From Streptosporangiaceae bacterium (GTDB lineage Bacteria > Actinomycetota > Actinomycetes > Streptosporangiales > Streptosporangiaceae): 47,643 bases of DNA. A program made the position numbers and the translations under genes. This document shows, piece by piece, positions 1-47,643 of the stretch. The stretch is from assembly GCA_030038295.1 (NCBI GenBank), contig JASHPF010000345.1, positions 1-47,643 on the forward strand. Reading direction: 5' to 3'. Every line of letters begins with the position of its first letter. Position 1 is the first letter of the stretch. The notes beneath the pieces are model-generated. The model saw nothing but the letters and a program-made list of their open reading frames with translations, had not been told where the DNA came from and ran no database searches.

Positions 1-914
1 GCGGCGACCAGGCCCTTGTAACCGAACAGCGGCTTGCGGGAAAACACCGGCAGGATCTCGGTGGCGATGCCGAAGAACGGCAGCGCCACGATATAGACCT
101 CCGGATGGCCGAAGAACCAGAACAGGTGCTGCCACAAGATGGCCCCGCCGCTGTTGGCCGCGAACACCTGGGCGCCCAGCTTGCGGTCGATCTCCAGCAC
201 CAGCAGGGCCGCGGCCAGCACCGGGAACGCCAGTATCACCAGCATCGAGGTCAGCAGGATGTTCCAGGTGAAGATGGGCATCCGGAACATGGTCATGCCC
301 GGCGCGCGCATGCACACGATCGTCGTGATGAAGTTGACGCCGCTGAGGATCGTGCCCAGGCCCGACAGGACCAGGCCCATGATCCACATGTCGCCGCCCA
401 GGCCCGGCGTGTACTGCACGCTGGTCAGCGGCGAGTACGCATACCAGCCGAACGCCGCCGCCCCGCCAGGGGTCAGGAAGCTCAGCAGCAGGATCAGCCC
501 GCCGAAGGTGAAGAAGTAGTAGCTGAGCAGGTTCAGCCGCGGGAACGCCACGTCCGGCGCCCCGATCTGCAGCGGCATGAGCTCATTGGCGAAACCGACG
601 AAAAGCGGGGTCGCGAAGAAGATCAACATGATGATGCCGTGCATGGTGAACAGCTCGTTGTACTGCTGGTCGGACACTATGTGGTTGTCCGGGCCCATCA
701 GCTGCGCCCGCATGACGAGCGCCATCAGCCCGGAGATCAGGAAGAACACGAATGAGGTGATCAGGTACAAGTGCCCGATGACCTTGTGGTCGGTCGACGA
801 CAGCCAGTCCACCAGGAGGCTGCCCTTGCGGCCGGATCCAGGCAGTTCGTAGCTCCGCCTGGTCCCGACCACCCGGTCGGCCTGCGCGGACTCGAACGCG
901 GTCACTGGCCCCAT
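1..914 (-). CDS. ctaD: Cytochrome c oxidase subunit I, partial (3' end outside window)
   Basis: Heme-copper oxidase catalytic subunit, an integral membrane protein that reduces O2 to water in aerobic respiration. I translated this frame by hand because it runs off the window edge and is missing from the ORF track. It reads [14 protein letters not shown], then [41 protein letters not shown] and [19 protein letters not shown]. These are classic COX1 signatures, including a heme-ligand histidine (TMHG) and the CuB/HPEVY motif. About 304 residues are visible, roughly the N-terminal half. The ATG at 912-914 lies inside the end of the upstream small gene, implying translational coupling. The divergent NsrR-like regulator may control it. 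Confidence 0.95.
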
Positions 915-1351
915 CCGGCCGGCGACGCGTCACCGCGACTGGCCTGCCGCAGGCGTGGGTCGCCTGGCTCTGGGCCGATGCGCCCGATCAGGAAGCGGTG
1001 CACGTAGACCGGTGCCGCCGAAAACGCGAGACCAGCAGCTGTGACCAGGTCGATCTCGGCCACGTCGGGCGCCGCGCCGGCCACCTCGGTGACGCCCTGC
1101 GCACGCAGGCCGTGTGGTCCTGGCCGGAGCACCAGCCTGCTCACCGTCGGCACCGCGCGCGAATCGTCGCTGTCGCGCGGAGGGAAGCACCATGACCATG
1201 GTGTGCCTTCGACGTCGAAGTGCAGCTCGCGGAACCCAGGCCTGGACTGGCAGGGCGATACCCGGACCAGCTCGGCGCGGCACAGCTCCGGGTCGGGCTG
1301 GGAAGACACCTGCTGGCTGGCGCGCGATCGATAGCGCTCATCACACCGCAT
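902..1351 (-). CDS. Hypothetical protein translationally coupled to ctaD
   Basis: A 149-residue protein of unknown family. The ORF track starts at 1396, but the internal ATG at 1351 has a strong GAGGAGA ribosome-binding site 5 nt upstream, so I chose that. Codon third positions are mostly G or C, supporting real coding. Its TGA (902-904) lies just beyond the ctaD ATG (912-914), an overlap typical of one operon. The sequence has a Cys-containing N-terminal part, a central segment around TPWSWCFPP and no clear membrane helix. Its position suggests a role linked to this oxidase, such as assembly or regulation, but that is inference. Confidence 0.68.
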
Positions 1352-1429
1352 GAGTTCTCCTCGCGGCGACGCACGGGCTCGGGGCACGCCATGCATCCGG
1401 CCGGCTACACGTTCTGTCAGTCAATAAAT

Positions 1430-1448
1430 GTTTAGCTAAGAACTAAAC
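1430..1448. promoter_or_regulatory. Inverted repeat between ctaD operon and NsrR-like gene
   Basis: GTTTAG and CTAAAC form a perfect 6-bp inverted repeat around a 7-nt centre; with flanks it is close to ATGTTTAG/CTAAACGT. It sits in the AT-rich part of an otherwise GC-rich divergent intergenic region, a reasonable operator for the adjacent Rrf2-family regulator. Binding is inferred. Confidence 0.5.
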
Positions 1449-1488
1449 GTAGCGTGTCAGGGTCCACCTTGAGCGTCAAGGGCCTGAT

Positions 1489-1494
1489 TAGACT
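1489..1494 (+). promoter_or_regulatory. Putative -10 box (TAGACT) giving a leaderless mRNA
   Basis: TAGACT fits the actinobacterial TANNNT -10 pattern and ends 6 nt before the GTG start at 1501. No Shine-Dalgarno sequence precedes that GTG, so transcription probably starts at or next to the start codon. Confidence 0.4.
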
Positions 1495-1500
1495 GGCGGC

Positions 1501-2454
1501 GTGAACGTGACGCTCTCAAAGCGGGGCAGTTACGCCGCCGCGGCGGCAATCTGCCTCGCTCGGGCCTATCCGAGCGGCCGCCCGAAGAAACTGCGTGAGA
1601 TCTCGGCCGAGGTGGATATCCCGCGTGCTTTCGCGGCCCAGATCCTGGGCGACCTCGTCCACGCAGGCATCGCCATGTCCGCCGTCGGCCGAGGCGGCGG
1701 TCACCGGCTTGCCAGGCCGCCGGCGGAGGTAAGCGTCGCGGAAGTGATCGAGGCGGCCGAGGGCCCGCTGGCCTCGGAGCGCTGTGCCCTCGGCGACGGG
1801 CCGTGCCGCTGGCAAGACGTTTGTCCGCTACACGACACCATGACCAGGGCCACCGCATCGCTGCGCCAGGTGCTGGCCTCGACGTCGCTCGCCGTGCTGG
1901 CCGAGCGGGACGCGGCGATCGCCGTTGGCGCTTACCCGATCCCGGCTGACGCACACCGGCACGCACCGGCCGTGACCATTGCGGACTCAGTGCAGGTCGA
2001 ACTCCCGGCCGCAGTGATCGCGGCCCGGCTGAGCGGGGGCACGTCCTGGCTGACCACGCACGCCGAGGCCTGCGACGAGGAGGAAGCGCGGATCCGAGTC
2101 GGGCCTGGCAGCCCTGGCTGGCTCGGCAAGACGATCGCGGTCCACCTCGGCGAGCCAGCCGACGTCGAGGGCATTCTCGTCCTCCCGTTCATCTGGGAGT
2201 CGGCGGGTCCCGCGGGCATCTTTCCGAGGTTCGAGGGTGAGATGCGGCTGATCGCGCTCGATCCAGATCGATCGGAGTTCTGCCTCTCCGGGCGCTATCG
2301 TCCGCCGACTGGCAGACCAGGCCAGGTGTTCACTGACGCGCTGCTGACTCGAATCGCCAAGGCGACCGTGCGCTCGTTCCTGCGCCGGACCGCGCAGGGC
2401 TTGGAGCAGGAGCACGCTAGCGCCGACCTGACGCGCGCCGAGGCGCGCCGCTGA
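1501..2454 (+). CDS. Rrf2-family (NsrR/IscR-like) regulator with extra C-terminal domain
   Basis: DNA-binding regulator of 317 residues, about twice the usual Rrf2 length of ~150. The N-terminal ~140 residues are Rrf2-like: a winged helix (KLREISAEVDIPRAFAAQIL) with the RGGGHRLARP wing, then a cysteine triad (CALGDGPC and WQDVC) that in NsrR/IscR binds an Fe-S cluster. NsrR uses such a cluster to sense nitric oxide. The C-terminal ~170 residues are an added domain I do not recognise, possibly a small-molecule sensor. It is divergent from ctaD, and NO inhibits heme-copper oxidases, so NO- or redox-dependent control of the oxidase operon is plausible. Cluster type and ligand are inferred. Confidence 0.85.
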   Translation: MNVTLSKRGSYAAAAAICLARAYPSGRPKKLREISAEVDIPRAFAAQILGDLVHAGIAMSAVGRGGGHRLARPPAEVSVAEVIEAAEGPLASERCALGDGPCRWQDVCPLHDTMTRATASLRQVLASTSLAVLAERDAAIAVGAYPIPADAHRHAPAVTIADSVQVELPAAVIAARLSGGTSWLTTHAEACDEEEARIRVGPGSPGWLGKTIAVHLGEPADVEGILVLPFIWESAGPAGIFPRFEGEMRLIALDPDRSEFCLSGRYRPPTGRPGQVFTDALLTRIAKATVRSFLRRTAQGLEQEHASADLTRAEARR

Positions 2455-2512
2455 CGGCACGCTCAGGCCGACTGGCTCGCCAACTGATACCCGGCTCCGC
2501 CGATGGAACTGG

Positions 2513-2812
2513 CTACGGCCGTCCGTCCACCGCGCCTTCCGGCAGCCGGGCGGACGCCTGGACAGGCGCCGAGCTCATCCTGGCCACCGGCTCCGGCAAA
2601 GGCGGAACGAGATATTTCGTCCCGTCCCGCGCCCACGTCGGCTGCACGGGGACCGCCGAACTCGACGCAACGTGGGCGTGCCATGCCGCGACTTCGGCGT
2701 GCTTTGCCTTGATCTCCTTATCCCAGCGTGTCAGCACGAGCCAGAGCGGGATGCCCGCCCAGCAGCCGAAGAACACCAGCATGAGCGGAATGTTCATCCA
2801 GAACCAGCTCAC
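2513..2812 (-). CDS. Small single-pass membrane protein, unknown function
   Basis: A 99-residue protein beginning at GTG 2812, with GGAGGG 9 nt upstream. Residues ~5-27 (NIPLMLVFFGCWAGIPLWLVL) form one strong hydrophobic helix, followed by a charged stretch (TRWDKEIKAKH) and a low-complexity Ala/Pro-rich tail, so the tail is probably cytoplasmic. No catalytic motif is visible. It is not clearly in an operon with the regulator upstream of it on the same strand (about 200 bp gap). I do not recognise the family. Confidence 0.65.
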   Translation of the reverse strand: MSWFWMNIPLMLVFFGCWAGIPLWLVLTRWDKEIKAKHAEVAAWHAHVASSSAVPVQPTWARDGTKYLVPPLPEPVARMSSAPVQASARLPEGAVDGRP

Positions 2813-3020
2813 CGCTAATCACCCTCCCCTGGTGATTCGGCCTAGGCCAGCGCATCGAGCTGCTCACTGACACCCGCCAGAAACGCAGCACGTTACTGGC
2901 CATGATTGGCGGTGATCAGGCACACTTGATCGGTTTCGGTGCGGCTCGCCTCGCCTCTGCTACGGCTCACCGTACGGATCCGCACGCCCGCCGACGTCCA
3001 GGATTTCACCGGGTTTTTCC

Positions 3021-5834
3021 CTAGCGGGCTTCGTGGTCGGCGACACGGGCCGCGAGCTGGTGGCGGCTGCTCACCCCCAGCTTGGTGAAGACACTCGCGA
3101 GGTGATACTCGACGGTCTTCGGGCTCAGGTACAACTGGGCGGCGGCCTCGCGGTTGGAAAGTCCCGATGCCACCAGTCGCGCTACCCGGAGTTCTTGACC
3201 CGTTAAGCCGGGCAGATCGGGATCGCCACGGACCCGGTGCCGGACGCCCAGCGCGGTGAGCTCGGACGCCGTGGCGCTGGCGAAGGGCCGGGCCGCGAGG
3301 CGGGTAAAGGTGTCATCGGCCGCACGCAGCGCGCTAATCGCCGCTTTGCGTTGCTGGAGCCGGGACAGGCACCGACCGTGCTCCAGGTGGAGCAGTGCAC
3401 GATGAAAGGGGAAGGGTCCGGCGTCAGCAGCGTTGCAGCCGTCCCTCAGCAGCTGATCGGCGCGCTTGAGCTCGCCGTGCGCCATGGCCAGCAAGCCGCG
3501 CAGCCAGGCCGCGTTGATCAGCGCCAGAGACTCGCCTCGCTCGGTGGCGCGGCACTCGAATGCCACGAGCGTCGTGACTGCGTCATCGAGCTGGGAGTTA
3601 CGAATAAGGGCCCAGATTTGCAGCGGGCGCCACCAGAAGGCGGCAGGGTCGTCGTAATAGTCGATCTCCGGCACGGCCAGTGCCATGGTCGCGCCGCGGA
3701 GTGCCTCAGCTGGATCGTTCCTGGCGAGGCCCAGGATGCTGCGGGCAGAGGCGGCAAAGATTTCGGCCAAGCCGCCGAAAGCGCGGGCGGCGTCCTCGGC
3801 CGACTCGACGTGGCGAGTGGCAACTTCCCAGTCGCCGCGGCAGGCGGGAACCCTGGCGGCCGCGCTGTGCACGAAGGGCAAGTCGTAGTGACGGTCCGCG
3901 TCGCGGGCCAGGGAGACCGCCAGCTCAGCATGATCCTGGCAGTCGTCCCAGCGTCCGCGTCTGAATTCGGCCTCAGCCAGAAATGCCAGCGGCTGGCCGG
4001 GAAACCGTACTTGCAGCCCATTCCTTATCCGGTCAGCGGCCACCGCTAGGTCGTCGATCGCGCCCTGCAGCTCACTGGTCCACAGCTTGACCAGGCCGCG
4101 GTACGTGAGGGCGTCGGTATTGGCCATGGGCACCATAGCCGCGCGCTCGGGAAGGTCACTGAAGAGACGGAGCGCCTGGTCGCCTTGGCCGCTGAGCGTG
4201 AACGGTATGGCCCGCATGCTGCGGGCGGCGTCGTGCCACGGTTCGCTGCCAGTCGCGTTCTCCAGAGCACGGTCCAGCCATATCGTGCTTTCGAAAAATG
4301 ATCCTGATATTCCGAGCAATATGCCGAGTCCGAGTGCTGCCTGGCGGCCGGTAGCCGCATCCGCCACCGGGTCGTGACCGTCCCACGCCTCTTGCAGCAG
4401 GGTTCTCGCGTCTAGCGGCCGCGCCGCGAGCAGCGCCAACTGTCCCAGCGCTGCGTTTACCCGCGCGCTGGCGGGAAGATGCTCGACGGCTGGCCGCGCG
4501 GCCTCGGCTTGGGCGACATCGGCGGCGCGCACGAGCAGCTCGAATGACGACAAGAAGCGCTCGTCCCGCGCGGGCCCGAACCCGCTGACCGCGGCGGCTC
4601 GCTGCAGGTGGCGCGCGGCGAGGCGCAGCCTGCCTGCGACGAGTGCTCTTTCGGCTGCCTTATCGAGGTCAGATGCGAGCTCCGGGTCCGGGGCGATGGC
4701 CGCGGCGGCCCGGTGAAAGAGCGACCCATCACCCCCGACCGTCGCGGCAGCGCGCCGATGGAGGGTGCGCCGCAGCTCTGGCGAGAGGTCGCCGTATACG
4801 GCCTCTCGGACAAGCGGGTGCGTGAAGGAAACCTGCCAGCCGGTCGGGGTCTCCTTTTCGAGCAGGAATCCCTTCCGCTCGGCTTCGCCCAGCGCGATTG
4901 CCGGCCCGGTCACGTCGGCTACCGCGGCGATATCGGCGATGGTGCTGTGATCTCCGAGTACCGCCGCGGCCGCTACAAAATCGCGGGTGGCCTGCGGAAG
5001 CGCGGCCAGTCGGGGCCGCATCAGCTCGGCGAGGGACCTGCGCGCACCCAGTGACGTGTTGTGGGCCTTCAGTTCTTCATCGGACAGGTCGGCGAGCAGC
5101 GTTCGGGCGAGCAGCGGATTTCCACCCGTATAGTCAGCTATTTTCTGCAAAATTCGGTCAGCGATCCCATTGCGCCCAAGCGCCCGGCACATCATGCCGA
5201 GTTCCTCGAGATCGAGTCCGCGGAGCGTCAGCCTCATGGCGCGGCGGTCGCCGCTCAGGAAGCGTTCCCATCCCTCGCCGAGCTGGGACATCCCGCCTGG
5301 CCGGCACGTGAGGATAACGAGCACACGATCAAGGCTCAGCCGTCGGCAGGCGAATAGCAACGTGCGCGCTGACGCCAGATCGATCCACTGGAGGTCCTCG
5401 ATCAACACCGCGGCCGCCGCGTTTCCCTGACCGGTCGCGTTTCTTCCCTGCAGGGAAGAAATGAGCGCGAGCAGTTCCGCGCCGATCGTCAGCGGATCGG
5501 CGTCGGCGGGCGGGTCGTGGGACGACAGCAGCTCCAGACCGGCCAGCCCGTCAGGCAGCAGAGCGGCCGCCTGAGCGGCGAGTTGTTGCACGACGCCGTA
5601 CGGCAGGAACGCTTCAGCTTCGTCGCAGGTAGCGGTGAGGATCGGCATGCACAGATGGCGAGCTAGGAACTCTCGGATGAGCGATGACTTTCCGATCCCG
5701 GCTTCCCCCTGGAGCAGAACAACTTTCGGCTCGCCCGCACCCACCGCCGAGAGCGTGGAGACAAGAGCCGCAAGCTCCGGCATGCGACCTACAAAGATCT
5801 CCGCTGGGCGCGCAGATAGCCCATCGCTGCCCAT
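3021..5834 (-). CDS. Large ATP-binding LuxR-family (LAL/MalT-type) transcriptional regulator
   Basis: A signal-transducing transcription factor of about 937 residues. The N-terminus (FVGRMPELAAL) leads into an AAA/STAND ATPase with Walker A (GEAGIGKSS) and Walker B (VLIEDLQWID). A long helical TPR-like middle follows, and the C-terminal ~60 residues are a LuxR helix-turn-helix (LTGQELRVARLVASGLSNRE, then SPKTVEYHL). The track start is 5858, but the ATG at 5834 has GGGGTGGGGA upstream and the first does not, so I use the second. LAL regulators often activate secondary metabolism or catabolic operons after ligand and ATP binding. No target gene is evident; the VOC gene is divergent ~260 bp away. 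Confidence 0.92.
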   Translation of the reverse strand: MGSDGLSARPAEIFVGRMPELAALVSTLSAVGAGEPKVVLLQGEAGIGKSSLIREFLARHLCMPILTATCDEAEAFLPYGVVQQLAAQAAALLPDGLAGLELLSSHDPPADADPLTIGAELLALISSLQGRNATGQGNAAAAVLIEDLQWIDLASARTLLFACRRLSLDRVLVILTCRPGGMSQLGEGWERFLSGDRRAMRLTLRGLDLEELGMMCRALGRNGIADRILQKIADYTGGNPLLARTLLADLSDEELKAHNTSLGARRSLAELMRPRLAALPQATRDFVAAAAVLGDHSTIADIAAVADVTGPAIALGEAERKGFLLEKETPTGWQVSFTHPLVREAVYGDLSPELRRTLHRRAAATVGGDGSLFHRAAAAIAPDPELASDLDKAAERALVAGRLRLAARHLQRAAAVSGFGPARDERFLSSFELLVRAADVAQAEAARPAVEHLPASARVNAALGQLALLAARPLDARTLLQEAWDGHDPVADAATGRQAALGLGILLGISGSFFESTIWLDRALENATGSEPWHDAARSMRAIPFTLSGQGDQALRLFSDLPERAAMVPMANTDALTYRGLVKLWTSELQGAIDDLAVAADRIRNGLQVRFPGQPLAFLAEAEFRRGRWDDCQDHAELAVSLARDADRHYDLPFVHSAAARVPACRGDWEVATRHVESAEDAARAFGGLAEIFAASARSILGLARNDPAEALRGATMALAVPEIDYYDDPAAFWWRPLQIWALIRNSQLDDAVTTLVAFECRATERGESLALINAAWLRGLLAMAHGELKRADQLLRDGCNAADAGPFPFHRALLHLEHGRCLSRLQQRKAAISALRAADDTFTRLAARPFASATASELTALGVRHRVRGDPDLPGLTGQELRVARLVASGLSNREAAAQLYLSPKTVEYHLASVFTKLGVSSRHQLAARVADHEAR

Positions 5835-6095
5835 ATCGGAATCCCCACCCCTGAGCATGCTGAAGCGCTTACGTCATTATGACGAGCCTCATGTAGGAAA
5901 GGAACTACGCGCCGAAATTTGGCAAAAGCTCAGCTCGATCATGCACGAAGCAGCTGCAACTTTGCTGGCTGGCGACGCCGGGAACGGCGGGCGCCGGGAT
6001 GCGACGGATGCAATGCTGGTGCGGCCTGCCTTGCGGGAGGCGTGCAAGATTACGAGAGTGCCGCCAAAAGGTTTCCAGCGACGGGAGGTCGGGCG

Positions 6096-6845
6096 ATGCC
6101 CGAGATGACGCAATATCAGAATGGAGTTCCGTCCTGGGTGGATATCGGAACCCACGATCTGAGCGCGGGCGTGCGGTTCTACTCCGAGCTATTCGGCTGG
6201 GAGGGCCAGGACATGGGCGAGGAAGCTGGGCACTACACGATCGTCACGAAGGGCGGCAAGCAGGTGGCGGCCATCTCGCCTGCTCAGGACCCGGGTCCGC
6301 CGCGGTGGACGACCTACATCAACGTAGACGACGTGGACGAGGTGACCAGCAAGGTGGAATCGGCTGGCGGCGACGTTGTCGTAGCCCCGATGGATGTGAT
6401 GACAGCAGGCCGGATGGCGATCTTCCGGGACACGACCGGCGCGGTCATAGCGGCCTGGCAGCCAGGCGAGCACATCGGCGCCCAGCTCGTCAACGAGCCG
6501 GGCGCGCTCATCTGGAACGAGCTCTCCAGCTCCGATGTCGCCAAGTCGAAGGCGTTCTATTCGGCGGTCTTCGGCTGGGGCTGGGGTGGGGGAGAGGACT
6601 ACCCCGAGGCTCAAGTGAGCGGGCGGACTATCGGCGGGCTCATGCCCCGGCGACCCGACATGCCTGCTGACGTACCCGACAGTTGGCTTGTCTACTTCGG
6701 CGCGGCTGACGTCGATGCCGATGTCAAGAAGGCGACCGGCCTCGGCGCCAGCGTGATCGCAGGCCCGGCTGACATCCCCGGCACCGGCCGATTCGCCGTG
6801 CTCGTCGACCCCCAGGGAGCGGCGTTCGCGCTATTCCAGAGTTAG
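6096..6845 (+). CDS. VOC-family protein with two glyoxalase/bleomycin-resistance domains
   Basis: A 249-residue protein of two tandem vicinal-oxygen-chelate domains. The first begins at PSWVDIGTHDLSAGVRFYSELFGW and the second near LIWNELSSSDVAKSKAFYSAVFGW, each ending in a (G)RFAV/MAIF-D-P/TTGA-like strand. The fold binds metals or small hydrophobic molecules and includes lyases, dioxygenases and drug-binding proteins; the exact substrate is unknown. The track ORF begins at 5919, but the ATG at 6096 follows GGGAGG by 7 nt and starts right at the domain. It precedes a second VOC gene and an ArsR regulator, with an operator-promoter between the two VOC genes. Confidence 0.9.
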   Translation: MPEMTQYQNGVPSWVDIGTHDLSAGVRFYSELFGWEGQDMGEEAGHYTIVTKGGKQVAAISPAQDPGPPRWTTYINVDDVDEVTSKVESAGGDVVVAPMDVMTAGRMAIFRDTTGAVIAAWQPGEHIGAQLVNEPGALIWNELSSSDVAKSKAFYSAVFGWGWGGGEDYPEAQVSGRTIGGLMPRRPDMPADVPDSWLVYFGAADVDADVKKATGLGASVIAGPADIPGTGRFAVLVDPQGAAFALFQS

Positions 6846-6948
6846 CCGGGAGTCACGCCCGCGCCTTAGGGCAGGCGGTCGCCCCACGGGGCAGGACGAC
6901 CTGTCGATGCCGGGCCACCTGCCCGTTCGTGCCTGTTCTCTTTGTTGG

Positions 6949-6981
6949 TTGACGCTAACGTTCGCCATGGCTAACGTTAGC
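6949..6981 (+). promoter_or_regulatory. Promoter overlapped by a 12-bp palindrome (ArsR operator candidate)
   Basis: A -35-like TTGACG (6949-6954) and -10-like TAACGT (6972-6977) are 17 bp apart, upstream of the VOC-ArsR-SRPBCC-YCII genes. The -10 lies inside the perfect palindrome GCTAACGTTAGC (6970-6981). A direct copy of its left part, GCTAACGTT, occurs at 6954-6962. This arrangement would let a dimeric repressor, most simply the ArsR protein at 7382, block RNA polymerase. Spacing and palindrome are seen; the binding protein is inferred. Confidence 0.6.
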
Positions 6982-7015
6982 TGAGTCGGCACCGGACTCT
7001 AAGGGAGGGCCCGTT

Positions 7016-7372
7016 ATGGGTCAGGCAGTGGCGTTCTTCGAGATAATCAGCCCTCATCACGAGCGGGCGCAGAAGTTCTACAGTCAGTTGTTCGACTGGC
7101 AGGTGGCCAGTGACCCAGCGATGGGCGGATATGGCCTGGTCGATACCGGCGCCGGTGAGAGCGCCGTCGGTGGCGGTATCGGGCCCTCTTCCGAGCCCGG
7201 CGATCAGGGCGTGAAGATCTATGTACGGGTCGACGACCTCGACGAGTATCTCGACCGGGCCGAGAAGCTCGGCGGCAAGCGGCTCGTCCCGCCGACCGAC
7301 CTGCCGGGGGACTTCGGGCGGTTCGCGGTGTTCACCGACCCGGACGGCAACCAGATCGGCCTGTGGGCCTGA
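7016..7372 (+). CDS. Single-domain VOC-family protein
   Basis: A 118-residue glyoxalase/bleomycin-resistance-like protein. It has the usual single-domain pattern: an opening strand (AVAFFEIISPHHERAQKFYSQLFDW), a central strand (KIYVRVDDLDEYLDRAEKLGG) and the closing GRFAVFTDPDGNQIGLW. A GGGAGGG sequence precedes the ATG. It is the first gene after the palindromic promoter and is followed 9 nt later by the ArsR gene, so they are probably co-transcribed. Substrate is unknown; proteins of this subgroup often sit beside ArsR and SRPBCC genes. Confidence 0.9.
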   Translation: MGQAVAFFEIISPHHERAQKFYSQLFDWQVASDPAMGGYGLVDTGAGESAVGGGIGPSSEPGDQGVKIYVRVDDLDEYLDRAEKLGGKRLVPPTDLPGDFGRFAVFTDPDGNQIGLWA

Positions 7373-7381
7373 GGCCAGCGG

Positions 7382-7741
7382 GTGAGTGCACGAGGACACG
7401 AGGCGGCTGAGGACGAAGCAGCGCGGGTGATCGCCGAGCCGCGTCGGCGTGCCATCCTGCGCCTGGTCGCGAAGGACGAGCTAGCTGCCGGGGAGATCGC
7501 GGCGGCGTTCGATATCTCCAGGACCGCGGTTAGCCAGCACCTGACCGTGCTGAAGAACGCCGGCCTGCTGACCGAGCGACGAGATGGAACCAGGCGGCTC
7601 TACCGGGCCCGCCCGGAGGGCCTCGCAGGGCTGCGGGAGTTCCTGGACGACGTGTGGGCCGGCGCTCTTGACGCGGGCCGGGCGATCGCGGAGGGGCGCG
7701 AAGGGGTGGCCGATGAGGACCTGGCCGCCAGCGCCGGATAA
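7382..7741 (+). CDS. ArsR/SmtB-family winged-helix repressor
   Basis: A 119-residue DNA-binding protein starting at GTG 7382. It shows the ArsR core: EPRRRAILRLVAKDELAAGEIA, the recognition helix DISRTAVSQHLTVLKNAGLL and the wing (RRDGTRRLYRARPEG). No metal-binding cysteine motif is visible, so it belongs to the group that typically regulates adjacent SRPBCC/VOC genes rather than arsenic resistance. It likely represses its own operon through the palindrome at 6970-6981. It is followed by an SRPBCC gene after about 100 nt. Confidence 0.9.
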   Translation: MSARGHEAAEDEAARVIAEPRRRAILRLVAKDELAAGEIAAAFDISRTAVSQHLTVLKNAGLLTERRDGTRRLYRARPEGLAGLREFLDDVWAGALDAGRAIAEGREGVADEDLAASAG

Positions 7742-7843
7742 CCGGCGGCGGGTTGGCACCGCCGTTGCGATCGCGGCGAGCCGGCCGGCTCGCGATTCGC
7801 CAGATGGACGCCGGACTGGCGCGCCGAAGCGAGGGAGACGCGG

Positions 7844-8362
7844 ATGACAACGGCAGATCACCAAGGCAGCGACCAGGTCGTCACGGTGTTGCGGCGGCCG
7901 CCTGTGCGCCAGTCCACCCTCGTCTGCGCGGGAATCGAACGCACCTTCAGCTCCTTCGTCACGAGCATCGGCGCGTGGTGGCCGGTGCAGCCGTTCTCGG
8001 CCGGCAAGCACCGCGTCCGCGGCATCACCATCGAGCAGAAAGCCGGCGGCCGGGTCTATGAGACCTGGGACGACGGCACCGAGGTCGACTGGGGAACGGT
8101 GACCGCATGGGCGCCGCCCGCCCGGCTGGTGATGACCTGGACCGGCACCCCCGCCCCGACCGAGGTCGAGTTCACCTTCACCGTGGTCGGCCCGGCGCTG
8201 ACCCGAGTGAGGGTGGAGCACCGCGGCTGGGAGGTGCTGACCGAGGAGGAGCTTGGCCAGGACTGCGCGCTGCCGGGAGGCTACTCCGGCGGCGCCTATC
8301 TCGCGGGATGGGCACAGATTCTTCAGGCATTCGGTGATGCGATCGGCCAGGACGCGCGATGA
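7844..8362 (+). CDS. SRPBCC (AHSA1-like) domain protein
   Basis: A 172-residue START/Bet v1-like fold protein of the AHSA1 subgroup, which binds hydrophobic ligands in a helix-grip cavity. Recognisable segments are FSSFVTSIGAWWPV near the N-terminus, GRVYETWDDGTEVDWGTVTAW in the middle and VEFTFTVVGPALTRVRVEHRGW near the C-terminus. The ribosome-binding site is GAGGGAG. An ArsR-SRPBCC pair is a common arrangement; the same pairing occurs independently at 21.8-22.6 kb. The ligand is unknown. Confidence 0.88.
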   Translation: MTTADHQGSDQVVTVLRRPPVRQSTLVCAGIERTFSSFVTSIGAWWPVQPFSAGKHRVRGITIEQKAGGRVYETWDDGTEVDWGTVTAWAPPARLVMTWTGTPAPTEVEFTFTVVGPALTRVRVEHRGWEVLTEEELGQDCALPGGYSGGAYLAGWAQILQAFGDAIGQDAR

Positions 8363-8381
8363 CAAGGGAGCTTGCGGACTC

Positions 8382-8696
8382 ATGAGCACCTTCGTATTCA
8401 GACTTATGCCACCCCGTCCCACGTTCGCGCAGGACATGAGCGACGAGGAGCGCGAGATCATGGCCCGCCACGCCGCCCACTGGCAACCCTGGATCGAGTC
8501 AGGCCGGATGGTGATCTTCGGCCCCGTGCTCGACAGCGGCGGCGCATGGGGCCTTGGCGTCGTCGAGGCTGATGACGAGGAAGAGCTGCAGAGGTTCGCG
8601 GCTGATGATCCGGTGATCACAACCGGAACCTTCACGATCGAGGTCGGCACGATGCTGGGGGGCTTCGTCCGTTCGCAGTCAGGCCCCAGAGCATGA
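8382..8696 (+). CDS. YCII-related domain protein
   Basis: A 104-residue protein of the YCII-like ferredoxin-fold family. The track ORF begins at 8253, but the ATG at 8382 starts the recognisable domain (MSTFVFRLMPPRPTF, then MARHAAHWQPWIESGRMVIFGPV). The His and Asp positions typical of YCII proteins are present in the ARHAAHW and ADDP segments. It lies 19 nt after the SRPBCC gene and ends the operon. Its last ~14 nt overlap the antisense remnant of a GH15 gene, suggesting a rearrangement at its 3' edge. The biochemical role is unknown. Confidence 0.85.
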   Translation: MSTFVFRLMPPRPTFAQDMSDEEREIMARHAAHWQPWIESGRMVIFGPVLDSGGAWGLGVVEADDEEELQRFAADDPVITTGTFTIEVGTMLGGFVRSQSGPRA

Positions 8697-9112
8697 ACGT
8701 CGAGTCGCGCAGCCAGGTGTACCGAGAGTCGTAGTTGCGCTGCCCGCCTGGCGTCTCGGGCAGCGAGGACGTGGCGGCGGCGAGCAGCGCGCCGGTCGGA
8801 GCGTACGTGAGCCCCCTTGAGTGTCAGCGCGGAGCGCTGCAGGTGAGCGCGCCAGGGATGGTCGGGGAAGCGGCCGCGGCCGAGCCAGTCCTGCCAGAAG
8901 CCAGCCGTCACGGCCAGCCGCCGGTGCGCCTCGCCAAAGTCCGCGGGCGGGATCCCGTCACCCCAGGACAGAGCACAGAACGCCTGCTCGCCAGCCCGGA
9001 GCTGGCGGCGCGCAATCGCCCGGCCGCCCTCGAAGCCCAGCTTGAGATCAGTGGTGAGCCGCACGGGCGGCTGCGCCCAGACGGCCCTGCCGAGGCCCCG
9101 GTGACCTGGCAC
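8683..9112 (-). pseudogene. Remnant of a GH15-family glucoamylase/trehalase-like gene
   Basis: Two adjoining reading frames on the minus strand carry continuous GH15 similarity. The 5' part reads RLTTDLKLGFEGG, AFCALSWGD and FWQDWLGRG...SALTLKG. The similarity then continues one frame over as LTYAPTGALLAAATSSLPET, NYDSRYTWLRDSTFMLWG. The shift is at a run of five G/C bases near 8817, where one extra base would explain it. Both ends are truncated: the usual N-terminal part and the catalytic remainder are missing, about 140 of ~600 residues surviving. This explains most of the 8697-9191 gap. The open 543-aa track ORF here is real homology only at its N-terminus. Confidence 0.75.
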
Positions 9113-9191
9113 ATCTTCAACTACGCTGCCTTGAAGCCGGCATCATGCAGGCGTTCTGGATGGCTGGTGGACCGGAGGCGAGCCACGACTC

Positions 9192-10847
9192 ATGGCGGAC
9201 TACTTCGACCTGGGCACGTATGCCCCTGCGGTCACCACGCGTTCCGATCGGGCGCGTGAGTGGGTCCGGCGCGGGCTGCTGTGGTCGTACGGCTTCAACC
9301 ATGAGGAGGCCGTGGCCTGCTTTGAGCGGGCTATCGACGCCGATTCGGACTGCGCGCTCGCCTACTGGGGCCTCGCCTACGCCCTCGGGCCGAACTACAA
9401 CAAGCCGTGGGAGGCGTTCGAGCCGGCCGAGGCATCCTCGGCGCTCGCCCGCGCGCACGCGGCGGTCGCGACCGCCCAGCGGCTCGCGGCCTTCGCCACC
9501 GGGGCCGAGCAGGCACTCATCGCCGCCCTGACCCACCGCTATCCGCGGCACACGCCGGCGCGGGACTGGTCCGCGTGGAACCAGGCCTACGCCGACGCGA
9601 TGCGGGTCGCCCACCGGCAGCACCCGGCCGACCCGGAGGTCGCCGTGCTGCTCGCCGACGCGCTGATGAATCTCACGCCGTGGGCGTTGTGGAACACCCT
9701 GACCGGGCAGCCCGCCGACGGAGCCGCGACCGTCGAGGCTCACGACGTTCTCAGGCGCGTGCTGGCGCAGCCGGGCGGCCGGTCGCACCCCGGGGCGCTG
9801 CACCTGTACATCCACCTGATGGAAATGTCGCCCAGGCCCGAGGATGCCCTGTGGGCGGGCGACCTGCTGCGCGACCTGGTCCCTGACGCTGGCCACCTGG
9901 TTCACATGCCTACTCACCTGGACGTGCTCTGCGGCGACTACAAACAGGTCGTCGCGAGCAACGACGCCGCGATCCGGGCGGATGAGCGTTTCGTCGCCGC
10001 GCGTGGCCCGATGAACTTTTACACCCTGTACCGTGCCCACAACTATCACTTCAAGATCTACGGGGCGATGTTCCTCGGCCAGTCGCAGGTCGCGCTGGAG
10101 TCCGCCGACGCGCTGGCCGGCTTGGTCCCCGAGAGCCTGCTCCGGGTACCGGTCCCGCCGATGGCCGACTGGCTCGAGGGCTTCGTCGCCATGCGCGTGC
10201 ACGTGCTGATCAGGTTCGGGCGCTGGCAGGAGCTCCTCGACGCGCCGCTGCCAGCCGACCCGGACCTTTATCTGGTGACGACCGCGATGCTCCACTACGG
10301 CAAGGGTGTGGCGTTCGCCGCCACCGGGCAGACGGAGCAGGCACGCGGGCAGCGCGCGCTGTTCGCAGCAGCGACCGCCCGGGTGCCAGAAACCCGGACG
10401 ATCTTCAACAACACGTGCCGGTCGATCCTCCAGATCGCGAGTGCCATGCTCGACGGCGAACTCGCCTACCGCGCGGGGAACGTCGAGGAGGCATTTGCGC
10501 ACCTGCGCCGGGCGGTAGAACTGGATGACGGCTTGCCCTACGACGAGCCGTGGGGCTGGATGCAGCCAGCACGGCACGCCCACGGTGCGCTGCTGCTCGA
10601 ACAGGACCGCGTCCGGGAGGCCGAGGCAGTCTACCGGGCCGATCTCGGTCTTGATAGCACGCTGTCCCGGCCCTGCCAGCACCCCGGCAACGTGTGGAGC
10701 CTGCACGGATACCACGAATGCCTGACCAGGCTCGGCAAGACCGAGGAAGCCGCCATCATCCAGCAGCAGCTGCGGGTCGCCCAGGCCCGCGCCGACGTCC
10801 CCATCGGCGCCTCGTGCTACTGCCGGCTGACCGCCAGCCCCGCATGA
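9192..10847 (+). CDS. Tetratricopeptide-repeat protein
   Basis: A 551-residue helical-repeat protein, probably cytoplasmic as no signal peptide is seen. A TPR-like unit near the N-terminus reads GLLWSYGFNHEEAVACFERA followed by CALAYWGLAYALGPNYNK. Further repeat-like helices occur around AEAVYRADLGLD near the C-terminus, and the segment ALHLYIHLMEMS and HLVHMPTHLD are conserved-looking, histidine-rich stretches. This family is widespread and mostly uncharacterised. The ATG follows GGAGG at a rather long distance (~13 nt). It is flanked by the GH15 remnant and a convergent ScoMcrA-head-like gene. Confidence 0.85.
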   Translation: MADYFDLGTYAPAVTTRSDRAREWVRRGLLWSYGFNHEEAVACFERAIDADSDCALAYWGLAYALGPNYNKPWEAFEPAEASSALARAHAAVATAQRLAAFATGAEQALIAALTHRYPRHTPARDWSAWNQAYADAMRVAHRQHPADPEVAVLLADALMNLTPWALWNTLTGQPADGAATVEAHDVLRRVLAQPGGRSHPGALHLYIHLMEMSPRPEDALWAGDLLRDLVPDAGHLVHMPTHLDVLCGDYKQVVASNDAAIRADERFVAARGPMNFYTLYRAHNYHFKIYGAMFLGQSQVALESADALAGLVPESLLRVPVPPMADWLEGFVAMRVHVLIRFGRWQELLDAPLPADPDLYLVTTAMLHYGKGVAFAATGQTEQARGQRALFAAATARVPETRTIFNNTCRSILQIASAMLDGELAYRAGNVEEAFAHLRRAVELDDGLPYDEPWGWMQPARHAHGALLLEQDRVREAEAVYRADLGLDSTLSRPCQHPGNVWSLHGYHECLTRLGKTEEAAIIQQQLRVAQARADVPIGASCYCRLTASPA

Positions 10848-10944
10848 TGACGCCTTACCTGGGGAAACTGCCCGCACCCGGGTGGGCATGTCGCTCATTG
10901 CCTTACGGGTCGGCTAGCGCCGTCCTCGGCGGCGTCGACCAGGA

Positions 10945-11241
10945 TCAGGTGTGCCCGGTCCGCTGCTTTTCTGCGACGGTGAACCCGAGGTTTCGCAGGA
11001 CCCGCACGGCGCCTGACTTGCCGCCCTCGAAGTCCCCTGGGGCCAGCCGCCGGTCCGTGGCGAATTCGTACGCCGTGCCCAGGATTGCCTTGGGCGGATA
11101 GCGCCGTTCCTCGAAGACCAGGTCGTAGGTCGTTGTCGGGCCGAATCCGTGCGCGGAGAAGAACTGATCCGGACCCAGCCGGTCGTACTCCTGGATCGCG
11201 CGCAGCACCTCGGTGCGGGTCACGTCGTCCCAGCTCACCAT
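10945..11241 (-). CDS. Stand-alone ScoMcrA-like N-terminal head domain protein
   Basis: A 98-residue protein with ATG at 11241 preceded by AAGGAGG. The pattern RTEVLRAIQEYDRLGPDQFFSAHGFG, YDLVFEERRYPPKAILGTAYEFAT and LAPGDFEGGKSGAVRVLRNLGF matches the small head domain at the N-terminus of ScoMcrA, a Streptomyces endonuclease acting on methylated and phosphorothioated DNA. No SRA or HNH domain is attached and none lies nearby. It might act as an adaptor or be a domain relic, but the intact length and good ribosome-binding site argue for a real gene. Family assignment is from recall of the pattern. Confidence 0.72.
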   Translation of the reverse strand: MVSWDDVTRTEVLRAIQEYDRLGPDQFFSAHGFGPTTTYDLVFEERRYPPKAILGTAYEFATDRRLAPGDFEGGKSGAVRVLRNLGFTVAEKQRTGHT

Positions 11242-11296
11242 GTGTTCAGCCTCCTTATTCGGTTGCCCGGTCGGCGTTGGCGGCGTTACATCCGGC

Positions 11297-13096
11297 TCAC
11301 ATGTCCAGCACCAGTTCGCTGTCCGGCCGGGCGCAGCAGATCAGCACCGCGCCGTCGGCGGGCGGATCCAGCGGGTCTGGGGAGTAGGTCACGCGTCCGG
11401 AGAGCAGCGGCGTCACGCACGTGTGGCAGACACCGGTGCGGCAGCTCCACCGGGTCGGGATGTCACATGCCTCCGCCAGCTCCAGGACGGTACGCACCGA
11501 GCCAGGGAACGGCGCGGCGATGCCGCTGCGCGCGAAGGTGACCTGCGGGCCGCTGCCAGCCGGGCCGGGTGGCTGATGCGGTCGGCGGCGCGTCTGGCCG
11601 GTGAGGCCGGGGTTGATCGATGACCGGGCGCCGAACAGCTCGGTCCGGATACGGGCGGAGTCGATGCCGAGCGCGGTCAGGGCGTGCTGCATGTCGGTCA
11701 TGAACGATTCCGGGCCGCACAGGTAGGCGGTCGCGCTGACGGGAGGCGCGAGCGCCGCGAGCTTGTCTTTGGTGAGCCGCCCGGCCGCCGCCTTGGCCCG
11801 GTGGCGTTCGGCGGGCGTGGCAGCGCTATAGAAGAGAAACTCGCGCGCATGCGGCAGCGAGCCGATGAGCCGGTGGGCTTCGGTTGCGAGCGGATGCTCC
11901 GCCGGCCGACGGGCGCCGTGAACCCACCAGACTTCGCGGTCGCTGTCGTCGGCTGCGAGCCGGTGCAGCATGGACAGCACCGGGGTCAGGCCGATGCCGG
12001 CGGAGATGAGCAGCACGGGACCGGGGCCCGCGTCGAGCACGAACTCTCCCCGTGGCGCCGCGGCGTCCAGGATTGCGCCGCGGCGCAGGCTGCCAGTCAG
12101 GTAGGTGCTGGCCAGGCCGTTGTTCTCGTGCTTGACGCTGATCCGGTAGCTGCTCGCGCCGGGCGCTGAGGACAGGGAGTAGCTCCGTACCGGGGCCGGC
12201 TGGCCGGCACCAGATATCCGCAGCGTGAGGTACTGCCCGGCCGCCGCCTGAGGAAGCGGTTTGTGGTCAGCAGCCTGCAGGTAGATCGAGGTGACACCGA
12301 GACTCTCGGACACGAGCCTGGTTACCCGCAGCGGGCGGAATCCAGTCCACGCTGGCTGGGCGCCTTCGGCCGGTGTTGTCGTGCCTGCGCCGTCAGGCGT
12401 CGTGAGTAGCTCGCGGAAGGACTGCTGCCAGCCGGGGCTCAGGGCGGGGATGTCCGCGGCGACGCGGAGCCGGGCCGGATCCCGGCCGGGAAGGTAGAGC
12501 AGCGCGTCGGCCTCGGCGACGGTGAGGGCGTGCGGGCCGGTTGTGGTCTTGACAATCGCGTCCCCGGCCTGGATGCGTCCTTCGGTGACGACGCGCATGT
12601 AGAAGCCGGGACGGTGATGGCTCACCAGCAGCGCTGGCAGCTCTGGCTCGCCCAGGCGCATTCCGACGCGATAGCAGGTAACCCGCGGCTGGGTGACCTC
12701 AAACTCGGCGGCCCCGATGCGGTACCGGTCCCCGATGCACACCTCGTCGTCGGGCAGGCCGTCGACGGTGAGGTTCTCGCCGAACTCGCCGTAGCCGAAG
12801 TCGTCCCGGCCGAAGTGGCGGGCCCAGTATCGGTGGGACTGGATCTGGTAGACGAGCACCGCGCGCTGCTCACCGCCGTGGCCGGCGGTGTCGCCCTGGC
12901 CATCGCCGTCGATGTTGAGCTTCCTGACCATCGCCGGGCCGCGGACAGGCTGCTTCCACACCCCGGTGTAGACAGTCTTTCCCTGCCAGGGCACGTCGCG
13001 CGGCAGGCCCACGTTGACCGACAGCAGCCTCGGCCCCGAGCTATCGCCCAAGGGCCCGGGATCGGCTGCTCGGCTGCGCACGTGAGTGGCAGTCAC
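11297..13096 (-). CDS. MOSC domain fused to ferredoxin reductase and 2Fe-2S ferredoxin
   Basis: A 599-residue fusion. Residues ~20-220 are a MOSC domain (YiiM-like; GDGQGDTAGHGG, FGENLTVDGL, RVTCYRVGMRL with the conserved Cys), which binds molybdenum cofactor in related proteins. Residues ~255-480 form an FNR-type FAD/NAD(P) reductase (PVRSYSLSS, LISAGIGLTPVLSMLH, CGPESFM). The C-terminal ~85 residues are a plant-type ferredoxin (CRTGVCHTC plus a distal CC). It could be a self-sufficient molybdenum-dependent reductase, for example of N-hydroxylated compounds. It starts at GTG 13096. The next gene upstream on the strand is a broken SDR. Confidence 0.9.
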   Translation of the reverse strand: MTATHVRSRAADPGPLGDSSGPRLLSVNVGLPRDVPWQGKTVYTGVWKQPVRGPAMVRKLNIDGDGQGDTAGHGGEQRAVLVYQIQSHRYWARHFGRDDFGYGEFGENLTVDGLPDDEVCIGDRYRIGAAEFEVTQPRVTCYRVGMRLGEPELPALLVSHHRPGFYMRVVTEGRIQAGDAIVKTTTGPHALTVAEADALLYLPGRDPARLRVAADIPALSPGWQQSFRELLTTPDGAGTTTPAEGAQPAWTGFRPLRVTRLVSESLGVTSIYLQAADHKPLPQAAAGQYLTLRISGAGQPAPVRSYSLSSAPGASSYRISVKHENNGLASTYLTGSLRRGAILDAAAPRGEFVLDAGPGPVLLISAGIGLTPVLSMLHRLAADDSDREVWWVHGARRPAEHPLATEAHRLIGSLPHAREFLFYSAATPAERHRAKAAAGRLTKDKLAALAPPVSATAYLCGPESFMTDMQHALTALGIDSARIRTELFGARSSINPGLTGQTRRRPHQPPGPAGSGPQVTFARSGIAAPFPGSVRTVLELAEACDIPTRWSCRTGVCHTCVTPLLSGRVTYSPDPLDPPADGAVLICCARPDSELVLDM

Positions 13097-13216
13097 GGCT
13101 GCCCGCCCGTTCCCCTCTCATCGGGGGTGAGCGCGAGTGGTCCCTGCTGCCGGGAGAGTCCCATCGTTCCCTTTCCGTCCAGGTGGCCGGCGGGCTCCGC
13201 ACCCGCCGTGGCGATG

Positions 13217-13582
13217 TCAGGCCAGCGGCTCGCCGCCGTCGATGTGCAGCGCCTGGCCGGTGAGAAAGGTGCTGGTCATGGCGAACAGCACGGCGCTGGC
13301 GACGTCGTCGGTGGTTCCGATCCGCCGGACCGGATTGCGGGCCCTGATGTCGGCGAAGTAGTCCGCCTTCCCCTGCTCGCCGAAGGCATCCTGGGCACCA
13401 GTGTCAACGACACCGGGGGAGATGGCATTCACCCGGATCGGAGCGAGTTCCAGCGCGAGGGAACGGGCAAGGGTGTCGGCGGCAGACCGGACCGCATCCC
13501 GGGCGGTCAGCGCGATGGCGCGGGTGAACCCACTGCCGCGGCCGACGACCAGGACCGTCTGGTTGGTCAGCAGTCCATTCAC
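13217..13582 (-). pseudogene. SDR oxidoreductase with catalytic core deleted
   Basis: A 121-codon frame joining the first ~27 residues of a short-chain dehydrogenase (TVLVVGRGSGFTRAIALTARD) directly to its last third (AVRSAADTLARSLALELAPI, RVNAISPGVVDTGA, LTGQALHIDGGEPL). Family members have ~240 residues. The missing middle carries the NNAG motif, the catalytic Ser and the YxxxK dyad, so no dehydrogenase activity is expected. The cofactor loop is also atypical (GRGSGFT for TGxxxGIG). The join stays in frame. The GTG start overlaps the stop of the upstream hydrolase remnant as GTGA, the relic of a coupled operon. Confidence 0.8.
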
Positions 13583-13713
13583 GACAGGGTCCTTTCGAGG
13601 AATGGCCGGATGTAGCCGACCGCGACATCAAGCTTGCTCTCGAGCAGGAAGTGGCCGCCGTCGAGCTGCCAGTACTCGCGGACGGGCTTCCAGAACCCCC
13701 CGGTAAACGTCAT
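13579..13713 (-). pseudogene. C-terminal remnant of an alpha/beta hydrolase
   Basis: A 44-residue frame (MTFTGGFWKPVREYWQLDGGHFLLE, ending RPFLERTLS) that resembles the final segment of alpha/beta hydrolases, where the catalytic His lies in GGHF. The nucleophile elbow and all upstream strands are absent and I find no continuation upstream in any frame before 13900. The track ORF extends to 13851, but residues before the internal Met look like shadow sequence. It overlaps the SDR remnant by the GTGA junction, so both probably belonged to one operon before decay. Confidence 0.55.
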
Positions 13714-14020
13714 CGTGCTCCCGCGTGCAGCTCTGGCCAAGGCTGGCTTCCCGGCTGGTCCCTGGCCGGCGGTTCGGCCGCGGCCGTCCCGTCGGCATAG
13801 CTCGAGCCTGCAGAACGAACGGCAGTCTTCGAATCCCCGGTGGCTAGCCAACGTAACCAGCGCAGCGGCTGCGTGGTCAGGGCCGAGGTCCGAGCCGGGG
13901 CCGCGCTGCAGGGCCGCGCCTGCTGGTCAGCCCGGCATTGCTTGACTGGAGCTGTAGACATAGAAACGGGTCGTGGCGGATTGGCCGACCTGCTGCCAGC
14001 CTTATGAGGAAAAAGCCGTC

Positions 14021-14600
14021 ATGCCATCCGAAAGCAATCAATACGCCGCCGCTGTCGCGGCGGACGGTCTCGCACCCTCGCCGACCCGGCCGCGACCGGC
14101 GGGACTCCTCGGCCGCGACGCGGCATGCCGGCAGCTCGACCAGATCGTCAGTGCGGTCTCGCGAGGCAATCGACCGGCTACAGCGGACCGGGATGCGCAT
14201 TTGCCTCGCCCGAGCGCATCTGCTCTACGGGGAATGGCTGCGGCGGGAGCGTCGCCGCGGCCACGCTCGCGAGCAACTGCGAACCGCCTTCGACATGCTG
14301 GCCTCGATGGGCGTCGCGGCGTTCGCCGAGCGGGCCAGGCGCGAATTGCAGGCCACGGGCGAGACCGCCCGCAAGCGCGCGGTCGGCTCGCGGAACGACA
14401 CGCTGACGGCGCAGGAAATGCAGATCGCCCGGCTAGCCAGGGACGGGCTGTCGAATCCGGAGATCGGCGCCAGGCTCTACCTCAGCGCGCACACGGTCCA
14501 GTACCACTTGCGCAAGGTCTTCGCCAAGCTCGGAATCACCGCGCGCAGCCAGCTCGACCGTGTCCTCCCCGACGGACCTGCGGCCGCACGAGCGGAATAG
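14021..14600 (+). pseudogene. Internally deleted, frameshifted LAL-type LuxR regulator
   Basis: The start ATG at 14021 follows GAGGA and encodes a typical LAL N-terminus (PAGLLGRDAACRQLDQIVSA). Around 14158-14166 the similarity jumps in another frame to the C-terminal quarter: EAIDRLQRTGMRICLARAHL, YGEWLRRERRRGHAREQLR, then a complete LuxR HTH (LTAQEMQIARLARDGLSNPE, SAHTVQYHLRKVFAKLGI). The whole ATPase and most of the TPR region, roughly 700 residues, are missing and the fusion is out of frame. The DNA-binding half could only be made from an internal start. Two intact LAL genes elsewhere in the window show the expected full length. Confidence 0.82.
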
Positions 14601-14754
14601 CCGCACCGCCGAGCCACTGCGGGGGTCGGATCGGATCCGCCCTGTTCAGGTCGCTGGCCTTTCGGGACGTTCGGCAGCGTCGCGTGGCGGCTTAGGTCCC
14701 TGGCAGATCGGCGCGCCTGGCGGATCCTTGTCGGTGTAGGGAAGCGGGTGAGCA

Positions 14755-15747
14755 GTGACCGACGCAGCAGGCGAGGCGAAGGCTGAGATCCCGGCCGGGG
14801 TGGTCGGCTACCTGATCGCGACGGCGGCGCGGGCACCGTCGATCCTCAACACCCAGCCCTGGCGGTTCGACGTCGGGCGGCACCGCATCGACCTGTACGC
14901 GGACTTCGACCGCAAGCTTCGCGTAGATCTCATCGGCCGGGAGTTGGTGATCAGCTGCGGCGCAGCGTTGTTCGGGCTGCGGCTGGCCGTGCGGTCGCTC
15001 GGGTATCTACCGGTCGTGGAACTGCTGCCGGATCCTTCCCGGCCTCGGCTGCTGGCGAGCGTCACGCTGGGCGCCGCGCGGGCGCCGACAGCAGCCGACA
15101 CCCGGTTGCTCGAGGCGCTTCCGCACCGGCACACGCACCGCGGCCCGTTCGAAGCGGAGCCGCTGCCTGCCGGGCTGCTGGCGGGACTCCAGCATGACGC
15201 GCAGGCGGAAGGCGCGACGCTGGCGCTCGTCGACCGGGCACAGGGCTATGAGAAGCTCGCCGACATCATGGACGCGGTCAGCCGGCGGCAGGACCGCGAT
15301 CCGCGGTCCTGGGCGGACATGCGGCAGTGGACGAGAGATACCACCACGGCGGCCCACGATGGCGTGCCAGCGCACACGTTCACCGCTGGCGCCGACCGGC
15401 ACCGCGGCACGCTCCCGCAGCGCGACTTCGACCTCGGACGCGGCCTGGGCGAGCTTGCGGCGGACGGGCCGCCCCCGGCCGCAACGGCCGTGCTGCTCAC
15501 GCCGGGTGATGCTCGCGCCGACTGGCTGTGCGCGGGCCAGGCGCTGCATCGCGTGCTGGCTGACGCGGCGAGCAGGTGGGTGTTCGCGAGTATCCATACC
15601 CGGCCGCTGGAAGCAGAGGGGGTCCGGGCGCTGATCCGGGACCGGCTGGTGCTGTCCGGGGCGCCGCAGCTGATCCTTCAGCTAGGCGTGGCGCGGGCCA
15701 CCCAGGTCACCGCGCGGCGTCCGCCGTCCGACCTGCTCGACGGCTGA
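14755..15747 (+). CDS. Acg-type nitroreductase-fold protein
   Basis: A 330-residue member of the Acg family (Mycobacterium Acg/Rv3131-like), a nitroreductase-fold group that binds FMN but is thought to have lost ordinary nitroreductase activity. Signatures are AARAPSILNTQPWRFDV near the N-terminus, DLIGRELVISCGAALFGLRL, and RRPPSDLL at the C-terminus. It starts at GTG 14755. In mycobacteria these genes belong to the DosR hypoxia/NO regulon; a universal stress protein gene also occurs at 24.5 kb. The region upstream (14601-14754) shows no clear promoter to my eye. Confidence 0.88.
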   Translation: MTDAAGEAKAEIPAGVVGYLIATAARAPSILNTQPWRFDVGRHRIDLYADFDRKLRVDLIGRELVISCGAALFGLRLAVRSLGYLPVVELLPDPSRPRLLASVTLGAARAPTAADTRLLEALPHRHTHRGPFEAEPLPAGLLAGLQHDAQAEGATLALVDRAQGYEKLADIMDAVSRRQDRDPRSWADMRQWTRDTTTAAHDGVPAHTFTAGADRHRGTLPQRDFDLGRGLGELAADGPPPAATAVLLTPGDARADWLCAGQALHRVLADAASRWVFASIHTRPLEAEGVRALIRDRLVLSGAPQLILQLGVARATQVTARRPPSDLLDG

Positions 15748-15856
15748 TTCATCAGCGTCGAGAAAGGAAACAATCCTCAGCCATTCCCGCGGGCGCGCGC
15801 TCCGTGCTGCCCGGAGGACGTCTGCGGACGGGAGTAGAGATCAGCGGCTTCCCAGC

Positions 15857-16027
15857 CAGGGCGAGAGGACCCCGCTCCGCCTCTCGCGGATTCCGATTGC
15901 GCGGTGCGCGGGACTGGCCCGTTGCTCCGCGTCTCCTGGGGTCCTCTCGTCATGCTCAGGCCACACCGGTGTGCGGACACCGGGCATGGGGCTAACGGCC
16001 TGAGATGACGGGACGTTCGCCCTGGCG
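15857..16027. repeat. Structured ~111-bp repeat, copy 1 (with weaker 60-bp extension)
   Basis: The core at 15857-15967 matches 18251-18361 without gaps, with 9 differences by hand count. It has a perfect 12-bp inverted repeat, CGAGAGGACCCC (15862-15873) against GGGGTCCTCTCG (15938-15949), enclosing an inner hairpin TCCGC-CTCTC-GCGGA. A second palindrome, CACACCGGTGTG, follows. Weaker similarity continues to 16027 and includes sequence resembling the 3' end of the uvrA-like gene. It could be a miniature element, a structured RNA, or the scar of a segmental duplication. Confidence 0.75.
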
Positions 16028-16146
16028 TCCGTCGGCGCGGCCGACTCGGGCCCCCGCAATCGGGGCGTCTGTGCGTGACGCGGCCGCCTCGAGACGCCGG
16101 ACGCGCGGGCCGCCGGATTCGGTCCGCGCGGGAATCGCCGGGCGGG

Positions 16147-16386
16147 TCAGTCGGATACGACGGCGCCTGTCCGCGAGATGAGCTGGGCAATCTCCGCGGC
16201 GGCGGGCGGGGCGAACAGGCTGCCGTAGTGGTTGGCGTCTGCGACTGTGGTCACCGACGTGGACACGGTCGGTTCCCCGGATTTCGGGACGTAGGGCTCT
16301 GCCGTCGAATGCCCCTGGCCGTCAGGCTCACGGTCGGGAGCTCGGTCGCCGTCGCGTGCCTGGCCGGACGGAGGTAGCACGATCAT
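16147..16386 (-). pseudogene. Possible C-terminal fragment of an alpha/beta hydrolase
   Basis: A 79-codon frame ending in VTTVADANHYGSLF, APPAAAEIAQLISR. The NHY segment resembles the catalytic-His region of alpha/beta hydrolases or thioesterases. No nucleophile or upstream domain is found, and the frame ends within the ABC gene start. With the repeat copy this accounts for most of the 15748-16384 gap. The similarity is short and could be chance. Confidence 0.3.
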
Positions 16387-17425
16387 GACAGCGCAGCCAG
16401 CCCGCGAAGACGAGGCGGCGCCTCAGGCTGTGTCGTCTGGGGTGCCCGCCCACATCGGGCCGGGCGACAGAGTAGGGCTTGCGGTAGCTGTGCGTGGCCT
16501 GGTGAAGTCCTACTCCGGTGTCCCGGCGGTCCGTGGCATCGACTTGACGATCCGTCGCGGCGAGGTCTTCGCGCTGCTCGGGCCGAACGGGGCGGGCAAG
16601 ACCACCACGGTCGAGATCCTTGAGGGCTACCGGACCCGAGATCAGGGCGAGGTCAGCGTGCTCGGCGTCGATCCCGGCCGTCAGCGAGTCAAGCTGAAGA
16701 GCCGCATCGGGATCGTTTTACAATCCACCGGCATCGACCCGTACCTCACCGTGCGGGAGACGATCGCCATGTACGCCGACTTCTACCCGCATCCGCGGTC
16801 ACCGGACGAGGTGATCGAGTTGGTCGGCCTTCAGGACAAGCGCGACGCGCGGGTGCGCAGGCTGTCCGGAGGGCAGCAGCGACGGCTCGATGTCGGAATT
16901 GCCCTGGTCGGTCGGCCCGAACTGCTGTTCCTCGACGAGCCGACCACTGGTTTCGATCCATCCGCCCGGCGCGAGGCGTGGGGAGTGATCAAGAACCTGG
17001 CCACGCTCGGCATGACGGTCCTGCTGACCACGCACTACATGGACGAAGCGCAGTTCCTCGCCGATCGGGTCGCGGTGATTGCCGCCGGCCGCGTCGTGGC
17101 CGAAGGCGCGCCCGAGACGCTCGGCGACCCAGGGCTGGCCGCGACTCGGATCCGTTACCGCCCTCCGGCCGAGGCTGCTCCGCCCGGCGGGCTCACAGCT
17201 GTGCCCGGACCGGACGGCTACGTCGAGATCATGCCCGAGGACCTCGTCGAGGCCCTGCACCAGCTCACCGGCTGGGCCATCGATCACCGCGTGCGCCTCG
17301 ACGGGCTGCAGGTGATCAGGCCGTCGCTGGAAGAGATCTACCTCGCGCTCACCGATCCGTCATCAGCCAGCGGCCGGCCTGCGCCTGACCGAGGCGGAGA
17401 TCAGCCAGGGGGCGGCACGGCATGA
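16385..17425 (+). CDS. ABC exporter ATP-binding subunit (DrrA-like)
   Basis: A 346-residue ABC ATPase of the drug-export type. It has Walker A (GPNGAGKTTT), a Q-loop region (LQSTGIDPYLTV), the signature RRLSGGQQRR, Walker B with LLFLDEPTTGFDP and the H-loop (LLTTHYMDEA). The C-terminal ~100 residues resemble the extension seen in DrrA-type proteins. Its TGA overlaps the permease ATG (ATGA), so the two subunits are coupled and form an inner-membrane exporter. It lies between two copies of a structured repeat and upstream of a UvrA-like gene, the set of genes found in anthracycline self-resistance loci. Substrate unknown. Confidence 0.93.
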   Translation: MTAQPAREDEAAPQAVSSGVPAHIGPGDRVGLAVAVRGLVKSYSGVPAVRGIDLTIRRGEVFALLGPNGAGKTTTVEILEGYRTRDQGEVSVLGVDPGRQRVKLKSRIGIVLQSTGIDPYLTVRETIAMYADFYPHPRSPDEVIELVGLQDKRDARVRRLSGGQQRRLDVGIALVGRPELLFLDEPTTGFDPSARREAWGVIKNLATLGMTVLLTTHYMDEAQFLADRVAVIAAGRVVAEGAPETLGDPGLAATRIRYRPPAEAAPPGGLTAVPGPDGYVEIMPEDLVEALHQLTGWAIDHRVRLDGLQVIRPSLEEIYLALTDPSSASGRPAPDRGGDQPGGGTA

Positions 17426-18189
17426 ACGCGGCAGTTCTCACGCTCTCCCAGCTTCGTTACGTCAACAAGGCCTACTGGCGCAGCCCGGCAGCGGCGTTCT
17501 TCGCACTGGTCTACCCGCTCATGTTCCTGGTGATCTTCACATCGATATTTCGTAACGTCTCGATCCGCTTCGACGGCAGGCTGGTGAACGAGGCCACGTT
17601 TTACGTGCCTGCCATGGTGGCTCTGGCGGTAATCACGGTCTGTTTCAACAACGTCGCGGCGGCGGTTACGTTCCAGCGGGAGTCCGGGGTGCTCAAGCGC
17701 ATCGACGGGACACCGGTTCCGCGCGCGTCGTTCTTCGGCGCCCGGATAGTCCATGCGGTGCTCGTGTCGGCCCTGCTCGTTGTCATCACGAGCGCGTTCG
17801 GGCGCGCCTTCTACCACGTAGACATTCCCACCGGGATCACCCTGCTGCGCATGCTGGTCATGCTCGCGGTTGGCGCGGCGGCGTTCTGCGCGCTCGGGTT
17901 CGCGGTCTCGGCTGTCATCCCGACCGCCGACGCCGCGCTGCCCATCGTCAACGTGATCATTCTGCCGCTACTGTTCCTGTCCGGGGTCTTCATACCGCTC
18001 ACCAACCCGCCCGCCTGGATGCTCTGGGTCGGGCGGATCTTCCCTGTCAGGCATTTCCTGGCCGGAATGCAAGCCGGGTTTCTCGGCGTCTCCTACCAGT
18101 GGACCGACGTCCTGGTGGTGGCCCTCTGGGGCGCCGGCGGGGTGCTGTTCGCTATTCGCTTCTTCCGCTGGGAACCCCGCACCGGCTAG
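17422..18189 (+). CDS. ABC-2 type exporter permease (DrrB-like)
   Basis: A 255-residue integral membrane protein with six predicted helices, for example FFALVYPLMFLVIFTSIF, TFYVPAMVALAVITVCFNNV, and VNVIILPLLFLSGVFIPL. The FLSGVFIPLTNPPAW stretch is characteristic of ABC-2 permeases. It pairs with the ATPase encoded immediately upstream, with a 4-nt overlap. The stop codon is followed about 60 bp later by copy 2 of the structured repeat and the convergent UvrA-like gene. Confidence 0.92.
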   Translation: MNAAVLTLSQLRYVNKAYWRSPAAAFFALVYPLMFLVIFTSIFRNVSIRFDGRLVNEATFYVPAMVALAVITVCFNNVAAAVTFQRESGVLKRIDGTPVPRASFFGARIVHAVLVSALLVVITSAFGRAFYHVDIPTGITLLRMLVMLAVGAAAFCALGFAVSAVIPTADAALPIVNVIILPLLFLSGVFIPLTNPPAWMLWVGRIFPVRHFLAGMQAGFLGVSYQWTDVLVVALWGAGGVLFAIRFFRWEPRTG

Positions 18190-18250
18190 CGGCAACGTCA
18201 GCGAGATCTCCGGCGACTCACCATCCGCATGAGCAGGCGATGAGTGCCGT

Positions 18251-18420
18251 CAGGGCGAGAGGACCCCGCTCCGCTTCTCGCGGATTTCGATTGCGCGGTG
18301 CGCGGGACTGGCTCGTTGCTCCGCGTCTGTCGGGGCCCTCTCGTCATGGTTAGGCCACACCGTGGTGCGGCCAGCCGCGAGGGGCCAAGGACCTAAGGCG
18401 ACGGGACCTTCGGCCTGGCG
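18251..18420. repeat. Structured ~111-bp repeat, copy 2 (extends into uvrA-like 3' end)
   Basis: Core 18251-18361 aligns gaplessly to 15857-15967. The outer stem is CGAGAGGACCCC (18256-18267) with GGGGCCCTCTCG (18332-18343), one mismatch, and the inner TCCGC-type hairpin is kept as TCCGC-TTCTC-GCGGA. The weaker extension covers the last codons of the convergent uvrA-like gene. Located between two convergent genes, it could also act as a terminator. Confidence 0.75.
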
Positions 18421-20924
18421 GACAGGCCGAGGTAATCGGCCAGCCATGGCCCGGTGACGCTCTCGGGTGCGCGCGCGACGTCGTCGGGTGCTCCTGCCGC
18501 GACGACGTGGCCGCCGTCCGGTCCGCCGCCTGGCCCCATGTCGATGAGGTGGTCGGCGGCGGCGAGCAGGTCCAGGTCGTGGTCGATGACGATGATGGTC
18601 GCCCCGGCTGCCAGCAGGCGATCAAACACGCCCACCAGCCTGGCCACGTCCAGCGGGTGGAGGCCGGTGGACGGCTCGTCGAGGACATATAGCGCGCCGC
18701 GCTGGCTCCTGCGGAGCCGGGATGCGATCCGCAGCCGTTGCGACTCGCCGCCCGACAGCCCCGGCGTCGGCTCGCCGAGCTTCAGGTAATCCAGGCCGAC
18801 CTCGCTGACCGGCCGCAGCGCCGCCGCGATGGACGCCCATTGCGCGAACCGCTCCAGAGCCTCGTGCACGCTGAGGCCGAGCACATCCGCGATTGTCAGC
18901 CCGTTGACCTGGACGGCGAGCGTGGCGTCGTTGAACCGGGCGCCTTGACAGGTCGGGCATTGCACCGCTATGTCGGGCAGGTACTGGACGTCCAGGTCGA
19001 TGTGTCCGAGTCCCTGGCAGGTCGGGCACTGGCCGGCCCTGGTGTTGAACGAGAAGTGGCCCGGCTTCCAGCGTCGGCGGCGCGCGTAGGGGGCGTCGGC
19101 GTAGACGCGGCGGATCTGGTCAAACGCTCCGCAGTAGGTCGCCGGGGTCGACCGTGCATTCTGGCCGATCGGCGAGGCATCGATCTGGACTACCTGGCGG
19201 ATGTCGCCGAGATCCAGCCGCCGGACGTGCGCTGGCAGAGCTGACCCGGTGAGCCGTGCCCGCGCGGCCGGGATCAGGCTGTCGAGGACGAGTGCCGTCT
19301 TGCCCGCTCCGGACGGCCCGGCCAGCGCCGTGAGCCGGTTCACCGGGAACGACGCGGCGACGTTGTGCAGGTTATACAGGTCGGCCACCTCGATGGCGAG
19401 CTGTGCCGCCGGGCCGGGGCGCGCCTTGCGGTCACCCGAGACGGCGGGAGTGCCCGCAAGGAACGGTCCTATGACCGAGCGCGGATCGGCTTGAAGCTGA
19501 GCCGGGCTGCCCTCGGCGATCACCGTGCCGCCGCTCGCGCCTGCACCCGGGCCGAGCTCGATCACCCAGTCCGCCGAGTGGATGAGTTCCCGCTCGTGCT
19601 CGACTACCAGGACGGTGTTCCCGTTGCCTGTCAGCGCGCTGATCGTCGTGCGCAGTCCCTGGATGTTGCTCGGGTGCAGGCCCACCGAGGGCTCGTCCAG
19701 CACGTAGAGCATCCCGGTCGTGCTGGCGCGGACCGTCGAGGTGAGTTCGATCCGCTGCCGCTCGCCGGTCGAGAGCGATGCGCCCGGCCTATCCAGGGTG
19801 AGGTAGCTAAGTCCCACGTCGAGCAGTGGGGTGAGCCTGCCGTCCAGCTCGGCGAGCAACCCGGCGGTCATCCGGCTGATCTCGGCAGGCAGTCCGGCAG
19901 GCAGGCCGGCCGCGAAGCCGCGCAGCTCACCTAGGCTCAGCGCGCTGATCTCGGCGATGTTGCGCCCGCCGAGCAACGAGGTCAGCGCCGCAGGGCGCAG
20001 CCGCGTGCCGTGGCACACCGAGCAGACCCTGGTCACCACGAAACGCTGCATCAGGCGCCGGGTGCGCTCGTTGTCGCTGTGCAGCGACCGCTCCGCCGCG
20101 GCGACCGCGTTGTCGTAGTGGACCGACAGCCGCACGGTCCGTCCGTTGCGGCCGGAGAGCGTCACATGCTGCCGGACCGGGTCGCCGTGGAGCACGATGT
20201 CGCGCTCGCGCTCGGAGAGCGACTCGTAGGGGACGTCGAGGCGGACTCCCAGCTGACCCGCGGCATACATGGACAGCCGGCGGCCGCCGGAGTTCCACGG
20301 CAGCACGGCGCCTGCCTCGATCGTCTTGCCGGGCTCGGGAACCAGGGTGCTCACGTCGACTTCCGAGCGCACGCCGAGGCCCTGGCAGGCGGGGCAGGCG
20401 CCGTAGGAGTTGAAGGCGAACGACTCGGCGCTGGGGTGCTCGAACCGGGCCCCGCACACCGGACAGGTGATCTCCTCGGTCAGGGTCGCGACCGACGGCT
20501 CGACCCGGTGGCCGTTCGGGCACAGATGGGAGCCAAGCCGCGACATCATCAGCCGGAGCACGTTGAGCACCTCCGACATCGTGCCCACGGTGCTGCGGGG
20601 GCCCGGTATCGGCGGCCGCTGCCGCAGGGCTAGCGCCGGCGGTAGATGCTCGATCCCACTCACGTCCGGCCGCTCCGCCTGGGTCAGCCGCCGGCGGCTG
20701 TAGGTGCTGAGGCTTTGCAGGAACCGCTGCATGCCCTCGGCGTAGAGCGTGCCTATTGCTAGCGATGTCTTCCCGGAGCCCGACACGCCGACCACGGCGA
20801 CGGTTCGCCAGAGCGGCACGTCGACGTCAACATTCCGGAGATTGTTCTGCCGCGCCCCGCGCACGCCGATGACGGCAGGCAGTGTCTCCGGCACGCGAAG
20901 GTCGCTCGTCGCCACACCTCGCAA
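18393..20924 (-). CDS. UvrA-like ABC ATPase (DrrC-type UvrA paralogue)
   Basis: An 843-residue cytosolic twin-ATPase related to excinuclease subunit UvrA but shorter than the ~950-residue repair protein. Both nucleotide-binding domains are complete: Walker A (VVGVSGSGKTSLA; AGPSGAGKTALV), signatures (LSTGERQRIEL; LSGGESQRLRI) and Walker B (LYVLDEPSVGLHP; LYVLDEPSTGLHP). Zinc-finger cysteine pairs remain (CPVC/CPAC, CSVC, CPTC/CPTC). Such shortened paralogues include DrrC, which protects DNA from intercalating drugs. Its convergence with a DrrAB-like exporter supports drug self-protection. A TTG or the GTG three codons on may be the start. The 3' end lies in a repeat. Confidence 0.9.
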   Translation of the reverse strand: MRGVATSDLRVPETLPAVIGVRGARQNNLRNVDVDVPLWRTVAVVGVSGSGKTSLAIGTLYAEGMQRFLQSLSTYSRRRLTQAERPDVSGIEHLPPALALRQRPPIPGPRSTVGTMSEVLNVLRLMMSRLGSHLCPNGHRVEPSVATLTEEITCPVCGARFEHPSAESFAFNSYGACPACQGLGVRSEVDVSTLVPEPGKTIEAGAVLPWNSGGRRLSMYAAGQLGVRLDVPYESLSERERDIVLHGDPVRQHVTLSGRNGRTVRLSVHYDNAVAAAERSLHSDNERTRRLMQRFVVTRVCSVCHGTRLRPAALTSLLGGRNIAEISALSLGELRGFAAGLPAGLPAEISRMTAGLLAELDGRLTPLLDVGLSYLTLDRPGASLSTGERQRIELTSTVRASTTGMLYVLDEPSVGLHPSNIQGLRTTISALTGNGNTVLVVEHERELIHSADWVIELGPGAGASGGTVIAEGSPAQLQADPRSVIGPFLAGTPAVSGDRKARPGPAAQLAIEVADLYNLHNVAASFPVNRLTALAGPSGAGKTALVLDSLIPAARARLTGSALPAHVRRLDLGDIRQVVQIDASPIGQNARSTPATYCGAFDQIRRVYADAPYARRRRWKPGHFSFNTRAGQCPTCQGLGHIDLDVQYLPDIAVQCPTCQGARFNDATLAVQVNGLTIADVLGLSVHEALERFAQWASIAAALRPVSEVGLDYLKLGEPTPGLSGGESQRLRIASRLRRSQRGALYVLDEPSTGLHPLDVARLVGVFDRLLAAGATIIVIDHDLDLLAAADHLIDMGPGGGPDGGHVVAAGAPDDVARAPESVTGPWLADYLGLSARPKVPSP

Positions 20925-20984
20925 CCTAGGCCGCCGCTCGGTCGGTCCGAGCGGCGGGTAGGACGGTGCGGGAGTCGACCGAAG

Positions 20985-21764
20985 TCAGCTTCGACTGTGG
21001 CTGTCGTACTCGTCGTGGCGGCGCCACCAGAAGCCGGCCCCCTTCTCGTTCCGGCCGAGCGGCGCGCGGTCGAGCCACTGGTACATGCCCCACAGGATGT
21101 CCAGGCCGCGCCCGTACGTCGAGTAGGTGTGGTAGACCGCGCCGTCCTGCCGTGCGAAGGCGCTCATGCCGGGCCCTTCACGCCGGTAGGTCTCCCAGTT
21201 GGTGCCGACGATCGACTCGCTGAAGGCGTCATAGGAGTCCTTTTGGTCGGCCGCGGGCCGCAGGTCCTGCTCGCCGAAGTTGTAGCTGGCGGCGCCTGCT
21301 GCCCACTCCTCCGCCGTGTGCGCCACCCCGAAGTCGACATTGAAGTCGCTGCCGAAGGAGGACGCCCACGGGAAGCTCCAGCCCATTCGCCGCCGGTAGG
21401 CGTCGATCTTGGCGAACGGGGCCCGCGATACCGCGCTCAGGGTGACGTCGTGATTGGCGAGGTGCACGGCGGAGCCGTTGAAGCCATCCGCGATGGCTGA
21501 GCAGGACGGGCAGCCGGCGGTGTAGTCGGGTCCGAACATGAAGTGGTACACGAGCAGCTGCGAACGTCCCCGGAACAGATCGGCCAGCGACCGCGTTCCC
21601 TCCTCGGTCTCGAACTGGTAGTCCTTGTCGACTCTGACCCAGGGCAGCTCTTGCCGCTGGCGCGCCAGTTCGTCGCCGCACCGGGTCAGTTCCTTCTCGG
21701 CGTGAAGCAGCGGTAGCCGCGCGGCGAGCCACTCTTCGCGCGTTCCCGTCGTGTGACCAGTCAT
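20985..21764 (-). CDS. DUF899-family thioredoxin-fold protein
   Basis: A 259-residue member of the DUF899 family. Diagnostic segments are WVRVDKDYQFETEEGTRSLA, LLVYHFMFGPDY, CPSCSAIADGFNG with a CxxC pair, and the C-terminal HTYSTYGRGLDILWGMYQ with DRAPLGRNE. The fold is thioredoxin-like and the CPSC could be redox active, but the family function is not established. No signal peptide is seen. It is followed on the same strand by the UvrA-like gene after ~60 bp, and an ArsR/SRPBCC pair lies just upstream; such genes often occur together. Confidence 0.9.
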   Translation of the reverse strand: MTGHTTGTREEWLAARLPLLHAEKELTRCGDELARQRQELPWVRVDKDYQFETEEGTRSLADLFRGRSQLLVYHFMFGPDYTAGCPSCSAIADGFNGSAVHLANHDVTLSAVSRAPFAKIDAYRRRMGWSFPWASSFGSDFNVDFGVAHTAEEWAAGAASYNFGEQDLRPAADQKDSYDAFSESIVGTNWETYRREGPGMSAFARQDGAVYHTYSTYGRGLDILWGMYQWLDRAPLGRNEKGAGFWWRRHDEYDSHSRS

Positions 21765-21849
21765 GGACTTCTCTCCTGTTCTTGTCGTTACATCGCTGGT
21801 GGCGTGCGGCCGGGATCAGTCCGGGGGCGATGACGGGCGGTGAGTCGCG

Positions 21850-22200
21850 TCACGCCGATCCGCGAGCGGGCCGGCGGAGGTGATCTTTCAGCGCGTCGAG
21901 TCGGCTGTCCCAGTCGCGTGCCAGCGCGGCCAGGAACTGCTGTGCCACCTGTATCGGCGCTGAGTTCAGCCGGTAGCGCACCCGGCGGCGCTCCCCGGGT
22001 TCGGCCGTGACCAGGCCCGCCATGGTGAGCAGCGCCAGGTGCTTGGCGATCGCCTGGCGGGTGATCGGCAGCCGCCCGGCCAGGTCGGTGGCGGTGGCCG
22101 GCCCCTCCGAGGCCAGCGCGGCCAGGATAGCGCGCCGGCTCGGGTCGGCCAGGGCCACGAACACCTGCTCGGCGATGGCCTCGGCGTCAGCCGGCGGCAT
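21850..22200 (-). CDS. ArsR-family repressor
   Basis: A 116-residue winged-helix regulator. Signatures are FVALADPSRRAILAALASEGPATATDLAGRL (split across helices), the recognition helix ITRQAIAKHLALLTMAGLV and the wing GERRRVRYRL. No metal-site cysteines are present. It overlaps the end of the SRPBCC gene by 14 nt and is the second gene of that operon, unusual only in order (effector first). It probably binds the twin inverted repeats at 22640-22680 that overlap the operon promoter. Confidence 0.9.
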   Translation of the reverse strand: MPPADAEAIAEQVFVALADPSRRAILAALASEGPATATDLAGRLPITRQAIAKHLALLTMAGLVTAEPGERRRVRYRLNSAPIQVAQQFLAALARDWDSRLDALKDHLRRPARGSA

Positions 22201-22621
22201 CGAGGTAGGCGGCGAGTTCGCCCAGCTCGCTTGCCCAGCCGCGGATGTTGCCGTCGTAGGCCGTGCGGTAGGCGTCGTCGGGAAGCTGCGCGAAGCCGGA
22301 CTCGACCACGGTCAGCCGCGTGCCCGCTTCGGTGGGCTCTAGCGTGAACTCAACGTAGGTGCGACGCGGATCGTCCTCGGGCAGCCCGAAAATGTGCCAG
22401 GTGAAGCCGAACACCATCGGCTCCTCCACCCGTTCAACCCGGATGTCGGCGATGTGACCGCTGTCCCACTTCATCCGGGCCGAGCCGCCCGGGCGCAGGT
22501 CGATGGTGGCCTGCTGGCCGAACCACGCGCTCAGTCCGTCCGCCGTGGTGAGTGCCGCCCATACCGTGGCTGGCGGGTGACCGAGCTCGACGGTCCGCTC
22601 GATGCGATCAGGGAACGCCAC
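22187..22621 (-). CDS. SRPBCC (AHSA1-like) domain protein
   Basis: A 144-residue Bet v1-like protein: RTVELGHPPATVWAALTTADGLSAWFG, then GHIADIRVERVEEPMVFGFTW and YVEFTLEPTEAGTRLTVVESGF. The fold binds a hydrophobic ligand or peptide; substrate unknown. The track starts at GTG 22633, but GTG 22621 is preceded by GGAGG 5 nt upstream, so I prefer it. Translationally coupled to the ArsR gene. The promoter and operators lie immediately upstream. Confidence 0.9.
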   Translation of the reverse strand: MAFPDRIERTVELGHPPATVWAALTTADGLSAWFGQQATIDLRPGGSARMKWDSGHIADIRVERVEEPMVFGFTWHIFGLPEDDPRRTYVEFTLEPTEAGTRLTVVESGFAQLPDDAYRTAYDGNIRGWASELGELAAYLDAAG

Positions 22622-22639
22622 GACTGCCTCCACTATTTA

Positions 22640-22685
22640 GCAACTGTTTGGTTGCAACATTATAGCAACTGTTCGGTTGCGTCAA
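22640..22685 (-). promoter_or_regulatory. Consensus promoter interleaved with two copies of an inverted-repeat operator
   Basis: GCAACTGTTTGGTTGC (22640-22655) and GCAACTGTTCGGTTGC (22665-22680) are near-identical and each has GCAAC/GTTGC inverted arms. They start 25 bp apart. Read on the minus strand, a perfect TATAAT (22664-22659) lies between them and TTGACG (22685-22680) overlaps the distal one, with a short 15-bp spacer. Repressor binding would cover the -10 and -35. The ArsR protein of this operon is the natural candidate. Confidence 0.75.
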
Positions 22686-22865
22686 CTGATGCTCGGGCGA
22701 GCGTCCGGTGCGGTGACCGCGGGCCGAGATGCGGTAATAACCAGAGCCGTCGCGGATAGGAAGGTCACGGGCGCTACCGGTAGACGGCCCGATCCGGCTG
22801 CTCGTTACGACCGGGTCAGTGTCCTGCTCAGTCACTATCCGGCCCACAGAGGGGTATTGGCCTGA

Positions 22866-24551
22866 ATGTCCTCTGCACCGTCGCCGGTGGCGCACGAGCG
22901 CCGGACAGCGCCCGCAGACCGCCGCTGGCTGGTCCTGGTTGTCGTTGCCGTCGCGCAGCTTATGGTCGTCCTGGATGCCACGATCGTGAACATCGCGCTG
23001 CCGTCTGCCCAGCGCGCGCTCGGATTCCCGAACAGCGACCGGCAGTGGATCGTGACGGCATATGCGCTCGCCTTCGGCAGCCTGCTGCTCGTCGGTGGCC
23101 GGCTTGGCGACATGTTCAACCGGAAATGGGTCTTCATCACCGGCTTGATCGGGTTCGCCCTAGCCTCGGCCGTCGGCGGCGCGGCCGGGTCGTTCGTTGT
23201 CCTGGTCACGGCGCGTGCGCTGCAGGGCGTGTTCGGCGCGCTGCTGGCGCCGTCCGCCCTGGGCACGCTGGTCAGCACGTTCCAGGATCCGGTCGAGCGG
23301 GGCAGGGCGTTTGGTGTCTTTGGCTCGGTGGCCGCGGGCGGCGGCGGCATCGGGCTGATCCTGGGCGGGCTGCTTACCCAGTACCTGTCGTGGCGGTACT
23401 GCCTGTTCGTCAACCTGGTGTTTGCCGCCATCGCGGTGACTGGTGCGCTGGCCTACATCCGGACCACCAGGCCGGCCGCCCGCCCACGGATGGACTGGCC
23501 GGGTACCGTGCTGGCGTGCGCCGGGCTGTTCCTCATCGTCTTCGGCTTCTCTCATGCCGAAACGGCGGGCTGGACCTCCGCGCTGACCATCGGGTGCCTG
23601 GTCCTTGGCCCGGTGCTGCTCGCCGCGTTCGCGGTGGCCGAGGAGCGAACCTCGCACCCGCTACTGCCCTTGCGGGTGCTCGTCGATCGGACCCGAGGCG
23701 GCTCCTACGCCGCCGTCTTCATATCGGGGATCGCGATCTTCGGCACATTCCTCTTCCTGACGTATTACCTGCAGCTCGTCAGGGGCGAGCGTCCGCTCAC
23801 CACCGGATTGCTGTTCCTGCCGATGATCGGCTGCATCCTGATCAGCTCTAACGTCGCCAGCATCGTGCTGCTTCTCCGGGTGGGACCCCGGGTCCTCATC
23901 TCGCTCGGCATGCTCCTCGGCGCGGGCGGAATGGTCTACCTGTCCCGGCTCAGCGCCACCTCCAGCTACCTCACCGGAGTGCTGCCCGCGCTGCTGATCC
24001 TGGGCGTGGGATTCGGCATGATCTTCGCCCCGGCCATCAACACCGCTACCACCGGAGTTCGCCGCGCTGACTCCGGCGTGGCTTCGGCCCTCGTCAACAC
24101 CATGCAGCAGGTGGGCGGCTCCATCGGGACCTCCGCGCTCAGCACCGTCGCGCTGACCGCGACCGCGAGCTACCTGGCCGCGCACCACACCAGCCCGCTG
24201 GCACCAGCGATCGCGGCGACTCACGGTTACACGATGGCGTTCAGCGTGTCAGCCGGACTGCTCGGATTCGGGTGCATCGTCAGCCTGATCCTGCTGCCGT
24301 CGAGGCGTCGGCTTGCCGAGCTCAGAAGGGCCGCCGCGGGTCCGGTCACGACCGCCCCCGGCGCGCAGGCCCCGGTCGCGCCCGCGCCGGCCGTCGTCTC
24401 GGCACATCCCGCGTCGGCACATCCCGCGTCGGCACATCCCGCGTCGGCACAGCCGGGATTCGAGGCCATCCCGGTCGCGCTCTGCAGCTGCTCGCCGGTC
24501 GTGAGCCCGCCGCGCGAGTCGACTGCTGCGCCCGCTATTCTCCCTCGGTGA
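22866..24551 (+). CDS. MFS drug/H+ antiporter, DHA2 (EmrB/QacA) type
   Basis: A 561-residue, 14-helix proton-driven exporter. The first helix carries QLMVVLDATIVNIALPSAQ, the DHA2 motif D1 region; motif A is GGRLGDMFNRKW, and motif C-like residues occur in GVFGSVAAGGGGIGLILGG. The C-terminal tail is unusual: after the last helix (~residue 475) comes an Ala/Pro-rich cytoplasmic stretch with three perfect 15-bp DNA repeats encoding AHPAS units. Its stop overlaps the GTG of the universal stress protein gene, indicating co-transcription. Substrate unknown. Confidence 0.93.
   Translation: MSSAPSPVAHERRTAPADRRWLVLVVVAVAQLMVVLDATIVNIALPSAQRALGFPNSDRQWIVTAYALAFGSLLLVGGRLGDMFNRKWVFITGLIGFALASAVGGAAGSFVVLVTARALQGVFGALLAPSALGTLVSTFQDPVERGRAFGVFGSVAAGGGGIGLILGGLLTQYLSWRYCLFVNLVFAAIAVTGALAYIRTTRPAARPRMDWPGTVLACAGLFLIVFGFSHAETAGWTSALTIGCLVLGPVLLAAFAVAEERTSHPLLPLRVLVDRTRGGSYAAVFISGIAIFGTFLFLTYYLQLVRGERPLTTGLLFLPMIGCILISSNVASIVLLLRVGPRVLISLGMLLGAGGMVYLSRLSATSSYLTGVLPALLILGVGFGMIFAPAINTATTGVRRADSGVASALVNTMQQVGGSIGTSALSTVALTATASYLAAHHTSPLAPAIAATHGYTMAFSVSAGLLGFGCIVSLILLPSRRRLAELRRAAAGPVTTAPGAQAPVAPAPAVVSAHPASAHPASAHPASAQPGFEAIPVALCSCSPVVSPPRESTAAPAILPR
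24399..24450. repeat. 15-bp tandem repeat (three perfect copies plus a partial fourth)
   Basis: The unit TCGGCACATCCCGCG occurs at 24399-24413, 24414-24428 and 24429-24443, followed by 7 further bases of a fourth. It lies in the tail of the MFS gene and keeps frame, encoding repeated Ser-Ala-His-Pro-Ala. A likely slippage-prone length polymorphism. Confidence 0.9.
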
Positions 24552-25006
24552 GCACCGATACTCCGCCGAGCACCGACCTGCGCCTCGTAGTCGGCTATGA
24601 CGGCTCCCCGCCGGCCAACAGGGCGCTCGACGCCGCAGTCAGGCTGCTCCAGGGCCGGGCGGGCGCCATCGAAGTCGTCTACGTGGCCCACGTGCCCAGC
24701 ATGGCCGCGCTGTCGGCCGCTGCCGTCAGTGAGCTGGAGACCGGGTTCGACGACATCGAGCGGGAACTCCGCACGACCGCCGGCGAGCAGCTGCGCGACC
24801 GGGGGGAGCGGTGGGGTTTCGAGCGACGCCAGGGCCAGATCCCCGAGGAGCTGGTTGCGGCCGCTAAGGACGTCAGTGCCGCGCACCCCGGTGCCACGGT
24901 GGTGATCGTGGTCGGAAGCTCATCTCTGGTCGCGCACCGCGTGGTCGGCTCCGTGGCCGTCAGCCTGGCTCGCCACTCACCCGTGCCCCTCGTGGTCGTT
25001 CCTTAG
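24548..25006 (+). CDS. Universal stress protein (UspA family)
   Basis: A 152-residue single-domain UspA protein, starting at GTG 24548 that overlaps the MFS stop (GTGA). The N-terminal strand and loop LVVGYDGSPPANRALDAA and the C-terminal nucleotide-binding loop VVGSSSLVAHRVVGSVAVSLARHS fit an ATP-binding Usp (G-2x-G-9x-G(S/T) pattern). It is cytosolic and usually induced by hypoxia or membrane stress in actinobacteria. Coupling to a drug exporter is unusual. The track ORF from 24272 adds shadow sequence from the MFS gene. Confidence 0.92.
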   Translation: MSTDTPPSTDLRLVVGYDGSPPANRALDAAVRLLQGRAGAIEVVYVAHVPSMAALSAAAVSELETGFDDIERELRTTAGEQLRDRGERWGFERRQGQIPEELVAAAKDVSAAHPGATVVIVVGSSSLVAHRVVGSVAVSLARHSPVPLVVVP

Positions 25007-25042
25007 CAGTCGGCGTGCGTCATCCGAGGGCTGCGGGCGCCC

Positions 25043-26248
25043 TCAGCCGCGTACTTTCTGCCCGCCTGAGTAGACGGCGCGGACGTTGGCTTTCAGGTTT
25101 GGCAGGTCGAAGGGGTCGCCCGCCAGGACGACGAGATCTGCGCGCTTGCCCGGCATGATCGTGCCCGTCTCGTCCGCGAGCTGGAGCAGCTGCGCGGCGG
25201 AGCTCGTCGTGGCGGCCAGAACCTGGGCGGGCGTCAGCCCGCCAGCGGCCATGAGCGGCAGCTCGTCGAGGTTCGTTCCGTGCGGTCCGACGCCGCTGTC
25301 AGTGCCCATGGCAATCTTGACTCCCGCCGCGGCGGCGCGGGCGAACGCGTCCGCGTGCGCGGCCACGACCTCCTGAGCCTTGGCGAGGACGCCCTCGGGC
25401 AGCTGGCTGCCCGAGGCCGCGGCGGCGAGGACAGCGTGCGGGGCAACCAGAGTGGGGACGAGCCAGGTGCCGGCGCTCAGCATCATGTCGATTGCCTCGT
25501 CGTCGAGGTAAATCCCGTGCTCGATGGATCTGACGCCGGCCCGCAGCGCGTTCTTGATGCCATCGGTCGCCTGAGCGTGTGCCATCACCGGCAGGCCTGC
25601 CGCGGTCGCCTCGGCCATCAGCGCGGCCAGTTCATCGGGCCGGAACTGGGCGTGCTTCGGGCTGTCGCGCGGCGATAGCACGCCGCCCGAGGTGTGCACC
25701 TTGATGACGTTGGCGCCGGCCCGGATGATCTCGCGCACGCGCTTGCGCATCTCCTCCGGTCCGTCGACGAGCCCGGCCGGGCGGCCCGGGTGGGGCGACA
25801 TCAGGAACGTCGTTATGCCGGACGGCAGCCAGCCGTCGCCGTGCCCGCCGGTCTGGCTCAGTGCGCTGATCGCAATCTGCATGCGCGGCCCGTCGATCAG
25901 GCCGTCGGTAACGGCGCGCTGGACGCCGAGGTCGGCGCCGCCGGCATCCCGCACCGTGGTGATGCCGCAATCCAGCGTGGCCGCGAGGTTGGTCGCGGCC
26001 TGGAAGAACTGGTACGAGAACGGACGCTGCAGCCGCCGCACCAGGTCGATCCCGGAGACCATCACGTGGACGTGGCAGTCGAAGAGGCCAGGCAGCACCG
26101 TCAGGCCGGACACGTCGACCCGCTCGTCCCCGTCGAGCCCGAGCCCGACGTCAACGATTCGGTCCGCTTCGATCGCCACATCCGCGGCGGCCACCGGGCT
26201 GCCGGTGCCGTCAAAGACGCGCCCGCCACTGAGGACCGTCCTGGTCAT
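25043..26248 (-). CDS. Metal-dependent amidohydrolase (imidazolonepropionase-like)
   Basis: A 401-residue amidohydrolase-superfamily TIM-barrel enzyme. Metal-ligand motifs are present: LPGLFDCHVHVM (HxH), the NVIKVHTSGG segment carrying the usual lysine, VMAHAQATDG and IEHGIYLD histidines, and the metal Asp in GTDSGVGPHG. The C-terminal PGKRADLVVLAGDPF is typical of the prolidase/imidazolonepropionase-like group, which hydrolyses cyclic amides or peptides. The track starts at 26326; the ATG at 26248 has GGAGG 7 nt upstream and starts at the first beta strand. It has no signal peptide. It stands alone; substrate unknown. Confidence 0.92.
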   Translation of the reverse strand: MTRTVLSGGRVFDGTGSPVAAADVAIEADRIVDVGLGLDGDERVDVSGLTVLPGLFDCHVHVMVSGIDLVRRLQRPFSYQFFQAATNLAATLDCGITTVRDAGGADLGVQRAVTDGLIDGPRMQIAISALSQTGGHGDGWLPSGITTFLMSPHPGRPAGLVDGPEEMRKRVREIIRAGANVIKVHTSGGVLSPRDSPKHAQFRPDELAALMAEATAAGLPVMAHAQATDGIKNALRAGVRSIEHGIYLDDEAIDMMLSAGTWLVPTLVAPHAVLAAAASGSQLPEGVLAKAQEVVAAHADAFARAAAAGVKIAMGTDSGVGPHGTNLDELPLMAAGGLTPAQVLAATTSSAAQLLQLADETGTIMPGKRADLVVLAGDPFDLPNLKANVRAVYSGGQKVRG

Positions 26249-26441
26249 CTGTCCGCCTCCGAGAACGTGCCGGGATCTGCGTGCGCCTCGCGCGGCTACC
26301 TCGACCGGTGCGCGCAATGCCATCATTGCGTATCTTTCGTCCGGGTGGTCACGTCTGGAGCCTGGATACCGGGACTACAGCCCGCGAGCAAGGTTTCACG
26401 ACGACCGGCCGAGCGATCCGGCAGCAGGCGACGGGCGGTGC

Positions 26442-27323
26442 TCAGCCGAAGTAGTGCCCGCCGTCCAGGTCCTCGATGAGACCGGGCTGGGCCGGGCGCC
26501 AGCCGAGCAGATCGCGCGTCAGCGCGCTGGAGGCCGGCTGGTCGGTCGCGAGGATCGGCCCCAGGAAGCCGAAAACGTCGGTCGGCGCGGAAGCCGTCGG
26601 CAGGTTCAGGTGGCGGCCGATTACCCCGGCGATGTCGCGGACCGGCACGCCCTCGTCGCCGACCGCGTGCAGCACCGATCCGGCCGGGGCCTGCTCGACG
26701 GCCAGGCGGAACAGGTCCGCGGCGTCCAGCACGTGCACCGCGGGCCAGCGACTTGACCCGTCGCCGACGTAGCCCGACACGCCTCTGTCGCGGGCGATGC
26801 CGATCAGGCGGGCGATGAAGCCGTGGCGATCGCCCTGGCCGTGCACCGTCCGAGGCAATCCCACGACCGACGAGCGGACCCCGCGGGCCGCCATGTCGAG
26901 TGCCGCCTGGGCATTCGCGGCCCGGCCCGCCACAGCCGAGCCGGGAGCGGACCGGTCCCGCTCGGTGGCCACTTTGCCGGGCACCGCAGGCGTTCCGGAG
27001 GCGATGACCAGCGGCTTGCCCGATCCCTCGAGCGCTGCGCCCATCGCCTCAATGGCGCGTGCGTCGGCACGTACCGAGTCCTCGAACCGAGTGAAGTCGT
27101 GGATGAACGCGAGGTGGATGACCCCGTCGGAGTTGGCGGCGCCCGCGTGGAGGGCGTCGAGGTCATGCAGGTCGCCGCGGCGGACCACGGCTCCCGCTGC
27201 GGCGACGGCGGCGGCCGACGCGTCCGACCTGGCGAGCCCCACGACCTCATGACCCGCGCGGACGAGTTCGGGGACGACTGCCGTGCCGATCCAGCCGGAC
27301 GCGCCGGTCACGAATACCCGCAT
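26442..27323 (-). CDS. NAD-dependent epimerase/dehydratase-family (extended SDR) protein
   Basis: A 293-residue Rossmann-fold protein. The cofactor motif is VTGASGWIGTAVVPEL at the N-terminus, with a strand at DGVIHLAFIHDF. In the usual catalytic position I see no clear YxxxK; the RAANAQAALDMAARG stretch stands in its place, as in atypical SDRs of the NmrA/epimerase-like group. Thus activity may be altered. GGGAGGT precedes the ATG. It diverges from the LAL regulator gene, and two tandem operators lie 10-63 bp upstream. Confidence 0.88.
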   Translation of the reverse strand: MRVFVTGASGWIGTAVVPELVRAGHEVVGLARSDASAAAVAAAGAVVRRGDLHDLDALHAGAANSDGVIHLAFIHDFTRFEDSVRADARAIEAMGAALEGSGKPLVIASGTPAVPGKVATERDRSAPGSAVAGRAANAQAALDMAARGVRSSVVGLPRTVHGQGDRHGFIARLIGIARDRGVSGYVGDGSSRWPAVHVLDAADLFRLAVEQAPAGSVLHAVGDEGVPVRDIAGVIGRHLNLPTASAPTDVFGFLGPILATDQPASSALTRDLLGWRPAQPGLIEDLDGGHYFG

Positions 27324-27332
27324 GAGACCTCC

Positions 27333-27386
27333 CTGATGCCAGCAACTGTCATCAGGCTACACACTGATGACAGGGACTGTCATCAA
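27333..27386. promoter_or_regulatory. Two tandem 23-bp palindromic operators
   Basis: Site 1 (27333-27355) is CTGATGCCAG-caa-CTGTCATCAG, one mismatch between the arms. Site 2 (27364-27386) is CTGATGACAG-gga-CTGTCATCAA, with nine perfect arm pairs. Centres are 31 bp apart, about three helical turns, so two dimers would bind one face. They lie between the divergent epimerase and LAL genes. The form suits a TetR- or MarR-type repressor; none is encoded next to it. Confidence 0.8.
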
Positions 27387-27552
27387 CTATCTTGGCGCCC
27401 GCTGGACGTTCCGCCCCCGCGCAGGAGGGCTGGCCGGAGCGTGCGCAAAAGCCATGCACCCTGGCAAGATCGCACCGAACGCGACGATGGGAGCATGGTG
27501 GTCACCTACGCACTCGCGAATCGAGATAACGCAGCCGTCGGCGGTGCTGGCC

Positions 27553-30354
27553 ATGACACGGCGTGATTCGACGAGGGAGCTCGGCCCGGATTCCCCGTTC
27601 CTGGTCGGCCGGGATGCCGAACTTGCCCAGATCGAGTCGGTTGTGGCCAGCGTGACTCAGCGTGGCGGCAGCGTGAGGATCGCCGGCGATCCGGGGGTCG
27701 GCAAGAGTGCCCTGCTGCGGGCGGGCACCGAGCTGGCGATCGCACGGGGTCACACGGTGCTCAGCGTCCGCGCCACGGAGGGAGAAGCCCACCTGGCATT
27801 CGCGGCGCTCTACCAGCTGCTCAGGCCGATCCTCGGTCGGCTCGATGAGCTACCCGCCGGGCATCGCGCTGCTCTCACGAGCGCCTTTGGCCTGGCCGAA
27901 CCCGGCGCTGCCGCCGTCAACCGGTTCTTCATCGCCCTGGCTGCGCTGGAGTTGCTTGCCGATGCTGCCGCCGAGACACCGGTCCTCGTGGGCGTCGACG
28001 ACCTGGCCTGGCTCGACGATGCCAGCCGCGAAGCCATCGAGTTCATCTCTCGCCGCATCGCCGACGAACAGATCGTCATGCTCACGACGTGTCGCCTGAA
28101 TCAGCCGCCGGAGAGCACGTACGGCTCGCTCCTGCTCTGGCTCGAGGCCCTCGGCCCCGACGCGTCCCGCGAGCTGCTGCATCGGCAGGCTCCGGACCTG
28201 TCGCCGGCCGACGAGGCTCGAGTGCTGGCCGCCGCTGCCGGAAACCCGCTTGCCCTCCTGGAGCTGGCGAAGGTTGTCGGCCGTGCGGGTGAGTCGTCCC
28301 TGCTCGAACCGATCCCGCTGACGCAACGGCTCGAGCGCGCCTTTGCGGTTCGAATCGATGACCTCGAGCCAGCTGCTCGAACCGCGCTGCTCATCGCCGC
28401 GGTGCAGGACAGTGACCGGCTCGCGGAAACTTCCGCGGCCCTGGCCCGGCTCACCGGGCATCGCGATGCCAGGGTCGAGCTTCGCCAGTCCGCCGACGAC
28501 GGGATGCTGATCATCGAGGGGGACGCGTTCCGCTTTCGTCATCCGCTGGTCCGGTCGGCCATCGTCCAGTCGGCCTCGCGCGACGAGCGAAGGGCCGTCC
28601 ACGAGGCACTCGCTGTGACACTCGGCGCTGACCCTGATCGAGCCGTCTGGCATCGAGCACTGGCAGCTCCGCGTGCACAGGAATCCCTCGCAGCTGAGCT
28701 CGACGCAGGAGCCGACCGGGCCGCGGCACGCGGCGCCCCTGGTCTCGCGGAGGAATGGCTGAGGCGCGCCGCCGAGCTGTCCGAAGACGACCGGCATCGT
28801 GGTCACCGACTGCTGCGGGCGGCCGAGCTGGCATTCGAGCTCGGACGCCATGAAACCGTCGCCGAACTGATGTCCGCCGCTCGTACCCTGGCGCTCGATC
28901 CCGCCGACTATGCGCGCCTGGCCGGACTTGAGGGTGCCTTCGACGACGGGATACCCGGCGACCGGGACAGCATCTCTCGGCTGGTCGAAGCGGCCGACCG
29001 GGCCCGCCGGGACGGTGAACCTGGCCTTGCGGCATCGCTGCTGCTGGGCGCGTGTAACTCGTGCTACTGGGGGGCAGCGGGCGAGGACCTGCGCGCGCGC
29101 GTGCGCTGCGCAGTCGAGGCGCTGAGCCTTGACGACGCCGACCCGCGGGTAATGGTGCTCTATTCGGAGATCGATCCGTTTGTCCGCGGGGCACGGCTCG
29201 TTGCTCAGCTCGCACAGTGGGCCTCGCAGGAGATCGGTGACGTCACCTTGCTCGGGGCGCTGGCGCGCACTGGGTTTGTCGCTGGCGACTTTGAGCGCGG
29301 CCTGGGTTTCGCGGCGCGGGCGTCTGAGGTGCTTCGCCAGCAGGGTCGCGTTGCCCTGCTCACCCAGACTCGGGTACTCGAGGCCTTCGCCGCGCTGTAC
29401 CTGGGCCGCTGGGACGTCGCCCTCGTTGCGTGCGACGAGGCGTTCAGATTCGGATTCGAGACCCGCCAGCCGCTATGGGCCGCGTGCGCCCGGCTGGGCC
29501 AGGGCAATCTCGCCGGGCTCCGTGGTGATTCCGCTGCCGCCTTGGACATCGCTGCCGAGGTCGAGAAGGACGCGGTCACCTCCGGTAACCGCGCGCTCCT
29601 CAACGGAGTGCAGCTCACCCGAGGACTCGCGGCGCTCGGCGATGGGCGGCCTGGCGACGCGCTTGACGAGTTCACGCACATGATCGATCGCCATGACGTC
29701 GCGTATCAGTATCCGCAGTGCGCGTGGGCCATCGACTACCTGGCCGAGTCGGCCGCGCTCAGCGGCCGGCGCGAGGAGGCCCTGCGACCGCTTCGACACA
29801 TCGAGGAACTCGTCGGTGACACGACGGCGTCCGGGGTTGTCCGGGCACTCGCCTATGCCCGCGCCGTGCTGGCGAGCGAAGATCAGGCGGAGGGTCTGTT
29901 CGCGGCGGCCAGCAGGCTCAAGGTCAACGCGTCACCGTGGTACGGCGCCCGGGTTGACCTGGCCTACGGATCCTGGCTGCGCCGGCACCGGCGGGTCGCG
30001 GAGTCGCGTCGGCCGCTGGTGTCCGCCCAGGCGGCGTTTGCTGCGCTGGGAGCGGCCGCCTGGTCGGCGCGCGCGAGGCAGGAACTCGCCGCGACCGGCC
30101 GGCGAGCGCGACAGCACCAACCGGGCGCCTGGTGGAAGCTGTCGGCTCAGGAACTGCAAGTCGCCCAGCTGGCCGCCCAGGGGCTGACCAACCGGGAAAT
30201 CGGTGCCCGGCTGTACCTGTCGCACCGGACGGTCGGCTCGCACCTGTACCGGCTGTTCCCCAAGCTTGGAGTCCGATCGCGGTCGCAGTTGCACCTGGCT
30301 CTCGGCACCGGGTCTGACCGTGAGCGCGACGGCGCCGGGGACGAAACCGCGTAG
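27553..30354 (+). CDS. Large ATP-binding LuxR-family (LAL) transcriptional regulator
   Basis: About 933 residues. N-terminal FLVGRDAELAQIESVV, Walker A GDPGVGKSALL, Walker B VLVGVDDLAWLDDAS, then a long TPR-like helical region and a C-terminal LuxR HTH (LSAQELQVAQLAAQGLTNRE, SHRTVGSHLYRLFPKLGV). The sequence is that of a complete STAND-type activator. The track ORF begins at 27367 inside the operator, and its first ~60 codons look non-conserved. The ATG at 27553 puts the start just before the domain, though its ribosome-binding site is weak. It may act on the divergent epimerase; target and ligand are unknown. Confidence 0.9.
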   Translation: MTRRDSTRELGPDSPFLVGRDAELAQIESVVASVTQRGGSVRIAGDPGVGKSALLRAGTELAIARGHTVLSVRATEGEAHLAFAALYQLLRPILGRLDELPAGHRAALTSAFGLAEPGAAAVNRFFIALAALELLADAAAETPVLVGVDDLAWLDDASREAIEFISRRIADEQIVMLTTCRLNQPPESTYGSLLLWLEALGPDASRELLHRQAPDLSPADEARVLAAAAGNPLALLELAKVVGRAGESSLLEPIPLTQRLERAFAVRIDDLEPAARTALLIAAVQDSDRLAETSAALARLTGHRDARVELRQSADDGMLIIEGDAFRFRHPLVRSAIVQSASRDERRAVHEALAVTLGADPDRAVWHRALAAPRAQESLAAELDAGADRAAARGAPGLAEEWLRRAAELSEDDRHRGHRLLRAAELAFELGRHETVAELMSAARTLALDPADYARLAGLEGAFDDGIPGDRDSISRLVEAADRARRDGEPGLAASLLLGACNSCYWGAAGEDLRARVRCAVEALSLDDADPRVMVLYSEIDPFVRGARLVAQLAQWASQEIGDVTLLGALARTGFVAGDFERGLGFAARASEVLRQQGRVALLTQTRVLEAFAALYLGRWDVALVACDEAFRFGFETRQPLWAACARLGQGNLAGLRGDSAAALDIAAEVEKDAVTSGNRALLNGVQLTRGLAALGDGRPGDALDEFTHMIDRHDVAYQYPQCAWAIDYLAESAALSGRREEALRPLRHIEELVGDTTASGVVRALAYARAVLASEDQAEGLFAAASRLKVNASPWYGARVDLAYGSWLRRHRRVAESRRPLVSAQAAFAALGAAAWSARARQELAATGRRARQHQPGAWWKLSAQELQVAQLAAQGLTNREIGARLYLSHRTVGSHLYRLFPKLGVRSRSQLHLALGTGSDRERDGAGDETA

Positions 30355-30449
30355 TCGCCAGCATCAATCGAGTCTGATGCGCGGGTCCGGCGCGCACGTT
30401 CTCGACATCCCACGGCGCTAAGCGTCAAGCGGCGGTTTTGAGTTGAGCG

Positions 30450-30467
30450 CTGGGCTGGTGGGCCCAG
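30450..30467. terminator. Candidate bidirectional hairpin terminator
   Basis: CTGGGC and GCCCAG form a perfect 6-bp stem with loop TGGTGG between the convergent LAL and hydrolase genes. There is no U-run, as is common in actinobacteria, so the call rests on position and stem only. Confidence 0.35.
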
Positions 30468-30478
30468 GCGAGGTACGG

Positions 30479-31279
30479 TCAGAAGCCCTTGTGGCGGAGC
30501 CAGGAAAGACACGCCTGAGCCACCTCGTGCCAGCCGGCATCGATGGTCAGCGAGTGACCGCGGTCACCGAATTCCAGCAGTTCCGTGGCTGCTGGCGAGT
30601 AGCGATACTGCTTCAGCGTTGCCTTGGTGATCGCTTCGGGAACGGTGTGATCCTGGCCGCCCATGATGAGAAGAAGCGGCCCGCGGGTTGGGTTTCGCGT
30701 GTCCACCTTGGCCGGCGAGTGCAGCGAGAAGTTCGCCGCAGCCGCCTCGAAGAGCGGTTTGCCGGGCGCTGGCACCACCCACTTGTCGTAGAGCTCGGCC
30801 GACTCCTCGTCGGTCAGGGTGTTCCCGAAGCTGTAACGGAACTGGTCCGCGGTAAGCATGACCGCGCGATGCCGATTGGCCGGGTTCTTGAACACCGGGA
30901 GGGTTGCCCGCAGGGACGACAACGGAACCGGAAGGACGCCCTTGATCTGTGCCGCGTCGATCGCAATGGCTGCCACGGCCCGGTCTTGCCCGAGCAGCTT
31001 CTCGGCAATCATGCCGCCGAAGGAGTGGCCGATCAGCACGGGAGAAGCGGGCAGGTCGTCGATGATCGCGGCGAAGTGCCCGACGACGTCGTCGATGCCC
31101 TTGTCGGCGACCGCGTCCGGATTGGCCCTGGCAAGTTGGACGGTCTCCTGATCGCCTGGCCACCCCGGCGCAAGGACGCGGTAGCCGGACTGCTCGAAGG
31201 TGGCCTCCCATGGCTCCCAGGAACTCTTGTGCAGCCAGAGGCCGTGGATGAATACGACCGGATGCGGCTTATCAGCCAT
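30479..31279 (-). CDS. Alpha/beta hydrolase
   Basis: A 266-residue hydrolase starting at ATG 31279 (MADKPHPVVFIHGLW). The oxyanion-hole strand VVFIHGLWLHKSSWEPW, nucleophile elbow IGHSFGGM, an acid-bearing strand LLLIMGGQDHTVPE and catalytic His in FGDRGHSLTID form a complete triad. The substrate is not evident. The track ORF begins at 31354, but the ATG at 31279 opens the domain. It stands alone, facing the LAL gene and divergent from an SDR gene. Confidence 0.9.
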   Translation of the reverse strand: MADKPHPVVFIHGLWLHKSSWEPWEATFEQSGYRVLAPGWPGDQETVQLARANPDAVADKGIDDVVGHFAAIIDDLPASPVLIGHSFGGMIAEKLLGQDRAVAAIAIDAAQIKGVLPVPLSSLRATLPVFKNPANRHRAVMLTADQFRYSFGNTLTDEESAELYDKWVVPAPGKPLFEAAAANFSLHSPAKVDTRNPTRGPLLLIMGGQDHTVPEAITKATLKQYRYSPAATELLEFGDRGHSLTIDAGWHEVAQACLSWLRHKGF

Positions 31280-31544
31280 CTGACCTGGCCTTTCATGGGT
31301 TTCCGTTGATCTGCTTCGGCCCGTGGGCTCGAGGGCTTCCGCCGTCGCTGCCAACGTAGGGAGATTGCGCTGCCGTCGGCTTCAGTCATCCGACTGCATG
31401 TGCACTATCCGAGTTGGCCAGCTGAGAGTCCGCCAGATTGCGTCGTTCGACCGAAGCCGGCGGGCCGTCACCTCAGCCAGGCTCGACTCGGCAGTGGCCT
31501 GCCCGGCGGCGTTGGGTATGACCCGGCTAAGGAGGCGGACCGCG

Positions 31545-32324
31545 ATGGACCTGGGCCTGGCCGGCAAGACGGCGGTCGTGACAGGCGGCAGCAAGGGGAT
31601 CGGGCTGGCCGTCGTCCGGGCCCTCGCCGGCGCGGGCGTGCACGTCGTGACGGGCGCCCAGCACTCATCGGCCGGCCTGGACGCGCTCACCGCCTCAGGC
31701 CGGGTGCAGGCGATCACGGTAGACCTGTCCGAGCCGTCGGGCCCCGGCGCGCTGATGGAGGCCGCCGGGGGGCGGATCGACATCCTGGTCAACAACGTCG
31801 GCAGCGCCCCGGCGCGGCCTGGCGGCTTTCTCAGCATCACCGACGAGGACTGGATCGCCACCCTCAACCTCGACCTCATGGCGGCCGTCCGGGCCTGCCG
31901 TGCCGTGCTACCGGCCATGCTCGCCGCCGGAGCCGGCGCCATCGTCACGATCTGCTCGGTCAATGCGCGCCTGCCCGACCCGGCCGTGCTCGACTACAGC
32001 ACCGCGAAGGCCGGGCTGGCCGGCTTCTGCAAGGCGCTGTCGAAGGAAGTCGGCCCCGCGGGGATCCGGGTCAACACCATCAGCCCCGGTCCCGTAGCCA
32101 CTGACCTGTGGCTTGGCGCCGAGGGAGTGGCCCAGACCGTGAGCCAGGCCACCGGATCTCAGCCGGACGAGGTCGCCAGGCAGGCCGCGGAGCAGATGCT
32201 CACCGGCCGGTTCACCCAGCCCGCCGAGGTCGCCGATCTGGTCCTCTTCCTCGCCAGCAGCCGGGCCGGGAACATTACCGGCGCCGACTTCACCATCGAC
32301 GGCGGCCTGGTCCCTACCTGGTAG
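31545..32324 (+). CDS. Short-chain dehydrogenase/reductase (classical SDR)
   Basis: A 259-residue NAD(P)-dependent oxidoreductase. Cofactor motif TGGSKGIG, structural NNVG, catalytic Ser in TICSVNA and the YSTAK dyad are all present, followed by RVNTISPGPVATDLW and the C-terminal ITGADFTIDGG. It starts at ATG 31545 after GGAGG. Substrate is probably an alcohol or beta-ketoacyl group. It is the intact counterpart against which the deleted SDR at 13.2 kb can be read. Confidence 0.93.
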   Translation: MDLGLAGKTAVVTGGSKGIGLAVVRALAGAGVHVVTGAQHSSAGLDALTASGRVQAITVDLSEPSGPGALMEAAGGRIDILVNNVGSAPARPGGFLSITDEDWIATLNLDLMAAVRACRAVLPAMLAAGAGAIVTICSVNARLPDPAVLDYSTAKAGLAGFCKALSKEVGPAGIRVNTISPGPVATDLWLGAEGVAQTVSQATGSQPDEVARQAAEQMLTGRFTQPAEVADLVLFLASSRAGNITGADFTIDGGLVPTW

Positions 32325-32359
32325 CCAGACACGCGGCGCGCCGACCTTGCGTTAACGGG

Positions 32360-32920
32360 TCACGGCTCCCGTCCGGCCCCGGTGTCCGCGCCGTGGGTGT
32401 CTTTGCCGATGCCGACGATCAGGCTCCACGCCGCCGCTACCTCCAGGGCGATGCCGAGCAGCATCGCGAACGCGAGGAGATAAAGCCCGCCGCCGTGGCC
32501 GGCGAGGAGGCTGATGCCCGCTCCGATACTGAGCAGCCAGGTTGTCGCCATGCCGAGCCACCGGACGAGCAGATCGACGGAGATGGGTGGTGGCTCGCGG
32601 CGCGCCGTCTGCAGCGACGACCAGGCGGTGTAGGCCACAGAGCCCGCCGACAACACGAGAATCTCCGTCGCCAGGGCAGCGAGCGGCTGGTCGGGCATGA
32701 GCACGAAAGCCGAGCCGACCGCGATCACGATCAGCCAGATCAGCAGGTACCGCGCCCGCGTGCGGAGCGTGAGGCTGTGCTGGAGATCTCGCAGTCGAAG
32801 CGAGAAAGCGATGAAGAACAGCCCTGTGAGGGTCGCCGCCGCCGTGCCCGTCAGCACGAAGAACGTGTCCCACGAGCCCGGGTCGTACGCGACGGAACGG
32901 GCCACGCTCGCGAAGGTCAT
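32360..32920 (-). CDS. Multi-pass membrane protein, unknown function
   Basis: A 186-residue protein with about five hydrophobic helices: FFVLTGTAAATLTGLFFIAF, YLLIWLIVIAVGSAFVL, LATEILVLSAGSVAYTAW, a segment around WLGMATTWLLSIGAGISLL, and LYLLAFAMLLGIALEVAAAW. No catalytic motif is visible. The N-terminal stretch is soluble and short. Convergent with the SDR gene, 35 bp away. I cannot assign a specific function. Confidence 0.82.
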   Translation of the reverse strand: MTFASVARSVAYDPGSWDTFFVLTGTAAATLTGLFFIAFSLRLRDLQHSLTLRTRARYLLIWLIVIAVGSAFVLMPDQPLAALATEILVLSAGSVAYTAWSSLQTARREPPPISVDLLVRWLGMATTWLLSIGAGISLLAGHGGGLYLLAFAMLLGIALEVAAAWSLIVGIGKDTHGADTGAGREP

Positions 32921-33060
32921 CCGTTACCCCTGTACCGCAGTCAACACGGCAATCTACCCGCAGGGGCACGGCCGCAGCCGCACGGTCGAGCGAACCCCGG
33001 TTCCCGCACGAGAGCCAGGGCAGCGACACGAGCAACTGACAGGACCCCGCGTCCATCGCG

Positions 33061-33543
33061 TCAGAGTGCGGGGCTTCGCCGTTCGATGAGGATCACGTCG
33101 CGCCAGGTGCCTCGGTGGCGGCCGATGCGCTCGCGGGTGCCGACATCGCGGAATCCGGCTTCGTGGTGGAGTGCCAGGCTGGCCGTGTTCTCGGGAAAGA
33201 TGCCCGACTGGATGGTCCAGATCCCGGCGGCCTCGGTGGACGTTATCAGCGCCGTCAGCAGCAGCCGGCCGGCCCCGCGGCGCCGGGCGGCGGGATCGAC
33301 ATACACCGAGTGCTCGACGACGCCTGCGTAGACGCAGCGGTCGGACACCGGGGAGGCGGCGACCCAGCCCAGGACCACGCCGTGGTCGGCGGCGACGTAC
33401 CGGTGGGCGGGTAGCTTCGCGGCGATGAAGTCTTCCCACGGAGGCACCCGGGTTTCGAAGGTGGCGTTGCCCTCGTCGATGCCCGCCTGGTAGATGGCCA
33501 GCACCGCGTCGGCGTGGGCGTTGGTCATGGTCTCGATGTGCAC
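33061..33543 (-). CDS. GNAT acetyltransferase (phosphinothricin acetyltransferase-like)
   Basis: A 160-residue GCN5-type N-acetyltransferase. IYQAGIDEGNATFETRVPPW is characteristic of the Pat/Bar subgroup, as are VYVDPAARRRGAGRLLLTALI (acetyl-CoA loop, Q/RxxGxG/A-like) and ESGIFPEN-like (SGIFPENTASLALHHEAGF). This subgroup acetylates amine groups of amino-acid-like toxins or methionine sulfoximine. The start is GTG 33543; the track ORF to 33984 is a shadow upstream. It sits 22 bp after the MFS exporter gene on the same strand, perhaps co-transcribed. Confidence 0.9.
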   Translation of the reverse strand: MHIETMTNAHADAVLAIYQAGIDEGNATFETRVPPWEDFIAAKLPAHRYVAADHGVVLGWVAASPVSDRCVYAGVVEHSVYVDPAARRRGAGRLLLTALITSTEAAGIWTIQSGIFPENTASLALHHEAGFRDVGTRERIGRHRGTWRDVILIERRSPAL

Positions 33544-33565
33544 GCGGCGTCTCCCACGAGCCGGC

Positions 33566-35101
33566 CTAGCTCGCGACGGCCTCGACCTGTGCCGGAGCCT
33601 GAGCCTGGCGGGCCAGCGGGCCGCGGCGGAACAGCGCTCCGCCGAGCACCGCGCCGCCGGCGAAGAAGGCCGACGTCCACCAGAACCCGACCGTGTACCC
33701 GTGCACGGCCGCGGCGGCCTCCAGCGCCCCGCGGGCCGCGGGCGAGGCGGCGATCGCCGAGCTGAGATGGCTCGCGACGTAGGCCGCGGCCGCGCTCGTG
33801 GCGATGGTGTTGAGCAGCGCGGTGCCGGTGGAGCCGCCGAGTTGCTGGCCGACGTTGATCGTGGCCGAGGCGACGCCGGCGTCGCGCGCGGCCATGCCGA
33901 AGGTGCCGGTGTTGATCGCCGCGGGCACCGTGGTACCGAGGCCCGCGCCGGTGACGACCAGTGGCCCGAGCACCGCACCGGCATACGAGGAGTGGACGCC
34001 GATCCGGGTGAGCCAGGCCATCCCGGCCGCCGCGACCAGGAGACCGACAGCCACGAGCGGCTTGGGCCCGGTGCGCGGCATCAGCACGATGTTGGAGACC
34101 TGACCGCACACGATGAGCATCAGGATGGCAGGCAGGAACGCCAGCCCGGTGGTCACTGGCGAGTAGCCGAGGATGGTCTGCAGGTAGTACGTCAGGAACA
34201 GGAACAGCCCGAACATCGCGGCCCCGACGATCAGGATGGTCAGAAAGGCCCCGCCCCGATTGCGGTCGAGCACAACCCGCGGCGGGAGCAGCGGACTCGG
34301 CGCGCGGAACTGCCACGCCGCGAACGCGGCCAGCAGCACACCGCCCGCGGCCAGGAACCCCCAGGACGAGGGTGCGCTCCAGCTGTGGGTCGCGGCGTTG
34401 GCGAGCCCGTAGACCAGGCAGAACATCGACCCCGATACCAACAGCACGCCGGGCACGTCAAGCCGGGCGCCTCGGCCCGACGGCCGTGCCGGTGACAGCA
34501 GCGCGGCCGCCCCGACCGCCGCCGCGGCGGCGAACAGGAGGTTCACGTACAAACACCAGCGCCAGCTGAGGTACTCGGTGAGCACGCCGCCGAGCAGCAG
34601 GCCCACGAGCCCGCCGCCGCCCGCGATGGCCCCGTAGACGCCGAAGGCCCGGCCCCGCTCCCGCGGATCACTGAACGTCGTGGTCAGCACCGACAGCGCC
34701 GCCGGTGCCAGCAGCGCGCCGAACGCTCCCTGACAGGCCCTGGCGACGATGAGCATCTCGAAGCTCACCGACGCACCGCCGACGGCCGAGGCTACCGCGA
34801 ATCCCGTCAGCCCCGTGAGGAACGTCAGCCGCCGGCCAAACAGGTCACCGAGCCGGCCGCCGAACAACAGCAGGCTGCCGAACGCCAGCGCGTAGGCCGT
34901 GATCACCCACTGCCGGTCGGCGTCGGTGAAGTGCAGCGCCCGCTGCGCCGACGGCAGCGCGATGTTCATGACGGTGATGTCCAGCACGATCATCAGCTGG
35001 GCGAGCCCCACCACGCCCAGCACGAACCAGCGCCGCCGGTCGTGCTGGCCGGCGGGCATCGCGGCGCGAGGAACGCGAGTTGCAGACATCACGGCCGCCA
35101 A
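33566..35101 (-). CDS. MFS drug/H+ antiporter, DHA2 (EmrB/QacA) type
   Basis: A 511-residue 14-helix exporter: QLMIVLDITVMNIALPSAQ in helix 1, motif A FGGRLGDLFGRRL, and GVYGAIAGGGGLVGLLLGG. The sequence parallels the 22.9-kb MFS protein closely in layout. Upstream of a GNAT gene on the same strand. A start at the internal Met of MSATRVPR is also possible. Substrate unknown. Confidence 0.92.
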   Translation of the reverse strand: MAAVMSATRVPRAAMPAGQHDRRRWFVLGVVGLAQLMIVLDITVMNIALPSAQRALHFTDADRQWVITAYALAFGSLLLFGGRLGDLFGRRLTFLTGLTGFAVASAVGGASVSFEMLIVARACQGAFGALLAPAALSVLTTTFSDPRERGRAFGVYGAIAGGGGLVGLLLGGVLTEYLSWRWCLYVNLLFAAAAAVGAAALLSPARPSGRGARLDVPGVLLVSGSMFCLVYGLANAATHSWSAPSSWGFLAAGGVLLAAFAAWQFRAPSPLLPPRVVLDRNRGGAFLTILIVGAAMFGLFLFLTYYLQTILGYSPVTTGLAFLPAILMLIVCGQVSNIVLMPRTGPKPLVAVGLLVAAAGMAWLTRIGVHSSYAGAVLGPLVVTGAGLGTTVPAAINTGTFGMAARDAGVASATINVGQQLGGSTGTALLNTIATSAAAAYVASHLSSAIAASPAARGALEAAAAVHGYTVGFWWTSAFFAGGAVLGGALFRRGPLARQAQAPAQVEAVAS

Positions 35102-35256
35102 TCTGGGGTCGCCGAGATTCGGGTGATTTCCCCCTCAAGAGCCCCTTGCCAGCTCCAGCAAATCACACCGACCGTGCAACGAGGAGTCACGGTGCCAGTA
35201 CCCTCACCGAAGACCGGATTGCTTAGGACGGCCGTCTTCGGGGGATCAGGAGGGTT

Positions 35257-36381
35257 ATGACCGGCCCGGCTGCAGTGCCCGGACTGAACCGCAGTGATGT
35301 GCGCGGCCCGGGACTCACCAGGGTCCGCGCGGGCACGGGGTTTCGATATCTTGGCGCGGACGGGGCCGAGATCACCGATTCGGACACGCTCCGGCGCATT
35401 CGAGCGCTTGTGCTGCCGCCTGCCTGGACCGGTGTCTGGATCTCCCCTGACGCGCTCGGTCACATCCAGGCCACGGGGATTGATAGCCGCGGGCGCACTC
35501 AGTACCGCTACCACGAGCTGTGGCGACAGCAGCGGGACGAGCAGAAGTACGAGCACATGCTGCGATTCGCGGCAGCCCTTCCCGGGCTGCGCGACACGAC
35601 CCGGCGCGACCTCGGCCGTCGGCCGCTCGACCGGGGCAGAGTGGCGGCCGCCGCCGTCCGACTGATCGACCTCGGGCTGTTCCGGGTGGGCGGCGAACGC
35701 TACGCCGAGCTAGATCATCACTACGGTGCCGTCACGCTGGAGAAGCGCCATGTCAGCATCCGGCGGGATGGCCTGCACTTCGACTATGTCGGCAAGGAGG
35801 GCAAGGAACGAGCCATCACGGTCACCGACGCCGCCGTGCTGCCCACCGTGCGCGCGCTTGCCCGCGCCGATAACGGGCTGAGCGCGCTGTTCTGCTTCCG
35901 CGACGCGCGCAGCGCCTGGAATCCGATTCACTCGCACGACGTGAGCGCGTATATCGCGGAGAACTCAGGCGGTCACTTCACCGCCAAGGAATTCCGCACG
36001 TGGAATGCCACGCTGCTGATGGCCTTGCTGCTGGCGGCGGCCGGCCCGCCGGCCTCCGAGCGGGCGGCGAGGACCGCGATCAGGGAATCCATCCGGGGAG
36101 TGGCGCAGTGGCTCGGCGACACGCCGGCGGTGGCGCGCGCGTCGTACATCGACCCGCGGATCGTCAGCCACTACGAGTCAGGAAGCCTGGCCCGGGTTCC
36201 GATCCAGTCTGCCCGGCTTCCGGTCGACGAGTCAGCCGAGCACGCGGTGGCGGCCCTGCTGGCATCCGCGGTCGATGAGACCCTTGTCCCACCTCGCCAG
36301 CGGACCTCCCAGACGGCGGTAGACCGAGCGCGCGCTGCGGGTCAGCAGCGGTCGTCGGCCGGGTCGCCGACCAACGCGTAA
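35257..36381 (+). CDS. Eukaryotic-type DNA topoisomerase IB
   Basis: A 374-residue poxvirus-like type IB topoisomerase, which relaxes supercoils through a transient 3'-phosphotyrosine. The N-terminal domain carries FRYLGADGAEITD, LRRIRALVLPPAWTGVWI and ATGIDSRGRTQYRYHE. Catalytic features are an Arg near ALPGLRDTTRRD, the KEGKER loop, a HFTAKEFRTWNAT helix (the HxxK/R region) and the nucleophile Tyr in SYIDPRI. GGAGGG precedes the ATG. Bacterial members are common in actinobacteria and dispensable for growth. Its 3' end overlaps the convergent MFS gene by 40 nt. Confidence 0.93.
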   Translation: MTGPAAVPGLNRSDVRGPGLTRVRAGTGFRYLGADGAEITDSDTLRRIRALVLPPAWTGVWISPDALGHIQATGIDSRGRTQYRYHELWRQQRDEQKYEHMLRFAAALPGLRDTTRRDLGRRPLDRGRVAAAAVRLIDLGLFRVGGERYAELDHHYGAVTLEKRHVSIRRDGLHFDYVGKEGKERAITVTDAAVLPTVRALARADNGLSALFCFRDARSAWNPIHSHDVSAYIAENSGGHFTAKEFRTWNATLLMALLLAAAGPPASERAARTAIRESIRGVAQWLGDTPAVARASYIDPRIVSHYESGSLARVPIQSARLPVDESAEHAVAALLASAVDETLVPPRQRTSQTAVDRARAAGQQRSSAGSPTNA

Positions 36382-37967
36382 GCCGACAGCGACTCGGCCG
36401 TGGCGGCGGCTTCATCCGCCGGGCCCGCGCCGGGATGCTGGCCCGCCGCCCTGGCGGGCAGGAAGATCACCGCGGCGAGCGCGGCCATGGCCGTCGCGCC
36501 CGCGGCCACGAACGAACCCTGGTGAAAGCCGGACATGTAGGCGGCGCGGACGGCAGCCACGGCCAGCTCCCGCAGCCCAGCGGGAGCGTGCCCGGCGATT
36601 TCCAGGCCGGCGGCGACAGACTGGCGCGCCTGCGCGGCCACGGGTGCGGGCACCCCGACGCTAGCCAGCGCGGAACCGAGGTGGCTCCCGTACGCGGAGC
36701 TCAGGACGGAGCCGACGATCGCCACTCCGAGCGTCCCGCCAACCTCCCTGGTGGTGTCGTTGACCGCCGAGCCGACGCCCGCCTTGCCCAGCGGCAGCGC
36801 GCCCATGATGGCTTCGGTGGCCGGGCTGCTGGTGAGTCCGAGGCCGGCTGCCATCAGCGCCATTGCCACGATGATCCGCCCCCAGTACGGAGAGTCGGCG
36901 CCGGTGCCGGCGGCGACCACGAAGCCCGCGCTCATCAGGACGAGGCCCGCGGCGACGACGGCCTTGGTCCCCATGCGCTTCATCAGCGTGATCGCGACCG
37001 GGGAGACCGCCCCCGTCACGATGGCGAACGGGAGGGTCGCGACCCCGGCGCGCAGCGGGTCATAGCCGCGGACCAGCTGGAAGTACTGGGTGACCAGGAA
37101 GATGAAGCCGAACAGGCCGAAGAAGGCCAGGGCGATCGCGCCACTCGCCGCGGTGAACCGCATGTTGCGGAACAGCCGCACGTCCAGCATCGGGTCAGGG
37201 CGCCGCAGCTGCCATCCGACGAACGCGGCTAGCGTCACCACGGACCCGGCAAAGCCGCCGATCGTGACGGCCGAGCCCCAGCCGTGAGTGGGCGCCTCGA
37301 TCACGGTCCACGTCAGCAGGCCCACGCCGGCCACGGAGAGCAGCGCGCCGAGCGGGTCAAAGCGGCCGGCGCGCGGGTCCCGCGACTCGGGCAGCAGCCA
37401 CATCCCGGCTGCGAGCGCGACCGCGACGATCGGCACGTTGACGAGGAAGACCGAGCTCCAGGCGAAGTGCCGCAGCAGCAGACCGCCCGTTACCGGGCCG
37501 ATGGCGACGGCCAGCCCGGACACACCAGACCAGATGCCGATCGCGGTCGCCCGCTCGCGAGCGACCGTAAATACGTTCGTGAGCAGGGCGAGCGTCGCCG
37601 GGTAGATCAGCGCCGCCGCCACGCCCATCGCGGCGCGCGCGGCGATCAGCTCGCCGGTACTGCGCGACAGCGCCGCGGCCACCGACGTGACCGCGAACAG
37701 CACGAGCCCGGCCTGCAGGGCCCGGCGTCGGCCGAGCCGGTCACTGACGTTGCCGCCGACGATCAGCAATCCGGCGAACACCAGGCTGTAGGCGTCGACG
37801 ACCCACTGCAGATCCTGGGTGGAGGCGGCTAGCCGCCGGCTGATCGTCGGCAGCGCGACGTTGACGATCGTGTTGTCGACAACGACAAGGAGCACACTGA
37901 GACACAGCACCGCCAGAATCCACCAGCGTCGGCTGTCTGGCCTGCGCGCCAGGATGGCCGTTGCCAT
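36342..37967 (-). CDS. MFS drug/H+ antiporter, DHA2 (EmrB/QacA) type
   Basis: A 541-residue 14-helix exporter: LSVLLVVVDNTIVNVALPTIS, motif A-like NVSDRLGRRRALQAG, and the mid-protein GIWSGVSGLAVAIGPVTGG. Divergent from a TetR gene, the usual arrangement for a drug-inducible efflux pump repressed by its neighbour. The AT-rich 37968-38051 interval holds the promoter. Its 3' end overlaps the topoisomerase gene on the other strand. Confidence 0.92.
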   Translation of the reverse strand: MATAILARRPDSRRWWILAVLCLSVLLVVVDNTIVNVALPTISRRLAASTQDLQWVVDAYSLVFAGLLIVGGNVSDRLGRRRALQAGLVLFAVTSVAAALSRSTGELIAARAAMGVAAALIYPATLALLTNVFTVARERATAIGIWSGVSGLAVAIGPVTGGLLLRHFAWSSVFLVNVPIVAVALAAGMWLLPESRDPRAGRFDPLGALLSVAGVGLLTWTVIEAPTHGWGSAVTIGGFAGSVVTLAAFVGWQLRRPDPMLDVRLFRNMRFTAASGAIALAFFGLFGFIFLVTQYFQLVRGYDPLRAGVATLPFAIVTGAVSPVAITLMKRMGTKAVVAAGLVLMSAGFVVAAGTGADSPYWGRIIVAMALMAAGLGLTSSPATEAIMGALPLGKAGVGSAVNDTTREVGGTLGVAIVGSVLSSAYGSHLGSALASVGVPAPVAAQARQSVAAGLEIAGHAPAGLRELAVAAVRAAYMSGFHQGSFVAAGATAMAALAAVIFLPARAAGQHPGAGPADEAAATAESLSAYALVGDPADDRC

Positions 37968-38051
37968 GGGAGCCTCCTATAGATTGACGTACTAATATTG
38001 TGTAACGTTGTTCTATAACTTGTCAAGGGACAGCGAGTCAAGGGGACAGCG
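37968..38051. promoter_or_regulatory. AT-rich divergent MFS/TetR promoter region
   Basis: Bases ~37980-38027 are markedly AT-rich against the surrounding sequence. On the minus strand TTGACA followed 16 bp later by TACACA makes a promoter candidate for the MFS gene, with GGAGG ahead of its ATG. On the plus strand TTGACG lies at 37983-37988. I see no perfect palindrome, so the TetR operator is not pinned down. Confidence 0.5.
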
Positions 38052-38690
38052 ATGGGTGCGACGAGCGGAGCCGGGAACGCGATCGCGCGGCGATCACGCA
38101 CGCCGAGCGTGAACGTCGAGCGGGAGCTGATCGCGGCCGCCGAGGCCGTGCTGGTCCGCGACGGGCCAGGTGGCGTGACGGTCCGGGCCGTGGCGCAGGA
38201 GGCGGGCATCGCGCCGATGGGCGTCTATAACCGGCTCGGCGGCAAGGAGGGCCTGGTTAACGCCCTGCTGATTATCGGGTTCGACCGGCTCCGGGCAGCC
38301 ATCGAAGCGGGGGAGGAGCCGGACATGCTCGAGCGGCTGCGCGCCTGCGGCCTGCGCTACCGCCAGTTCGCGCTGGATAACCGGCACTTCTACGCGATCA
38401 TGTTCGAGGACGCGATCCCGCATGAGCGCAGCTCGGCGGAGGTCGCGCAGCACGCCGCGGCTGCGTTCGGCGCGCTCGTGCGGAATGTCGAGGCGGCGGC
38501 AGCGACCGGCCAGATCGTGGCCATCGACCCGCGCGAGGTCGCGCAGCAGATCTGGAGCTCGGTGCACGGCGCCATGGCGCTCGAACTCAAGGACCTGGTG
38601 CTGACGCCTGACCCGGAGGCCACCTACCGGGCGGCCGTGGACACCATGCTCCGCGGCCTGGCCAAGCCCGGTCCCGGCGGGTCCGGCTAG
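38052..38690 (+). CDS. TetR-family repressor
   Basis: A 212-residue regulator: ELIAAAEAVLVRDGPGGVTVRAVAQEAGIAPMGVYNRLGGKEGLVNALL is the TetR HTH, with the recognition helix at APMGVYNRLGGKE. The C-terminal ligand domain (RACGLRYRQFALDNRHFYAIMFED) resembles the WHG-type TetR C-terminus. Divergent from the MFS exporter at 36342, which it likely represses, with release by an exported drug. Confidence 0.92.
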   Translation: MGATSGAGNAIARRSRTPSVNVERELIAAAEAVLVRDGPGGVTVRAVAQEAGIAPMGVYNRLGGKEGLVNALLIIGFDRLRAAIEAGEEPDMLERLRACGLRYRQFALDNRHFYAIMFEDAIPHERSSAEVAQHAAAAFGALVRNVEAAAATGQIVAIDPREVAQQIWSSVHGAMALELKDLVLTPDPEATYRAAVDTMLRGLAKPGPGGSG

Positions 38691-38691
38691 G

Positions 38692-39525
38692 TCAGCGGTC
38701 CCCGGTGCGCGCCGCGGTCACGGCGACGGTGGTGTAGTGCATGGTGAAGCTGCCCCCCATGGCGTCGATCACGGCCCCGATGCCCGCCAGCACCGTGGCC
38801 ACCTGGTCCGGTGCGAGCTGCGTGAGGGAGCCGAGCGTCGGCAGCTGATCCAGCCACTGGTCGCGGGTGTAGCGGTGCTCCCAGTCGAACTGCCACCGCT
38901 CTGGCTCGGTGAACCTGCCCGCGGCGCGGATGGCAGCGGCGATCCTGGCAAACAGCGGCTCGTAGAGCTCAAGCGCAGCCGCCGGCTGCTGGCTGACGCG
39001 GGCGAACGGCGAGTCAGGCGCCACCCGCCGGTAGACCTCGGCGGAGGCCGCCGTGACCTCGGGCGGGGCCTGGAACACGTGATGGAACGGGGCGAGCAGG
39101 CCGCCGGGCCGCAGGACCCGCGCCGCCTTGGCCGCGCCCGCGACCGGATCAACCCAGTGCCAGGCCGTACCGGCGATGACCGCGTCGAACTCCCGCGCCG
39201 CCGGGTCCCACGCCTCGAACGTCGCGATCTCGACGGCCACCCCGGTGCGCCGCGCGAAGTCCGCCATCCGGGCGTCCGGCTCGACGCCGAGCACCCGGCA
39301 GCCTACGGCCTGGAACTGGCGGGCTTCGATGCCAGTGCCGCAGCCGACGTCCAGGACGTCGGGACCGGGGCTGGCGGCGACGATCCGGGTCACCAGGGAG
39401 TCGGGATAAGGCGGTCGGGTCCGGTCGTAGCGCTCGGCGTCGACGCCGAACGACTGGGCCACCTCCCGGTGCTGATGGGACTCACGGACGGGCGGGGCCG
39501 GCTGCTCCGGCGGTATAGTGGTCAT
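38692..39525 (-). CDS. Class I SAM-dependent methyltransferase
   Basis: A 277-residue methyltransferase: SFGVDAERYDRTRPPYPDSL, motif I VLDVGCGTGIEARQF, the acidic loop GVEPDARMADFAR, and FDAVIAGTAWHWVDP (post-II). The family often acts on small-molecule natural products but the substrate is unknown. It ends 1 nt after the TetR gene at 38690, tail to tail. It diverges from a second TetR gene; its ATG sits beside the shared operator, and no Shine-Dalgarno is seen. Confidence 0.9.
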   Translation of the reverse strand: MTTIPPEQPAPPVRESHQHREVAQSFGVDAERYDRTRPPYPDSLVTRIVAASPGPDVLDVGCGTGIEARQFQAVGCRVLGVEPDARMADFARRTGVAVEIATFEAWDPAAREFDAVIAGTAWHWVDPVAGAAKAARVLRPGGLLAPFHHVFQAPPEVTAASAEVYRRVAPDSPFARVSQQPAAALELYEPLFARIAAAIRAAGRFTEPERWQFDWEHRYTRDQWLDQLPTLGSLTQLAPDQVATVLAGIGAVIDAMGGSFTMHYTTVAVTAARTGDR

Positions 39526-39526
39526 G

Positions 39527-39560
39527 CGCCCACTTTAAATGGGCGTGCGCCCACTTAAAG
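39527..39560. promoter_or_regulatory. Operator cluster between methyltransferase and TetR genes
   Basis: CGCCCA-ctttaaa-TGGGCG (39527-39545) is a perfect 6-bp inverted repeat. The left half recurs as CGCCCACTTAAAG at 39548-39560, so the direct repeats are 21 bp (two helical turns) apart. It abuts the methyltransferase ATG. The likely ligand is the divergent TetR protein at 39595. Confidence 0.7.
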
Positions 39561-39594
39561 GTCGTTTCGCGCACGGCGAAGGGAACGGTGGCCG

Positions 39595-40188
39595 GTGCCG
39601 ACAGGGGTGGCCATCCGCGACGCTCGCCAGCAGTTGTTCGAGGCCGCCGACCGCATCCTGGTGCGGGCCGGGCCGAGCGCGCTGACCAGCCGGGCGGTGA
39701 CGGCAGAAGCAGGCGTCGCCAAGGGTGTGCTGCATCGCCACTTCGCCGACTTCGACGCCTTTCTCGCCGAGTTTGTGCTCGACCGCGCCGACCGGATGGA
39801 CAGCGACGCCGCCACCCTGCGCGAAGCCGCGGGCTCCGGCACGGTCGCGGGCAACCTCACCGCCGCGCTGATCGCCCTGTTCGGATCCGTTGCGGTGGCG
39901 ATCGTGCCGCTGATCACCTTCAGGGACGAGCTGCGCGCAGCGCTACGCGAGACGTGGCCGGCCGGAGTTCCGGTGCTGACCGACGCGGTAGGCATGATCT
40001 CGGCCTACCTCGCGGTGGAACGCGACCTCGGCCGGATAGCGGCCGACGCGGATGTCGACATGCTGGCGCCCATGCTCATCGGGACGGCACACCTGCTGTA
40101 CGCGGACCGGAACGGACCGCCGCCGACGGCCGCCACGGTCCGCAGGACGGTAACATCGGCGCTCGCCGGCGTCCTGCGAGACGGCTGA
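39595..40188 (+). CDS. TetR-family repressor
   Basis: A 197-residue regulator with N-terminal HTH (LFEAADRILVRAGPSALTSRAVTAEAGVAKGVLHRHFADFDAFLAEFV). The C-terminal domain is a divergent ligand pocket. GTG 39595 is taken as the start, though a second GTG five codons on is possible. It is divergent from the methyltransferase and converges on the RNA m5C methyltransferase gene (24 bp between ends), so it marks the edge of the RNA-modification island rather than clearly belonging to it. Confidence 0.9.
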   Translation: MPTGVAIRDARQQLFEAADRILVRAGPSALTSRAVTAEAGVAKGVLHRHFADFDAFLAEFVLDRADRMDSDAATLREAAGSGTVAGNLTAALIALFGSVAVAIVPLITFRDELRAALRETWPAGVPVLTDAVGMISAYLAVERDLGRIAADADVDMLAPMLIGTAHLLYADRNGPPPTAATVRRTVTSALAGVLRDG

Positions 40189-40212
40189 CAGCAGAGCGCC
40201 GGTGTGCCGCGG

Positions 40213-41154
40213 TTATCGCGTCTTGACCAGCTTCGCCGCGAAGAACGCCTCGAAGTGCTCGGTAGGGAGCACGCGCAGAGCGTTCCCCAGCGCCGGCGCG
40301 AACCGGTAGCCGCGCCACGCGCCGAGGCCAGGGCGGAAGTTCGGCTGGTCGAGCAGGGCCGGGCGCACGTCGAGGTCGTCGTGGCGGCGAAGTACCTGGC
40401 TCACCGGGAACTCGTTCTCCTCCGGTGCGATCGTGCAGGTGGAGTACACCATCGTGCCGCCAGGCCGGAGCAGCCGGTACGCCGCCTCCAGCATTCTGGT
40501 CTGCCGGTACTTGTACCGATCGATGCGCTCCTGCGACCAGTACCGCAGCGCGTCCGAGCGGCTCAGGTCGATGCGTCCCTCGCCCGAGCACTGCACGTCG
40601 AGCAGGATCCGGTCAAACGTGTCGGCGGGCAGTTCCTTGTCGAGGTACTGCGCGGGGATAGAGGTCAGCTTCTCGTACGGCACCCGGTACAACCGGGCCA
40701 GGTCGCGCAGCTTGTCCGCGCGCGGGGCGATCGCGTCGTTGAGCCAGAGCCGTGCCGCGCCGTGGGTGCGCGCGGCGATGTGGAAGGCCTTGCCGCCGGG
40801 CGCAGCCGCCGTGTCCAGGATCAGCTCACCGGGCTGCGGGTCGAGCAGGACGACCGGGATGAGGCTCGAGGCGTTCTGGATGTAGACCAGGCCCTGCTCG
40901 GCCAGGGGGATGGCGGCGGCGCATCCAGTGTCGGCCAGGCAGAAGTACGTGTCGGCGCACCACGACACGGGCTCCACCTCCGGCATCACCGCGACCAGGT
41001 CCGCCAGGATCTCCTCGGCCGGGGCGGCCAGCCGGTTCACCCGCACCGTGCTGGACCGCGGGCCGGCCAGCAGCCTCGGCACCTCCGCTGGACGTACCCC
41101 GTACACCTCGGCGATGCGGCCGGTGAACGCGGCGCGCTTACGTGGGTCCGTCAT
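40213..41154 (-). CDS. RNA (cytosine-C5) methyltransferase, RsmB/RsmF/NSUN family
   Basis: A 313-residue SAM-dependent m5C methyltransferase. Motif I is LDTAAAPGGKAFHIA, motif IV is DVQCSGEGR and motif VI STCTIAPEEN with the catalytic Cys; classical motif IV is DAPCSGxG, so a Pro-to-Gln change is present. The C-terminal RFAPALGNALRVLPTEHFEAFFAAKL ends the fold without a PUA extension. RsmF acts on 16S C1407 and RsmB on C967. The ATG at 41154 sits 10 nt after queD. Clustering with the que/tgt genes suggests a decoding-site or tRNA target; the target cannot be read from sequence. Confidence 0.9.
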   Translation of the reverse strand: MTDPRKRAAFTGRIAEVYGVRPAEVPRLLAGPRSSTVRVNRLAAPAEEILADLVAVMPEVEPVSWCADTYFCLADTGCAAAIPLAEQGLVYIQNASSLIPVVLLDPQPGELILDTAAAPGGKAFHIAARTHGAARLWLNDAIAPRADKLRDLARLYRVPYEKLTSIPAQYLDKELPADTFDRILLDVQCSGEGRIDLSRSDALRYWSQERIDRYKYRQTRMLEAAYRLLRPGGTMVYSTCTIAPEENEFPVSQVLRRHDDLDVRPALLDQPNFRPGLGAWRGYRFAPALGNALRVLPTEHFEAFFAAKLVKTR

Positions 41155-41164
41155 AGCCGGGCCG

Positions 41165-41518
41165 TCACTCGCCGCGGTAGACGCAGCCCGACGTGCACGT
41201 CTCGCGAACCACGACGGCCGACAACGGCAGCCCAGGCTGGAGCCGGGTCCAGATCCACTGCGCCAGCACCTCGCTGGTCGGGTTCTCGAGCCCGGGCACC
41301 TCGTTGAGAAAGTTGTGGTCGAGCTGGGCGTGCAGCGGCGCGAACGCCGACGCGATGTCCCCGAAGTCTGCGACCCAGCCGGTGTCCGGGTCGACCGGCC
41401 CGGCGATGTGCACCTCGACCCGGTAGGTGTGACCGTGCAGGCGCCCGCACTTGTGCCCGGCCGGCACGCGGGGGAGCTGATGCGCTGCGTCGAACCGGAA
41501 CTCGCGGAAGATCTCCAT
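41165..41518 (-). CDS. queD: QueD: 6-carboxytetrahydropterin synthase
   Basis: A 117-residue PTPS-family enzyme converting dihydroneopterin triphosphate to 6-carboxytetrahydropterin, step 2 of preQ0 synthesis. Zinc ligands and catalytic Cys are in FRFDAAHQL and [13 protein letters not shown] (CxxxHGH is the QueD hallmark), with ADFGDI and LDHNFLN following. Its ATG is at 41516-41518, directly beside the queC stop. Full length for the family. Confidence 0.95.
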
Positions 41519-42220
41519 CTAGAGCGCCGGGTCCGCGAGGCCGGCTTCGGCGAAGCCGCGCGCGCGCAGCAGGCAGGAGTCGCACGCGCCGCACGGCCGA
41601 CCGTCGACCGGGTCGTAGCAGCTGTGGGTAAGGCTGTAGTCGACGCCAAGCGCCAGGCCGCGCCGAATGGTCTCGGCCTTGGTCAGGCTGATCAGAGGCG
41701 TGTGAATGGTCAGCTTCTGGCGGCCCTCGACCGCGGCCTTTGTCGCGAGGCGCGCCATGGCCTGATACGCCTCGATGAACTCCGGCCGGCAGTCCGGGTA
41801 GCCGCTGTAGTCGATCGCGCTGACCCCGATGTAGATGTCGGCGGCGTCGAGCACCTCTGCCCACGCCAGCCCGAATGACAGGAAGATCGTGTTGCGAGCC
41901 GGTACGTAGGTGACCGGGATCTCGGCGCCGAGGTCGTCGCCGGGCGCGTGGCGGGGGACGCGCACTGCTCCGTCGGTGAGCGCAGAACCGCCAAAGGCGC
42001 GCAGGTCGATGTCGGCGATCCGATGCTCGGTCGCGCCCAGCTGCTCCGCCACCCGGCGCGCCGCGGCCAGCTCCACCTCGTGTCGCTGCCCATACCGGAA
42101 ACTCAGCGCATAGGCCTCGAAACCGTCGCTGCGCGCGATCGCCAGCACCGTCGACGAGTCGAGCCCACCGCTGAGCAGCACTACCGCCCTTGGTGGCCGG
42201 CCCGTGCCGTCTGAAGCCAC
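41519..42220 (-). CDS. queC: QueC: 7-cyano-7-deazaguanine (preQ0) synthase
   Basis: A 233-residue ATP-dependent enzyme that turns 7-carboxy-7-deazaguanine and ammonia into preQ0. The PP-loop is [12 protein letters not shown], with [12 protein letters not shown] and [13 protein letters not shown], and the zinc cysteines lie in [20 protein letters not shown]. The track starts at 42301, but GTG 42220 opens the domain and is preceded by the purine-rich AGGCGAGA. It is the first gene of the minus operon, divergent from queF across a 119-bp region. Essential for the other que genes in the island to matter. Confidence 0.95.
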
Positions 42221-42275
42221 GATTCTCGCCTGCCTTACCGTCGCGCGTCGGCTCGTTTCTGGCAGCCTACCAGCG

Positions 42276-42304
42276 CGTTTGCGGCAGGCTCCGGCGCGCA
42301 AACG
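42276..42304. promoter_or_regulatory. Inverted repeat in the queC/queF divergent region
   Basis: CGTTTGCG (42276-42283) and CGCAAACG (42297-42304) pair perfectly around a 13-nt spacer. An alternative pairing AGCCT with AGGCT partly overlaps the left arm. The position suits a shared operator for the two divergent operons; an RNA role is less likely on the queF side, which looks leaderless. Confidence 0.5.
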
Positions 42305-42327
42305 GGGGCCACCGCGGGCCGCGCGAC

Positions 42328-42333
42328 TACACT
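42328..42333 (+). promoter_or_regulatory. -10 box (TACACT) for a leaderless queF transcript
   Basis: TACACT matches the TANNNT -10 pattern and ends 6 nt before the queF ATG at 42340. No Shine-Dalgarno precedes this ATG, so the mRNA probably begins at the start codon itself. This would drive the whole six-gene plus-strand operon. Confidence 0.55.
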
Positions 42334-42339
42334 GGCCGC

Positions 42340-42726
42340 ATGTCTGATGCTGCCCGGACTGGCACGGTGAGCGTGCTCGGCGCCGATGTCCGCCGGCCCA
42401 TGGATCACCTGGAGTGGTTCCCGGCCCCGGCGAACTGCACGCGGGTCCGGTTCAGCTCGGCAGAGCTGAGCTCGGTATGCCCGATCACCGGCCAGCCCGA
42501 TCTGTCGTCGGTCGTCATCGAGTACGAGCCCGGCGAGCGCTGCATCGAGTCAAAGTCGCTGAAGCTCTATCTGTGGTCGTTCCGCGACCGGCCGGTCTTC
42601 GCGGAGGCGCTGGCCGCCGAGATCGCCGCGGAGGTGCAGCGGGCGGTCGAGCCTCGGTCGGTCCGGGTCGTGCTCACCCAGAACGTCCGGGGCGGCATCG
42701 TGACCGAGGCGACGGCGGAACTCTAG
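42340..42726 (+). CDS. queF: QueF: NADPH-dependent preQ0 (7-cyano-7-deazaguanine) reductase
   Basis: A 128-residue unimodular QueF that reduces the preQ0 nitrile to the preQ1 aminomethyl group. The catalytic Cys and Asp lie in [11 protein letters not shown], and [14 protein letters not shown] carries the NADPH motif that QueF-like amidinotransferases lack, so reductase activity is favoured. A point to note is PVFAEAL where B. subtilis-type enzymes have FHE: the His is replaced. The track extends to 42190, but ATG 42340 fits the leaderless promoter. The stop overlaps the QueE GTG by one base. Confidence 0.92.
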
Positions 42727-43490
42727 TGCCCAGCCGGCTCGGTTCGACGCTGGCCAGGTCCGACGTCCCGGTGGCCGGGCCCGGTGAGCTCATCCTGAGC
42801 GAAGTCTTCGGTCCCACCTTCCAGGGCGAGGGCCGGTCGCTCGGCCAGCGGGTGGGCTTTGTCCGACTCGGCACCTGCAACCTCGACTGTGGCCGGGGGC
42901 CAGGCGCGACGTGGGCGTGCGACACGCCGTACACGTGGGACTGGGAGCACTACAGTCCGGGCGACGAGCTCGCGGTGCGCTCGGTCGACGACGTGGTCGC
43001 GCAGCTGACCGACATGGCCGTCGCGGCGATCGTGGTGACGGGCGGCGAGCCGCTCATCCAGCAGCGCCGCCTGGTGCCGCTGCTGCGGGCCGCGGCCGAT
43101 CGCGGGTGGGCGGTGGAGGTCGAGACGAACGGCACGATCGCGCCGCTGCCTGAGGTCGTCGGGCTGGTCAGCCGGTTCAACGTGTCACCGAAGGTACGCG
43201 GCAGCGGCGTCCCGGCGGCCCGCGCGCTGCGGCCCCGCGCGCTCGCCGCCTTCGGTGACACCGGCAAGGCGGTCTTCAAGTTCGTCGCGAGCGAGCCAGC
43301 CGAGCTGGACGAGATCGGCCGGGTCGCGGCGCGCTGGCGGCTGACCCCGATCATGATCATGCCGGCCGGGACGACGGCCGACGAGATAGTCCGGGTCGCC
43401 AGGGAGCTCGCCGATCCGGTCCTGGTCCGCGGCTGGGACCTCACCATCCGGCTGCACGTGCTGCTGTGGGGGGACGAGCGAGGCCGGTGA
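42726..43490 (+). CDS. queE: QueE: 7-carboxy-7-deazaguanine synthase (radical SAM)
   Basis: A 254-residue radical-SAM enzyme making CDG from 6-carboxytetrahydropterin. LILSEVFGPTFQGEGRSLG and VRLGTCNLDC open the fold, followed by ACDTPYTWDW, IVVTGGEPLIQ and VEVETNGT. The cluster cysteines read CNLDC then ACDTPY: CX3C-X9-C. This differs from the usual CX3CX2C, as QueE enzymes are known to vary here. GTG 42726 overlaps the queF stop. The stop overlaps the tgt GTG (GTGA). Order is queF-queE, so a later enzyme is encoded before an earlier one. Confidence 0.93.
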   Translation: MPSRLGSTLARSDVPVAGPGELILSEVFGPTFQGEGRSLGQRVGFVRLGTCNLDCGRGPGATWACDTPYTWDWEHYSPGDELAVRSVDDVVAQLTDMAVAAIVVTGGEPLIQQRRLVPLLRAAADRGWAVEVETNGTIAPLPEVVGLVSRFNVSPKVRGSGVPAARALRPRALAAFGDTGKAVFKFVASEPAELDEIGRVAARWRLTPIMIMPAGTTADEIVRVARELADPVLVRGWDLTIRLHVLLWGDERGR

Positions 43491-44590
43491 GCCACAGCGT
43501 GCTGCCGACCCGGCGCGGCGATATCAGCCTTCCGCAGTTCGTGCCCGACGCCACCAGGGCGGTGGTGCGCGGACTTCCGACGGGCGCGCTGCCGCGCACC
43601 GGAGTCGAAACCATCCTCGTCAGCACCGCACATCTGATGAGCCAGCCGGGTACCTCGGTCGTGCGGGCGCTCGGCGGCGTGCACGGGTTCATGGGCTGGA
43701 CCGGCCCGGTGATCTCGGACTCTGGCGGGTTCCAGGCGTTCTCGCTGCTGACCGGGCAGAAGGGGCTGGCGACGGTATCGGACGCGGGGCTGTCCTACCG
43801 GTTCTCGCCCAAGCAGCGGTTCCGCGACCTGACGCCGAAAAGCTGTATCGAGACCCAGCTGCACCTCGGCGCGGACGTCGTCTACTGCCTCGACTACTGC
43901 ACCCATCCGCTGGCGCCGGACGCCGAGCAGGAGAAGAGCGTCGCCCTGACCATCCGCTGGGCCGCCGAGTGCCGGGCCGTGTTCGACCGGCTGGTCGCCG
44001 ACACGCCGGTCGAGCAGCGCCCGAAGCTGTTCGCGGTGGTGCAGGGCGGCCAGCGGGCCGATCTGCGGGCCCGGTGCGCGGACGCGCTGGTCGACCTCGG
44101 CTTCGACGGCTACGGCTTCGGCGGCTACCCGGTCGCGGCGGGTCAGCTCGTGGCCGAGGTCGAGCTGACGGCCCGGCTGCTGCCGCCCGGATCGGTGCTG
44201 CACGGCCTCGGCATCGGGACACCGGAGAGCCTGGTCGCAGCGTGGCGCTCGGGATACACGATCTTCGACTGCACGCTGCCGACGCGCAACGCGCGGCGCG
44301 GCGTGCTGTACACGAGCATGGACACGGCCAACCTGGACGGCGATGGGAGGGTCAGCAGGATCGCCCGCATGTCCGACGAGAAGTGGGTCCGGGCCCCCGG
44401 CCCGGTCGATCCCGACTGCGACTGCGAGCTGTGCACCGGCTACAGCGCCGGCTACCTCGCGCACCTGTTCCGGGTCGAAGACTCGCTGGCGCACACCCTG
44501 GCTTCCGCGCACAACCTGCGCTTCTACACCCGCCTGACGGCCGCCCTCCGGGGGCATCCGGCGGGCGCGTTGCCACGAGCCGTGCGATGA
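43487..44590 (+). CDS. tgt: tRNA-guanine transglycosylase
   Basis: A 367-residue TGT that exchanges G34 of GUN-anticodon tRNAs for a 7-deazaguanine. The catalytic loop ISDSGGFQAFSL, the DYCTHP and KLFAVVQGG segments, and FDCTLPTRNARRG with the second catalytic Asp are all present. The zinc site CDCELCTGYSAGYLAHL with a distal His before NLRFY is intact. The base-binding GGLAVG loop of E. coli-type TGT reads YGFGGYPVAAG, so its substrate preference may differ. Length suits the bacterial enzyme. GTG 43487 overlaps the queE stop, and its stop overlaps the next ATG (ATGA). Confidence 0.93.
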   Translation: MSHSVLPTRRGDISLPQFVPDATRAVVRGLPTGALPRTGVETILVSTAHLMSQPGTSVVRALGGVHGFMGWTGPVISDSGGFQAFSLLTGQKGLATVSDAGLSYRFSPKQRFRDLTPKSCIETQLHLGADVVYCLDYCTHPLAPDAEQEKSVALTIRWAAECRAVFDRLVADTPVEQRPKLFAVVQGGQRADLRARCADALVDLGFDGYGFGGYPVAAGQLVAEVELTARLLPPGSVLHGLGIGTPESLVAAWRSGYTIFDCTLPTRNARRGVLYTSMDTANLDGDGRVSRIARMSDEKWVRAPGPVDPDCDCELCTGYSAGYLAHLFRVEDSLAHTLASAHNLRFYTRLTAALRGHPAGALPRAVR

Positions 44591-45465
44591 CCCCCGACGT
44601 CGCCGAGCAGGCGGTCATCGGCCGGATCAGGGCCGCCGCCAAGTACCGGGGCGTGCACGCCGACACGATCGCCGACATCGTGCGGCAGGAAAGCGGCAAG
44701 GCCGCGAACGCCACCGACCTCGAACGGCGGGCCCGGCTCAAGCTGCACAGGGTCGTCGCCGGGTATCTGCTGACGGGACGCATCACGCGCCTGGTGCGCG
44801 ACCTCGCCGGCGCCGCCGAGAGCGACGCGGCCCGCCGCGAGCTCTGCCGCGCGGTGCTCGCCGCGCACTTCTCGACTGCCGAGCGGCTACCTGACCTGGA
44901 CCGGTTCTATCCCGCCCTGTTCGGCGCCATCGGGCCGGTGCGCTCGGTCGCCGACCTCGCGTGCGCGCTGAACCCGTTCACCGTGCCGTGGCTGCGCGAC
45001 GTGACCGACGCCGAGTACGCGGGTTATGACCTGAACCTGGCTTACGTGGAGCCGGGCCGCGCGTTCCTCGCCGACCGGTATCCGGGCTGTTCGGTGGCGC
45101 ACCACGACGTGCTGGTCGGGCCGGACGCGATCACCGCGGACGTGGCGCTGCTGCTGAAGACCTACCACAACATCGAGGACCGGCAGCCCGGCGCCGGGCT
45201 GCGGCTGGTCACCGAGCTGGGCAGCCCGGTCGTGGTGGTGTCCTTCCCGGTCCGCACCATGACTGGTCGGCCGGCGCCGTTCAGCTGGCGGCTGCTGGCC
45301 GGGCTCACCGGCTTCGCGGCCAGTCGGGGCTGGCAGGCCGACCGGCTGGAGCTGCCGACCGAGCTGGTCGTCGTCGTCCGCAAGGCCAGCGTCGCCGTGC
45401 AGGCCAGCTCCGTCCGGCCCGGCGATGCCGCCGAGGAGGCCGGTGCCGATGGCGCGGCCGGCTGA
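44587..45465 (+). CDS. Arm/FmrO-type 16S rRNA m7G1405 methyltransferase paralogue (first)
   Basis: A 292-residue SAM methyltransferase resembling the aminoglycoside-resistance family of Sgm, FmrO and RmtA. Shared marks are an N-terminal three-helix RNA-binding part (KYRGVHADTIADIV, RARLKLHRVVAGYL), then STAERLPDLDRFY, motif I DLACALNPFTVPWL, LLLKTYHNIEDRQ and VVVVSFPVRTM-TGR. The resistance enzymes have DLACGLNP, so one glycine is Ala here. They methylate N7 of G1405, blocking 4,6-disubstituted 2-deoxystreptamine drugs. Overlaps tgt by ATGA. The target in this operon is unknown; 16S h44 is the first guess. Assignment is from motif recall. Confidence 0.82.
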   Translation: MTPDVAEQAVIGRIRAAAKYRGVHADTIADIVRQESGKAANATDLERRARLKLHRVVAGYLLTGRITRLVRDLAGAAESDAARRELCRAVLAAHFSTAERLPDLDRFYPALFGAIGPVRSVADLACALNPFTVPWLRDVTDAEYAGYDLNLAYVEPGRAFLADRYPGCSVAHHDVLVGPDAITADVALLLKTYHNIEDRQPGAGLRLVTELGSPVVVVSFPVRTMTGRPAPFSWRLLAGLTGFAASRGWQADRLELPTELVVVVRKASVAVQASSVRPGDAAEEAGADGAAG

Positions 45466-46255
45466 TGAGGAAGCCGTGCTCCAGCGGGTGCTGGCGTCGG
45501 CGAAGTACGCGGGACTGGATGAGGGCTTCGTCCGCCGGATAGCCGGCGAGGCATCCGCCCGGTTCCGCGACCAGAACGCCGCGGCCAGGTACGCCAGGCG
45601 AAAGCTGCACCAGGCGGTCGGCGCGTTCGTGACCGGGTCCCTCGGCGACGCGGTGCGGGCGTGCGTCAGCGCTATCGCGGCCGGCGCGCCGGTGCGGGAC
45701 GCGAGCCTGGCGGCCATGCGCCGCCACGCGTCCACGGCCGAGCGGGCAGCGGTCATGGACGCGTTCTACCGGCAGATCGAGGCGTGGTGCGGCCGGCCGG
45801 CTACCGTCGCGGACCTCGGCTGCGGGCTCAGCCCGCTGGCGATCCCGTGGCTCGCGACCAGCCCGGGCGCGACGTACTGGTGCTGTGACGTCGACCGCGG
45901 CCTGACCGGCGCGCTGCCCGCTCTCAGCGAGCCGTTCGGTGTCACCGTGGTCGCGCAGGCGCAGGACCTGGTGAGGCCGGCCGGCCTGCCGTCCGCCGAG
46001 CTGGTCCTGCTGCTCAAGGCCGTCACCACGCTGGAGCAGCAGCGCACCGGCGCGGCGCGGGACGTGCTGGCCGCGCTGGAAGCGCCGCGAGTGGTGGTGT
46101 CGCTGCCCCGCGCCAGCCTGTCGGCCCGGCGCCGGTACACGGCGGATCCGGCGCAGGTGATCGGCTCGGTGACCGCCGACTCGGGCTACGTGCTGGCCGG
46201 CCACGCCACGTTCGGCGACGAGTCGCTCTACCTGCTCGCGCGGTCGGCGCGATGA
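45449..46255 (+). CDS. Arm/FmrO-type 16S rRNA methyltransferase paralogue (second, tandem)
   Basis: A 268-residue paralogue of the preceding protein: AKYAGLDEGFVRRIA, ARYARRKLHQAVGAFV, STAERAAVMDAFY, motif I DLGCGLSPLAIPWL, LLLKAVTTLEQQ and VVVSLPRASLSARRR. It keeps the SAM glycine that the first copy lacks, and its ERL motif became ERAAV. The ATG 45449 follows GAGGAGG by 9 nt and overlaps the first paralogue by 17 nt; its own stop overlaps the rsmI-like ATG (ATGA). Two divergent copies side by side suggest different RNA sites or a heterodimer. The internal ATG at 45425 is a less likely start. Confidence 0.8.
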   Translation: MARPADEEAVLQRVLASAKYAGLDEGFVRRIAGEASARFRDQNAAARYARRKLHQAVGAFVTGSLGDAVRACVSAIAAGAPVRDASLAAMRRHASTAERAAVMDAFYRQIEAWCGRPATVADLGCGLSPLAIPWLATSPGATYWCCDVDRGLTGALPALSEPFGVTVVAQAQDLVRPAGLPSAELVLLLKAVTTLEQQRTGAARDVLAALEAPRVVVSLPRASLSARRRYTADPAQVIGSVTADSGYVLAGHATFGDESLYLLARSAR

Positions 46256-46956
46256 CCGGCCGGCTCACGCTCGTGGGCACGCCGATCGGCAACCTCGGTG
46301 ACGTCAGCGACCGGGCCCGCCGGGCGCTGGCGGCGGCGGACGTGATCTGTGCGGAGGACACCCGGCGCACCAGGAAGCTGCTGACCGCCTATGACATCCA
46401 CCCGCCGCTGCTGGTGTCGGTCCGTCAGCACAACGAGCAGCGACAGGCGGCGCGCGTGCTGCAGTGGCTCGCCGAGGGCCGCGCGGTGGCCTACGTGACC
46501 GACGCGGGCATGCCGGTGCTCTCCGACCCGGGCGAGCGGCTGGTGCGGGCGGTCCTCGCGGCGGACGGCGCGGTCGGCGTGGCGGCTGGTCCGGACGCGG
46601 CGACCAGCGCGCTGCTGCTGAGCGGCCTGCCCGCCGCCCGGTGGTGCTTCGAGGGCTTCCTGCCGGTAAAGGGCCGGAGCCGCCGGCAGCGGATCGCCGC
46701 CCTCGCGGGCGAGCCGCGCACGGCCGTGCTGTTCGAGGCGCCGCACCGGCTGCTGCGGACGCTGGCGGAGCTGGCGGCGGTGGTCGGCCCGGACCGGCCG
46801 GTGGCCGTCGCCAACGACCTCAGCAAGCGGCACGAGCGAGTGTGGCGGGGGCCGATCGGGGCGGTGCTCGCGCAGCTTCAGGGCAGCGAGCCGCGCGGCG
46901 AGTTCGTCGTCGTGCTGGCCGGCGTCAGCGCCGTAGCGCGGCCGCAAACGTCGTGA
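46252..46956 (+). CDS. rsmI: RsmI-like 16S rRNA ribose 2'-O-methyltransferase (C1402)
   Basis: A 234-residue member of the SAM tetrapyrrole-methylase fold, shorter than the ~280-residue housekeeping RsmI. Signatures are LVGTPIGNLGDVSDRARRAL, CAEDTRRTRKLL, VTDAGMPVLSDPGERLVRA, FEGFLPVKGRSRRQR, FEAPHRLLRTL and LSKRHERVWRGP. The loop usually PGPSA reads GPDAATSA, and the C-terminal domain is reduced. RsmI O-methylates C1402 in the decoding site. In this operon it is the last gene and may be a paralogue of a housekeeping copy elsewhere. Overlaps the second Arm-like gene by ATGA. Confidence 0.9.
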   Translation: MTGRLTLVGTPIGNLGDVSDRARRALAAADVICAEDTRRTRKLLTAYDIHPPLLVSVRQHNEQRQAARVLQWLAEGRAVAYVTDAGMPVLSDPGERLVRAVLAADGAVGVAAGPDAATSALLLSGLPAARWCFEGFLPVKGRSRRQRIAALAGEPRTAVLFEAPHRLLRTLAELAAVVGPDRPVAVANDLSKRHERVWRGPIGAVLAQLQGSEPRGEFVVVLAGVSAVARPQTS

Positions 46957-47643
46957 TGATCGTCTGGCCGCAGCCGGTCAGGATCGACTCGGGGTGGAAC
47001 TGCACCCCCTCGATGGGCAGCCGGGCGTGCCGCAGGCCCATCGGCAGTCCGCCGCGGGCGCGGGCCGTGACCCGCAGGCACGCCGGGAGCGTGGCTTCGG
47101 CCACCATCAGCGAGTGGTACCGGGTCGCCGGGAACCGGCGCGGCAGGCCGGCCAGCACCCCGTGACCGTCGTGGCTGATGACTGATGTCTGGCCGTGGAC
47201 GGGCCGCGGCGCCCGGACGATGCGCGCACCGAAGCACGCGGCGATCGCCTGATGGCCGAGACACACCCCGAGCACCGGAACGGGCTGCGCCGCCGCCGCA
47301 CAGACCCTGACTACCTCGATGCTGATGCCGGCCTCGTCGGGCGCGCACGGGCCGGGTGAGATCACCACGCCCGTGGGGGCGAGCGCCGCGACCTCATCGG
47401 CGGTGACCTCGTCATTGCGCACCACCTCGACGGGACAGCCTGCCTTCGCCAGGTAGTGCACGAGGTTGAAGGTGAACGAGTCGTAGTTGTCGATGACGAC
47501 GACCGGAGCTGGCCGGCGCGTGCCGCGCATCGCCCCGCCGTAGCCGCCCGGCCGCGGGACCGAAGGTCCCGCCAGCGTGGCGCGAGCCGGCTCCGGCTCC
47601 GCATCGGCTGCCAGCGCGGCGGTCAGCAGCGCGGTGATCGGAC
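46925..47643 (-). CDS. Glutamine amidotransferase domain (TrpG/PabA), frame open to window edge
   Basis: The recognisable domain (VVVIDNYDSFTFNLVHYL, SPGPCAPDEAG, GVCLGHQAIAACFG with the catalytic Cys, ATRYHSL, VQFHPES with His/Glu) is a complete type-1 glutaminase supplying ammonia to chorismate enzymes. The track begins at Met 47530. The same frame, however, is open without a stop to 47643 (ITALLTAALAAD, EPEPARATLAG), consistent with fusion to a component I/aminodeoxychorismate synthase domain as in PhzE or TrpEG enzymes. Whether the start is 47530 or beyond the window is unresolved. It converges on the rsmI-like gene, overlapping by 32 nt. Confidence 0.8.
   Translation of the reverse strand, partial: PITALLTAALAADAEPEPARATLAGPSVPRPGGYGGAMRGTRRPAPVVVIDNYDSFTFNLVHYLAKAGCPVEVVRNDEVTADEVAALAPTGVVISPGPCAPDEAGISIEVVRVCAAAAQPVPVLGVCLGHQAIAACFGARIVRAPRPVHGQTSVISHDGHGVLAGLPRRFPATRYHSLMVAEATLPACLRVTARARGGLPMGLRHARLPIEGVQFHPESILTGCGQTIITTFAAALRR

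Follow-up and report, generated by a model that had tools for sequence, protein, structure and literature searches.

A divergent Tgt linked to Arm-family 16S rRNA methyltransferases in a nine-gene actinobacterial island and in related clusters

Introduction

Ribosomes modified by Arm/Rmt enzymes are highly resistant to aminoglycosides of clinical importance. The producer self-resistance methylases Sgm and FmrO belong to the same PF07091 family, and Sgm-type enzymes are known as single genes. An operon that joins rmtG to rsmH, tgt and an rsmI-like gene is recorded in a review (operon: PMC9311965, PMC3904158), and the occurrence of rmtD with tgt in a published paper; for the role of Tgt beside Arm genes, no explanation was found in the open-access literature. 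On Klebsiella/Enterobacter plasmids (pKP13f and others) the rmtG operon reads rsmH-tgt-rmtG-rsmI', with the C1402 methylase ahead of Tgt and a truncated RsmI behind rmtG. Methylases of neighbouring helix 44 positions are affected by such enzymes, as C1407 methylation by RsmF is blocked by Sgm and RmtC, and C1402 methylation by RsmI is blocked by ArmA (PMC12406665). In Zymomonas Tgt, the 231-232 peptide flips between guanine and preQ1, its NH contacting guanine N7 via water (PMC3660597).

Here we describe a related locus in the window, by which we mean the whole 47,643-nucleotide stretch analysed, an entire contig of a fragmented Streptosporangiaceae assembly (423 contigs, 87% complete, 6% contaminated). 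An earlier note, made from the letters of this DNA, knew of no described system with such a composition, which is partly wrong in view of the published rmtG operon and rmtD-tgt pair. The plasmid association of Tgt with rmtG was thus already published, while the linkage across phyla and the pocket signature of the Arm-linked Tgts were found here.

Results

Two divergent strings of RNA-modification genes

The island occupies positions 40213-46956 and holds nine RNA-modification genes, all identified by profile search, with the identities that the earlier note had given them. The reverse-strand string consists of an RsmB/F-type m5C RNA methyltransferase (RsmF-like; 40213-41154), QueD, a 6-carboxytetrahydropterin synthase (41165-41518; TIGR03367, 108.7 bits against a cut-off of 89.25), and QueC, the 7-cyano-7-deazaguanine (preQ0) synthase (41519-42181; TIGR00364, 199 bits against 150.3), for which alternative upstream starts are possible as far as 42301. 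The forward-strand string begins with QueF-II, the preQ0 to preQ1 reductase (42367-42726; TIGR03139, 99 bits against 86.9), and a divergent QueE-like radical SAM 7-carboxy-7-deazaguanine synthase (42726-43490), a weak call whose best model, TIGR03365, gives 78 bits against an equivalog cut-off of 206. It continues with a Tgt (43487-44590), two FmrO/Arm-family methyltransferases, Arm1 (44587-45465) and Arm2 (45449-46255), and an RsmI (46252-46956). The overlapping start and stop codons noticed earlier are real along this string: 1 bp between QueF and QueE, 4 bp between QueE and Tgt, 4 bp between Tgt and Arm1, 17 bp between Arm1 and Arm2, and 4 bp between Arm2 and RsmI. The absence of queA, also noticed earlier, holds for the island but not for the genome, where a divergent QueA-family gene lies elsewhere (222 bits).

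A same-genus MAG (L008) repeats the arrangement with a Tgt 87% identical, but with one Arm gene, and mis-assembly of the island is therefore unlikely. The divergent intergenic region set by the gene boundaries (42182-42366) has no known RNA family in an Rfam scan and no sigma-70-like site in a promoter scan; for the island, the idea of a preQ1 riboswitch or another known RNA was rejected, as Rfam gave no match. A defence system was also rejected, PADLOC matches being negligible (the RsmF-like protein weakly matches mad2), as was a phage origin, since the matches in phages and viral contigs were only Tgts at about 30-38% identity, with no Arm gene. The contig is of chromosomal type, and no mobile element was noticed adjoining the island.

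Two Arm-family proteins and their methylase partners

Arm1 and Arm2 are the only FmrO genes of the assembly. Both far exceed the PF07091 cut-off (E 4e-66 and 8e-34) and match Sgm (1e-24 and 6e-28), while their scores with the NCBIfam Rmt equivalog, 151.6 and 160.8 bits, stay below its cut-off of 250. Residues R115, D163, D189 and K206 (chain numbering; native Sgm numbering is 7 lower), which we take to be functional residues of the family, are kept in 34-35 of 35 family proteins, the window Arms included. The earlier assignment to the Arm family is thereby confirmed, and the predicted target of both enzymes would be N7 of G1405. The window Arms share the family and the conserved Arg/Asp/Asp/Lys set with Sgm and FmrO; unlike these, they are paired with Tgt and RsmI, and Arm1 falls in a distinct clade of its own, common to the module of a 'Chlorobiota' MAG (tree support 100/96).

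The module RsmI belongs to the 16S rRNA C1402 2'-O-methyltransferase family (TIGR00096, 210.2 bits against a cut-off of 167.9), and C1402 is its predicted site. A weaker second RsmI-like match lies elsewhere in this genome, and many carriers have an RsmI paralogue. C-terminal truncation of RsmI was dropped as a trait of the module, canonical copies in the set being short too. The RsmF-like protein matches PF01189 at the family level (E 1e-36) and has the rRNA methylase 3m6u as its closest solved relative (phmmer 3e-43); with 164 bits it stays below the RsmF equivalog cut-off of 690, and it has 313 aa against 443-480. Its motif VI STC is present, as is the motif IV Cys, in DVQCSG where PC is usual, and the C1407 region of 16S helix 44 is its candidate target. 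Among the carriers, the gene occurs in this genus only.

The base pocket of the Arm-linked Tgt

The window Tgt matches PF01702 (E 4e-82), is 37.5% identical to a solved bacterial Tgt and keeps the catalytic Asp102, Asp156, Gln203 and Asp280 and the zinc Cys, but stays below the canonical equivalog cut-off (TIGR00430, 273.5 bits against 306.75). Where canonical enzymes read the base with a Leu231-Ala/Ser232 switch and Glu235, it has Tyr214-Pro215 (codons 44126-44131; Zymomonas 231-232) and no Glu235. In the alignment, an aromatic residue at 231 followed by Pro232, without Glu235, is found in 25/25 Arm-linked Tgts and 0/17 canonical ones, whereas the canonical switch with Glu235 is found in 17/17 canonical Tgts (one has Val231) and in none of the 25. 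The Arm-linked Tgts also have extra loops and, with catalytic residues intact, form a single clade separate from canonical Tgts (support 100/100). This altered pocket suggests a new target, possibly the ribosome itself.

The Tgt might instead be a second tRNA-wobble enzyme, preQ1 (or Q) at G34 keeping decoding accurate on Arm-altered ribosomes in a joint tRNA and A-site programme, a reading we consider unlikely. Family membership and the intact catalytic residues fit it, as does the Arm-induced miscoding reported in the literature; actinobacterial carriers, moreover, have no Tgt besides the module copy, and three of the four have a QueA-family gene elsewhere in the genome. However, most non-actinobacterial carriers already possess canonical Tgt and QueA (17 of 18 have a second, canonical Tgt), no Arm-linked copy retains the ordinary pocket, and the Enterobacteria that carry the rmt plasmids have a tgt of their own. 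Given the canonical Tgt in these 17 carriers and the rebuilt pocket, a substrate other than tRNA G34 is at least as likely.

A further reading, improbable in our judgement, has the Tgt process the Arm product: its pocket would take m7G1405, a good leaving base, and swap in either preQ1, placing a bulky, positive group where m7G1405 had been, or guanine, thus acting as an eraser. It would draw on the strict Tgt-Arm adjacency and on the loss of Glu235 and of the residue-232 NH (now Pro), elements described as reading the N7 side of guanine; yet rmt genes function alone without tgt, and G1405 is paired in helix 44, whereas the substrates of TGT enzymes are exposed loops or tRNA that has been opened. 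We know of no precedent for a Tgt acting on an m7G product.

The Tgt-Arm linkage in other genomes and on plasmids

The linkage is not confined to this genome: Tgt and Arm genes are neighbours in four Streptosporangiales genomes, in a 'Chlorobiota' MAG and a relative (order Arm1-RsmI-Tgt-Arm2), in Armatimonadota and on clinical plasmids. Related clusters were found in at least three bacterial phyla. Sixteen of 291 Armatimonadota genomes are FmrO-positive; Tgt lies directly upstream of Arm in 16/16 and RsmI directly upstream of Tgt in 13/16, the usual order being RsmI-Tgt-Arm. Two Arms alongside Tgt, the co-occurrence that the earlier note proposed to look for, are also found in the 'Chlorobiota' MAG and a relative; in G001 there is a single Arm gene, and modules thus do not always hold two. 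FmrO matches in G066 and G581 were set aside as accidental or distant; the protein matched in G066 resembles the RsmC type. A scan of a genome collection with one narrow pattern found only 5 loci, and the distribution of the module is therefore under-sampled.

On clinical plasmids, Tgt lies beside the acquired rmtB2, rmtD, rmtE and rmtG. The window resembles the rmtG operon in that an Arm gene directly follows a Tgt of the same subfamily and is linked to a C1402 methylase; it differs in having two Arms, a full RsmI, preQ1 genes of its own, and an RsmF-like gene where the operon has RsmH. The rmtD-tgt, rmtE2-tgt and rmtB2-tgt units (6411TF, 2964TF, pMY458-rmtE, p12100-NDM) share the aromatic-Pro pocket and a Tgt that adjoins, or nearly adjoins, the Arm-family gene, but unlike the window they have no complete RsmI; RsmI fragments were looked for behind rmtD and rmtE and not found. 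A metallophosphoesterase separates Tgt from rmtB2, and the Tgt of the rmtE unit is truncated at its 5' end. These data assign several acquired Arm/Rmt genes to an ancient RNA-modification module that includes a specialised Tgt.

That two independent resistance or modification functions were simply co-transferred, their gene order having no functional meaning, is very unlikely. The module is patchy (FmrO in 5/343 genomes of the Streptosporangiaceae), and IS91/ISCR and IS26 elements flank the plasmid copies; against co-transfer stand the same gene set in three phyla, the overlapping genes, a fusion of Arm2 to RsmI, vertical co-inheritance in Armatimonadota, and a pocket signature present in all Arm-linked Tgts and in no canonical copy. 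The conservation of gene order across phyla already disfavours it. In Armatimonadota, module and canonical Tgt distances correlate (r = 0.89), suggesting that the module has mostly descended together with the genomes that carry it, as resistance cassettes typically do not. This co-inheritance is weak as proof of joint function, because the module Tgt follows the canonical Tgt of the host as well.

Discussion

A probable reading of the island is a module of the 16S A site conferring aminoglycoside resistance, in which the Arm enzymes would protect the 30S subunit from 4,6-linked aminoglycosides by methylating N7 of G1405 in helix 44. Our best full explanation, which we favour by a modest degree, adds compensating methylases and a re-specialised, preQ1-inserting Tgt: QueC, QueD, QueE and QueF would produce preQ1 for this dedicated enzyme, which would replace an encoded guanine of some RNA with preQ1. 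That the actinobacterial islands include QueF speaks for preQ1 as the base. As the target we would favour a guanine in this same part of helix 44 over G34 of tRNA, although the action of the Tgt on 16S rRNA is a tentative proposal. Rather doubtful is the specific version in which Arm-linked Tgts are rRNA guanine transglycosylases that put preQ1 in helix 44 beside m7G1405, a hidden second step of rmtB2/D/E/G-type resistance. Tgt is dispensable for the known phenotype, because acquired Rmt enzymes confer resistance without it. An altered helix 44 in carriers was rejected: the four checked, Armatimonadota with readable 16S, have an ordinary sequence there, and elsewhere the pattern search gave mostly chance matches. 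The helix 44 sequence hence singles out no target base.

If the Tgt does act on 16S rRNA, the ribosome would join tRNA and DNA as a site of 7-deazaguanine chemistry, to our knowledge the first case in rRNA; action on tRNA would instead mean that resistance is coupled to wobble modification.

The modules of Microtetraspora and Actinoallomurus lie inside aminoglycoside-type biosynthetic clusters, so the antibiotic self-resistance suggested earlier is plausible for these two relatives. For the present organism it finds no support, as no 2-deoxy-scyllo-inosose synthase was found in its 87%-complete assembly; none was found in Armatimonadota either, and the enzyme is clear only in Microtetraspora. 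Genes of preQ0 synthesis feed 7-deazapurine natural-product pathways in actinomycetes, and two islands within biosynthetic clusters could be taken to mean that the que genes and Tgt form such a pathway, with the methyltransferases as its self-resistance. We give this scarcely any credence: both clusters resemble those for aminoglycosides, the surroundings of the window island showed no toyocamycin-type tailoring genes, and in most carriers no cluster of this kind adjoins the module.

Within the favoured resistance module, neighbouring methyl groups would come from RsmI at C1402 and, in this genus, also from the RsmF-like enzyme at C1407. Because these two enzymes would add methylations that Arm-type enzymes reportedly block, they may limit the cost of resistance, and we infer a compensatory role for both. 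C1402 methylases have been recruited repeatedly, as RsmI, as an RsmI of a different lineage in Microtetraspora and as RsmH with rmtG; the RsmI, RsmH and RsmF partners suggest that natural modules come equipped to compensate for what G1405 methylation costs in fitness. In Actinoallomurus, the Arm2 counterpart is fused to RsmI in one gene.

Composition of the island

Gene calling and profile scans confirmed all nine RNA-modification genes that the earlier note had described at 40213-46956. The minus strand encodes QueC, QueD and an RsmB/F-type m5C methyltransferase. Encoded on the plus strand are QueF-II, a divergent form of QueE, Tgt, Arm1 (44587..45465) and Arm2 (45449..46255), both of the FmrO/Arm family, and RsmI, in reading frames that overlap by 1-17 bp. 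The window is a complete contig within a fragmented assembly, and its nearest named relatives are Streptosporangiales: MAG JOPF063 (G001, same genus), Microtetraspora sp. NBRC 13810 (G017) and Actinoallomurus soli WRP6H-15 (G107). Since JOPF063 carries a matching island, but with one Arm gene, mis-assembly is an unlikely source of the gene order.

Compared with its Actinoallomurus and Microtetraspora counterparts, the window QueE (42726-43490) is much more divergent; its cysteines are spaced C-x3-C-x9-C, unlike the usual patterns. A PabA/TrpG-type glutamine amidotransferase gene (46925-47530, minus strand) converges on RsmI, overlapping its 3' end by 32 bp. An 840-aa UvrA-like protein is encoded upstream of the island, along with three drug efflux transporters of the EmrB/QacA type (18393-37967).

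Linkage of Tgt, Arm and RsmI across phyla

FmrO is rare in the family (5/343 genomes), and 397 genomes sampled from the phylum gave no convincing further case. In Armatimonadota it was found in 16 of 291 genomes, with Tgt immediately upstream in all 16 and RsmI immediately upstream of Tgt in 13; two of the remaining carriers have no RsmI at the site, and in one the contig stops within Tgt. Distances among the Armatimonadota module Tgt, Arm and RsmI are mutually concordant (r = 0.73-0.93), and those of the module Tgt also track the host's canonical Tgt (r = 0.89); the module is therefore old and largely vertically kept in this phylum. The order is Arm1-RsmI-Tgt-Arm2 in a Chlorobiota MAG and a relative, and in Actinoallomurus soli Arm2 and RsmI are fused in a single 614-residue open frame (L013:9692-11536), whose two parts are connected by a long low-complexity linker.

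About six Armatimonadota modules (L054, L057, L058, L060, L061, L063) have a short GNAT-type acetyltransferase-like gene directly upstream of RsmI, two of them Pfam-confirmed, possibly acting in drug or base acetylation.

Similar units occur on plasmids. A tblastn search with the window Tgt recovered Tgts adjoining rmtG, rmtD1, rmtD2 and rmtB2, the rmtG unit having RsmH before Tgt and a truncated RsmI after it; a further search added rmtE2 adjoining a truncated Tgt. It is on record that rmtG shares an operon with rsmH, tgt and an rsmI-like gene and that rmtD forms a unit with tgt; the part of the literature covered offered no explanation of the role of Tgt in rmt units. The composition, which the earlier note had thought undescribed, is thus a variant of a known, unexplained gene neighbourhood; what is new, as far as could be checked, is its cross-phylum conservation and the Tgt pocket signature described below.

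Probable A-site methylation and the aminoglycoside-type setting

The structures matched by window Arm1 and Arm2 include Sgm and further Rmt enzymes, and both proteins retain the family-invariant residues. In the Arm tree, Arm1 falls in one group (100/96) with the Arm1 proteins from Actinoallomurus, Microtetraspora, the 'Chlorobiota' MAG and the relative of that MAG; Arm2 belongs with the remaining sequences, among which deep branching has little resolution. RmtC and the Chlorobiota-type Arm2 (L016:3533-4324, L066:10902-11696) are sisters (96/97), a possible lead to where this acquired enzyme came from.

The Microtetraspora module lies ~20 kb from a 2-deoxy-scyllo-inosose synthase gene (1e-75 to the solved 2d2x versus 3e-50 to the best dehydroquinate synthase), amid aminotransferases, deacetylases and glycosyltransferases, and the Actinoallomurus module has an APH(3') gene, along with similar enzymes, ~10 kb away. 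The search for such a synthase was negative in both the window's genome and Armatimonadota, and the A-site sequence is ordinary in the four Armatimonadota carriers examined. That the island is a resistance or A-site modification module is well supported.

Within helix 44, RsmI and RsmH act at C1402, Arm at G1405 and RsmF at C1407. Because Sgm and RmtC reportedly block RsmF, and ArmA reportedly blocks RsmI (PMC12406665), an RsmI, RsmH or RsmF-like enzyme encoded beside Arm looks like a means of preserving the neighbouring methylations. In Armatimonadota and the Chlorobiota MAG, the module RsmI forms a clade separate from the other RsmI of the same genomes (98/94), and that of Microtetraspora belongs to a different lineage, which suggests more than one recruitment of the gene.

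The base pocket and possible target of the module Tgt

Arm-linked Tgts, whether chromosomal or plasmid-borne, branch together in a single clade (24 sequences, 100/100), apart from the canonical ones. They retain the catalytic aspartates, Gln203 and the zinc cysteines, with one exception at Cys304. Positions 231-232 are aromatic-Pro and Glu235 is absent in 25/25 Arm-linked Tgts (the 24 tree sequences plus the rmtE fragment; L051, a fragment only, was left out) versus 0/17 canonical ones. In the Zymomonas enzyme, the 231/232 peptide flips according to whether guanine or preQ1 is read, Glu235 stabilising it, and the residue-232 amide reaches guanine N7 via water (PMC3660597). Proline at this position lacks the amide hydrogen, and we infer from sequence that in Arm-linked Tgts the switch cannot operate in the way described for Zymomonas.

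The earlier note had taken tRNA G34 as the substrate. A canonical Tgt is also present in 17 of the 18 non-actinobacterial carriers, which makes the module Tgt unlikely to be the G34 enzyme of those cells; in actinobacterial carriers it is the sole Tgt found, and the island itself supplies the preQ1 genes. We prefer helix 44 over tRNA G34 as its target, at modest odds.

Another genome of the window's family (G042) has a second type of Arm-like and TGT pair (L009:6999-10849), with queC-queE-queD alongside and no queF nearby. Its Arm-like protein is remote (61 bits against the Rmt model) and its TGT is an archaeosine-type TgtA relative (TIGR00432, 202 bits, under the cut-off); the pair may link insertion of preQ0 with methylation of the Arm type.
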